From contig NC_088325.1 of the NCBI RefSeq assembly GCF_910592395.1, positions 10,108,109 through 10,172,108 of the forward strand: a stretch of DNA of 64,000 nt, in the 5' to 3' direction. Positions within the stretch are counted from its first letter, which is position 1; every line of letters starts with the position of its first letter. Under the pieces are notes generated by a model that did not search any database, was not told where the DNA came from, and was given only the letters and a program-made list of their open reading frames with translations. The position numbers and the translations under genes are program-made. This document shows, one piece after another, positions 1-64,000 of the stretch. This DNA comes from Lineus longissimus. Its lineage: Eukaryota; Nemertea; Pilidiophora; Heteronemertea; Lineidae.

Positions 1-370
1 TACCCCTTGGTCAGGTGATCTCAGGTACCGAAGTTTGGTGCGATCTGATTTGCCGTTTGGCCTCCAGGGAGGGGGCCAAATCCTAAATTCTTCAAAATGC
101 CATTATTCCTAGTAATGACTTGCCCGATTGGCACCAATTTTATATCATAGGTACATCTAATTCTAACAACCATTCAATGTGTCACCCGGGTCTTCTTTGA
201 TTTGACCTACTTTTCAAGGTCACAGAGGTCGAATGTACTGTAAATTGGCCATTTTGGGGAAATTGTAATTGCTTGGACCTACATCAAACCTAACACTACA
301 TGACACAAGACCATGCTCTTTATCCATCTTTCCTCCACATGAGGTGAGCACAATGGCCCTGGCCATTTCA
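1..370. other. Unique left flank, non-coding
   Basis: No exon is seen. The sequence has no counterpart at the equivalent place in the other two units, where the preceding sequence leads to the membrane exons of genes A and B. It does resemble a dispersed AT-rich repeat also found near 7400-7850 (the 'cacagaggtc' phrase and nearby wording). The break in homology at base 371 is therefore either the edge of the original duplication or a later repeat insertion. If gene C has a tail, it lies further left, outside the window. Confidence 0.6.
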
Positions 371-689
371 TTTGTGGTTGGGATTATGGATTTAAGATGA
401 GCAACAAGTACCGCAGATGAGTTTGAGGTAAGTGGCCCCCTCTAAGTCAACCCAAGAACAAGAAAATAAAGCATCAATTTGAACTTCTTAAGAACCTGGA
501 CAACTACAGGCAATTGGACATTGGCTTGTCTCTTTGTATGCATGTACTCTTGGTCACACCCAAGTTTTCTCTTGGTTATAATGCCCTTAATACTTCCCTT
601 AATAATGATGATTGTATGGAGAACTATAAACGCAGCGTAGGGCAACAATCATTTTCACCGGCTTTAGTGGTGATGCGTTAGCCTCATTA

Positions 690-1812
690 TCATCAAATAC
701 GCTTTCCGTCATTGGCTGACATTACGCGCGTCACAAGGCATCTCCATGCCGCCCTATCATTTGCCAGTTCGGTCACGTGATCTATGTCAAAGTTTATGTT
801 GATAGTAGCGAGGTCTGTTTTTATTTGGCTCATCCACGTGGTTCTTGGTTTGCCTCTGGGTCTTCTTGTCGGCTTTTAGAATTCATCTATGGCTTGTTTT
901 GCTGGTGTTCCCTCTGGTAGTCTTAGGAGGTGTCCAAGCTAGTTCAGTCTTCTTCTTTTTACATCTTGGCTCCATGGGTGGGTTTTGGTTGTTTGGTACA
1001 GTTCTTGGTTTGAGATTCTGTCTGCTCTTTTGACATTAATTATTCTTCTCAGGAGGGTTCTTTGGAAGGTGTCGATTTTGTTTCCCAGTAGTTTCGTGAG
1101 GGTCCAGAGTTCACTGTTGTAAAGAAAGATGCTGGTGATGAAAGTTCTGAAGATGTTCATTTTGATTCTGGTTGTGGCTCTTGGGTTGGTGAAGTATTTG
1201 GATAGGGTGTTGAAGGCGTCCATGGCTAGGCCTTTTCTTCTCTTTATATCCTTTCCATGTCAAGGTGGCTTCCCAGGTATTTGCTTTTTTCCATTCCTCG
1301 TCTCCTGTTCGGCTGATGGTAAATTCTTCTGTTTTCTCTAGGTTGACATGGAGGTTTCTCTTCTTTAGTTTTGGTGGGATGTTTTCTTTGACGTAGCTTC
1401 TGATTCCTTTACTTGTTGTGACCCATCCTATATCGTCTGCATACTGTTGATCAATGTTGAGTTTCTTTGGCTGGGTTTGGTTGGTGATAGTTATGGTCTT
1501 GGAGATGTGGAGGGGTAATCTCTGGCTGTGGATTGGCTCTGTGATAGTTGTGATCAAGGAGGTCGGTGGTCTGGCTTCTTGAATGCACTTTGCAAAATAC
1601 AGTGTGAAGAGAATGGCGCTGGCGCAGTCTCCTTGTGGTGTTCCTATATTGGTTTTGAAATTTTCTCCGAAAGTTTTCCCGCATCTGACTTTTATTTGGA
1701 CATCTCGTAGGAGTAGATCAAACATATGGACCTCGTCTTCTTCTAGTACTTCTCCTAGGTCTTTGATTAGATCTGCTCGTCCCACTGTATCGAAGGCAAT
1801 GTAGCCTCATTG
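690..1812 (-). mobile_element. Degraded LINE reverse transcriptase fragment (unit 1)
   Basis: Minus-strand translation shows the palm motifs of a non-LTR retrotransposon reverse transcriptase: an AFDTV motif near 1795, GTPQGD near 1630 and YADD near 1435. A thumb-like region follows in another frame (around 939-1223), then a tail with 'GHLLRLP' and 'DRAAW' wording. The ORF is broken by at least one frameshift and several stops, and the N-terminal half and endonuclease are missing. It sits in the intron between exons 4 and 5, so it was present before the units were duplicated. Clade not assigned. Confidence 0.85.
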
Positions 1813-2228
1813 CAATAAGAAAAATCCTTTCCTTTTCTATATCCGCGGTACTGCTTTTCAAGATGGTGGCAACTTACTAGTACCAGAGGTGTTGTAAGGA
1901 AGGAAGTCAGCGCCTCTAGTGTCAAGATTGATAGATCTACATGTATGTCACTTTTCTGCCAAAAATACACCCTCCAGCTGTTTATCAGTTCTGAGACAAT
2001 ACCACCATTGAATATTCATAGGTTGGAGGGCCCAGGCCTATCAATTAGACGAGTGCATGTTTTTAACTCTCAAGTACATATTTGGAGAGGTATTGAAAAA
2101 ATATATGCTGTGGCAAGTCTACAGATATAAAGAAATTATTTGATGAAAAAATTAATTTCGAATTTTGCTAATTTGGTATTAGGGGCATGTTTTGAGATTT
2201 TTCTGCCAGTTGGCTGAAAAGGAATGTA

Positions 2229-3034
2229 GGTAATAAAGGCACTGGAAAAAAAGGTACGGGAAAAAAGGCACTAGGTAAAAAAGGCACTGGAGAAAAAGGC
2301 ACTGAAAAAAAGGCACTAGGAAAAAAAGGCACTAGGAAAAAAGGCACTAGGTAAAAAAGGCACTGGAAAAAAGGCACCAGGAAATCACTATACTAGGTAA
2401 AAAAAGGCACTGGAAAAAAGGCACAAGGAAAAATGGCACCAGAAAAAAAACGGAATAGCCTATTTTCAGTACCCTCCGACCAGAAAAACTAGCTTGGATA
2501 GGCAGGAAATCCTTATAAAAAATGATACAAAGATCATCCGATTTGGTCGAGTAGTTTAATCAAATTGGATTCAGGGTTCCCTCACCAATAACCTATTTCT
2601 ACAAGATACAATAGTTTATCACAAGAGTGTCAAAAAGTAAGCGACGACGCTTAGACATGATGTCATGAAATCACCCCCAGAGCTCACCCATGTGAACTAA
2701 AACGGGTTGGGGAAGGTTTGCAGGTTTTTATCTAGAGAAAAAAACTAACAAAAAAACACATACCATATAGAAATGCATGGGGGGCACCCCATATGAATTT
2801 TGGGCCGAGGTGAATTTTTCACCTAGAGATTTCCTGGTGCCTTTTTTTCCAGTGCCTTTTTTACCTAGTATAGTGATTTCCTGGTGCCTTTTTTTCCAGT
2901 GCCTTTTTTACCTAGTGCCTTTTTTTCCTAGTGCCTTTTTTTCCAGTGCCTTTTTTACCTGGTGCCTTTTTTTCTGTACCATTTTTTGCAGTGCCTTTTT
3001 TTCCAGTGCCATTTTTTCCAGTGCCTTTATTACC
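2229..3034. repeat. A/T-rich foldback element, unit 1
   Basis: The left part (2229-2450) is a string of 'ggcactggaaaaaa'-type words about 14-17 bp long. The right part (2815-3034) is the reverse complement, ending 'ccagtgcctttattacc'. About 370 bp of non-repetitive sequence separates the arms. The open frames read through it are low-complexity Phe/Pro/Val strings and are not genes. Confidence 0.8.
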
Positions 3035-3243
3035 GTCTACCGCTGAAAAGAGTAGAAATATCAATGTCTGTCCAATTTGTCGATTATCAAAAAGTTTCTG
3101 TGGTGAACTACCAGTTTACTTTTCACCATTTACTGCCCGACTGTCCGGAATATCATCAGATTTTTCAACTCCTAGTGATCATGCTAGGATTAAGGGGCCT
3201 AGTTGGTCACCACTTCTGTGATTGTAGCTTGTGTAAAACTGAC

Positions 3244-6200
3244 CTTTGCAGGAGATGCTCATAATTGTGGTGAACTCCTCCGGCTTTTTCTCCTCCACCT
3301 CATCGATGTAAAAATTGTATGTTTTGTCTATCTCCGCAGTCGGGCACTTGAATTCTACATTGGCAAAAGATCCGAAGACATTTCTGTACCGATACGTCAC
3401 GCTTCCTTTGCCAGTGTAGCATCCAATAGGCGTCTTGGTAGAATCTTGAGTTCCATTTACAGATAGGCTTGGCAAAGGGTCGCTTGAGCCAGGGTCCTGC
3501 AATAAGATTTGTGGTAGGGGAGTTTTGACGAAGACGAATCAGTTTTAAAAATCAACTCTTTCAATATAATTGACATAAGTTACAGGCACATTCGAAATTA
3601 CTTCATTATAACACCTTATGACATTTCTAGTGGAGGTAATTTTGATTTGCCAACATTATTATTAGCAAGTTGTGTTCGTACACTACATAGACAGTGTACA
3701 TATATTTAATTAGTTGTAGCAATTGATTGAGCAACTACACACCAAGCTTTATTCTCTGTATTTTGAGCACAATGGGACAGACAACTCAATGCACTGCAAT
3801 TAATGTTGCAATAAGGTATCTTGGCATAATGATGCGCAGTGAAGATAATAAACAAAACATTCGGTTTAAATTAGGGGAGCAGAGGACATTAAATTCATTC
3901 CACCCTTTAATTAACTGAATACAGTGTCTAATTATGTTAATAAATTTCGCAAACTTCTCAACTGTTATGCCTAATTGACTACCTATGTTAACACGGGAAG
4001 CCATCGTTTTTGTATACTGTCCCTAATTGCGAGGTGATTGGATCAAAAAGTCACTATGGCCGCCTCCGTAATTCGGAGTAGAGAGGTGTCAGCGTCACTG
4101 AGGTTTTGGCTAAAAAAAATCACGACTGAACGGACGTGTCCATAATGGGGAGGTGTTTACCTGGCAGAGGTGTCCGCAAGGGGACATTCTACTGTATACA
4201 TTACTTACATCTGTACTGGTTCCATACCATTTTCCTTGGAAAGTCCTGTTGACTTCTGGCCAAGTGCAGTTGCAGTCCAGGCCAATTTTGAAATTGAGAG
4301 GTGTATTTGCTTGAAGAGGATAGCTTTTATTTGTCTTCAAGTAATTGAGAACTACTGGAGATGTCGTCGTATTTGTTTGGCGGACATTTTCTCGTTTATT
4401 GCAGGGGCCTAAAAAAATTGATACAATATTAGGATGAAAGCCAAGGTTTTGTGTATTGCCAGAGATTTGGAAATATGCAACAATATTCAAAAAGGACCGT
4501 TTTGCCCTAAAATGTGTATTACCTTCTATGCACATTGCCATTGCTTGAGTGCCTTCGGGTATTAGCGTGCAAAAAGAATGCAAGAGAAAAAAGCATGGAT
4601 ACCATTGTGCGTTCTCACCAAAAACGTCCCGCTGGCCCTAATGCAGATTTGTCATATTAGGGCCGTTTAGACGCTTTCCAAAAAGACCGCATAAGACCGC
4701 ATTCGGATCCGATTGAACCCCATTCCAGACCAGACGTGGTTTCATTTTAATGTAACCGTTTAGACGCTCAACAGCAATGAGGACTGATGTGGACTAATTT
4801 CTTTTGGTTCCACCAATAATCCGCAGGATGTCGCGGTGGCGTCACCGATTTAGCGCCACAATGCGGGTTATAATGGTACTAGGCAAGCTCGTTCTTATGG
4901 TAGCTGCTGTCTAGCTTCCACTGAATGGATTGATCGCTCCAAATATGTATGAGATCGAAAACAACCGTGTCCGTGAACATATCCTTCACCATATTGGAAT
5001 AATGAAAATAAGCCAAGAGAAAATACTATGAAACTGACAATCCAAACGACATTAATTCCCGCGAAAATCCACGGGTTTATAATCAAAGGAAGTATTGCCG
5101 AAGTACCAAATCCAATATGCATGCGTGTAGGTAAAAAAAATTAGTCCAGATAAGACCGCATTAGGCCCGATCACGTTTAGACGACCAAATTTGATCCGGA
5201 TGAATCCGGATTAGCCCTGATGGAACCGGCAAAAGAGGTGGACCACTTGAAGACCCGATGGGACCACATGAGACCCGACCGGTTTGCGTTTACACCAGGG
5301 AAATTTAGACCGCATTCGGATTTGATCGGATCTCATCGGGCCTTTTTTCTGTCGTCTAAACGGCCCTACTGGTAGGGTATATGCTTTGGTCATTCTCCTT
5401 GCAAATCAGTTATCTCAAATGAAAATTGGTATTGCTTATCCTCCCGTATTTTTGGAATTGATATTCGGCTTGCTGCAGGGGGATGGCATTGCTGGCCAGT
5501 TACATAACTATACTTGCTAACAGCAATGAATTTTGTGTGTGATCTTGATATTTCCAATCGAAAGGATCTGCCTGGACATTTTAGAATTTACTCATTATCA
5601 ATCGGTGGTAGAGAAAACTCCATGTTTGCTGCCAAAGTGCAATGGTTATTTCGTGAACCGTTTTAAGTTCACGTTTGCCTTCCAAGTTGCAAAAATTGCA
5701 AAAAAGATCAAATGGTCACTAACATTACCCATCACAGAAAATGTTATACACGAGATGCTGTTGCTCATCAACGTGTACAATTTCTGTTACATCCCAGAGC
5801 TGACCTCTTTTGAAGAACTCCCTAACTAAACAGGAGTGACTGGCATCAAGAATTGACAGAACTCTGCAAATAAGTAATTTCTATTGCTGCCGGTGCTGAA
5901 CAGTAAAATAAAGCTTGACAATATAACAATGTTTAATACATTTAGGTCAAGCGACAACCACTTTTTGATTAAAATTTTCATTTTGTCACAGCTCCTTTCT
6001 GGTCACAGTGATAGAAATGACTTGTTTACAGAGCGCTTTTATGATTGGCCTTTGGGCCTTAGCCCTCTTTTTTTAGGCTTAAATGCTTACGTCTAATCCA
6101 AACTCTGAATCTTATTCCACCTGTTGAGCATGTACAGTTATAACTCCCTGCATCGTCTAACTCTGCTATCCATGAGATTGTGTAGAGAAGTATCCCTTTC

Positions 6201-9200
6201 GCATTCTTCCCATAAGATACATTGAATTTAGACTGAAATTTTGGAATTACACCATCATCCTCGGACATCACGGCTTCATCATTCTTCCAGTAGACCACAT
6301 CCGTTGTTTCGTTGACCGCAGACAAATCACATTTGAGTGTTATCTTTTCCCCAACTGTAACTATATGTTTGGTATCGGGTGTTTGTCCATCTAAATATTT
6401 CTCCTGACATGTTGCAGAACAATTTACTGAAAGAAACAAGAAAAGCATTGTATGGTTGTTGGCTTGACTTTTTGTTACAATTGACAGATTATTTCATTAG
6501 TGCTATTGAAATGACGATCGTAAAAAATTAACCTATAACATTAAAAAAACTCCTGCCCATATGCATGTACAGTAGAACCTCTCTATTGAGGACACCTTTG
6601 GGACTGACAAGTGCCGTCCTTAATAGAGAGGTGTCCTGATTAGAGAGGTCAATTTGAATGGAAACAACCAATTTGTGACTAAAATGAATGTCCCTAATAC
6701 AGAGGTTGTCCTTGATAGAGAGGTGTCTGCTAAGGGAGGTTCCACTGTATCGCCAATTTTTATATAAGTTGCCTTCTTTCAAACCCCATGTTGCATTTTT
6801 CCAATGGATTGTTATGGTTTTGGGTATCGAAATGAACCTATGCTCTCCCCTAAAAGAATTAAACCATGTATTATTGTAAACCACTAACTTTTGGGGGCAT
6901 TTTATATTTTGCAGATTTTACGAATAACCTCAATTCACAAATTGGAAAAACTGAAGGAAATTTTGTTATCGCAAATTGCAATACTAAAATGTTGCTTAAA
7001 TTTGGCATATTACAGTATTAAATGGGTATTTGACGATATTTAAAATGCAGAATGTTCACCTTTCCCTCAAATGACCTTCCTTGCCCAAAAAGACTGAAGT
7101 GGGGGATTTAAGAGCCCTTTTTAGCTCACAGGTTTGAGCTTATGAGGTCATGTCTTGTCTGGCATTCGATGTCTGTCGTCGGCATTGTCAGTGTTGTTTG
7201 TCAATGATGGTGGCACGTTTGATCACATAAAATTTGTTGTGTTGTTGTCTTCTGACAATATGACTTCACAAACAAAAAAAGGATCATCCTGATTTGACCT
7301 ACTTTCTGGGCTCTAAGCGGTCACCTTTGAAAATCTTATTTTTTCAGTATCTCATGAACTGTTATAGCAAGAATCATGAAAGATTCACTGCCTTGGATAG
7401 ATGAGACTTCTTTTTAAGGTCACAGACACCAAACACTAATAAATATTCATCAAAGGTGGCACGTTCCGTCATTTTTCGTCCACGACTTTTAAGGTTTTAT
7501 GCGTAGAGACCTATTAGGCATATCTACATGTTCAAAGAGATAGGTCAATGTGACCTACTTTGCCTGTGTAAGTAGGTCAATAGGTCATAAAATCAAATAA
7601 CGGTCATTTATCCTGAAACCTTCGTTATGTAATCTTCTTTTGTATATCATTGATTTATCTGATCAAGCTTAACATAATACTTGAAGGAATTTGACTTTGA
7701 CCTACTTTTGTAGGGCACAGAGGTCAAACTCTAAATTTCACTTGTCATTACTTGTCCTAGACTCTTCAAATCTGATATAAGACACCCATTGGTCATCTCT
7801 ACACACTGACAAGATTTAGGTCAGTGTGAAATACTTTGTTGGGTCAATAGGTCAGAGTCAGACACATTCAATACATGCGTAACCATAGTGGACGGTCATG
7901 ACAGTGTTCACAGGTTACCATAGCAGACAGTCTACCTTCTATTCTTTTTCGGAAGGGGGGGGGTGGGGGGAGGGGGCATTCAATGATGTGCTCGCACTCA
8001 CATAAGTACTCGTTCCATATGGTCTAGCTGGTACCCGAAATGCAAAGTTGACCCTACTTTTCCACCACCTTATTATGCCACTTTACGCCATATACCCATT
8101 TTTTGTGGTGCCCCGCAGCAGCACAAGGTTACTTTTACACCGGACACTAGCTCTTCTGATTTTGTGGGAATCTCTCAGCTGTTCTAATGATGAAGACCGT
8201 TGGCATGGTGAACATGGTGGTATTAACCAATGTATACCAGCCAAGGGGGGTGCACTGCGGAAACCAGTATGTTCACATTGTGGTCGGTATTCCCTATATT
8301 GGCTTTCAGTCATGTTCAATGGTTAAGATCATTCAAATGGAAAGTACAGTAGAACCTCCCTTTGCGGGGGTCTGTGAAGTTGGCTCCCAGTTCCCAGTTC
8401 CCAGTTCCTTATTCGTGCCCAATTTGAAACATGGTATGTTTGGGTACGAATAAGGAACTAGGAAATGGGCTAAGCATTTCCCAGTTCCCAATTCAAATTT
8501 CTTTCAAATATTAACCCTCCACAGTCCGATAACTCAACTTGGTGGTTTTAACCCTTTCCTACCAAGCTCCCGATTCAGCTATCAGTGACTTTAACCCTTT
8601 CTGACCCATTTCCCGGTTCAAAATACCAGCTCCTTATTCCTCTTAACTCCTTTTAACCCTTATAACTCCATTTCCCGATTCATTTACAGTCACTTGAACC
8701 CTTTCTGACACTATTTCCCGGTTCAAAATGCCAACTCCTTATTCGTCTTAACGTATTTTAGCCCTCTATAACTCCATTTCCCGATTCAAATGCTAGCTCC
8801 CGATTCAGCTACAAGTCACTTTAACCCTTTCTGACTCCATTTCCCGGTTCAAAATGCCAGCTCCTTATTCGTCTTAACTCATTTTAACACTCTATAAGTC
8901 CATTTCCCGATACTAATGCTGGCTCCCGATTCAGCTACATGTCACTTTAACCCTTTCTAAGCCCATTTCCCGGTTCAAAAGCCAGCTACTTATTCGTCTT
9001 AACTCATTTTAACCCTCTATAACTCCATTTCCCGATTCCCGGAGCCAGCATTTGAATCGGGAAATGGACTTATAGAGGGTTAAAATGAGTTAAGACGAAT
9101 AAGGAACTGGCATTTTGAACTGGGAAATGGAGTCAGAAAGGGTTAAAGTGACTTGCAAATGAATGAAATGGAGTCAGAAAGTGTTAAAGTGACTTGTAGC

Positions 9201-10791
9201 TGAATCGGGAGCCAGTATTTGAATCGGGAAATGGAGTTATAGAGGGTTAAAATGAGTTAAGACGAATAAGGAGTTGGCTTTTGAACCGGGAAATGGGCTT
9301 AGAAAGGGTTAAAGCGACTTGCAAATGAATGAAATGGAGTCAGAAAGTGTTAAAGTGACTTGTAGCTGAATCGGGAGCCAGTATTTGAATCGGGAAGTGG
9401 AGTTATAGAGGGTTAAAATGCATTAAGATGAATAAGTAGCTGGCTTTTGAACTGGGAAATGGGCTTAGAAAGGGTTAAAGTGACTTGTAGCTGAATTGGG
9501 AGCCAGTATTTGAATCGGGAAATTGACTTATAAATGGCCAAAATGCGTTAAGACGAATAAGGAGTTGGCATTTTGAACTGGGAAATAGCGTCAGAAAGGG
9601 TTAAAGTGACTGTAAATGAATCGGGAAATGGAGTTATAAAGGGTTAAAATGAGTTAAGACAAATAAGGAGCTGGTATTTTGAACCGGGAAATGGGTCAGA
9701 AAGGGTTAAAGTCACTGATAGTTGAATCGGGAGCTTGGTAGGAAAGGGTTAAAACCACCAAGTTAAGTTATCGGACTGTGTCCAATTCCCTCCCAATTAC
9801 GAACAGTAGGCAAAAACAATTGTTTCCCACGTGTCCAATTCCCTCCCAATTACGAACAGTAGGCAAAAACAATTGTTTCCCACGTGCGCTATGGAGAGTC
9901 GAGTAGGCCCGACAGGTGTGATATTTGCATAATTAATCAACGTAATTACCCCATGGCATTGTGTTTTTGTATCCTAATTAAGCCGACGCATTTGTTTACT
10001 CATCTTTTCAACTAATCACATAGGCCTATTGTGTCAACGGACACTCATAAATCCACGCGGTTTTGTCAGTGTTGCGGCGAATATGCGTTAGTAGAGAAAT
10101 TAGAAAAAATTAACTATTAATCAAAGGTGGCTGATGGACAGAAATTATGGTGTTTTTTCACACATTATGACATGTCGAGGAGATTTTGCAATAAAAGGGG
10201 CACCTTTTACTATAGAGATTATTCACTCTCTGAGTTCCAAAGTAGCTCACGTCATTCAACGCAACATCACAAGCAAATACCGATCACCCAACAGGTTTAA
10301 AGTTTCTACGCTAGATGTCGTCACAGAGAAAACCAAGACCTGCAAGGCGGGAACTTCAAATCCACCTATCGGACGATTTGGCATAACCTCTCTATTGCGG
10401 ACACCTAGGCCCAGTCCCATAGGTGTCCGCAATAGAGAGGTTGTACTGTACTGGTCTCTTTTCTGGTTAATTATAACTTTTGCTGCTCTTTTACCCACAG
10501 AGCAGTATGCAAAAAGACACTGCTAAAATACTGTTTCCCCTGGGAGGTGGATTCCTCTTTTTAATACGTTTGACTATATACACTAAGTCATCTTGCTGTC
10601 ATCTTTGAACATGTTTGTGACAAGAGTGAGATCCCCACCAACTACAGTATAAAAAAACTCGGTAAGGTTGAGCACAGAGTATTCTGCATTTTGATAAGAG
10701 GACAGCTGCAGAGGTTACACGAAGTCTACTCACCATTTGGAATCAAAAGCACCAGGCCAACGCCCAGGGTCAAAATTCTTACCAAAGACAT
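3244..10791 (-). CDS. Gene C: Ig receptor ectodomain, exons 1-4 (tail off the left edge)
   Basis: Four minus-strand exons join in phase: 10734-10791 (signal peptide, hydrophobic stretch LGVGLVLLI), 6091-6426 (Ig domain), 4209-4408 and 3244-3496. Junction phases are 1, 1, 0, 1 and all sites are GT-AG. The translation gives residues 1-282. The Ig exon has Cys in 'LKCDL', Trp in 'YWKND' and the closing 'DDAGSYNC' signature. Exons 3 and 4 give a second extracellular region with several Cys and N-glycosylation sequons (NTT, NKS, NCT, NRT, NGT). An in-frame ATG ten codons upstream (MKQ) preceded by a stop is an alternative start; I chose the ATG that leaves a compact signal peptide. Gene C differs from genes A and B by Pro for Ala and Thr for Lys in the Ig exon. 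No membrane or RING exons are seen to its left, so the gene is partial here and its tail is unknown. Confidence 0.75.
4658..5368. mobile_element. MITE with GGGCCGTTTAGACG inverted termini, unit 1
   Basis: The left end reads 'tagggccgtttagacg' and the right end 'cgtctaaacggcccta', a perfect 16 bp terminal inverted repeat about 0.7 kb apart. 'gaccgcat' words recur in subterminal positions on both sides. Small ORFs inside (e.g. 4895-5122 minus) match no transposase I recognise. It lies in intron 2 of gene C. Confidence 0.8.
6568..6749. mobile_element. MITE with TACAGTAGAACCTC inverted termini, unit 1
   Basis: It starts 'tacagtagaacctctctat' and ends 'gggaggttccactgta', with 'agagaggtgtcc' words inside in both orientations. 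Relatives are seen at 25096-25262, 45189-45370, 46841-47006, 55516-55579 (fragment), 10378-10450 (fragment) and around 4065-4195 (fragment). Confidence 0.8.
7955..7976. repeat. G-run, possible quadruplex
   Basis: Runs of nine, six and five G interrupted by single T and A. Present only in unit 1, inside a roughly 280 bp stretch missing from unit 2. Confidence 0.5.
8520..9780. repeat. 1.26 kb foldback built of tandem subrepeats (unit 1)
   Basis: The left end 'cacagtccgataact' is mirrored at the right end as 'agttatcggactgtg', and the match runs inward through 'gttttaaccctttcc' and 'agctcccgattc'. Each arm is itself a tandem array of words ('tttcccggttc', 'ctttaaccctttctgac', 'ttattcgtcttaactc'). 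The centre is near 9041, so the left arm is about 520 bp and the right about 740 bp. No transposase ORF. Confidence 0.85.
9778..9884. repeat. 53 bp tandem duplication
   Basis: 'gtgtccaattccctcc' through 'tgtttcccac' occurs twice in a row in unit 1 and once in unit 2 (around 28187). Confidence 0.8.
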
Positions 10792-11274
10792 CTTAGTCGA
10801 TCTTACGGTTTGTTTCATTTCTGCCTAGCTAGTTGCTAACTTCCTGGTTGGTCTGTTTCTGATTGGTCGGGTGTCGAGGTCAGGTGACATGCCGAGTGTT
10901 GACTCGAGCATGCAAGGAGGAAGTGTTATGTAGGACTAGGCCTATGGAGTTAATGTTGTGTATATTGTGCTACCATCTTGGTACATTAGGACTGACTACC
11001 TATTGTGTGGACCCTATTTTCCATTGGGACTTCAAAGGCCAATAGGGTCTTTTCAATTTGGACTTCTTTGCTGTCAACATCTTGGGGAGTCATGAATAAA
11101 TCATTGAGCATTCCTGAATTTTGTTGTCTCACAAGACTCGAGAGTAAATTGGGCCAGGTTCCAGTGTGGGGATTCGGTCAGTGTCAGCAAAGCACTGTCC
11201 ACTATGGTTACTGCAGCGCTAGCAGACGACAATAAAAAATTTGAAGAACTCGGCCAGATTGAACATTCTAAAAG

Positions 11275-11905
11275 GCCTTAGTCACAGTATATCATTGTTT
11301 CTAATACAAAATACATTACGCCTCGTTTTGATCGGAGCGGTCTTGGTATCGTAACCAATGACCGCCTGGGTAGGTATAAAATTCTGAATTTTAGCAGACG
11401 AATTATTTTCACCAAGAAGCAACGACTCAGCCCCACAAAACAATGTCAAGAACACAAGATTTTGAAGTATTCCCCGATATTGGGATTTGTGAAGTAGGGA
11501 GGATACCCGAGGACTCTTTCGAGGTCGTCAGTCAGGATTCAGAAGAGGTCAAAGACGAGGAAATGGTAGAAATCGAGCTAGCAGACTGGGAATTCCCTTG
11601 CTGCGTGACGTCATCTTCACAAGCAACAATATGGCGGAGTTCCGGACACCAGGTTGGATCATTCTTTGACGAAAACGGAATATATATACCTTTCAAATCG
11701 TATTTAATTTGTTTAATTTTGAAACCTTTTAGAATAGAAATTAATACCTCGCTGTCGGTCATTGGTTGTATAATCAAGACCGCTCGGGTAGACTGAAAAT
11801 GCAGTCCAAAACCCGAGGCGCTTCGCCGAGGGTTTTGGACGTAATTTTCAGTCTACCCGAGCGGTCTTGATTATACAACCAATGACCGCCAGCTCGGTAT
11901 TAATT
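11275..11905. mobile_element. Insertion specific to unit 1, with a terminal hairpin
   Basis: Unit 2 runs straight from 'cagattgaaca' to 'attcctgttct' where unit 1 has about 0.6 kb extra. The right part is a long hairpin (11741-11902) with arms of roughly 60 bp around a GC-rich loop near 11820. The left part (about 11325-11385) carries a diverged copy of the right arm ('gagcggtcttg', 'aaccaatgaccgcc'). An ORF at 11443-11796 (117 aa, plus) lies inside; its first 55 residues are acidic, and it matches no family I recognise. Exact ends and target-site duplication are not resolved. Confidence 0.6.
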
Positions 11906-12210
11906 CCTTAAGCAAAGAATTCCTGTTCTATGGTACTCGACGTGGATTTCCTGGTAGATATTTCTAGAGGATAACTTGAACTCATCGGTTAATTGGGTTT
12001 TTTTTGTGTAGCTAAATAGAGTTTGTGTAGCTCGATGACTAATTTAGGGTACAATTTATGTATATTTCTACCATATCTGCCAAAGTTGCCAAGATTATTG
12101 CATAGTGCTGTGTTGTGCAGCATGAACACCAGATTAGGCAGATATGAGATAGCAAGCACTTGGTACAACGTGCTCTATAGAGTGACTTAAAAATGCAATA
12201 AGAGAAGGCA

Positions 12211-12275
12211 GACTGTCCGCTATGGTTACCTGTGTCACTGTCATGACTGTACAAGTGTAACCATAGCGGACAGTC
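12211..12275. repeat. Short hairpin, 19 bp perfect arms (unit 1)
   Basis: 'gactgtccgctatggttac' is followed after 27 bp by its exact reverse complement. The 'gtaaccatag(c/t)ggac' phrase also occurs singly near 7880-7930, 11195-11210 and 12382-12398, so it is a dispersed family. Confidence 0.8.
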
Positions 12276-14594
12276 ATGATAGTGCATCTACCAGGAAATC
12301 CACGCCAAGAACAGGAATTATTCACTGTTGACTCTGCATTAGTTGTCATCAAATTTGTTATTGTCGTCAGCTAGCGCTGTGGTAACCATAGTGGACAGTG
12401 CCTTGCAAATCCCCACACTGGGTTCTGGCACAGCTTAGTCACATGTGACACCCCTCTACCAGAGCCTAAGTTGAGGTAGGTGATCAGTTGACGAGTGAGT
12501 TATGCTAAACTGAGAAGTGTAAAGAAAACATATTCTCGCCAACATTTCAGCAAATGGTAAAATAACATCGGTATAATTTAGCGTGCTTATAATTCTACCA
12601 AAGACCAGTCGGACATATCATGTATCCGTAGTAATACACTCACCAGATAAATTGCATAAAACTCTACTGATATGTAACACATTTACTGCATATCACCCCA
12701 GAGAATCAAAATCCGGAACTCCGGGCATTACGTGCCAAATCCTGATTCCGAGTCGTCTCGTATTTCGGAATTCTGAGTCCCACTGTTGGTCGTCCAGGAA
12801 AACAGTGCTCCTTTCCTTCAAAGACGCGATGAAAATCTTATTCAACTTGTGCATTCGGATCTTGGGATCTTGCGGAGCACGTTAGTTGAAGTTTCATATC
12901 AAAGGTTGCATCTGATAGGCATATGATAACATGAATAAGGGAAAAGCTTTTGTTTTTCTTGTTTGCTTATTGATCTTTTGCTTCGTCACAATGTCTTAGT
13001 AAAGAATGTACTTGAAATCACAATATAATTGGTTCAAAAATCTCCAATAGAAAAAATAAATAAAGACAATCATTTCTAAAAATAAAACATTTATTTCATC
13101 ACAAATTGTGCATCTTTTCTATTCAAAACTTGTACCGCTACTTAGAAAAAGTCTAAGATAAAGAAGAGAAGGGCACTGAAACCCACATATTTACATGTAG
13201 CCTACATACATAAAACTACCAATGCACATCAAAGTTTCTTGATCATATTTTATACACAAAAAATCTTTGTCATAGTTAGCTACACAATCAATACACAGCA
13301 GCACGTTTTTAAAATTGGATATTTTCAAGTGACTGTTTTGAAATTCATACACACAGGCCATTCCCAATCGTGGAAACGTTTAAGGCTACTTTTCTATTTT
13401 CACTTTGTTTGGACATGTTTGTTGTCAATAGAACAAAGCCGTCATCAGGAATGCAAACAAATAGATAATGAAACCACTTAAATCTGTATGAGCCCCTATT
13501 TGATGATCAAATTTGGTAACGAATAGATAGAAAGAAGATTTTTGATGTGGGAGAAAGTATACTTGCACGGATGATAAACAAACATTTTATTCATAGGGCC
13601 TGATGGATGAACTAACTAAACAGTAATAAGACATTTGAACACATCTTGGATAAAGTGGATTACACATCACTTGGAAAATTTTAACGACACTAGGATGCAT
13701 AAAAAATCACAGAATCTGTGATTTACTATTTTCTTTATTTACCATAAACGGATATATTTTAGCGGATAAACATTTTCACAGTGGTCAACTTTTCTGAACC
13801 GATTCCTCTACGGCTTGCCCAAACAGATTTTTATTTTCGCGATGTTTCATGATTTTTATGGCAATATTTATTCGTGAACATATTTCCGTGTACGATATAT
13901 AGTCACATGGTATATATGGTCATTCCACTTTACTGCTGCCATTAATTCGCCGTTGACAAAGTGGGCAACATGGGTCGGTGAAATAAAGTTGATGTCCAGA
14001 ATGCCATCTTTATAATGTCATTTGCATCAAAGATTATGTACAGAGATTCATATTTACAAATACTAGATATACAGTCCCAATCACAATTGACATCCCCGAG
14101 TCTGTGTATGTAATGCGCAGTGTATCCGCAACCTACACACAACCTGAGTGTAGGTTGCATGAATGCTCCGAGTAGGTCTAGCTGACTTCTCCATGAGCTG
14201 TCTGGCTCAACTTACCTGCACCATTTCCCAAATGTTGGATTGCTGTATGTTGTGTTTGCCTACGTGTCGCTTTTTTTCCTTTTGCTTTTAGAATGCGACC
14301 CTTGTCTTCCTTGGTTTCGGGGGTATACGCAACTTCCACACAACCTGAGCATAGGTTTCATGAAAGCTCCGACCACATCGAGGTGACCTTTACTTGAGCT
14401 GTGTGCAACTTGCATGCACCTTCTGCCAAGTTGGATTGCGGAATTTTACGCCCTAACATAAGGAAAGTGATGTGCACATAACCAGAGTGTAAGCAGCTGG
14501 CGGCACTAAAGTGCAGGTTCTGCGCAGCCTGCGCAAAACAGGGTGTGTTAATTGTGACTAGGACTGTATAAAACAATATATTAATCTCAATATA

Positions 14595-14815
14595 TCAGGT
14601 TTGGCTCTTGGGTAATAAAGTAAATTTAATTAATAACTCTATATCATAAAATATTGACAGTTCATGTACAGAGATTCATTTTCATGAACATGATGAATAG
14701 TAAAGGTTTGGCTCTTGGGTAATAAAGAAAATTTAATTAATAACTCTATATCATAAAATATCGACAGTTCATATACAGAGATTCATTTTCATGAACCATG
14801 ATGAATAGTAAAGGT
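14595..14815. repeat. Tandem duplication of about 108 bp
   Basis: 'ggtttggctcttgggtaata' through 'gatgaatagtaaa' occurs twice in succession. The same pair is present in unit 2 at about 34660-34872. Confidence 0.75.
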
Positions 14816-15184
14816 ATTTTATCATACCTCATCTTAGAAGCAATTTTATGATACTGTTAACCACAATACAATACAATCAGCGATAGATAAATGGCCATCG
14901 TATGGCGATAGCAAATCGAAAATGATGAAAAAGTGACACTGACAGCGTGGTTTGTGTTTACATAATATGTGTGATTCTAATCTCCACAAAGATTCAAGAT
15001 TCAAATAAGTTTATTCTACCTAAAATCATGTACTCAGATACAAAATAGATATGAGGAGTAAAATAAACTTGTGCAAGTGCGAGATCTAAACTATATTGCA
15101 ACCGAAAATACAATGTAAAAATTGTCTGTGATGACAGAGTATACCGGTATAATGAGGAGAGTTCCTACAAGCGCCATCTGTAGC

Positions 15185-15345
15185 TGGGCCCAGTAAACGT
15201 TATAACCCAGCTTTTTTTGTCCACACCATGCCCAAAGCCGGGCAAAATTTTGATCCTGGGCAAAAGATGGGTCTGACCCTCTAATCATTGCCGGGTTAAA
15301 ATAGCCCGGCAATCCAGGTTTTAGTGTACACGTACTTTATGGACG
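15185..15345. mobile_element. MITE-like stretch, unit 1
   Basis: Alternating 'cccgg'/'ccggg' and 'gggcaaa' words between 'gtaaacgttataaccc' and 'gttttagtgtacac' look like a short inverted-repeat element. The copy in unit 2 is at about 35248-35408. The 73 aa ORF across it is not considered a gene. Confidence 0.4.
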
Positions 15346-15526
15346 GTCGTTTAGACACAAGCTACATAATTTCTTCATTTGAATAATGTCCTTCTCGCTC
15401 TGGCATCGCAACCAAGACTAGGACACTTGGTTTTACACCTTTCAAAGGATGAGGCTCCAAAGTAGATTTGGTGTGTCATTCATTTTGCAATGAAAAAATA
15501 TGATTGCTAAATTTTGTATGAAATAA

Positions 15527-16048
15527 TTACAGATTGTAATCAAAGACCTCTTTGTTGCAGTAAGGGCAGAACGCAACAGATTTCTTCATCAATTCAGTGG
15601 CGCATGATTTACAAACTACTTCATGGAGACAGGGTGTGAGGTACCCAAGGATTGGATTTTCCAAACACACCATGCAGAGTGTCTGGAAGTCTGTCACTGG
15701 TATCCTACACACTGGGCAGTTTGCTTGTGTGTTTTCAGCTTTATCTTGCATGCTCTTGGCGCAAGAATTGCAAACAGCCACGTGTTTGCAGGGTTTGAAA
15801 TAAACTTGTACAGGATTCTTACAGCAAATCGTACAAATCTTCGCATTCCGGTGTTGTGCTCCAGGAAGGATATTGTCATATTCAGTTTCTTTTTTACGTT
15901 GATGTGGCGGAACGTTTTCATAATCCTTCTGGATGTTCGGATGAGCGACTTTGGTGTTGGTTGGAGCAGTTGCCTGTCCTTCATCTGGTGGAGGTGTTCT
16001 TGAGTCAGTCGTTTCAGGGATGTTACTAAAACTTGGGTTTTCTTGCTC
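15527..16048 (-). CDS. Gene A exon 8: cytoplasmic tail with two tyrosine motifs and tandem RING
   Basis: One open terminal exon of 173 codons plus stop, preceded by a 'tttctctag' acceptor. The tail carries DYENV and EYDNIL ten residues apart, then two complete C3HC4 patterns. Differences from gene B are Thr for Met and Val for Leu, both in the linker before the tyrosines; the RING fingers are unchanged. Confidence 0.88.
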   Translation of the reverse strand, partial: EQENPSFSNIPETTDSRTPPPDEGQATAPTNTKVAHPNIQKDYENVPPHQRKKETEYDNILPGAQHRNAKICTICCKNPVQVYFKPCKHVAVCNSCAKSMQDKAENTQANCPVCRIPVTDFQTLCMVCLENPILGYLTPCLHEVVCKSCATELMKKSVAFCPYCNKEVFDYNL

Positions 16049-17895
16049 CTAGAGAAAGGAATAATATGATCATTGATTTTGATAGCATCACACAGTCATC
16101 ATTTAATATTCTTCAGCATGACAATTCACACTCCTTAATCAAATAAGAAGAAGGGTAACTATTCCTCTGTGCCGCGTGCTGTATCTGCCATAGAGGGATA
16201 TTTCAGTTGGGTGGCAAGGCTTTCCAACTTCTTCTTACCACAGCTTCTCCCTGAAGAAAGTCCTCACTATTAGGAGATAATGACATAAAAACTCGCATTT
16301 CATGCATTATTTAGCCCCAATATGGAAGTTTTGAAGCTGAAATAGACATAAATTGAGGTCTCCTCAAGTGGTCTTGATTAGACAACCAAGGAACTACTGT
16401 AAGGTGTCAATAATTTCTTTTCTAAAACGACTCAAAGCTAATTTTTGCCACCAAATCAGAACCAAGCGTTCCGTGGTTGTAACATCAATGACTGCTGGGA
16501 GAAAAGCACGGCCTAACATATTTTCTGTTACATTCACTGACATCCTGTCCTGTGGCAGTGGTCTTTCATAATGAGCAAATTTGTAGTTCTGTTACAATCA
16601 ACTGCTTGTCCTCAATCTCACTACATACCCTGCCAGCAATCTTTATCGAATCCATCAATCAAAAAAGGCCTTTCCATGCATTTTCTGGGACCAAGGCACA
16701 ATTATTTCAGGCAGAATGAGATAAAATACTGACCTTAACCATATGATTTCCTTTTGGTGCTTTTGTCTTTTTTAACCAACATAGGAATAGAATGCTGACA
16801 AAGATGGCGAAAATAGCCAAAATAATGACTATAATAATGCCGACCAAAGTACCCACTGGAGGGGGCAGTGCTGAAAAAGAGGGTTTGAAAATTTATTACA
16901 CTGTGCAGGACTGCACAAAATAGGTTCTTCCATTATTGCTTTGTAAAAATGCCTGTTTCATGATAAAAAAGGTAATAACTGCTCCTCTGTTATAAAATTC
17001 CCACAAAAATAGTTACACATTAACCAGATATACCCTTTTTGATCACAAGATTGTCCAATGCTGAGAGCAGTTTTTTAGTCTATCATGTGACTGAAACAGC
17101 TTTCTTAATTTGTTCAGGTGCACCATCCAAAGGATGTTCACATTTTTCCACTTTAGCACCCGAACGAATTCATAGAACATGTAGGAACAGAAATGATTTT
17201 TCTAAAGTTTGAATTTCCTGCTCTTGTATAATTGCAAAAGTTGTGGGTTCAGACCCACTTCAGGTCACCACTGGCAAAACACTTTGATTTTTTTTGATCA
17301 TTTTTTTCACTTGTAAGCTTATGTCATATTTTCTTTGTTTTGAAAAAATTTGGTTGGTTGCCATCTTTGAAATATTCTTTAAGGCCATTTTAAAGCTGGA
17401 TGTTGCCAAAGTGACTACATTTTTATGGTTATTGTTTCTTATATTCTCCAATACCTATCACCCAGGCTCTTAAATTTCACTGGTAAGTTGCACATTTTGT
17501 CATTATTTGTCCAGGAGTCTCAGGATGTCAACAAAATCGAGGTTGAAAGTGACCTACCTACAAATACATGCTGAAAATACACTGACCCATGTATTTCAGC
17601 AGAGTGCCTAGGCCCTTGGGCCTTTTGTTTAATTGAACTTCTTTCTCTCGTGAATTAGCTAGATATGCATTCTAGAAGACCTTTTTTGCATTCAGACTTT
17701 CTTGAGGCACAAGCTAGGCAGTTAGCCTGTTTTGGGCAATGAAGTTAGCTGTCCTATAGAGTTTGCCATAGAGGTCCAGAGCTTTTATTGTGAGGGTGGT
17801 GTCCTCTAGCCAATATTTTGTAGTATGATCATCTAAAAATGTCTGTGGAAAAATTGTATGCAAAAAATAGCCATGACATAAAAATTGTTACCTAC

Positions 17896-18018
17896 CTTTG
17901 CGGGTGAAGCCTTGGGTGCAAATGCCTCCCGAGACAAGAGCTACAACAAGAACCACTATCATCTCCACTATAAGCAAAGCTATGAAGATACATTTCGTGT
18001 TTATTTGCTTCTTGGCAT
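17896..18018 (-). CDS. Gene A exon 6: second hydrophobic segment, strongly diverged
   Basis: Phase 1-1, 41 codons. A hydrophobic stretch from about residue 328 to 352 follows a Lys-rich KKQINTK. Aligned with the gene B exon (37983-38105) there are 10 base differences, all between 17899 and 17980, changing nine residues and none silent. The flanking introns differ at about two positions in some 480 bp. A glutamate (codon at 17963-17965) sits mid-membrane where gene B has glycine. Confidence 0.8.
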
Positions 18019-18999
18019 CTGGAAAAATCAATGCAGAGAATAAGTTTGGTATATGTCATGTCCCTGTCCTCCCCTCTTGAAGTTGCCAAAGAAAAGATCT
18101 CTGGCCATGGTTTTGGTTGGTTTGAATGGGAGTTTTAAAAATCCATGAGAGGTGGTTGAAATTTTCGTGCTGAACATGGTGGTTTCATTCTACAGAATTA
18201 TCATAATTGGCGTCACAGACCTAGTTGCTCCATACTTGCACTGCTGGAAGTGGCAGTGATAGACTGTTCGGAGCAATCAAAAACAAGAGGTCTGGAGTTT
18301 GTTCCTGTCCTATCTTCTTTGGTGGTGGCAAAGGCCTTATGAAACTTTTGGGAGGAAGAGGGAAGAAAAGGGGTGATTAATCGAGTTCCAAACATGTTCC
18401 TGTTGCTGTGTCTTCTGCCGAAAAAAATTGGCGCTGGTGCAGTGGTCTCATTTTTGACTGATATGTCTCATTGCATCACTACATTAATTCCGCTGTTTGA
18501 TGTGCAGAAACATTGTGGGAACATGTTTGCTTGGAGCTGGAAGATCACCGCATAAGTTACCTTTTTGTTTCAGACATCCCATGGCTATAGCGAACACAAG
18601 GCAGATGAAAACGAAGATGCCGGCCCCGATTAGGACAAAATCTAATTCATAATTTTCACAATAACTGGCTGAAAAAAGGAAAGGATAGTTTGAGAAATCA
18701 GGTGCTGGGCCCCATTGCTCAATCATCGGTGCCAAGCACTGTAGTTTTATCCTCCATTCAGATTATCTAAAGGTTGTATTTGGACTACAACAGGATGTCA
18801 TTTATGATAAAGTAAAGATTTTGAACCAGTAGTATAAAAAAAACCCATTGTAGTTAAATCTTTGACAAAGCATCATAACTTGCAATACATGTTTTTTGTG
18901 GTTGGGATTATGGATTTAAGATGAGCAACAAGTACCGCAGATGAATTTGAGGTAAGTGGCCCCCTCTAAGTCAACCCAAGAACAAGAAAATAAAGCATC

Positions 19000-19190
19000 A
19001 ATTTGAACTTCTTAAGAATCTGGACAACTACAGGCAATTGGACATTGGCTTGTCTCTTTGTATGCATGTACTCTTGGTCACACCCAAGTTTTCTCTTGGT
19101 TATAATGCCCTTAATACTTCCCTTAATAATGATGATTGTATGGAGAACTATAAACGCAGCGTAGGGCAACAATCATTTTCACAGGCTTTA
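19000..19190. other. Intron 4 of gene A, no gene
   Basis: This part of intron 4 contains a small minus-strand open frame repeated in all three units (e.g. 442-648, 18966-19172, 39053-39259). It has no recognised domain and reads as an intronic shadow. Confidence 0.4.
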
Positions 19191-19213
19191 GTGGTGATGC
19201 GTTAGCCTCATTA

Positions 19214-20346
19214 TCATCAAATACGCTTTCCGTCATTGGCTGACATTACGCGCGTCACAAGGCATCTCCATGCCACCCTATCATTTGCCAGTTCGGTCAC
19301 GTGATCTATGTCAAAGTTTATGTTGATAGTAGCGAGGTCTGTTTTTATTTGGCTCATCCACGTGGTTCTTGGTTTGCCTCTGGGTCTTCTTGTCGGCTTT
19401 TAGAATTCATCTATGGCTTGTTTTGCTGGTGTTCCCTCTGGTAGTCTCAGGAGGTGTCCAAGCTAGTTCAGTCTTCTTCTTTTTACATCTTGGCTCCATG
19501 GGTGGGTTTTGGTTGTTTGGTACAGTTCTTGGTTTGATATTCTGTCTGCTCTTTTGACATTAATTCTTCTTCTCAGGAGGGTTCTTTGGAAGGTGTCGAT
19601 TTTGTTTCCCAGTAGTTTCGTGAGGGTCCAGAGTTCACTGTTGTAAAGAAAGATGCTGGTGATGAAAGTTCTGAAGATGTTCATTTTGATTCTGGTTGTG
19701 GCTCTTGGGTTGGTGAAGTATTTGGATAGGGTGTTGAAGGCGTCCATGGCTAGGCCTTTTCTTCTCTTTATATCCTTTCCATGTCAAGGTGGCTTCCCAG
19801 GTATTTGCTTTTTTCCATTCTTCGTCTCCTGTTCGGCTGATGGTAAATTCTTCTGTTTTCTCTAGGTTGACATGGAGGTTTCTCTTCTTTAGTTTTGGTG
19901 GGATGTTTTCTTTGACGTAGCTTCTGATTCCTTTACTTGTTGTGACCCATCCTATATCGTCTGCATACTGTTGATCAATGTTGAGTTTCTTTGGCTGGGT
20001 TTGGTTGGTGATAGTTATGGTCTTGGAGATGTGGAGGGGTAATCTCTGGCTGTGGATTGGCTCTGTGATAGTTGTGATCAAGGAGGTGTGGAGGGTTCGG
20101 TGGTCTGGCTTCTTGGATGGACTTTGCTAAATACATTGTGAAGAGAATGGAGCTGGCGCAGTCTCCTTGTGGTGTTCCTATATTGGTTTTGAAATTTTCT
20201 CCGAAAGTTTTCCCGCATCTGACTTTTATTTGGACATCTCGTAGGAGTAGATCAAACATATGGACCTCGTCTTCTTCTAGTACTTCTCCTAGGTCTTTGA
20301 TTAGATCTGCTCGTCTCACTGTATCGAAGGCAATGTAGCCTCATTG
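19214..20346 (-). mobile_element. Degraded LINE reverse transcriptase fragment (unit 2)
   Basis: Same fragment as at 690-1812, with FDTV, PQGD and YADD motifs. This copy has its own differences, including a short insertion near 20085 and changed residues around the PQGD motif (LAKSIQEA against FAKCIQEA). It is inactive and lies in intron 4 of gene A. Confidence 0.85.
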
Positions 20347-20762
20347 CAATAAGAAATATCCTTTCCTTTTCTATATGCGCGGTACTGCTTTTCAAGATGG
20401 TGGCAACTTACTAGTACCAGAGGTGTTGTAAGGAAGGAAGTCAGCGCCTCTAGTGTCAAGATTGATAGATCTACATGTATGTCACTTTTCTGCCAAAAAT
20501 ACACCCTCCAGCTGTTTATCAGTTCTGAGACAATACCACCATTGAATATTCATAGGTTGGAGGGTCCAGGCCTATCAATTAGACGAGTGCATGTTTTTAA
20601 CTCTCAAGTACATATTTGGAGAGGTATTGAAAAAATATATGCTGTGGCAAGTCTACAGATATAAAGAAATTATTTGATGAAAAAATTAATTTCGAATTTT
20701 GCTAATTTGGTATTAGGGGCATGTTTTGAGATTTTTCTGCCAGTTGGCTGAAAAGGAATGTA

Positions 20763-21551
20763 GGTAATAAAGGCACTGGAAAAAAAGGTACGGAAAAAAA
20801 GGCACTAGGTAAAAAAGGCACTGGAGAAAAAGGCACTGAAAAAAAGGCACTAGGAAAAAAAGGCACTAGGAAAAAAGGCACTAGGTAAAAAAGGCACTGG
20901 AAAAAAGGCACCAGGAAATCACTATACTAGGTAAAAAAAGGCACAAGGAAAAATGGCACCAGAAAACGGAATAGCCTATTTTCAGTACCCTCCGAACAGA
21001 AAAACTAGCTTGGATAGGCAGGGAATCCTTATAAAAAATGATACAAAGATCATCCGATTTGGTCGAGTAGTTTAATCAAATTGGATTCAGGGTTCCCTCA
21101 CCAATAACCTATTTCTACAAGATACAATAGTTTATCACAAGAGTGTCAAAAAGTAAGCGACGACGCTTAGACATGATGTCATGAAATCACCCCCGGAGCT
21201 CACCCATGTGAACTAAAACGGGTTGGGGAAGGTTTGCAGGTTTTTATCTAGAGAAAAAAACTAACAAAAAAACACATACCATATAGAAATGCATGGGGGG
21301 GCACCCCATATGAATTTTGGGCCGAGGTGAATTTTTCACCTAGAGATTTCCTGGTGCCTTTTTTTCCAGTGCCTTTTTTACCTAGTATAGTGATTTCCTG
21401 GTGCCTTTTTTTCCAGTGCCTTTTTTACCTAGTGCCTTTTTTTCCTAGTGCCTTTTTTTCCAGTGCCTTTTTTACCTGGTGCCTTTTTTTCTGTACCATT
21501 TTTTGCAGTGCCTTTTTTTCCAGTGCCATTTTTTCCAGTGCCTTTATTACC
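20763..21551. repeat. A/T-rich foldback element, unit 2
   Basis: Copy of the element at 2229-3034. The left arm is a few words shorter: one 'ctggaaaaaaggcac' word is missing near 20940. Confidence 0.8.
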
Positions 21552-23174
21552 GTCTACCGCTGAAAAGAGTGGAAATATCAATGTCTGTCCAATTGTCGAT
21601 TATCAAAAAGTTTCTGTGGTCAACTACCAGTTTACTTTTCACCATTTACTGCCCGACTGTCCGGAATATCATCAGATTTTTCAACTCCTAGTGATCATGC
21701 TAGGATTAAGGGGCCTAGTTGGTCACCACTTCTGTGATTGTAGCTTGTGTAAAACTGACCTTTGCAGGAGATGCTCATAATTGTGGTGAACTCCTCCGGC
21801 TTTTTCTCCTCCACCTCATCGATGTAAAAATTGTATGTTTTGTCTATCTCCGCAGTCGGGCACTTGAATTCTACATTGGCAAAAGATCCGAAGACATTTC
21901 TGTACCGATACGTCACGCTTCCTTTGCCAGTGTAGCATCCAATAGGCGTCTTGGTAGAATCTTGAGTTCCATTTACAGATAGGCTTGGCAAAGGGTCGCT
22001 TGAGCCAGGGTGCTGCAATAAGATTCGTGGTAGGGGAGTTTTGACGAAGACGAATCAGTTTTAAAAATCAACTCTTTCAATATAATTGACATAAGTTACA
22101 GGCACATTCGAAATTACTTCATTATAACACCTTATGACATTTCTAGTGGAGGTAATTTTGATTTGCCAACATTATTATTAGCAAGTTGTGTTCGTACACT
22201 ACATAGACAGTGTACATATATTTAATTAGTTGTAGCAATTGATTGAGCAACTACACACCAAGCTTTATTCTCTGTATTTTGAGCACAATGGGACAGACAA
22301 CTCAATGCACTGCAATTAATGTTGCAATAAGGTATCTTGGCATAATGATGCGCAGTGAAGATAATAAACAAAATATTCGGTTTAAATTAGGGGAGCAGAG
22401 GACATTAAATTCATTCCACCCTTTAATTAACTGAATACAGTGTCTAATTATGTTAATAAATTTCGCAAACTTCTCAACTGTTATGCCTAATTGACTACCT
22501 ATGTTAACACGGGAAGCCATCGTTTTTGTATACTGTCCCTAATTGCGAGGTGATTGGATCAAAAAGTCACTATGGCCGCCTCCGTAATTCGGAGTAGAGA
22601 GGTGTCAGCGTCACTGAGGTTTTGGCTAAAAAAAAATCACGACTGAACGGACGTGTCCATAATGGGGAGGTGTTTACCTGGCAGAGGTGTCCGCAAGGGG
22701 ACATTCTACTGTATACATTACTTACATCTGTACTGGTTCCATACCATTTTCCTTGGAAAGTCCTGTTGACTTCTGGCCAAGTGCAGTTGCAGTCCAGGCC
22801 AATTTTGAAATTGAGAGGTGTATTTGCTTGAAGAGGATAGCTTTTATTTGTCTTCAAGTAATTGAGAACTACTGGAGATGTCGTCGTATTTGTTTGGCGG
22901 ACATTTTCTCGTTTATTGCAGGGGCCTAAAAAAATTAATAGAATATTAGGATGAAAGCCAAGGTTTTGTGTATTGCCAGAGATTTGGAAATATGCAACAA
23001 TATTCAAAAAGGAACGTTTTGCCCTAAAATGTGTATTACCTTCTATGTGCATTGCCATTGCTTGAGTGCCTTCGGGTATTAGCGTGCAAAAAGAATGCAA
23101 GAGAAAAAAGCATGGATACCATTGTGCGTTCTCACCAAAAACGTCCCGCTGGCCCTAATGCAGATTTGTCATAT

Positions 23175-23893
23175 TAGGGCCGTTTAGACGCTTTCCAAAA
23201 AGACCGCATAAGACCGCATTCCGCTCTGATCCGATCGAACCCCATTCCAGACCGGACGTGGTCTCATTTTTATAATGTAACCGTTTAGACGCTCAACAGC
23301 AATGAGGACTGATGTGGACTAATTTCTTTTGGTTCCACCAATAATCCGCAGGATGTCGCGGTGGCGTCACCGATTTAGCGCCACAATGCGGGTTATAATG
23401 CTACTAGGCAAGCTCGTTCTTATGGTAGCTGCTGTCTAGCTTCCGCTGAATGGATTGATCGCTCCAAATATGTATGAGATCGAAAACAACCGTGTCCGTG
23501 AACATATCCTTCACCATATTGGAATAATGAAAATAAGCCAAGAGAAAATACTATGAAACTGACAATCCAAACGACATTAATTCCCGCGAAAATCCACGGG
23601 TTTATAATCAAAGGAAGTATTGCCGAAGTACCAAATCCAATATGCATGCGTGTAGGTAAAAAAAATTAGTCCAGATAAGACCGCATTAGGCCCGATCACG
23701 TTTAGACGACCAAATTTGATCCGGATGAATCAGGATTAGCCCTGATGGAACCGGCAAAAGAGGTGGACCACTTGAAGACCCGATGGGACCACATGAGACC
23801 CGACCGGTTTGCGTTTACACCAGGGAAATTTAGACCGCATTCGGATTTGATCGGATCTCATCGGGCCTTTTTTCTGTCGTCTAAACGGCCCTA
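23175..23893. mobile_element. MITE with GGGCCGTTTAGACG inverted termini, unit 2
   Basis: Copy of the element at 4658-5368 with the same 16 bp termini. It shares 'ctctgatccgatcgaac' wording with the unit 3 copy rather than unit 1. Confidence 0.8.
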
Positions 23894-25095
23894 CTGGTAG
23901 GGTATATGCTTTGGTCATTCTCCTTGCAAATCAGTTATCTCAAATGAAAATTGGTATTGCTTATCCTCCCGTATTTTTGGAATTGATATTCGGCTTGCTG
24001 CAGGGGGATGGCATTGCTGGCCAGTTACATAACTATACTTGCTAACAGCAATGAATATTGTGTGTGATCTTGATATTTCCAATCGAAAGGATCTGCCTGG
24101 ACATTTTAGAATTTACTCATTATCAATCGGTGGTAGAGAAAATTCCATGTTTGCTGCCAAAGTGCAATGGTTATTTCGTGAACCGTTTTAAGTTCACGTT
24201 TGCCTTCCAAGTTGCAAAAATTGCAAAAAAGATCAAATGGTCACTAACATTACCCATCACAGAAAATGTTATACACGAGATGCTGTTGCTCATCAACGTG
24301 TACAATTTCTGTTACATCCCAGAGCTGACCTCTTTTGAAGAACTCCGTAACTAAACAGGAGTGACTGGCATCAAGAATTGACAGAACTCTGCAAATAAGT
24401 AATTTCTATTGCTGCCGGTGCTGAACAGTAAAATAAAGCTTGACAATATAACAATGTTTAATACATTTAGGTCAAGCGACAACCACTTTTTGATTAAAAT
24501 TTTCATTTTGTCACAGCTCCTTTCTGGTCACAGTGATAGAAATGACTTGTTTACAGAGCGCTTTCATGATTGGCCTTTGGGCCTTAGCCCTCTTGTTTTT
24601 AGGCTTAAATGCTTACGTCTAATCCAAACTCTGAATCTTATTCCACCTGTTGAGCATGTACAGTTATAACTCCCTGCATCGTCTTACTCTGCTATCCATG
24701 AGATTGTGTAGAGAAGTATCCCTTTCGCATTCTTCCCATAAGATACATTGAATTTAGACTGAAATTTTGGAATTACACCATCATCCTCGGACATCACGGC
24801 TTCATCATTCTTCCAGTAGACCACATCCGTTTTTTCGTTGACCGCAGACAAATCACATTTGAGTGTTATCTTTTCCCCAACTGTAACTATATGTTTGGTA
24901 TCCGCTGTTTGTCCATCTAAATATTTCTCCTGACATGTTGCAGAACAATTTACTGAAAGAAACAAGAAAAGCATTGTATGGTTGTTGGCTTGACTTTTTG
25001 TTACAATTGACAGATTATTTCATTAGTACCATTGAAATGACGATCGTATAAAAATTAACCTGTAACATTAAAAAAAACTCCTGCCCATATGCATG

Positions 25096-25262
25096 TACAG
25101 TAGAACCTCTCTATTGAGTACACCTTTGGGACTGACAAGTGCCGTCCTTAATAGAGAGGTGTCCTGATTAGGGAGGTCAATTTGAATGGAAATAACCAAT
25201 TTGTGACTAAAATGAATGTCCCTAATACAGAGGTTGTCCTTGATAGAGAGGTGTCTGCTGTA
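25096..25262. mobile_element. MITE with TACAGTAGAACCTC termini, unit 2 (internal deletion)
   Basis: Same insertion as 6568-6749, but about 15 bp of the right terminus ('aagggaggttccac') is deleted. Confidence 0.75.
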
Positions 25263-26735
25263 TCACCAATTTTTATATAAGTTGCCTTCTTTCAACCCCC
25301 ATGTTGCATTTTTCCAATGGATTGTTATGGTTTTGGGTATCAAAATGAACCTATGCTCTCCCCTTAAAGAATTAAACCATGTATTATTGTAAACCACTAA
25401 CCTTTGGGGGCATTTTATATTTTGCAGATTTTACGAATAACCTCAATTCACAAATTGGAAAAACTGAAGGAAATTTTGTTATCGCAAATTGCAATAATAA
25501 AATGTTGCTTAAATTTGGCATATTACTGTATTAAATGGGTATTTGACGATATATAAAATGCAGAATGTTCACCTTCCCTCAAATGATCTTCCTTGCCCAA
25601 AAAGACTGAAATGGGGGATTTAAGAGCCCTTTTTAGCAGGTTTGAGCTTATGAGGTCATGTCTTGTCTGGCATTCGATGTCTGTCGTCGGCATTGTCAGT
25701 GTTGTTTGTCAATGATGGTGGCACGTTTGATCACATAAAATTTGTTGTGTTGTTGTCTTCTGACAATATGACTTCACAAACAAAAAAAGGATCATCCTGA
25801 TTTGACCTACTTTCTGGGCTCTAAGCGGTCACCTGAAAATTATATTTTTTCAGTATCTCATGAACTGTTATAGCAAGAATCATGAAAGATTCACTGCCTT
25901 GGATAGATGAGACTTCTTTTTAAGGTCACAGACACCAAACACTAATAAATATTCATCAAAGGTGGCACATTCCGTCACTTTTCGTCCACGACTTTTAAAG
26001 TTTTATGCGTAGAGACCTATTAGGCATATCTACATGTTCAAAGAGATAGGTCAATGTGACCTACTTTGCCTGTGTAAGTAGGTCAATAGGTCATAAAATC
26101 ATATAACGGTCATTTATCCTGAAACCTTCGTTATGTAATCTTCTTTTGTATATCATTGATTTATCTGATCAAGCTTAACATAATACTTGAAAGAATTTGA
26201 CTTTAACCTACTTTTGTAGGGCACAGAGGTCAAACTCTAAATTTCACTTGTCATTACTTGTCCTAGACTGTTCAAATCTGATATAAGACACCCATTGGTC
26301 ATCTCTACACACTGACAAGATTTAGGTCAGTGTGAAATACTTTGTTGGGTCAATAGAGTCAGACACATTCAATACATGCGTAACCATAGTGGACGGTCAT
26401 GACAGTGTTCACAGGTTACCATGGTGAAAATGGTGGTATCAACCAATGTATACCAGCCAAGGGGGGTGCACTGCGGAAACCAGTATGTTCACATTGTGGT
26501 CGGTATTCCCTATATTGGCTATCAGTCATGTTCAATGGTTAAGATCATTCAAAGTGAAAGTTCAGTAGAACCTCCCTTAGCGGGGGTCTGTGAAGTTGGC
26601 TCCCAGTTCCAAGTTCCCAGTTCCTTATTTGTGCCCATTTTGAAACATGGTATGTTTGGGTACGAATAAGGAACTAGCAAATGGGCTAAGCATTTCCCAG
26701 TTCCCAATTCAAATTTCTTTCAAATATTAACCCTC

Positions 26736-28188
26736 CACAGTCCGATAACTCAACTTGGTGGTTTTAACCCTTTCCTACCAAGCTCCCGATTCAGCTATCA
26801 GTGACTTTAACCCTTTCTAAGCCCATTTCCCGGTTCAAAACACCAGCTCCTTATTCGTCTCAACTCATTTTAACCCTTTATAACTCCATTTCCCGATTCA
26901 TTTACAGTCACTTGAACCCTTTCTAACGCTATTTCCCGGTTCAAAATGCCAACTCCTTATTCGTCTTAACGTATTTTAGCCCTCTATAACTCCATTTCCC
27001 GATTCAAATGCTAGCTCCCGATTCAGCTACAAGTCACTTTAACCCTTTCTGACTCCATTTCCTGGTTCAAAATGCCAGCTCCTTATTCGTCTTAACTCAT
27101 TTTAACACCCTATAAGTCCATTTCCCGATACAAATACTGGCTCCCGATTCAGCTACATGTCACTTTAACCCTTTCTAAGCCCATTTCCCGGTTCAAAAGC
27201 CAGCTACTTATTCGTCTTAACTCATTTTAACCCTCTATAACTCCATTTCCCAATTCCCGGAGCCAGCATTTGAATCGGGACATGGACTTATAGAGGGTTA
27301 AAATGAGTTAAGACGAATAAGGAACTGGCATTTTGAACTGGGAAATGGAGTCAGAAAGGGTTAAAGTGACTTGCAAATGAATGAAATGGAGTCAGAAAGT
27401 GTTAAAGTGACTTGTAGCTGAATCGGGAGCCAGTATTTGAATCGGGAAATGGAGTTATAGAGGGTTAAAATGCGTTAAGATGAATAAGTAGCTGGCTTTT
27501 GAACTGGGAAATGGGCTTAGAAAGGGTTAAAGTGACTTGTAGCTGAATTGGGAGCCAGTATTTGAATCGGGAAATGGACTTATAAATGGCCAAAATGCGT
27601 TAAGACGAATAAGGAGTTGGCATTTTGAACCGGGAAATAGCGTCAGAAAGGGTTAAAGTGACTGTAAATGAATCGGGAAATGGAGTTATAAAGGGTTAAA
27701 ATGAGTTAAGACGAATAAGGAGCTGGCTTTTGAACTGGGAAATGGGCTTAGAAAGGGTTAAAGTGACTTGTAGCTGAATTGGGAGCCAGTATTTGAATCG
27801 GGAAAGTGACTTATAAATGGCCAAAATGCGTTAAGGCGAATAAGGAGTTGGCATTTTGAACCGGGAAATAGCGTCAGAAAGGGTTAAAGTGACTGTAAAT
27901 GAATCGGGAAATGGAGTTATAAAGGGTTAAAATGAGTTAAGACGAATAAGGAGCTGGCTTTTGAACTGGGAAATGGGCTTAGAAAGGGTTAAAGTGACTT
28001 GTAGCTGAATTGGGAGCCAGTATTTGAATCGGGAAAGTGACTTATAAATGGCCAAAATGCGTTAAGACGAATAAGGAGCTGGTATTTTGAACCGGGAAAT
28101 GGGTCAGAAAGGGTTAAAGTCACTGATAGTTGAATCGGGAGCTTGGTAGGAAAGGGTTAAAACCACCAAGTTGAGTTATCGGACTGTG
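26736..28188. repeat. 1.45 kb foldback built of tandem subrepeats (unit 2)
   Basis: Same element as 8520-9780 but with an expanded right arm: a unit of about 231 bp is duplicated (for example near 27605 and 27836). Left arm similar in length to unit 1. Confidence 0.85.
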
Positions 28189-29610
28189 TCCAATTCCCTC
28201 CCAATTACGAACAGTAGGCAAAAACAATGGTTTCCCACGTGCGCTTGGAGAGTCGAGTAGGCCCGACAGGTGTGATATTTGCGTAATTAATCAACGTAAT
28301 TACCCCATGGCATTGTGTTTTTGTATCCTAATTAAGCCGACGCATTTGTTTACTCATCTTTTCAACTAATCACATAGGCCTATTGTGTCAATGGACACTC
28401 ATAAATCCACGGGGTTTTGTCAGTGTTGCGGCGAATATGCGTTAGTAGAGAAATTAGAAAAAATTAACTATTAATCAAAGGTGGCTGATGGACAGAAATT
28501 ATGGTGTTTTTTCACACATTATGACATGTCGAGGAGATTTTGCAATAAAAGGGGCACCTTTTACTATATTCACTCTCTGAGTTCCAAAGTAGCTCACGTC
28601 ATTCAACGCAACATCACAAGCAAATACCGATCATCCAACAGGTTTAAAGTTTCTACGCTAGATGTCGTCACAGAGAAAACCAAGACCTGCAAGGCGGGAA
28701 CTTCAAATCCACCTATCGGACGATTTGGCATAACCTCTCTATTGCGGACACCTGGGCCCAGTCCCATGGGTGTCCACAATAGAGAGGTTGTACTGTACTG
28801 GTCTCTTTTCTGGTTAATTATAACTTTTGCTGCTCTTTTACCCACAGAGCAGTATGCAAAAAGACACTGCTAAAATACTGTTTCCCCTGCAGCGCGGTGG
28901 ATTCCCCTTTTTAATACTTTTGACTATATACACTAAGTCATCTTGCTGTCATCTTTGAACATGTTTGTGACAAGAGTGAGATCCCCACCAACTACAGTAT
29001 AAAAAAACTCAATAAGGTTGAGCACAAAGTATTCTGCATTTTGATAAGAGGACAGCTGCAGAGGTTACACGAAGTCTACTCACCATTTGGAATCAAAAGC
29101 ACCAGGCCAACGCCCAGGGTCAACATTCTTACCAAAGACATCTTAGTCGATCTTACGGTTTGTTTCATGTCTGCCTCGCTAGTTGCTAACTTCCTGGTTG
29201 GTCTGTTTTTGATTGGTCGGGTGTCGAGGTCAGGTGACATGCCGAGTGTTGACTCGAGCATGCAAGGAGGAAGTGTTATGTAGGACTAGGCCTATGGAGT
29301 TAATGTTGTGTATATTGTGCTACCATCTTGGTACATTAGGACTGACTACCTATTGTGTGGACCTCTTGGGGAGTCATGAATAAATCATCGAGCATTCCTG
29401 AATTTTGTTGTCTCACAAGACTCGAGAGTAAATTGGGCCAGGTTCCAGTGTGGGGATTCGGACAGTGTCAGCAAAGCACTGTCCACTATGGTTACTGCAG
29501 CGCTAGCAGACGACAATAAAAAATTTGAAGAACTCGGCCAGATTGAACAGCAAATAATTCCTGTTCTGTGGTACTCGACGTGGATTTCCTGGTAGATATT
29601 TCTAGAGGAT

Positions 29611-32020
29611 CCCCTGCGAAATGAATTTTACCTTAGGTGGATTTTGTTGGAAATAGCTGGAATTTCCAGCTCTTGGCTGGAATAAGCTGACACTTTGAAT
29701 TTAGAGAGTTTCATCGAAAAGTTATAGCTGGCAAAAGCTGACAAAAACTGGAACTTTATCCATGGGGTGGAAATTCTTGGCATTTTCTGGAACTTTACTT
29801 TTCGTAAAAGTTCCAGCGCTGGAAATCTCTGTCACTTTACTATGAGATTGTCAGAGCTGGAATTAGCTGGAAATTTCAAATTCGATGTTTCTGACAATTG
29901 TTGGAAAAAGCTGGCATTTGCTGGCATTATGCAAATTGCTATTATGTTATGCAATTCTATCATGTGGTCTTATCACCTGACCTATCCCATGATGCATTAC
30001 ACCTCAGACAGGAACTGGTAGGTTTGAATTTTCAAGTCAAACAAAGAAATCATGTGGGAGCTCTTCTTATTTCTTGATTTTTACCCCGAATTCGATATCA
30101 AGATATCCAAAGTTTACACAAATTGAATTGGAACACATAAGGATTCAAATGAATGCAAAAAGGGTAATCTGGACAGGCCTTGAGGTTGTTTTTTTAGCAT
30201 ATGATGAAGCCTGAATCAGTGTATGTGCTGTAAGCCTGTATTATTGTATGCATGATCGTAGACCCGGACGGTATCATAACTGTAAGATTTTGCATGGGAG
30301 ATGTCCACAGCTCATGACTCATGTAAGTGATGGAGTCAATCAACAGTCGGCTTGCTCCATCATTCTTTTCAAGGTCGTGCAGTGATGTTATTTGGACATC
30401 CATTTTGGACGTCAGTCCCCGTCTGTAACCCTGCCCTCCAGACATCAAAGTGACAGAGTGTGCTATGTGTGGTTAACATCATGTTGATGTCACGGTATCC
30501 AGTTAAAACGGCACCTCTTTTTTATTTGGCTCACCTTGTGAGCCTATGCGATGATGTGGCGTCCATCGTCGGTGGCGGCCGTATTGTTAGCGCGGCACGT
30601 TTCGTAAAGTCTGGACTTAAAATTGGTATAGGCCTACATATGTTCCATGGGCCCTGGGGCAATTCACACCAATCTGGTCAATCCATGATCCTCAAACTTA
30701 CGAGCCTAATATTACAATGTGAATACTTTGCACTATCTATATTATTAAACGAGAGGCAAAATTTTCCTGTCAGTGATTGTCAATGACGTCATCGTATCAA
30801 CTGATCACAATTAGCTATGATGTAAATGACGTGCTGTCTCCAGGATGGGCATTGAGCCCTGACGACGCCAGTCGGCATTGACGAGCACTCCAACCCAGGT
30901 CATGTGGCAACTTAAACCATCTGCAATGGGGAAGTGTCCGCCTGGCAGAGGTGTCTGCAAGGAGCCTCAGTGAAGCAATAATCTTACGTTTTATATGATA
31001 GGGCCTCTTATGCTCGTGTAAGTCCATGGTCAACACACACCAAGAATGATATTTACATTATAACAGTGTGACAAGATTGTGTCAGAAAACTAAGGGATTA
31101 GGTCAGTGGCGTATGCTCAAAACTTGATAATGCCACAGCAATCATGTTTGCAAGTGACATAAATCACTTGTTTGCATAGATAATTTCAGGTGCCCGCAAC
31201 AAGAACTGGTCATCCTAGCAACCTCTGTTGGAAGCAAAATCAACCTGCAACCTTTAATCATATTTCTGTGTGACAGAAATTGCTTGTTTGCAGTTATAAT
31301 TGCAGATGCCATCAAAATTGAATTAGAATTGGAAATCGCACGGCCTGGGATCAAGCAAAATCAACATGCAATCATGTTTGCATGTGAAAAATTGCCTGTC
31401 TGTGGTGATAATCGCAGGTGCGTGTGACAAGATTGCAATCAGCAAAGTCAAAACCAAGCGATTATCGGTTTTACTCCACGACAAGAGATCTTCTTGTTGC
31501 ATATCACAACGATTCTAATCATAGTCACTGTTGAGTGACAAAAAACGCCTGTTTATTAGTGTGCAGTGCTCTGATCGATTCAAACGTAGAGCAGGTCACA
31601 TACTCAATATTAAATTTCCAGCTAATGTCAACTAATGCCAGCTATTTCCAATAAATGACAGCCCTGACATTCCTCGTTGCATGCTGAATTTGTAATTTCC
31701 AGCTAATGTCAACTAATGCCAGCTATTTCCAATAAATGACAGCCCTGACATTGGTATTCAGCTGGAAGGCCTGGGTCAAGATTTTTCCACCTAATTCCAG
31801 CTCTGGAAATTTAAAGGTTCCAGCTAATGCCAGGTTATGCCAGCTTTTTCCAGAGCTGGCATTTTCTGGCACTGCCATTTACCAAAATACCGCCAAACTC
31901 CAGCCCTGACATTTTCTGGAATTTCCAGCTAATTCCAGCCTCCTGGCAAGGAAAAATAGTTTGGAATTAGGTGGAAATTGCCGGCTTTTGCCGACAATTT
32001 CCAGTCGAATTTCGCAGGGG
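29611..32020. mobile_element. 2.41 kb terminal-inverted-repeat element, unit 2 only
   Basis: It starts 'cccctgcgaaat' and ends 'atttcgcagggg', a perfect 12 bp inverted repeat, flanked by AT on both sides. Unit 1 keeps the empty site ('tagaggataacttg' near 11968), so the insertion is exact with a 2 bp AT duplication or a 14 bp terminus. Subterminal 300-400 bp on each side are crowded with 'ccagct'/'agctgg' and 'ggaaatt' words in opposite orientation. The middle holds three roughly 116 bp direct repeats (31140-31450). No transposase is recognised; it looks non-autonomous. Confidence 0.85.
31140..31450. repeat. Three imperfect direct repeats of about 116 bp
   Basis: Each starts 'aatcat(g/a)ttt', passes through 'ttgcttgtttgca'-like wording and ends near 'gcaggtgc'. 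Located inside the 2.4 kb element. Confidence 0.65.
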
Positions 32021-32272
32021 ATAACTTGAACTCATCGGTTAATTGGTTTTTTTTGTGTAGCTAAATAGATAGAGGAAGCAGAGTTTGTGTAGCTCGATGA
32101 CTAATTTAGGGTACAATTTATGCATATTTCTACCATATCTGCCAAAGTTGCCAAGATTATTGCATAGTGCTGTGTTGTGCAGCATGAACACCAGATTAGG
32201 GAGATATGAGATAGCAAGCACTTGGTACAACGTGCTCTATAGAGTGACTTAAAAATGCAATAAGAGAAGGCA

Positions 32273-32337
32273 GACTGTCCGCTATGGTTACCTGTGTCAC
32301 TGTCATGACTGTACAAGTGTAACCATAGCGGACAGTC
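32273..32337. repeat. Short hairpin, 19 bp perfect arms (unit 2)
   Basis: Copy of 12211-12275 with both arms unchanged. Confidence 0.8.
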
Positions 32338-35300
32338 ATGATAGTGCATCTACCAGGAAATCCACGCCAAGAACAGGAATTATTCACTGTTGACTCTGCA
32401 TGAGTTGTCATCAAATTTGTTATTGTCGCCAGCTAGCGCTGTGGTAACCATAGTGGACAGTGCCTTGCAAATCCCCACACTGGGTTCTGGCACTGCTTAG
32501 TCACATGTGACACCCCTCTACCCGAGCCTAAGTTGAGGTAGGTGATCAGTTGATGAGTGAGTTATGCTAAACTGAGAAATGTAAAGAAAACATATTCTCG
32601 CCAACCTTTCAGCAAATGGTAAAATAACATCGGTATAATTTAGTGTGCTTATAATTCTACCAAAGACCAGTCGGACATATCATGTATCCGTAGTAATACA
32701 CTCACCAGATAAATTGCATAAAGCTCTACTGATATGTAACACATTTACTGCATATCACCCGGAGAATCAAAATCCGGAACTCCGGGCATTACGTGCCAAA
32801 TCCTGATTCCGAGTCGTCTCGTATTTCGGAATTCTGAGTCCCACTGTTGGTCGTCTAGGAAAACAGTGCTCCTTTCCTTCAAAGACGCGATGAAAATCTT
32901 ATTCAACTTGTGCATTCGGATCTTGGGATCTTGTGGAGCACGATAGTTGAAGTTTCATATCAAAGGTTGCATCTGATAGGCATACGATAACATGAATAAG
33001 GGAAAAGCTTTTGTTTTTCTTGTTTGCTTATTGATCTTTTGCTTCGTCACAATGTCTTAGTAGAGATAATGTACTTGAAATCACAATATAATTGGTCCAA
33101 AAATCTCCAATAGAAAAAATAAATAAAGACAATCATTTCTAAAAATAAAACATTTATTTCATCACAAATTGTGCATCTTTTCTATTCAAAACTAGTACCG
33201 CTACTTAGAAAAAGTCTAAGATAAAGAAGAGAATGGCACTGAAACCCACATATATTTACATGTAGCCTACATACATAAAACTACCAATGCACATCAAAGT
33301 TTCTTGATCATATTTTATACACAAAAAATCTTTGTCATAGTTTAGCTACACAATCAATACACAGCAGCATGTTTTTAAAATTGGATATTTTCAAGTGACT
33401 GTTTTGAAATTCATACAGGCCATTCCCAATCGTGGAAACGTTTAAGGCTACTTTTCTATTTTCACTTTGTTTGGACATGTTTGTTGTCAATAGAACAAAG
33501 CCGTCATCAGGAATGCAAACAAATAGATAATGAAACCACTTGAATCTGTATGAGCCCCTATTTGATGATCAAATTTGGTAACGAATAGATAGAAAGAAGA
33601 TTTTTGATGTGGGAGAAAGTATACTTGCACGGATGATAAACAAACATTTTATTCATAGGGCCTGATGGATGAACTAACTAAACAGTAATAAGACATTTGA
33701 ACACATCTTGGATAAAGTGGATTACACATCACTTGGAAAATTTTAACGACACTAGGATGCATAAAAAATCACAGAATCTGTGATTTACTATTTTCTTTAT
33801 TTACCATAAACGGATATATTTTAGCGGATAAACATTTTCACAGTGGTCAACTTTTCTGAACCGATTCCTCTACGGCTTGCCCAAACAGATTTTTATTTTC
33901 GCGATGTTTCATGATTTTTATGGCAATATTTATTCGTGAACATATTTCTGTGTACGATATATAGTCACATGGTATATATGGTCATTCCACTTTACTGCTG
34001 CCATTAATTCGCCGTTGACAAAGTGGGCAACATGGGTCGGTGAAATAAAGTTGATGTCCAGAATGCCATCTTTATAATGTCATTTGCATCAAAGATTATG
34101 TACAGAGATTCATATTTACAAATACTAGAAATACAGTCCCAATCACAATTGACATCCCTGAGTCTGTGTATGTAATGCGCAGTGTATCCGCAACCTACAC
34201 ACAACCTGAGCGTAGGTTGCATGAATGCTCCGAGTAGGTCTAGCTGACTTCTCCATGAGCTGTCTGGCTCAACTTACCTGCACCATTTCCCAAATGTTGG
34301 ATTGCTGTATGTTGTGTTTGCCTACATGTCGCTTTTTTTCCTTTTGCTTTTAGAATGTGACCCTTGTCTTCCTTGGTTTCGGGGGTTTAGCACCTTCCAC
34401 ACAACCTGAGCATAGGTTTCATGAAAGCTCCGACCACATCGAGGTGACCTTTGCATGAGCTGTGCGCAACTTGCATGCACCTTCTGCCAAGTTGGATTGC
34501 GGAATTTTACGCCCTAACATAAGGAAAGTGATGTGCACATAACCAGAGTGTAAGCAGCTGGCGGCACTAAAGTGCAGGTTCTACGCAGCCTGCGCAAAAC
34601 AGGGTGTGTTAATTGTGACTAGGACTGTATAAAACAATATATTAATCTCAATATATCAGGTTTGGCTCTTGGGTAATAAAGTAAATTTAATTAATAACTC
34701 TACATCATAAAATATTGACAGTTCATATACAGAGATTCATTTTCATGAACATGATGAATAGTAAAGGTTTGGCTCTTGGGTAATAAAGAAAATTTAACTA
34801 ATAACTATATCGTAAAATATTGACAGTTCATATACAGAGATTCATTTTCATGAACATGATGAATAGTAAAGGTATTTTATCATACCTCATCTTCATTCAG
34901 AAGCGATTTTATGATACTGTTGACCACAATACAATACAATCAGCGATAGATAAATTGCCATCGTATGGCGATAGCAAATCGAAAATGATGAAAAAGTGAC
35001 ACTGACACCTTGGTTTGTGTTTACATAATATGTGTGATTCTAATCTCCGCAAAGATTCAAGATTCAAATAAGTTTATTCTACCGTAAATCATGTACTCGG
35101 ATACAAAATAGATATGAGGAGTGAAATAAACTTGTGCAAGTGCGAGATCTAAACTATATTGCAACCGAAAATACAATGTAAAAATTGTCTGTGATGACAG
35201 AGTATACCGGTATAATGAGGAGAGTTCCTACAAGCGCCATCTGTAGCTGGGCCCAGTAAACGTTATAACCCAGCTTTTTTTGTCCACACCATGCCCAAAG

Positions 35301-35589
35301 CCGGGCAAAATTTTGATCCTGGGCAAAAGATGGGTCTGACCCTCTAATCATTGCCGGGTTAAAATAGCCCGGCAATCCAGGTTTTAGTGTACACGTACTT
35401 TATGGACGGTCGTTTAGACACAAGCTACATAATTTCTTCATTTGAATAATGTCCTTCTCGCTCTGGCATCGCAACCAAGACTAGGACACTTGGTTTTACA
35501 CCTTTCAAAGGATGAGGCTCCAAAGTAGATTTGGTGTGTCATTCATTTTGCAATGAAAAAATATGATTGCTAAATTTTGTATGAAATAA

Positions 35590-36111
35590 TTACAGATTGT
35601 AATCAAAGACCTCTTTGTTGCAGTAAGGGCAGAACGCAACAGATTTCTTCATCAATTCAGTGGCGCATGATTTACAAACTACTTCATGGAGACAGGGTGT
35701 GAGGTACCCAAGGATTGGATTTTCCAAACACACCATGCAGAGTGTCTGGAAGTCTGTCACTGGTATCCTACACACTGGGCAGTTTGCTTGTGTGTTTTCA
35801 GCTTTATCTTGCATGCTCTTGGCGCAAGAATTGCAAACAGCCACGTGTTTGCAGGGTTTGAAATAAACTTGTACAGGATTCTTACAGCAAATCGTACAAA
35901 TCTTCGCATTCCGGTGTTGTGCTCCAGGAAGGATATTGTCATATTCAGTTTCTTTTTTACGTTGATGTGGCGGAACGTTTTCATAATCCTTCTGGATGTT
36001 CGGATGAGCGAGTTTGGTGTTGGTTGGAGCAGTTGCCTGTCCTTCATCTGGTGGAGGTGTTCTTGAGTCAGTCATTTCAGGGATGTTACTAAAACTTGGG
36101 TTTTCTTGCTC
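35590..36111 (-). CDS. Gene B exon 8: tyrosine motifs and tandem RING
   Basis: Terminal exon, residues 406-578. Spacing in RING 1 is C-x2-C-x11-C-x-H-x3-C-x2-C-x14-C-x2-C and in RING 2 the same with x11 in the last gap; both carry the CP-x-C ending. The style (NPVQVYFKPCKHVAVC) resembles the compact RINGs of Mind bomb and IAP proteins. DYENV and EYDNIL lie 30-45 residues before RING 1. Confidence 0.92.
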   Translation of the reverse strand, partial: EQENPSFSNIPEMTDSRTPPPDEGQATAPTNTKLAHPNIQKDYENVPPHQRKKETEYDNILPGAQHRNAKICTICCKNPVQVYFKPCKHVAVCNSCAKSMQDKAENTQANCPVCRIPVTDFQTLCMVCLENPILGYLTPCLHEVVCKSCATELMKKSVAFCPYCNKEVFDYNL

Positions 36112-39100
36112 CTAGAGAAAGGAATAATATGATCATTGATTTTGATAGCATTACACAGTCATCATTTAATATTCTTCAGCATGACAATTTACACTCCTTA
36201 ATCAAATAAGAAGAAGGGTAACTATTCCTCTGTGCCGCCTGCTGTATCTGCCATAGAGGGATATTTCAGTTGGGTGGCAAGGCTTTCCAACTTCTTCTTA
36301 CCACAGCTTCTCCCTGAAGAAAGTCCTCACTATTAAGAGATAATGACATAAAAACTCGCATTTCATGCATTATTTAGCCCCAATATGGAAGTTTTGAAGC
36401 TGAAATAGACTTTTGTATACTTGCAGCAATGGACATAAATTGAGGTCTCCTCAAGTGGTCTTGATTAGACAACCAAGGAACTACCGTAAGGTGTCAATAA
36501 TTTCTTTTCTAAAACGACTCAAAGCAAATTTTTGCCACCAAATCAGAACCAAGCGTTCCGTGGTTGTAACATGAATGACTGCTGGGAGAAAAGCACGGCC
36601 TAACATATTTTCTGTTACATTCACTGACATCCTGTCCTGTGGCAGTGGTCTTTCATAATGAGCAAATTTGTAGTTCTGTTACAATCAACTGCTTGTCCTC
36701 AATCTCACTACATACCCTGCCAGCAATCTTTATCGAATCCATCAATCAAAAAAGGCCTTTCCATGCATTTTCTGGGACCAAGGCACAATTATTTCAGGCA
36801 GAATGAGATAAAATACTGACCTTAACCATATGATTTCCTTTTGGTGCTTTTGTCTTTTTTAACCAACATAGGAATAGAATGCTGACAATGATGGCCACAA
36901 TAGCCAAAATAATGACTATAATAATGCCGACCAAAGTACCCACTGGAGGGGGCAGTGCTGAAAAAGAGGGTTTGAAAATTTATTACACTGTGCAGGACTG
37001 CACAAAATAGGTTCTTCCATTATTGCTTTGTAAAAATGCCTGTTTCATGATAAAAAAGGTAATAACTGCTCCTCTGTTATAAAATTCCCACAAAAATAGT
37101 TACACATTAACCAGATATACCGTTTTTGATCACAAGATTGTCCAATGCTGAGAGCAGTTTTTTAGTCTATCATGTGGCTGAAACAGCTTTCTTCATTTGT
37201 TCAGGTGCACCATCCAAAGGATGTTCACATTTTTCCACTTTAGCACCCGAACGAATTCATAGAACATGTAGGAACAGAAATTATTTTTCTAAAGTTTGAA
37301 TTTCCTGCTCTTGTATAATTGCAAAAGTTGTGGGTTCAGACCCACTTCAGGGCACCACTGGCAAAACACTCTGATTTTTTTTGATCATTTTTTTCACTTG
37401 TAAGCTTATGTCATATTTTCTTTCTTTTGAAAAAATTTGGTTGTTTGCCATCTTTGAAATATTCTTTAAGGCCATTTTAAAGCTGGATGTTGCCAAAGTG
37501 ACTACATTTTTATGGTTATTGTTTCTTATATTCTCCAATACCTATCACCCAGGCTCTTAAATTTCACTGGTAAGTTGCACATTTTGTCATTATTTGTCCA
37601 GGAGTCTCAGGATGTCAACAAAATCGAGGTTGAAAGTGACCTACCTACAAATACATGCTGAAAATACACTGACCCATGTATTTCAGCAGAGTGCCTAGGC
37701 CCTTGGGCCTTTTGTTTAATTGAACTTCTTTCTCTCGTGAATTAGCTAGATATGCATTCCAGAAGACCTTTTTTGCATTCAGACTTTCTTGAGGCACAAG
37801 CTAGGCAGTTAGCCTGTTTTGGGCAATGAAGTTAGCTGTCCTATAGAGTTTGCCATAGAGGTCCAGAGCTTTTATTGTGAGGGTGGTGTCCTCTAGCCAA
37901 TATTTTGTAGTATGATCATCTAAAAATGTCTGTGGAAAAATTGTATGCAAAAAATAGCCATGACATAAAAATTGTTACCTACCTTCGCGGGTGAAGCCTT
38001 TGGTGCAAATGCCTCCCAGGCCAAGAGCTACACCAAGAACCGCTATGATCCCCACTATAAGCAAAGTTATGAAGATACATTTCGTGTTTATTTGCTTCTT
38101 GGCATCTGGAAAAATCAATGCAGAGAATAAGTTTGGTATATGTCATGTCCCTGTCCTCCCCTCTTGAAGTTGCCAAAGAAAAGATCTCTGGCCATGGTTT
38201 TGGTTGGTTTGAATGGGAGTTTTAAAAATCCATGAGAGGTGGTTGAAATTTTCGTGCTGAACATGGTGGTTTCATTCTACAGAATTATCATAATTGGCGT
38301 CACAGACCTAGTTACTCCATACTTGCACTGCTGGAAGTGGCAGTGATAGACTGTTCGGAGCAATCAAAAACAAGAGGTCTGGAATTTGTTCCTGTCCTAT
38401 CTTCTTTGGTGGTGGCAAAGGCCTTATGAAACTTTTGGGAGGAAGAGGGAAGAAAAGGGGTGATTAATCGAGTTCCAAACATGTTCCTGTTGCTGTGTCT
38501 TCTGCCGAAAAAAATTGGCGCTGGTGCAGTGGTCTCATTTTTGACTGATATGTCTCATTGCACACTACATTAATTCCGCTGTTTGATGTGCAGAAACATT
38601 GTGGGAACATGTTTGCTTGGAGCTGGAAGATCACCGCATAAGTTACCTTTTTGTTTCAGACATCCCATGGCTATAGCGAACACAAGGTAGATGAAAACGA
38701 AGATGCCGGCCCCGATTAGGACAAAATGTAATTCATAATTTTCACAATAACTGGCTGAAAAAAGGAAAGGATAGTTTGAGAAATCAGGTGCTGGGCCCCA
38801 TTGCTCAATCATCGGTGCCAAGCACTGTAGTTTTATCCTCCATTCAGATTATCTAAAGGTTGTATTTGGACTACAACAGGATGTCATTTATGATAAAGTA
38901 AAGATTTTGAACCAGTAGTATAAAAAAAAACCCATTGTAGTTAAATCTTTGACAAAGCATCATAACTTGCAATACATGTTTTTTGTGGTTGGGATTATGG
39001 ATTTAAGATGAGCAACAAGTACCGCAGATGAGTTTGAGGTAAGTGGCCCCCTCTAAGTCAACCCAAGAACAAGAAAATAAAGCATCAATTTGAACTTCTT

Positions 39101-42100
39101 AAGAACCTGGACAACTACAGGCAATTGGACATTGGCTTGTCTCTTTGTATGCATGTACTCTTGGTCACACCCAAGTTTTCTCTTGGTTATAATGCCCTTA
39201 ATACTTCCCTTAATAATGATGATTGTATGGAGAACTATAAACGCAGCGTAGGGCAACAATCATTTTCACAGGCTTTAGTGGTGATGCGTTAGCCTCATTA
39301 TCATCAAATACGCTTTCCGTCATTGGCTGACATTACGCGCGTCACAAGGCATCTCCATGCCGCCCTATCATTTGCCAGTTCGGTCACGTGATCTATGTCA
39401 AAGTTTATGTTGATAGTAGCGAGGTCTGTTTTTATTTGGCTCATCCACGTGGTTCTTGGTTTGCCTCTGGGTCTTCTTGTCGGCTTTTAGAATTCATCTA
39501 TGGCTTGTTTTGCTGGTGTTCCCTCTGGTAGTCTTAGGAGGTGTCCAAGCTAGTTCAGTCTTCTTCTTTTTACATCTTGGCTCCATGGGTGGGTTTTGGT
39601 TGTTTGGTACAGTTCTTGGTTTGAGATTCTGTCTGCTCTTTTGACATTAATTATTCTTCTCAGGAGGGTTCTTTGGAAGGTGTCGATTTTGTTTCCCAGT
39701 AGTTTCGTGAGGGTCCAGAGTTCACTGTTGTAAAGAAAGATGCTGGTGATGAAAGTTCTGAAGATGTTCATTTTGATTCTGGTTGTGGCTCTTGGGTTGG
39801 TGAAGTATTTGGATAGGGTGTTGAAGGCGTCCATGGCTAGGCCTTTTCTTCTCTTTATATCCTTTCCATGTCAAGGTGGCTTCCCAGGTATTTGCTTTTT
39901 TCCATTCCTCGTCTCCTGTTCGGCTGATGGTAAATTCTTCTGTTTTCTCTAGGTTGACATGGAGGTTTCTCTTCTTTAGTTTTGGTGGGATGTTTTCTTT
40001 GACGTAGCTTCTGATTCCTTTACTTGTTGTGACCCATCCTATATCGTCTGCATACTGTTGATCAATGTTGAGTTTCTTTGGCTGGGTTTGGTTGGTGATA
40101 GTTATGGTCTTGGAGATGTGGAGGGGTAATCTCTGGCTGTGGATTGGCTCTGTGATAGTTGTGATCAAGGAGGTCGGTGGTCTGGCTTCTTGAATGCACT
40201 TTGCAAAATACAGTGTGAAGAGAATGGCGCTGGCGCAGTCTCCTTGTGGTGTTCCTATATTGGTTTTGAAATTTTCTCCCAAAGTTTTCCCGCATCTGAC
40301 TTTTATTTGGACATCTCGTAGGAGTAGATCAAACATATGGACCTCGTCTTCTTCTAGTACTTCTCCTAGGTCTTTGATTAGATCTGCTCGTCCCACTGTA
40401 TCGAAGGCAATGTAGCCTCATTGCAATAAGAAAAATCCTTTCCTTTTCTATATCCGCGGTACTGCTTTTCAAGATGGTGGCAACTTACTAGTACCAGAGG
40501 TGTTGTAAGGAAGGAAGTCAGCGCCTCTAGTGTCAAGATTGATAGATCTACATGTATGTCACTTTTCTGCCAAAAATACACCCTCCAGCTGTTTATCAGT
40601 TCTGAGACAATACCACCATTGAATATTCATAGGTTGGAGGGCCCAGGCCTATCAATTAGACGAGTGCATGTTTTTAACTCTCAAGTACATATTTGGAGAG
40701 GTATTGAAAAAATATATGCTGTGGCAAGTCTACAGATATAAAGAAATTATTTGATGAAAAAATTAATTTCGAATTTTGCTAATTTGGTATTAGGGGCATG
40801 TTTTGAGATTTTTCTGCCAGTTGGCTGAAAAGGAATGTAGGTAATAAAGGCACTGGAAAAAAAGGTACGGGAAAAAAGGCACTAGGTAAAAAAGGCACTG
40901 GAGAAAAAGGCACTGAAAAAAAGGCACTAGGAAAAAAAGGCACTAGGAAAAAAGGCACTAGGTAAAAAAGGCACTGGAAAAAAGGCACCAGGAAATCACT
41001 ATACTAGGTAAAAAAAGGCACTGGAAAAAAGGCACAAGGAAAAATGGCACCAGAAAAAAAACGGAATAGCCTATTTTCAGTACCCTCCGACCAGAAAAAC
41101 TAGCTTGGATAGGCAGGAAATCCTTATAAAAAATGATACAAAGATCATCCGATTTGGTCGAGTAGTTTAATCAAATTGGATTCAGGGTTCCCTCACCAAT
41201 AACCTATTTCTACAAGATACAATAGTTTATCACAAGAGTGTCAAAAAGTAAGCGACGACGCTTAGACATGATGTCATGAAATCACCCCCAGAGCTCACCC
41301 ATGTGAACTAAAACGGGTTGGGGAAGGTTTGCAGGTTTTTATCTAGAGAAAAAAACTAACAAAAAAACACATACCATATAGAAATGCATGGGGGGCACCC
41401 CATATGAATTTTGGGCCGAGGTGAATTTTTCACCTAGAGATTTCCTGGTGCCTTTTTTTCCAGTGCCTTTTTTACCTAGTATAGTGATTTCCTGGTGCCT
41501 TTTTTTCCAGTGCCTTTTTTACCTAGTGCCTTTTTTTCCTAGTGCCTTTTTTTCCAGTGCCTTTTTTACCTGGTGCCTTTTTTTCTGTACCATTTTTTGC
41601 AGTGCCTTTTTTTCCAGTGCCATTTTTTCCAGTGCCTTTATTACCGTCTACCGCTGAAAAGAGTAGAAATATCAATGTCTGTCCAATTTGTCAATTATCA
41701 AAAAGTTTCTGTGGTGAACTACCAGTTTACTTTTCACCATTTACTGCCCGACTGTCCGGAATATCATCAGATTTTTCAACTCCTAGTGATCATGCTAGGA
41801 TTAAGGGGCCTAGTTGGTCACCACTTCTGTGATTGTAGCTTGTGTAAAACTGACCTTTGCAGGAGATGCTCATAATTGTGGTGAACTCCTCCGGCTTTTT
41901 CTCCTCCACCTCATCGATGTAAAAATTGTATGTTTTGTCTATCTCCGCAGTCGGGCACTTGAATTCTACATTGGCAAAAGATCCGAAGACATTTCTGTAC
42001 CGATACGTCACGCTTCCTTTGCCAGTGTAGCATCCAATAGGCGTCTTGGTAGAATCTTGAGTTCCATTTACAGATAGGCTTGGCAAAGGGTCGCTTGAGC

Positions 42101-45100
42101 CAGGGTCCTGCAATAAGATTTGTGGTAGGGGAGTTTTGACGAAGACGAATCAGTTTTAAAAATCAACTCTTTCAATATAATTGACATAAGTTACAGGCAC
42201 ATTCGAAATTACTTCATTATAACACCTTATGACATTTCTAGTGGAGGTAATTTTGATTTGCCAACATTATTATTAGCAAGTTGTGTTCGTACACTACATA
42301 GACAGTGTACATATATTTAATTAGTTGTAGCAATTGATTGAGCAACTACACACCAAGCTTTATTCTCTGTATTTTGAGCACAATGGGACAGACAACTCAA
42401 TGCACTGCAATTAATGTTGCAATAAGGTATCTTGGCATAATGATGCGCAGTGAAGATAATAAACAAAACATTCGGTTTAAATTAGGGGAGCAGAGGACAT
42501 TAAATTCATTCCACCCTTTAATTAACTGAATACAGTGTCTAATTATGTTAATAAATTTCGCAAACTTCTCAACTGTTATGCCTAATTGACTACCTATGTT
42601 AACACGGGAAGCCATCGTTTTTGTATACTGTCCCTAATTGCGAGGTGATTGGATCAAAAAGTCACTATGGCCGCCTCCGTAATTCGGAGTAGAGAGGTGT
42701 CAGCGTCACTGAGGTTTTGGCTAAAAAAAATCACGACTGAACGGACGTGTCCATAATGGGGAGGTGTTTACCTGGCAGAGGTGTCCGCAAGGGGACATTC
42801 TACTGTATACATTACTTACATCTGTACTGGTTCCATACCATTTTCCTTGGAAAGTCCTGTTGACTTCTGGCCAAGTGCAGTTGCAGTCCAGGCCAATTTT
42901 GAAATTGAGAGGTGTATTTGCTTGAAGAGGATAGCTTTTATTTGTCTTCAAGTAATTGAGAACTACTGGAGATGTCGTCGTATTTGTTTGGCGGACATTT
43001 TCTCGTTTATTGCAGGGGCCTAAAAAAATTGATACAATATTAGGATGAAAGCCAAGGTTTTGTGTATTGCCAGAGATTTGGAAATATGCAACAATATTCA
43101 AAAAGGAACGTTTTGCCCTAAAATGTGTATTACCTTCTATGCGCATTGCCATTGCTTGAGTGCCTTCGGGTATAAGCGTGCAAAAAGAATGCAAGAGAAA
43201 AAAGCATGGATACCATTGTGCGTTCTCACCAAAAACGTCCCGCTGGCCCTAATGCAGATTTGTCATATTAGGGCCGTTTAGACGCTTTCCAAAAAGACCG
43301 CATAAGACCGCATCCGCTCTGATCCGATCGAACCCCATTCCAGACCGGACGTGGTCTCATTTTAATGTAACCGTTTAGACGCTCAACAGCAATGAGGACT
43401 GATGTGGACTAATTTCTTTTGGTTCCACCAATAATCCGCAGGATGTCGCGGTGGCGTCACCGATTTAGCGCCACAATGCGGGTTATAATGCTACTAGGCA
43501 AGCTCGTTCTTATGGTAGCTGCTGTCTAGCTTCCGCTGAATGGATTGATCGCTCCAAATATGTATGAGATCGAAAACAACCATGTCCGTGAACATATCCT
43601 TCACCATATTGGAATAATGAAAATAAGCCAAGAGAAAATACTATAAAACTGACAATCCAAACGACATTAATTCCCGCGAAAATCCACGGGTTTATAATGA
43701 AAGGAAGTATTGCCGAAGTACCATATCCAATACGCATGCGTGTAGGTAAAAAAAATTAGTCCAGATAAGACCGCATTAGGCCCGATCGCGTTTAGACGAC
43801 TAAATTTGATCCGGATGAATCCGGATTAGCCCCGATGGAACCAGCAAAAGAGGTGCAGGACCACTTGAAGACCCGATGGGACCACATGAGACCCGATCAG
43901 TTTGCGTTTACACCAGGGAAGTTTAGACCGCATTCGGATTCGATCGGATCTCATCGGGCCTTTTTTCTGTCGTCTAAACGGCCCTACTGGTAGGGTATAT
44001 GCTTTGGTCATTCTCCTTGCAAATCAGTTATCTCAAATTAAAATTGGTATTGCTTATCCTCCCGTATTTTTGGAATTGATATTTGGCTTGCTGCAGGTGG
44101 ATGGCATTGCTGGCCAGTTACATAACTATACTTGCTAACAGCAATGAATTTTGTGTGTGATCTTGATATTTCCAATCGAAAGGATCTGCCTGGACATTTT
44201 AGAATTTACTCATTATCAATCGGTGGTAGAGAAAATTCCATGTTTGCTGCCAAAGTGCAATGGTTATTTCGTGAACCGTTTTAAGTTCACGTTTGCCTTC
44301 CAAGTTGCAAAAATTGCAAAAAAGATCAAATGGTCACTAACATTACCCATCACAAAAAATGTTATACACGAGATGCTGTTGCTCATCAACGTGTACAATT
44401 TCTGTTACATCCCAGAGCTGACCTCTTTTGAAGAACTCCCTAACTAAACAGGAGTGACTGGCATCAAGAATTGACAGAACTCTGCAAATAAGTAATTTCT
44501 ATTGCTGCCGGTGCTGAACAGTAAAATAAAGCTTGACAATATAACAATGTTTAATACCTTTAGGTCAAGCGACAACCACTTTTTGATTAAAATTTTCATT
44601 TTGTCACAGCTCCTTTCTGGTCAGAGTGATAGAAATGACTTGTTTACAGAGCGCTTTCATGATTGGCCTTTGGGCCTTAGCCCTCTTGTTTTGAGGCTTA
44701 AGTGCTTACGTCTAATCCAAACTCTGAATCTTATTCCACCTGTTGAGCATGTACAGTTATAACTCCCTGCATCGTCTAACTCTGCTATCCATGAGATTGT
44801 GTAGAGAAGTATCCCTTTCGCATTCTTCCCATAAGATACATTGAATTTAGACTGAAATTTTGGAATTACACCATCATCCTCGGACATCACGGCTTCATCA
44901 TTCTTCCAGTAGACCACATCCGTTTTTTCGTTGACCGCAGACAAATCACATTTGAGTGTTATCTTTTCCCCAACTGTAACTATATGTTTGGTATCCGCTG
45001 TTTGTCCATCTAAATATTTCTCCTGACATGTTGCAGAACAATTTACTGAAAGAAACAAGAAAAGCATTGTATGGTTGTTGCTTTGACTTTTTGTTACAAT

Positions 45101-46153
45101 TGACAGATTATTTCATTAGTACCATTGAAATGACGATCGTATAAAAATTAACCTGTAACATTAAAAAAAACTCCTGCCCATATGCATGTACAGTAGAACC
45201 TCTCTATTGAGGACACCTTCGGGACTGACAAGTGCTGTCCTTAATAGAGAGGTGTCCTGATTAGAGAGGTCAATTTGAATGGAAACAACCAATTTGTGAC
45301 TAAAATGAATGTCCCTAATACAGAGGTTGTCCTTGATAGAGAGATGTCCGCTAAGGGAGGTTCCACTGTATCACCAATTTTTATATAAGTTGCCTTCTTT
45401 CAACCCCAATGTTGCATTTTTCCAATGGATTGTTATGGTTTTGGGTATCAAAATGAGCCTATGCTCTCCCCTTAAAGAATAACCATGTACATTGTATTAT
45501 TGTAAAGCGCAAAATTTTTGGGGCTTTTTATATTTTGCGGATTTTACAAATAACCTCAATTCACAAATTGGAAAAACTGAAGGAAATTTTGTTATCGCAA
45601 ATAGCAATAATAAAATGTTGTTTAAATTTGGCATATTACAGTAATAGGTACTTGACTTAAAAGCAGTACGTTTGCCTTCCCTCAAATGCAAATGCAAATC
45701 ATCTGCATGACATATTTCCCAATTTTTTATTTGACCTATTTTTTAACGTCACGAACGTCGAACTCGAAATAAGGTGGCCTGTTTGTCAATTTTTGTCCAC
45801 AACTTTTCAGCGGAAACCAGTATGTGCATGTTGTGGGTATTCCCAAGATCATTCAAAGTGAAAGTAGATATCTTTTCTGGTTAATTAAAACTTTTGCTGC
45901 CCTTGACCCACGAAGTGGTATGCAAAACGACACCGCCAAAGCAGTTTACTTTTGACTCGATATACACCAAGTCACTTTACTGTCATCTTTTAACATGTTT
46001 GTGACAAGACAGTATAAAAACATGGCTAAATTTAGCACAAAGTATTCTGCATTTAAATAAGAGGACGACCCCTGAGGTTGACCATGTCTACTCACCATTT
46101 TGAATCAAAAGCACCAGGCCAACGCCCAGCGTAAAAATCCTCACCAAACACAT
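35590..46153 (-). CDS. Gene B: Ig receptor with three hydrophobic segments and tandem RING fingers
   Basis: Eight exons on the minus strand: 46096-46153, 44710-45045, 42820-43019, 41855-42107, 38647-38754, 37983-38105, 36821-36957 and 35590-36111. All junctions are GT-AG, phases 1,1,0,1,1,1,0; 1737 bp encode 578 residues. Order: signal peptide 1-20; Ig domain about 30-125; second extracellular region to 282 with several Cys and sequons; hydrophobic segments about 293-315, 328-352 and 366-391; tyrosines 448 and 462; RING 1 (C477, C480, C492, H494, C498, C501, C516, C519); RING 2 (C530, C533, C545, H547, C551, C554, C566, C569). Known RINGs of this type recruit E2 enzymes and transfer ubiquitin; action at the plasma membrane is inferred. 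Lys-rich stretches follow segments 1 and 3, fitting an N-out, C-in three-pass topology; alternative use of the segments is also possible. I know no named family with this layout. Confidence 0.85.
36821..38754 (-). CDS. Gene B exons 5-7: three hydrophobic segments
   Basis: Exon 5 (38647-38754, 36 codons) and exon 6 (37983-38105, 41 codons) are phase 1-1; exon 7 (36821-36957) is phase 1-0. Each encodes one stretch of more than 20 hydrophobic residues. Exon 5 ends CLKQK, exon 6 begins DAKKQINTK, and exon 7 ends WLKKTKAPKG. Either exon 5 or 6 could be skipped without changing the frame. Confidence 0.85.
39301..40423 (-). mobile_element. Degraded LINE reverse transcriptase fragment (unit 3)
   Basis: Third copy, almost identical to the one in unit 1 and more like it than unit 2 is. 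It lies in intron 4 of gene B. Confidence 0.85.
40840..41645. repeat. A/T-rich foldback element, unit 3
   Basis: Copy of the element at 2229-3034, same length and nearly the same sequence as unit 1. Confidence 0.8.
41855..43019 (-). CDS. Gene B exons 3-4: second extracellular region
   Basis: Exon 3 (42820-43019) and exon 4 (41855-42107) join in phase 0 at Asp-Asp and encode about 151 residues. Visible Cys: PCNK, DCNCTW, IGCYTG, FKCPT and SISCKG; a Trp lies in GKWYG. Length and Cys/Trp pattern would suit a divergent Ig-like fold split by an intron, but no family signature is clear. Confidence 0.75.
43269..43986. mobile_element. MITE with GGGCCGTTTAGACG inverted termini, unit 3
   Basis: Third copy with intact termini, closer to unit 2 than to unit 1 in this stretch. 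Confidence 0.8.
44710..45045 (-). CDS. Gene B exon 2: Ig domain
   Basis: 336 bp, phase 1-1, the classic arrangement of a single Ig domain exon. First Cys in 'LKCDL', Trp in 'YWKND', and 'DDAGSYNC' before the second Cys. Sequons include NCS, NVS and NCT. Acceptor 'tgtttctttcag', donor 'agac|gtaagc'. Confidence 0.88.
45189..45370. mobile_element. MITE with TACAGTAGAACCTC termini, unit 3
   Basis: Same insertion as 6568-6749 with both ends present. Confidence 0.78.
46096..46153 (-). CDS. Gene B exon 1: signal peptide
   Basis: ATG then a basic residue and the hydrophobic LGVGLVLLI, ending in phase 1 at an 'aatg|gtgagt' donor. The same exon is found at 10734-10791 and 29084-29141. An in-frame ATG at 46178-46180 would lengthen the n-region by nine residues. 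Confidence 0.75.
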
Positions 46154-46840
46154 CTCAGTTGATGTAATGGTGTGTTTCATGTATGCCCAGCTGGTTGTCT
46201 ACTTCCTGGTTGCTCTGTTTCTGATTGGTGAGGTATTGAGGTCAGGTGACATGCCACCATTCACTCGAGCGTGCTAGGAAGAAGACAGGCAAACATTTCA
46301 CAAAAATTGTGGTACTATTCCCCCCCAGTTATATGGCAAGGCTTAACCCGCAGGCCATGGAGGACTCCCTTTATGGGCGAATGGCTGGCGCGATGTCTCC
46401 AGGCAACGTTGAGTGCGGTTACAACTTGGATGAGCGTATAACACACAGGTTGCATGTATAAATCATTGAGCGGTTATCTGGACTTGGGCCAAGTTATGGG
46501 CATTGCCTTAAAAAAACCGTCTGGACAATTTTTGCATTTTTCTTTGTTTGATCATCATTAGAAATATGTAAGCAAGCCGACATATACATGTGTAGTTCAT
46601 AACTGCTGTAACACTATAGATAAGTTGCAGTAAATAGATCAGAGCAAGTATAATTTTCCTGTGTTATAATTTAGAAGGGGGTGTTTGTAACTACAGTAAA
46701 GACAAGGTTGGGGGGCACCAAAGCTTTGGGGCGCATGGGTTTTTGCCAAATTTTGCTGAATGTTCTTTGGATTTTTTGGAAAGAAATAGACATTACTGCG
46801 AAACAAAATGAATATGACTCAACTAGTCATGCTTTCAGAG

Positions 46841-47006
46841 TACAGTAGAACCTCTCTATTAAGGACACCCTCAGGACTGACAAGTTCTGTCATTAATAGA
46901 GAGGTCAAATTGAATCGAAACAGCCAATTTGGGAGTAAACCTAGTGTCCTTAATAGAGAGGGTGTCCTTAATAAAGAGGTGTCCGCTAAAGGAAGGTTCC
47001 ACTGTA
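46841..47006. mobile_element. MITE with TACAGTAGAACCTC termini, outside the duplication
   Basis: Independent insertion of the same family in unique DNA. The left end is 'tacagtagaacctctctatt', the right end 'ggaaggttccactgta', with 'aatagagagg' words inside. Confidence 0.78.
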
Positions 47007-47964
47007 CTTAAAAAAGGGGATTAGAAAAATCGGGGCATCAGTGAAACTGATTATATCAGATGGTCACAAAGGAGTACACAATTACAAACGAAATTGTGTA
47101 AGAAGACAGGGAAGTGCAATTTAGATATTTCTCACCCATGACTGTATTCATATTTGCCACATTGGCTACAATTCTTAGGCTAAAGCGTCGAGTATTTTTG
47201 AACAGGTAAGAATTTCAAACAGGGAAGTGACATGTGATAGCGCCAAAGGCAAAGTCGTGGTGTTTTCCCAAAAATACAATAACACCACCGAAAATAGAAT
47301 CGTGATTGAATTGTGATGGAATTTTGGAGTAGTCCTTTTGTCTGGCACTGTCTTTTTACATCAAGTTTTGAAACAGCCCTTTTTCACAATATTACATTTA
47401 GGCCACACTTTTTTGATAAGTTGGGATTGCGAAACTTATCCAAAACCTATGTGGGTGGGGCGGGAATAAAAAAATTAAATGAATATTTTTCTTCAATCTC
47501 AAAACCTATGTGGGGCAGGAATTTAAAAAAATTCCATCAGACTCAAAATCTAAGTGGGGTGGGGGAAAAAGAATAAAAACATGCTTATTTTATATCAATT
47601 TTACTCTGATCACACAAGGGGGATAAAAATTGGTTAAAATTGGTCGTTGGTAAAAATATTATTTCATTTCTCTCTGTTTTATGGTCGGGGAGAATTGAAA
47701 AGTCTGTCAAAAACTGCCGTTGGGACTTTCTTTTTTTCCCCAGGGGGATGCGTATTCCAACAAATAAAAGAAATGTGGCCTCATGGGACATAAGTGATAC
47801 CGACCTTTATGTTCCCTAAAGTAATGTACGTGTAGAAATTGGTGTGCACTCGAGGCGACGCAAAAGTTGCTTACACACATAGGGTGTGTTTTTCTGGACA
47901 TTTATGATTTTTTCAATGGGGCGTTGCCGATTGCTGTTTTAGTGGTGGCAGTAAGGTTGAATTG

Positions 47965-48270
47965 GACAGAATTTGAATGAGGAACAGGGTTTAGGCGTGC
48001 CATGTCACACCAAAGAACCATTAGGTGTTAAATGAGGGATAAGATTTAGGCCTATCCATATCACAGGGAAGGACCATGATATGTCACTTAAATGAGAAAC
48101 AGGCTTTAGGCCTACTTATATCTCACTGAAGGACCATGGGATGTCACTTAAATGAGGAACAGGCTTTAGGCATACCTATGCTACACCAAAGGACCATAAG
48201 CTGTCACTTAAATTATGAACAGGCGTACTTTTATCACACCAGAGGACCATTGAATGTCACTTAAGTGAAA
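47965..48270. repeat. Imperfect tandem array, period about 60-65 bp
   Basis: About five units built on 'aatgaggaacaggctttagg', 'ccta...atatcac' and 'aaggaccat...tgtcactta'. Confidence 0.75.
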
Positions 48271-48877
48271 ATAGGATTCAGACCCAATACATATACCATA
48301 TCCGAGGCTTTAGGCCTACTATACTGTACCTGACACGTAGCCTACTTATAGCATCAGACTGTTGATAATGCAATCAGAAGGTGAAGCAGGCTTTTTGTCC
48401 ATAACACACCTACCTGATGGGCATCCGAAAGACCTCAAAATGAGACCGCTTCCAATAACGTTAGCAATCCACAAGACCAACTCCACCTTAATCAAATTTT
48501 GGAGGTACCTAAACTAGACGACAAATTTAGCAATGACTCAGTGACGTTTTAGTTTTGTCCAGGATAGCTAGCCCACATCGCATACAACCACACACTCTGA
48601 ATAACATGACAATCCATTCAAAATAATAGATGTACCGTATGTTCCTTGGAATTAGGGCATGTCGCATATGGGTCTTGTACTTGATACCAACCATTCAGCT
48701 GTGAATTTAAAGTGTATTCAGCAGTGAATTTTAATGATTTATCATATTTTTTCTCTATGTTCATGATATGTGATGGGACATGTGGCCACTGTTACTTGGG
48801 TGGAGTCGGCATCGGTGAGAAGAGGTACTTGAATCATAGTGAAATGTGACCTATTTTTTAATTTTTTATTTAAGAAA

Positions 48878-49184
48878 TTAAAGGGACAATTTGGGCGTGG
48901 TAGTTACCTGGCCAGGAGGATAATGTCTCTGCTTGCCACCATGCACCACCAGTAGTAGTAACACACAGATGCTGAGTTCTAATAATGATTTTGGACAATG
49001 ATTCGAGGCAGTTTTGGACATAGCAAGTGAGTTTCAGGCAGACCTGTGGTTACATCCCATTCTAGTGCATTGTTTATTGCAGTTCAATGACTTTTCAATT
49101 ACCTGTTTGGAGAAGTAACAGTCCTGCTGGAAGCCAGTTTTGTATGAAAAATCAACATATCTCGTGCCTAGTTTGTCCCTTTAA
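48878..49184. mobile_element. MITE with TTAAAGGGACAA termini
   Basis: The left end is 'ttaaagggacaatttgggcg' and the right end 'gcctagtttgtccctttaa', inverted over about 12 perfect bases with more matches inside; about 307 bp, no ORF. Confidence 0.75.
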
Positions 49185-50180
49185 GACCACAATTGTGGGT
49201 CTCATGACTTGAATGGAGATGTTGAGGGTGGAGCTAAAGTGAAGGCCCCAAACCTGTGGCCCCTGGCCGAAGGTTTCGGTGAGATTTTGCGCTCCATTCT
49301 ACAGAGACCTAACAGAGCCGTGTTAATTTCACTTCACCTAAAATTTAATTTCGATTTTAAACAGAATAAATAATCTCTCTACAATCAAGGTGTGTTGGAA
49401 TAGTTAACAAGGAGTTTTTAATCCGCCCAGGGATTCTGTGAAATGTGTCTGATTAAAAGGTTTAAGCCAATTTATCAGAATTGTTGCTCTGATCTTAGTT
49501 GTGAAAAGTGACAATCCCATGGTCACAAGCAATGTGGCGATGTTCAGAACCCATTCCGTTCAGGTCAGGTGTCCAACACTAAATGACCATTAGACAACCC
49601 CGTTCCTCTTAACCTCTTTAGTAGTATGCATGGTTTGTAGAAGATACAATGTCTAGTTTTCTTATTGCACATGACTTTAGAGAAATCAACTCTGATTTCT
49701 CTAAGATATTAGCACTTATGCCAGTTTTTCTGTTTGGTGTCTGATAATCCTAAAGTCTCCCGACTTCATGAGGGAGGTGGGATATGGATGCAAAGCGCGG
49801 AGAGATCAGCATGATCTATTCTTGATTTATTCGTGATTAAATGACCCGATAAAGAAATTTAAATATTTGAATGAAAAAAGAGAACATCTACAAACTAGTT
49901 ATCAAATTGTACCCACCGGCTATATTCCAACATCGAAATATCCTCAATTGATAAGGTTAGAATACACATGAAAGATTTTCACAAATGGCACCGGTACAAT
50001 TTGGCCAATTGTGATAAAATGTTTGTTGGTTTTTTGCTCATTAGTTTAATTGGCCATGGAGATTTTTACATGAAGAATTACATACGACCTGCCTTGACTC
50101 TCGAGTTACACTGGAGTTGTCCAAAATTTCATTCTTTGCCGAGGAATTGAGCAAGATTTTGTAGTTGTGAAAAGTTAAAG

Positions 50181-53100
50181 ATGGAACTATCGATGCTGAT
50201 GGTCACTTTGATATTTCTGATCAAGATAAAAGGTAAGTTGAAAATTCTTTGTGAATTATTTCCAAGTATGTTTGTGTACTTCTTTGGGGCTTTGAATAGA
50301 AAATTCTGAGGCGTTGGCATGAAGTCAATAGTATTAGAATAATGCAGTCTGGGAAAGGTGGGAATAACCAGCCAGAATCCAGGGAAAACAATGCGTTTTG
50401 CCATGAATCATGCCTAAAGCTCAGCCCCAGGAAACCGAGCATTCAGAATAATAAAACGGTTTTCTGTTGTATTTTAAATATCACCGAAGGACTATGGCTA
50501 CGCATTACACCGTGGGACCGGTGTAAAATGTCCTAGGATAGAATGTTAGGCAAAGGAAACAAATGATTTTATTATGTGCTTTAATCTCCGACCTATTAAC
50601 GGTCATGGCCTCTATAGAACCAGACAGTAAAATACAATAGGATCGTACACTTTTTCCAGGGGGACATTTTCTTCGTTGATACCGCCATGTGCTGGCGCGG
50701 CAAACCCATGAAGCACTCCAACAACCTAGCTTCACTGTGAAACTAAAATGCCAATCGTACATTTATTACGATTGTCACAAACCAAGTGCTGCAGCGATTC
50801 GAACGGACGGCTTGTTTTAGTTACTAACTGCGTTTATTGCGAAACAGCTGTTCCTGTTATCTTGCATGTCCAACTGTATGGGCCACGCCCGGTGGGCGTC
50901 CGATGACAAAGGTATTGTACGTGTGCTCAACGCAACACGGCCAAACGGGGCGAGGTAAACGAGACCAAGGCATATACGTCTATGGTCTAAACCACTCACC
51001 AAGTAAAAGGGGTGACAGCTAGTGTGGTATGTGGCAACGATTGTTTGGAGGAGACTACGTTAGAAAGCACCAGCTGATTGATGCTCTTACTGCCTATCAG
51101 ACACCGCAGCCGGCTAGTAAGAAATGCTCAAAATGTACTTGTAATCAGATAATAGTAATAGAAGAATTTATATAGCGCCGCTTTACAATACATACATAGA
51201 TATAAGACAATTTAACCATAAAACACATTGAATAAAGCACCATCTAGTGGAAATATAGGTTAAAAAGGTGCGTCTTTAAACATTTTTTTTAAATGCCATT
51301 GTTTTCGACAATCTAATTTTTTCTGGCAATTTGTTCCAGAGCTGTTGGGCGCTGACACTGTACGCCCTATCTCCGGCTGTCTTCTTCTTGGACTTACAGT
51401 GAGTAAGTCTCGGTGCCGCTTCTGCCCTGGTTGTTCTCTGGGTGGAAAGAAGCGGCAGCCGAAGATAGGCATGGCCACCGTCATACACAGCTCTGTAAGC
51501 AAAGGTTAAAAGTTTAAATTGAGTTCTAGCATGAACTGGTAGCCAGTGAAGTTGACGGAGGACAGGAGTTATATGGTCTCTTCTCTTGGTGTTGGTAACC
51601 AGTCGTGCAGCTTGATTTTGAATTTTCTGCAGGCGGTTGAGGTCATAATTTGGCAAACCAAAGTACAACGAATTGCAAAAGTCCAATTAAGCTGTAATAA
51701 AAGCATGGGTTAAGGTAACTAAAAGTCCGGCAGGGAGATATCTTTTAGATGAAGCAACTATGTGAATTTTATTCTCGGTAGAAAGGTAAAGATGGTTTTC
51801 AAAATTACTGTAAAAACTGTTCTAAGGTGCCAACAAATGGCAAAAGGTGTACACTAGAAAACCACAAGGGAGAAACGTTTAATGTCTGTGCTCCTGAACG
51901 TCTTGTTGCCTCGCTCAAAGATCTCCCCAGTGATGCACAATTTCTCCGCAACAATGGATTTAAACCCAGTAAAATCACAGCTTTGATTTGCTGTTGTGAA
52001 CAAATCTATTATCAAGTCAATCTGCATTCAGCAACTTCAACTAGACTACACTCTACAGTCCTGCAAGTTTTGTATTGTCTAAATTTGGGAAGTCACTTCC
52101 AATCCGAAGCCTCTACAGTCCTGCAAGTTTTGTATCGTCTAAATTTGGGAAGTCACTTCCAATCCAAAGCCTCTACAGTCCTGCAAGTTTTGTCTTGTCT
52201 AAATTTGGGAAGTCACTTCCAATCCAAAGCCTCTACAGTCCTGCAAGTTTTGTATCGTCTAAATTTGGGAAGTCACTTCCAATCCAAAGCCTCTACAGTC
52301 CTGCAAGTTTTGTATTGTCTAAATTTGGGAAGTCACTTCCAATCCAAAGCCTCTACAGTCCTGCAAGTTTTGTATTGTCTAAATTTGGGAAGTCACTTCC
52401 AATCCAAAGCCTCTACAGTCCTGCAAGTTTTGTATCATCTAAATTTGGGAAGTCACTTCCAATCCAAAGCCTCTACAGTCCTGCAAGTTTTGTCTCGTCT
52501 AAATTTGGGAAGTCACTTCCAATCCAAAGCCTCTACAGTCCTGCAAGTTTTGTCTTGTCTAAATTTGGGAAGTCACTTCCAATCCAAAGCCTCTACAGTC
52601 CTGCAAGTTTTGTATCGTCTAAATTTGGGAAGTCACTTCCAATCCAAAGCCTCTACAGTCCTGCAAGTTTTGTATCGTCTAAATTTGGGAAGTCACTTCC
52701 AATCCAAAGCCTCTACAGTCCTGCAAGTTTTGTCTTGCCTAAATTTGGGAAGTCACTTCCAATCCAAAGCCTCTACAGTCCTGCAAGTTTTGTATCGTCT
52801 AAATTTGGGAAGTCACTTCCAATCCAAAGCCTCTACAGTCCTGCAAGTTTTGTCTTGTCTAAATTTGGGAAGTCACTTCCAATCCAAAGCCTCTACAGTC
52901 CTGCAAGTTTTGTATCGTCTAAATTTGGGAAGTCACTTCCAATCCAAAGCCTCTACAGTCCTGCAAGTTTTGTATCGTCTAAATTTGGGAAGTCACTTCC
53001 AATCCAAAGCCTCTACAGTCCTGCAAGTTTTGTCTCGTCTAAATTTGGGAAGTCACTTCCAATCCAAAGCCTCTACAGTCCTGCAAGTTTTGTCTTGTCT

Positions 53101-56100
53101 AAATTTGGGAAGTCACTTCCAATCCAAAGCCTCTACAGTCCTGCAAGTTTTGTATTGTCTAAATTTGGGAAGTCACTTACAATCCAAAGCCTCTACAGTC
53201 CTGCAAGTTTTGTATTGTCTAAATTTGGGAAGTCACTTCCAATCCAAAGCCTCTTCAGTCCTGCAAGTTTTGTATTGTCTAAATTTGGGAAGTCACTTCC
53301 AATCCAAAGCCTCTACAGTCCTGCAAGTTTTGTATTGTCTAAATTTGGGAAGTCACTTCCAATCCAAAGCCTCTACAGTCCTGCAAGTTTTGTCTTGTCT
53401 AAATTTGGGAAGTCACTTCCAATCCAAAGCCTCAGTAGGATTTGCAATCAGAGCTCTTCCAACGGATTTGCTAATTTTCACAGCAGTCGTTATTGATATG
53501 TTCAGTTTCTGCAGTTTTGGGTAGAGATGAAATATACTTGCAAAGTTACGGATTTTATATGCCCAGCCTGATGTTATACTACAATTATCCTCAACAAAAG
53601 AGTTGAATGATTTGCTGTCGGATAGTTGGAATAATTTTTCCATCCACAAACCCATCAGAACAGAATCCTTCTGAATTGCTTGGTGTTCGTATGTGATATA
53701 GTTCTCCCCATCGAATATGATTTTCTGAATGACGTTAACATCACTTTCATCAGGCCTAAAGGGTACAACATATCCATCATCTACTGCGTCTTCTCTCACG
53801 TGTAATTTTAGTTCATCTAGTAAAGGCTGACCGCGGAGAATTTCCAGTGGTTTCTCAGTAGCCGATTTCCTCCTGCTCTCGCCTATAGTGAATTTGAACT
53901 GTCCGGGTTTTTTGGTAAACGTTTGAACTTATCCTGTTGAAATCCGAGAGCAGCAAGTTCCCCTTTTGTTTTATAAATCTCTTTAAGGTTTGCATAATAA
54001 TGCATAGACGCTCGATGGAAATCGATTTGCTCCTGAATAGCGCGCAAATCGTACAAGTTTGCAGCAACTTGTAATGGAACTGGTGGTGTAAAATTATCCC
54101 AATCCATATCCAATTCTTTATCGTCAATCTTACATTCTTCCATAGTGTCTGATAAACCAGATGATGTGGCCATTTTGGTGTCGTAGATCGAAATGACTAA
54201 TAAGGTTTTACGTGGGATGTTGTCCTATTCACTCGAGTTAGTCTCGGGGACTGCATGAATCTGCTGTGTTGTTCTTTGTGTACCAGATCATGAAGACTGC
54301 CCAGCCTATTTAAAGAAACCCTGTCGTGACCCAAGTCTTTATTTCACCTGGCTGAACGTAGTAAAAATAACTAAATTGGAGATTACCTCTTACGCAGTTC
54401 ATTGACTGGAGCCAGTAATGTTATGCAACGTTATGCAATGTTAGCCAAATGAACAGCTCACTGCAGCAACTACCTAGGGGACCTTGAAACTGCTAATATC
54501 TAACAAAGGAAACTTATTCCCGCCTTAGGTTTTAACCGGGCCGTTCAAAACTCCCCATTTTTATAAGCGTTTCTCGATAGCTTCCCTTTAATGTGAATGG
54601 TGTGGCTCCCCTCTTATGAGGTTGATCAATGAAATCTGAATAATCAAAGATATTCCTGTTTAATTCATGTTCCAAGCGCACTTGAGTTTTGGGTGCCATG
54701 CATACAACAGTGTTCAGGTAGCCAGTAGCACATGTATACTCCTATGCCAGCCTCAAAAGCCCATTCTAATATTGGCCCTGCATAGAATCAAAAACAAAAA
54801 AGACTACTCTTGATTACTTCTTGATATAATAAGTATGTAAAAATTGCAACCTGGTCATGTAAGATAAGAATGTTTGAATATGCCTTTTTTACAATATCCT
54901 TTATTTTCCAGTTCTGAGCACTTCCACTGTCCCAAGAAATGTATTTCCCAACACACCAACTGCACAAACTCGGGGCAGTTCAGTTCCTTACTTTGATAGG
55001 ACTCCAACATTCGTTCAAGGTAAGCAAATTTAGGAAAATGGTGTGAGCATTGTTTTCATGGTAATAAGAAATACACATAGCTGTTAGGCAGGTATGCATG
55101 CAAATGTGATAAAACATGGTGTTATAGTTCTTGGTCACCCATACACCAATTAACTACTCTCGGCAATAACTTTGGTGATGGGGTGGGCAATATGGGATGG
55201 AATACGTCGACCCCAACTCCGTAAGTGATCTTCCTTAACAGAGACGCCTCTACGTGGCAGTCTGGTATACCCTTTGAACAACATACAGCATTGGTGAAGT
55301 TGGTAGGCAGTATATTTTATTTCATAACTGAAAACACAAAAATTTGAATTGAAATTCATTGCCAGCATATCAACTGCATTATTATGACAGTTTAAAATTT
55401 TTTTTACCTGAGCCATGAAATCATACCATGAGTACAGACAGCATAGGCCTTTAGGGACAAAATGTCAAAGCGGTGTACTGATAACAGAAGTTTTAGAATT
55501 GTATAGTCATGACCCATTTGGGACCAAAATGACTGTCTCTATAAAAGAGAGTGTCCTACTAAGGGAGGTTCCACTGTATTTTAAGAAAGTTTTGCTAATA
55601 ACAAAAGTAAAGAGGCAAGAAAATGTGCAGTTTTGCAAGTCTGTATAGTAGTTAGTTTATACCACTCTAAACTAACCATACCTCATTGTCTATGACACCT
55701 TATAAATGGCTGGAAATAGATGACCTGGCAAAATTTATTGGGACAGGAGAACTTATTTGGAATACAAAAAAAAGTAATTGTTGTGCTCCAGTTTTGCAAG
55801 TTCTATGTTCTTTGGATAACGCTCTTCCCAGTCACAAAATGTAATTTAAAAAGTTGGTGATAGCAGGTAAATTTCAGGCTTGAAAATAGCTGGAGTGTTC
55901 TTTTTTGGTCCGTTGAGTTGGCTTTGAGTCTCTCCAAGGGTATGGACCTTATCATTGGGAGTGATTTCAGCTGTCCAAAGGACATATTAAGGGAAGCGAT
56001 GAGGCATGATCGAGTGTGATTGCTCCTATGACGAAGAGTCTTATGTCTTATGGCTGGTTGTGATTGATGTGACCACACTGACAGGTTGTGCCAGTGAAAA

Positions 56101-57509
56101 CCAGACGTGTATTTTGGCCATCTTATTCAATATCCTGGAGATATGAAATAATATATCCATTGATTGCATTATCATATTTACCGAGAAGAATTTGGTACTC
56201 CTAGAGGTGGATTGGCGAATTAGTTTCCACCACTTTTTGTGGAGATGGGACACAAGAGTCCCTTTAAATGCAAATGCCTCAATTTCTAAATTGTAAACAT
56301 TAATAGCTTTTGAAGCTTAAACCAACTTTAAAAGTGTGCAATTTGCTGCACTAAAAGAAGTGTAATTTATTTCCATGTTTTTGGGTCAAAGATCTTGAGA
56401 AGGAAATCTCATTTTTCATTACAGGTATTACCATTGCCATGATCATCATAACAGTAATCTTGATCATCATATTAATATTTCTGGTTTTCAAACTATGGTA
56501 AGTTTAACAAAATATACAATTGGCAGGGATGGATCCTGGGGTTGCCCCCCCCCCCCCCCCCCCCATTGGAAAAAAGCTTTAAATTTGAATTAAAATAAAG
56601 AATTTTTGTAACTTTACGCTAAAATTGGACGAGGAGCCCTCTCTTTTCTCAGGAAGCAATACAACTGCCAATGACATTTTCTGTGGGTGATGTAACATGG
56701 AGGTTAGCTCCAAGATCAACCAATACCACCACACCTTGCCCAGAACATCAAAACAATCATTGATGGATTATCACTGATGTCTGAGGGTTTGATGGGTGAC
56801 CAATGAAACCCATTTATTAACCTGCTTGGGGGCCAAACCTGTCCAAAGATTTAAATGGCTGTTGAGAAATAACTAATGCAGGTAATAAAGTCAAACCAAC
56901 TAGAAACAAAATTATTTGATTTCAGCTACATCTGGCAGAAATGTAGTGAACTTATGATATGATAGCTATTCGAAATCAAAAGTATGTCATCTTTTCTGTG
57001 ACACCTGGTACAAATTCATTATTTTGAGAACCAAGCCAATTTAATATCTTAACTCAGTAAACTTAGTACTTTTTTTCACCAACAGGAGGTCGGGTCTGGT
57101 TCGATTTGGCAAGCACCGCCACAACTACAGTACCCCAGACATCCCATTGAACACACATGGATCAGAATTTGCTGCAAATTATGAAACGAATTTCGGGCCA
57201 CAATATGAGAATGTAAGCGGACCTGCTTCTCATACGAACAATACGATAGCCGTTGACGATATGTTTCCGAAAGCCTTGATTGACTCACGATATGAAGTCA
57301 GGGAACTGGAGGAGCAGGAGGAGGAGGAACAAGAGCAGGGGTCTATTCACAACGACCAAGATGAAAATGACATTGGATGGCGTATTTCTGAAAATGGGAC
57401 AGAAGAGGATGAGACTCGGTCGCTAGCCTCGACAGATGGGCAGGGTCCAGACAGTCAGAATGAAGGTGGATCGGCAGCCTTTTCTACAGAGGAAACCAGT
57501 GAAATATAG
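50181..57509 (+). CDS. Gene D: small type I membrane protein with acidic tail and YENV motif
   Basis: Four plus-strand exons: 50181-50232 (signal peptide, 17 codons, phase 1), 54912-55019 (36 codons, phase 1-1), 56425-56497 (membrane helix, phase 1-2) and 57086-57509. They sum to 657 bp and 218 residues, all with GT-AG sites. Residues 18-53 are a Ser/Thr/Pro-rich stalk without Cys; 55-75 is an almost pure Ile/Leu/Val/Phe helix; the tail (78-218) begins basic (RSGLVRFGKHRH), carries NYETN, QYENVSGP (Tyr118) and RYEVREL, then a Glu-rich stretch. No globular ectodomain is seen; exons lost or hidden in the 4.7 kb first intron are possible. The gene is head-to-head with gene B and shares YENV with it. 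YxN is a known SH2-binding shape (Grb2 type); the function is not identified. Confidence 0.72.
51145..51810 (-). mobile_element. 5'-truncated LINE, reverse transcriptase C-terminus
   Basis: The minus-strand frame (51276-51686, extended by another open stretch upstream) shows the well-known C-terminal wording of CR1/L2-like non-LTR retrotransposons: DFCNSLYFGLP, LQKIQNQAARLV, HITPVLRQLHWLPV, GDRAYSVSAQQLWNKLP. A stop interrupts before DFCNSL, and a frame change comes near the end. The 3' tail ('tatatagcgcc', then 'ctattactattatc' on the minus strand) looks like a LINE terminus. No intact ORF. Confidence 0.88.
52048..53432. repeat. Minisatellite, 60 bp unit, about 23 copies
   Basis: Units are nearly identical over the full length ('ctctacagtcctgcaag', 'ctaaatttgggaagtcac', 'ttccaatccaaagc'). 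Variation is almost confined to two nearly adjacent positions in 'tgt(a/c)t(t/c)gtct', plus single changes in a few units (near 52437, 52738, 53179, 53254). As 60 is divisible by 3, two plus-strand frames stay open throughout (51827-53524 and 52075-53496). I regard these as by-products, not genes. Confidence 0.95.
53413..54173 (-). pseudogene. Intronless ORF with one frameshift, unknown protein
   Basis: A minus-strand ATG at 54173 opens a frame of about 90 codons that begins MATSSGLSDTMEE and contains DWDNFTPPVP. At a run of six A (plus T, 53908-53913) the reading continues in another frame through FTIGESRRKS and DELKLHVRED to GRALIANPTEALDWK and a stop at 53413, just inside the minisatellite. 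One extra A would restore one frame of about 254 codons. No family is recognised, and there are no introns, so it could be a retrocopy, a captured mobile-element gene or a real intronless gene with a sequencing error. It lies antisense within intron 1 of gene D. The C-terminus may have been cut short by the minisatellite. Confidence 0.5.
55516..55579. mobile_element. Fragment of the TACAGTAGAACCTC MITE family
   Basis: 'gggaccaaaatgactgtc' and 'gggaggttccactgta' match the right half of the element at 6568-6749. Located in intron 2 of gene D. Confidence 0.6.
56547..56565. repeat. Homopolymer C run
   Basis: About 18 consecutive C in intron 3 of gene D; its length is probably unreliable. Confidence 0.8.
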
Positions 57510-57533
57510 ATTGGCTAATCAGAATCTTGCATG

Positions 57534-57715
57534 ACCAAGATGAAGTACATGTAGTGATTAGTCAGCGTATCATTTCAGAAAATGCATCGCGAGAGGAGGA
57601 TTTTTGTTCAGCAGTCTCTGCAAATGGGATCGGCAGGACGGTCAGAATGAAGTTGAATCTGCAACATCTTCTGATCAGGGAACAAATAAAATATAGGTTA
57701 TTCTAATAAGAAGCT
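57534..57715 (+). repeat. Decayed tandem copy of the end of gene D's last exon
   Basis: 'gaccaagatgaa' at 57354 recurs at 57534, 'gtcagaatgaag' at 57453 recurs at 57641, and 'aatata' plus 'agaa(t/g)cttgc' recur after the stop, at a spacing of 180-188 bp. The second copy follows the stop codon and is no longer open, so it now forms part of the 3' UTR. Confidence 0.75.
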
Positions 57716-58311
57716 TGCGTGGTCTTGAGTGAATTGACAAATATGAAATTGGTTTTGCTGTGAACCAGCCGAATAGTAAAAAAGTATTATCAAATAGTTA
57801 TTGTTACTTGTTACTGATTTTAAGGGTGTGGCGAGGGACTCTGTCGGTTGTCCAATGGGCAAGTAGGATCATGTCCCACTCTTTAGAAATGAGTTGTTAA
57901 TTCTTCATGTCTCGCAAGACAAGAGAAATGTTACACTTAAAAACATTAAACCCGATGTGAAACTGGCCAATGCACATAGTGTTGACGTTACATCACCTCA
58001 GGACACTCAACCTTTTACAGAAACTGTAACTGATAATGTATGATTACAATTATATTATATTTATCAAGGAAATCTTCATTACATTTGTACAGTGACAGTC
58101 CCAATAACAATTTACATCCCTGTATGTTATGCGTAATGTTTTAGTTACTTGTACACACACAATGCACTTCATTTAATGTATGCTCCGACCACGAGTTCAC
58201 AGTCATGACTTGGACTGAATGTAGTTTAATAGGCCTAGATTGGAAGTGGCTAATTAATTAAAACATTTGTATTTGTAAACTAAGTACATTGTATTGGTCA
58301 AGAAGAATAAA
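57685..58311 (+). terminator. Candidate polyadenylation signals of gene D
   Basis: AATAAA occurs at 57685-57690 (inside the decayed tail copy) and at 58306-58311. Either could end the transcript. Confidence 0.35.
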
Positions 58312-58339
58312 ATCCTGGTGTCTATTAATTATATGAGTG

Positions 58340-61300
58340 TTTCATTTCAGGCATTTGCCTGAGTAGAAGAAGAACATCATGTGTCTTGAACACAACACCA
58401 GGACCCTTCTGACTCGAGCTTATGTCTCAATGTGCACTTGAAGACAGGCCCAGACAACTGGGCACAAGTCCACAACTAGGCAACTCAAGTAGCCTTCCTG
58501 AAGAAGCTTATTTTCTGAGGTGGCTCACACAGCCCACGTACCTCATGTTCCCGGGACAGCATCAGGACCCTCCTGCCTCTGAAAGAGTTTCTATCTAATT
58601 GTGCTCTTGAAGACGGGCGCTAGTACACAACCTAGCAACTCAAGTAGCCTCCTTGAAGTAGCTATGTACCTGAGGTAGCTCACATACCTCGCGAAGTACC
58701 TCATGTATGTACCCAGGACAGCTTCAGGACCCTCCTGCCTCTGAAAGAGTTTCTATCTATTTGTGCTCTTGAAGACAGGTCCAAGTACAAAACTTAGCAA
58801 CTCGAGTAGCCTCCTTGAAGTAACCTATTTTCTGAGGTAGCTCACATATCAAAATTTACAAAAGACAGGGACTACTAGTATTCCTCTTGCTACACCAGTC
58901 CGCATAGGCTGTGAAAGACGGGATTATACCTTCTCAGTGCTACACCAACCACACCAGTTGTAAACGACAGGGGACCAAGCTGTTGAAGGTGGGGAATATT
59001 CCTCCTGCTACACCAATCATTTGCTGTGAAGGACAAGGGACAATACCACCGGTTGTGAAAGACAGGTTTGTATACCACCAGCCAATGTTTGCGAGACGTA
59101 GTGGACTACACCTGCTGCTGCACAAGCCAGATGTTGTTAGATACCAGGGACTATAACTGTCGTTACAAACTACAGGATGTTAGAGACACGGGACCAAGTT
59201 GGGAAGAACATAGGAAGTATTCCTCCTGCTATACCAGCCGCAAGTTGTGAAATACTGCCAACTATTCCTCTCTTGCTGCACCAGCCATACGTTCTTAAAG
59301 ACCAGGGACTATTCCTCCTGCTACACCCAGCCATATTGTGACAGTACTAGGTCCCTCCTGCTACTCTAGCTACCGGTTATGAGAGACGGTGAACTACTGC
59401 CCGCATTGTGAACGACAGGGGCTAATTCCTCCTGCTACAAAACTCACAAGTTACGAAAGACAGGAGATTGTATATTCCTTCTGCGTCATGCTAGTAAGCC
59501 ACAATTAAGGAACAGCAGGTCACTATTCCTCCTGCTACACCAGCCGCTTGTTGTGAAAGACATGGGACTATACCACCGGTTGCGAAAGACACCGGTTTAT
59601 CATACCTCCTGCTCGATCAGCCACATGATATGACTGAGAGACCGGGAACTGATCCTCGTGCTACACCAGTCACACGCTGTATAGAGGCAGAGGTTGCTTT
59701 ACGTGCCACTAGTTATGAGAGACAATGTTCTATACAACATGCGTCACCACCGAGAGGCAGGAACAGAGAGTGACAGGGAGACACATTTTGAAATAAAGGT
59801 TCTTCTCCTGCTACACAAGTCGCAATGTGTCAAAGACAGGGAACTATTCCTCCGGCTTGTCAAAGACCGGGGAATATTCCTTCTGCTACACCAGCAACAG
59901 GTTAAGGCAGGGACTATTCTTCCTGTTACACCTGTCGCCAGTTGCGAAAGATCGCTGCAAATTGAAACTATTTCCCCCGGCTAACCCCATCCACCGGTTG
60001 TGAAAGGAACTTTACCACTGGTTGTGAAGGACAAGGGACAATACCACCGGTTGTGAAAGACAGGTTAGTATACCACCAGCTAAAGTTTGCGAGACGTAGT
60101 GGACTACACCTCCTGCTGCACAGGCCAGATGCTGTTAGAGACCTGGGACTATAACTGTCGTTACAAACTACAGATTGTGAGAGACAGTGTTGGGAAGAAC
60201 ATAGGAAGTATTCCTCCTGCTATATCAGCCGCAAGTTGTGAAATACTGGCAACTATTCCTCTCTTGCTGCACCAGCCATACGTTCTTAAAGACCAGCGAC
60301 TATTCCTCCTGCTACACCCAGCCGTATTGTGGCAGTCATAGGTCTCTCTTGCTACTCTAGCTACCGGTTATGAGAGACGGTGAACTGCTGCCCGCATTGT
60401 GAACGACAGGGGCTAATTTCTCCTGCTACACGAATCACAAGTTACGAAAGACAGGAGATTGTATATTCCTTCTGCGTCATGCTAGTAAGCCAGAATTAAA
60501 GAACAGCAGGGGACTATTCCTCCTGCTACACCAGCCGCTTGTTGTGAATGACAAGAGACTATACCACCGGTTGTGACCTGGACAAATTGGAAAGGACAAT
60601 GAAAGCTGAACTGAGGAAAAGATTGCAACAGTACAATTGTATGTCAAACTGGCAAGACAGAGAAATGTTGTGATGATGTCTTCATACGGCCAACTGATTG
60701 TTAAACCCGATGCCTTGACGACTTCGTCTCCCGCCTTTCACAGCCTGCGGACAGGCCACAAGAGGAAGAATTCCTTGTCATTCGTAAATAACGGCTCGTG
60801 TAGTTGACATAATATAACCCGATGTCGTTTGCAATATGTGACTGGTGTCGCAGGAGAAATAGTCCCTGGTCTTTCACGGATTGGTCCCCTGGCTCTTACA
60901 ACCTGTATATATATATATATGGTGAGGAAGGAGGTATAGTCCCCTGTCTCTCACAACCTGAGGCTGCCGAAGCAGGAGGAGGTATAAACCTGTCTTTCAA
61001 AACGGGTGGTCTAATTCCCTGTTTCACAACGACTGGTACTGTGGGAGGAATAGCCCCAATGCATTTTACAACTTGGTCCAGTGTCTCCAGTGCTGGTGAA
61101 GCGGGACATATTGTCCCAGACAGCAAGCACTAGTGGGCGAATGGTGGCAAATGAGTGGAGCTAGGGGCAGCGACAGCCGACCCAAAGTGTAACAGAAGGA
61201 ATGTTCCCCCGTCGTTCGTATTTTGCGGCTAGTGTAGTAGGAGAAATACCTACCTTTCTTTCACAACTCGGTCCCGTCGCTCACAACCTGTAGCTGGTGA

Positions 61301-62460
61301 CGCATGGAGTACATGTCTGATATTTTGTCTCTAACCAGTGACACTTGAAGCAACCTGTCTCTACAATATATGACTAATCAGTCTGAGGTTCTGTTCCCTG
61401 TCACTCACAACCTTCGGCTGGCCGGTGAAGCAAGAAGTATAAACCCTCGTTTTTCACAACCATTGGTAAAGACGCTTGTCTTTCTTTTTTGGTGTAGCAG
61501 GAGAAATAGTCCCCAATCTTTCCAAAATTGCAGCTGATGTAGCAGGAGGAATACTCCCCGTCCTTCTATGCTTCCTGTCTCTCACAACCTATAGCTGGAG
61601 ACGCTAAAGTTGGAATAGTCCCATCTTGCACAACTTGGTACCTTGTCTCTTAATATGTAAAGAGCAATCTCTAGTGAACTCACACAACTGTTTGACATGG
61701 GGGAGCCCCCCAAACCCCTGTCCTTCTGACATATATAGCTAAACCAAGCATTAGTTGGCCAATGGTGACAAATAAGTCAAGCAAGGCACTTGTGGGGCAG
61801 TGGCAGCCCCCAATGTCCCACAGGTAACGGAGCACCATAACCATAGTTGGTCTGCTGGTGTGTGCCACTAGTGGCCAGGTCTGTGACCCCTTATCAGCCC
61901 CCAATGGCCCACAGGTGAAGGAGCACCATAACCACAGCTAGTCCACTGGTGTGTGCAACTGGCGGCCAGATCTGTGACCCCTTAAATCAGCCTCCAGTGG
62001 CCAACCATTCTTGCTGTCTGGGCAGGTACGTCAGATGTGTGAGCTAAGCTGTGTACTTCGGTACAGCCAGATAGAAACTCTCTGACCAGACGCAGAAGGG
62101 TTCTGATGCTGTCGTGGGCACACAAGCTATTTCAGGTAAGTGAGCTACCTCCGGAAATACGCTGTAGGCTACTTAGAGTTGCCTAGTTGTGGCCCATACA
62201 TTCTTGCTGTTTGGGTCAAGCACCTGGAACATCATTGCACCTCTGGTAGACCTTTTATCTCACTGTGCACTTTTAAGAAACGCCAAAGTTCCCAACTGGA
62301 CCTCTTGAGTAGCGTACTGATGTACCCAAGTAGCTCAAGTAACTGGAACAACATACGGTCCCTTCTACCTCTGACCTCTGGCAGAGCATTTGTCTCACTG
62401 TGCACTCGCCGACAGGCCCAATTACCCTACTCGTCAACTCAAGCAGCCTACGATTAAATA
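58340..62460. repeat. 4 kb repeat complex with inverted halves (foldback-like)
   Basis: 58.37-58.85 kb has about three direct repeats of about 180 bp ('tgcctctgaaagagtttc', 'gtgctcttgaagac'). 58.86-60.57 kb is an array of 60-70 bp words ('ttcctcctgctacaccagcc', 'gttgtgaaagacagggac') with a large direct repeat (about 59040-59580 against 60020-60560). From about 60.83 kb the same words appear reversed ('ctgtctctcacaacctg', 'agcaggaggaat'), and near 62.07 kb 'gatagaaactctct' mirrors the left-edge word. The spacer at 60.58-60.82 kb is unrelated. No transposase is seen, and the ORFs across it are not supported as genes. Confidence 0.75.
61640..62010. repeat. Two-copy direct repeat inside the complex
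   Basis: 'gcccccaatg(t)cccacagg', 'aaggagcaccataaccac' and 'ggtgtgtgc' occur in two successive copies of about 110 bp (61800-61900 and 61898-62000). Confidence 0.6.
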
Positions 62461-62649
62461 CAAACAACTGACTCCTTTAAAGACCTCAGCATGATAACGC
62501 AATGAAGTAGTCTATTCTTTAGTATAAATATTTGTATTTCACCGAGCACGGCACATAGAAGGTTTCAAATAGCAAATACAAAGAGTGTATAGGGCCTATG
62601 TATAGCATAAATGTACCTTTCTCCTCAGAGGCGTTTTATTACTACATGT

Positions 62650-62828
62650 TAAAAAACATATTCAACGCTTTTGATTTTGGAATCAAATTACCAAGTTTCA
62701 TCTCCTTTTGTCATTTTTATTCATTGGATTTTTCCAAGAATAAAAACGTATTTAAAAATTCTTGATATGAGAAATCAAAATATTTTCCTACTTTTGGAAA
62801 TCAAAAATGTTGAATACGTTTTGTAACA
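62650..62828. repeat. AT-rich inverted repeat
   Basis: 'aacatattcaacgcttttgat' on the left faces 'atcaaaaatgttgaatacg' on the right, with further partial pairing inside. Probably a small decayed MITE. Confidence 0.5.
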
Positions 62829-63532
62829 GGCAGTACATTAAAATACCATTTTAACTTTACAATATACTGCAAATCCATTTATTTTCAAGGCCCAAATTTT
62901 TTGGCAAAAACTTACTTTTTAGATTTTAATACCGGTACTGTTTCAATGAAAGATCCATCTGTTTGCGGGATTCAAAAATCCTCTGAAACGATGGGTCTTC
63001 CATTGAGTATAATCAGATCAGTAATTTTTGCACTACTATTTTTCACATTTTGACCCCCTTATGTCAAGGGTAACACCCAAAACTATTCAGTGTGCGGAAA
63101 TTAAGGGGATTACAGTAACAGCAATGTTTCTAACATTTTTAAAGACTGATCTCACCTGATCGAGGATGTGCTTGCGCTGTTGTTGAGATCGTCGCCATAG
63201 TTACTGACAATCTTTTGCCAGCAAAATCAAATGTAGGACACAGCAAAACGAGCACATGTTGTACAGAAGATGGGCCTAAATGACACCAGGAGATAATGGA
63301 AGAAATCGATGTACTTTGATTTCACAAAAGGCAGACAACAGTGAAATGAACAACCAGTCCGTCTCAACCTGCCAAGCTCAGAGCGACATGCGACTGGTTT
63401 AGCTGTGACGGGTTACATAGTTGCCGTTCAAATTGGACTTTGTTGAAAAACTACATTGCAAGATATCCAGTGAAACAAATATTAAAGGACTCGGAGGTAT
63501 CACTGAATGTCATCACAAATATTTTGTTTCAA
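62829..63532. other. Non-coding stretch, nothing recognised
   Basis: AT-rich; no exon, repeat or conserved motif could be supported. Confidence 0.4.
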
Positions 63533-63773
63533 GTTAAAGGGGTACACCGTTCATAATTACTTGTGGTCCAGTTAAATAGAAATCCACTCATACACAATGC
63601 CGTAGTGCAGTTATTATGAATAAGAATTTGTTTAAACTTGGTATTCATAGTATTTGTATATCTGTCTACATAAAGGTAATGCTGAAATTTATATTTAGTT
63701 TGTATTTACGCAATTGACAATTTTCAAATTCAATTACGAATTCAAATTTTTTAATGAACGGTGTATGCCTTTA
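63533..63773. mobile_element. MITE of about 240 bp
   Basis: The left end 'ttaaaggggtacaccgttca' and the right end 'tgaacggtgtatgcctttaa' are inverted copies with two or three mismatches; the interior is AT-rich without an ORF. Confidence 0.7.
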
Positions 63774-63904
63774 AGTATATGTTTTCTGGACAGAGGGCGA
63801 CACTGAGATGGACCAGAAAGTTTTACTACTCCAGCAAATTTCTAAGACATCCTGTGTAATTTAAATATGAGCGATAATGAAATGATTCATTCTCAATTCT
63901 TCGG

Positions 63905-63960
63905 AGAAAGGTATATAAAAATTGCGGAGGCCATTAAAAACAAACCAACCACACTTCCAG
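63905..63960 (+). promoter_or_regulatory. Possible TATA promoter near the right edge
   Basis: 'gtatataaaaattgcgg' at 63911-63927 would place a start site about 30 bp downstream, in 'aaaaacaaaccaacc'. It faces right; any gene lies outside the window. Judged on the TATA match alone. Confidence 0.35.
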
Positions 63961-64000
63961 GAATCTTCACCCACTAAGCTAACACAAAGACAAGTACATA

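Follow-up and report, generated by a model that had tools for sequence, protein, structure and literature searches.

A putative three-pass immunoglobulin receptor with two C-terminal RING fingers, encoded in a tandem gene cluster of the nemertean Lineus longissimus

Does one gene of Lineus longissimus join an extracellular immunoglobulin (Ig) domain to a pair of RING fingers, and what would such a protein do at the cell surface? The gene that raises this question, copy C, lies beside two close relatives, copies A and B, in the window, i.e. the whole 64-kb stretch of DNA that was analysed. The original prediction of an eight-exon gene with agreeing phases and 578 codons is borne out: the joined exons (Table 1) stay open for 578 codons followed by a stop, and all seven introns (7/7) have GT-AG borders. 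The other two forward frames contain 34 and 32 stops, and a chance open frame is excluded by letter shuffles of the joined exons, of which 0 out of 2000 had one stop or fewer (mean 35.9 stops). The 587-codon version starting nine codons upstream of ATG 46153 is the better model, because its in-frame ATG at 46180 is common to copies A, B and C and both RING-bearing annotated Lineus proteins (587 and 589 aa) begin at the equivalent position. The encoded parts follow each other in the order signal peptide, Ig domain, a module rich in cysteines and sequons, three hydrophobic exons, a linker bearing tyrosines and two C3HC4 RINGs. The three hydrophobic exons, likewise predicted, appear as three peaks besides the signal peptide.

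Table 1. Positions of the receptor gene copies and their parts in the 64-kb window
Feature	Position	Strand	Remarks
Copy C exon 1, signal peptide	46096..46180	-	ATG 46153 (578 codons) or likelier in-frame ATG 46180
Copy C exon 2, one Ig domain	44710..45045	-	Phase 1-1; C...W...DxGxYxC; Pfam Ig_2
Copy C exon 3, first half of extracellular sequon- and Cys-rich module	42820..43019	-	
Copy C exon 4, second half of extracellular sequon- and Cys-rich module	41855..42107	-	
Copy C exon 5, hydrophobic segment 1	38647..38754	-	108 nt, in-frame skippable
Copy C exon 6, hydrophobic segment 2	37983..38105	-	123 nt, in-frame skippable
Copy C exon 7, hydrophobic segment 3	36821..36957	-	With Lys-rich stop-transfer
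Copy C exon 8, cytosolic linker, two RINGs and stop codon	35590..36111	-	
Linker tyrosine motifs Y457 (YENV) and Y471 (YDNI)	35932..35985	-	Pattern search
RING 1, C3HC4	35770..35898	-	Residues 486-528 of 587; Pfam and pattern
RING 2, C3HC4	35620..35739	-	Residues 539-578 of 587; Pfam and pattern
Copy A, exons 1-4 only	3244..10818	-	Exons 5-8 outside window
Copy B, eight exons	15527..29168	-	GT-AG sites kept; exon 2 with TAA at 24684-24686

Relatives of the 587-residue model were sought among 5.77 billion proteins in a database clustered at 90%, and three matches with E up to 0.001 were obtained, all from this heteronemertean. LOC135502042 isoform X2 (P0001, 587 aa) is 97% identical to the copy C model, LOC135502043 (P0002, 589 aa) is 89% identical to it, and LOC135502040 isoform X2 (P0003, 529 aa) shows 55% identity over 58% of the model; for each of them the longest contig reported measures 15,888,539 bases and is presumably one and the same. 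P0001 and P0002 each carry Ig domain, three hydrophobic segments and RINGs in one annotated protein, and an assignment of the RINGs to another gene is rejected on this ground. The original prediction had allowed for a named family being found, and each of the three proteins is entered as “uncharacterized protein”. None of them is identical to copy C, whose protein may be contained in the P0001 cluster (7 member sequences). The search relies on shared short words and similar length, with only the 7993 candidates sharing the most words being scored, so the lack of a match outside Lineus is weak evidence for lineage restriction. The same length rule bars 587-residue proteins from searches with single exons, in which the Ig exon gave no match and all 12 candidates for exon 8 had E values above 0.001. 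A pattern scan with exon 8 returned 4 and 35 pattern matches in viral contigs and genome contigs, respectively, with no relative among them. No Ig-TM-RING family was found by name in the titles and abstract openings of the open-licence PMC papers that literature searches listed, and passages of two RING-protein reviews mention “immunoglobulin” only in other connections.

On the extracellular side, the predicted Ig signature is recognised by Pfam Ig_2 with 29.2 bits for the exon alone (cut-off 27), the score in the full protein being 23.6 bits and below the cut-off. The exon of copy C contains the features of the immunoglobulin superfamily, namely the B and F cysteines, the Trp and DxGxYxC. Its best PDB match is IL1R1, which is weak (E 0.025), and exons 3 and 4 joined resemble no entry of Pfam or PDB even with E values of up to 10 admitted. 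AlphaFold used without an alignment gave models of low confidence (mean pLDDT 41.9 for the Ig exon and 49.7 for exon 8), and NCBIfam, tRNA and Rfam scans returned nothing of use.

Two properties bear on the orientation of the protein in the membrane. Eight N-glycosylation sequons are present in the 273-residue ectodomain, where shuffles contain 3.2 on average and reach eight in 38 of 5000 cases, and none in the 186-residue tail. Charges are +5/-1 in loop 1 after TM1, +2/-1 in loop 2 between TM2 and TM3, and again +5/-1 after TM3. The confinement of sequons to the ectodomain and the positive charges after TM1 and TM3 agree with an N-terminus outside the cell and RINGs in the cytosol, an orientation that fits insertion of all three hydrophobic segments or of exon 7 alone. 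A three-pass topology with the RINGs in the cytosol is thus supported as a prediction. As exons 5 and 6 are symmetric, with the frame kept when either or both are skipped and lost when exon 7 is skipped, splicing might also switch the topology: leaving out both exons would give a one-pass protein with cytosolic RINGs, and leaving out one would place the RINGs in the lumen and disable them. This symmetry is not special, because the frame is also kept when exon 2 or exons 3-4 are skipped, and the P0001 and P0002 models contain all three hydrophobic segments; we regard such a switch as very unlikely.

At the C-terminus, the prediction of two complete C3HC4 RINGs agrees with the Pfam family PF13920 (zf-C3HC4_3), which covers two stretches of the full protein with 75 bits (cut-off 27), and with two full patterns. 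All eight zinc ligands occur in C3HC4 order in both RINGs of copy C, spaced as CxxC-x11-CxH-x3-CxxC-x14-CxxC in RING 1 and with x11 replacing x14 in RING 2. The nearest solved RINGs by sequence are those of MGRN1, CBL and IAPs for RING 1 and of MEX3C for RING 2; these proteins are soluble and of an architecture unlike the Lineus receptor. In the alignments with the PDB matches, RING 1 has a CBL-like Arg after the last Cys, a position held by Glu in its best match MGRN1, and the Gln of MEX3C corresponds to Asn in RING 2; residues of this kind have functional meaning in RINGs. The 93-residue RING stretch is identical in copy C and P0001 and differs at two residues in P0002, one of them being the His ligand of RING 2 (CLH to CLD). 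By resemblance to the RINGs of E3 ligases, the tandem RINGs may transfer ubiquitin. They could alternatively be scaffolds or dimerisation modules without ligase activity. This would suit RING 2, whose last Cys is not followed by Arg and which is short of one zinc ligand in P0002. The complete ligand set of RING 1 and its Arg are, however, present in all four of C, B, P0001 and P0002, and exon 8 differs between B and C at just 2 of 522 nt; this alternative is considered rather improbable, and ubiquitin transfer is the preferred reading.

The linker in front of the RINGs contains two tyrosine motifs ten residues apart, YENV and YDNI. Seven patterns were tried in all. The pair resembles a loose ITAM, a match that 14 of 20000 shuffles also reach, and TEYDNI agrees with the ITSM consensus TxYxx[VI] (194 of 20000). 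The spacing of 10 in the pair and the Val in the first motif deviate from a strict ITAM. The pair is present in C, B and P0001; in P0002 the second motif has changed from TEYDNI to TENDYI, which moves the tyrosine. This shows that neither the RING 2 His nor the second linker tyrosine is strictly required, as both are altered in P0002.

Several known ligase families resemble this protein in part. PA-TM-RING ligases (among them RNF128/GRAIL, RNF43, ZNRF3, RNF13 and RNF167) are described as having an extracellular or luminal domain, a membrane segment and a RING, preceded in most of them by a signal peptide, with the GRAIL ectodomain binding surface substrates (PMC4021871, PMC10127277). The Lineus protein shares the sequence of signal peptide, ectodomain, membrane part and RING with them, but has Ig in place of PA, three hydrophobic segments, and two C3HC4 fingers in place of one RING-H2; the number of TM domains in the family itself varies within PMC9424811, from “a TM domain” in the running text to “two TM domains” in one of the legends. 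Membership is rejected on these grounds, no PA domain appearing among the 16 families that Pfam lists with E up to 1. The MARCH proteins are likewise membrane proteins of RING type, and MARCH1 lowers surface MHC II and CD86 according to excerpts of PMC4021871 and PMC9424811. Unlike the Lineus protein, they carry a RING-CH (C4HC3), mostly at the N-terminus, and the excerpted descriptions give them no Ig ectodomain; with its C-terminal C3HC4 RINGs, the Lineus protein is not a MARCH. Nor is it an RBR ligase, as 10 residues separate the RINGs and Pfam lists no IBR. Mind bomb has tandem C-terminal RINGs like the Lineus protein; it is cytosolic, with ankyrin and MIB domains and no Ig domain or TM segment. 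An outer Ig domain joined to two fingers of ubiquitin-ligase type, as read from the sequence, appears to be absent from the named families compared, and the combination of Ig, three hydrophobic segments and tandem RINGs is a real architecture without a name.

The gene is not alone, and the tandem cluster of the original prediction is seen as three copies in the window whose long self-matches are 97.8, 98.2 and 98.8% identical, copy A lying only partly within it. The first four exons of copy A encode 291 residues identical to the start of P0001. Its similarity to B and C ends at position 371, inside intron 4 (window positions 1-370 are unmatched). As P0001 has exons 5-8, those of copy A are probably located further left behind an insertion. 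The copies are mosaic: between A and C, only 3 of 4000 aligned sites are different in the stretch 38982-42981, but 65 of 2647 are beyond it. Relative to A and B, exon 1 of copy C has diverged by about 15%, so the 5' end of this copy may derive from an older family member. False duplication by the assembler could produce mosaic copies that are about 98-99% alike. It is highly improbable here given three copies in one window, the divergent exon 1 of copy C and the separate LOC names, and the published 2021 assembly, assumed to be the source of the window, used hifiasm and purge_dups as stated in an excerpt of PMC8593623, which also counts against it.

The differences between the copies are unevenly distributed. 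Exons 2-8 of B and C differ at 19 of 1679 sites and sequence outside exons at 167 of 11923. Exons 2, 3, 4 and 8 together account for 4 of 1311, fewer than in non-exon sequence (p=0.0002), which fits selection on the protein, and the TM exons for 15 of 368. All changed codons alter the protein, 17 of 17 between B and C (one being a stop) and 2 of 2 between A and C; where a codon carried two changes (CTG/TCG and GTG/TTC between B and C, GCG/CCC between A and C), it was counted as wholly nonsynonymous even though one step could be silent. The chance of zero silent changes among 19 without selection is 0.003 to 0.01, depending on the assumed transition bias, and is weakened slightly by the two-hit codons.

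In the Ig exon, only 1 of 336 nt differs between B and C and 3 of 336 between A and C, and P0003 shares 107 of the 112 residues of this exon with copy C. These figures bear on a diversified self- or allorecognition receptor, in which a variable Ig domain would mark individuals and the RINGs would pass on the outcome. The Alr cluster of Hydractinia is a precedent for clustered invertebrate Ig receptor genes, having a variable Ig ectodomain and no RING, and an array of Ig receptor genes that arose by recent duplication and are mosaic in their identity would suit this explanation; the conservation of the Ig exon among copies and paralogues makes it most unlikely. Of the receptor originally envisaged, the Ig domain, the three hydrophobic segments, the two RINGs, cytosolic by topology, and the tandem cluster stand, and self-recognition by a diversified domain is not supported.

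Variation is instead found in the TM exons of some members. Exon 6, which has matches in the window only in B (17896-18018) and C (37983-38105), differs at 10 of 123 bases, each changed codon altering the protein, and the 500-base bin to which it belongs contains 11 differences in all. That copy B has merely decayed under relaxed constraint is rejected as the whole cause of its differences, as relaxation should not lift exon 6 to this level against 167 of 11923 outside exons. P0002 differs from C at 30 of 123 residues in the TM exons, mainly in exons 5 and 7, and at 25 of 436 in exons 2-4 and 8. In P0001, the TM exons show no such excess over these other exons (1 of 123 and 10 of 436 residues, respectively; p=0.47); of its 18 differences from C, 8 are found in the exon 8 linker and 7 in exon 1. 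The hot spot is thus present in two of three comparisons with C (B, which is a broken gene, and P0002) and missing in P0001. Diversifying selection and exon-sized gene conversion, including conversion from an unseen paralogue, both fit the differences in the TM exons.

P0003 differs in another way: it agrees with C at only 70 of 151 residues in exons 3-4, has no RING, has another signal peptide and tail, and has hydrophobic segments in the corresponding region. This recalls the vertebrate paired receptors SIRP, KIR and PILR, in which near-identical Ig domains sit on differing membrane and tail parts; their tails carry ITIMs or are linked to adaptors, they have no RING and usually one TM segment. 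RING and RING-less members of the Lineus family could in the same way share one Ig specificity on differing tails, with one arm signalling and the other removing or silencing. The near-identical Ig exon of P0003 speaks for such pairing. However, a single RING-less member is available, itself an isoform model, the shared ectodomain holds for the Ig exon only, and the common Ig may stem from recent exon conversion without function, so we consider paired receptors unlikely.

With gene structure, domains and annotated paralogues of the same layout observed directly, a mechanism can be proposed in which the protein would be a three-pass surface receptor, activated by clustering, that is a RING ubiquitin ligase in its own right and modifies itself or its neighbours; judged from sequence, we put this at about an even chance. 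The signal peptide would place the Ig domain and the glycan-rich module outside the cell, and the three passes would put linker and RINGs in the cytosol, with the plasma membrane rather than an endosome assumed. Binding of a ligand or a neighbouring cell by the Ig domain would cluster the receptor, whereupon the RINGs could ubiquitinate the receptor itself or adjacent receptors, among which there may be RING-less paralogues that share its Ig domain. Receptors ubiquitinated in this way would be internalised or signal differently. Phosphorylation of the linker tyrosines may attract SH2 proteins and thereby gate the process; RING 1 is the likelier catalytic finger and RING 2 possibly supports it. 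Points against this mechanism are the variable linker, in which 8 of the 18 residues that distinguish C from P0001 are found, the altered RING 2 His and second tyrosine of P0002, the Glu that MGRN1 has in place of the RING 1 Arg, the low confidence of both structure models, and copy B, which is broken in the Ig exon.

Surface recognition would in this mechanism be coupled directly to ubiquitination. In animals, receptors at the cell surface as a rule depend on ubiquitin ligases brought in from the cytosol. If the mechanism is true, recognition and ubiquitination would reside in one chain, as in RNF43/ZNRF3 with another ectodomain, and the protein would be a natural counterpart to the engineered receptor degraders described in PMC10127277. 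A further possibility combines a uniform Ig domain, diversifying membrane and cytosolic parts and ubiquitin transfer by the receptor's own RINGs as output: a nemertean paired-receptor system in which the fast-changing TM exons of some members would set assembly and so which neighbours are ubiquitinated. We hold this combination to be rather improbable. It would be uncommon for TM exons to be what varies in a family of Ig receptors.

The window contains further features around and within the receptor genes. On the minus strand, two overlapping open stretches of 171 and 113 codons (53416-54224) have no Pfam match above the cut-off, nor an NCBIfam match for the first, and are possibly a gene of no recognised family. 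About 23 units of a 60-base tandem repeat (52051-53433), open in two plus-strand frames (483 and 580 codons from stop to stop), are probably a minisatellite. Intron 1 is lengthened by palindromic repeat clusters in copies A (8520-9833) and B (26736-28241), which are unmatched in C. Intron 4 of all three copies contains reverse-transcriptase-like remnants (39553-40417, 19466-20340 and 942-1806), identified by Pfam RVT_1 for 39725-40417 and by similarity for the other two; their presence in A, B and C implies that the insertion probably predates the duplications.
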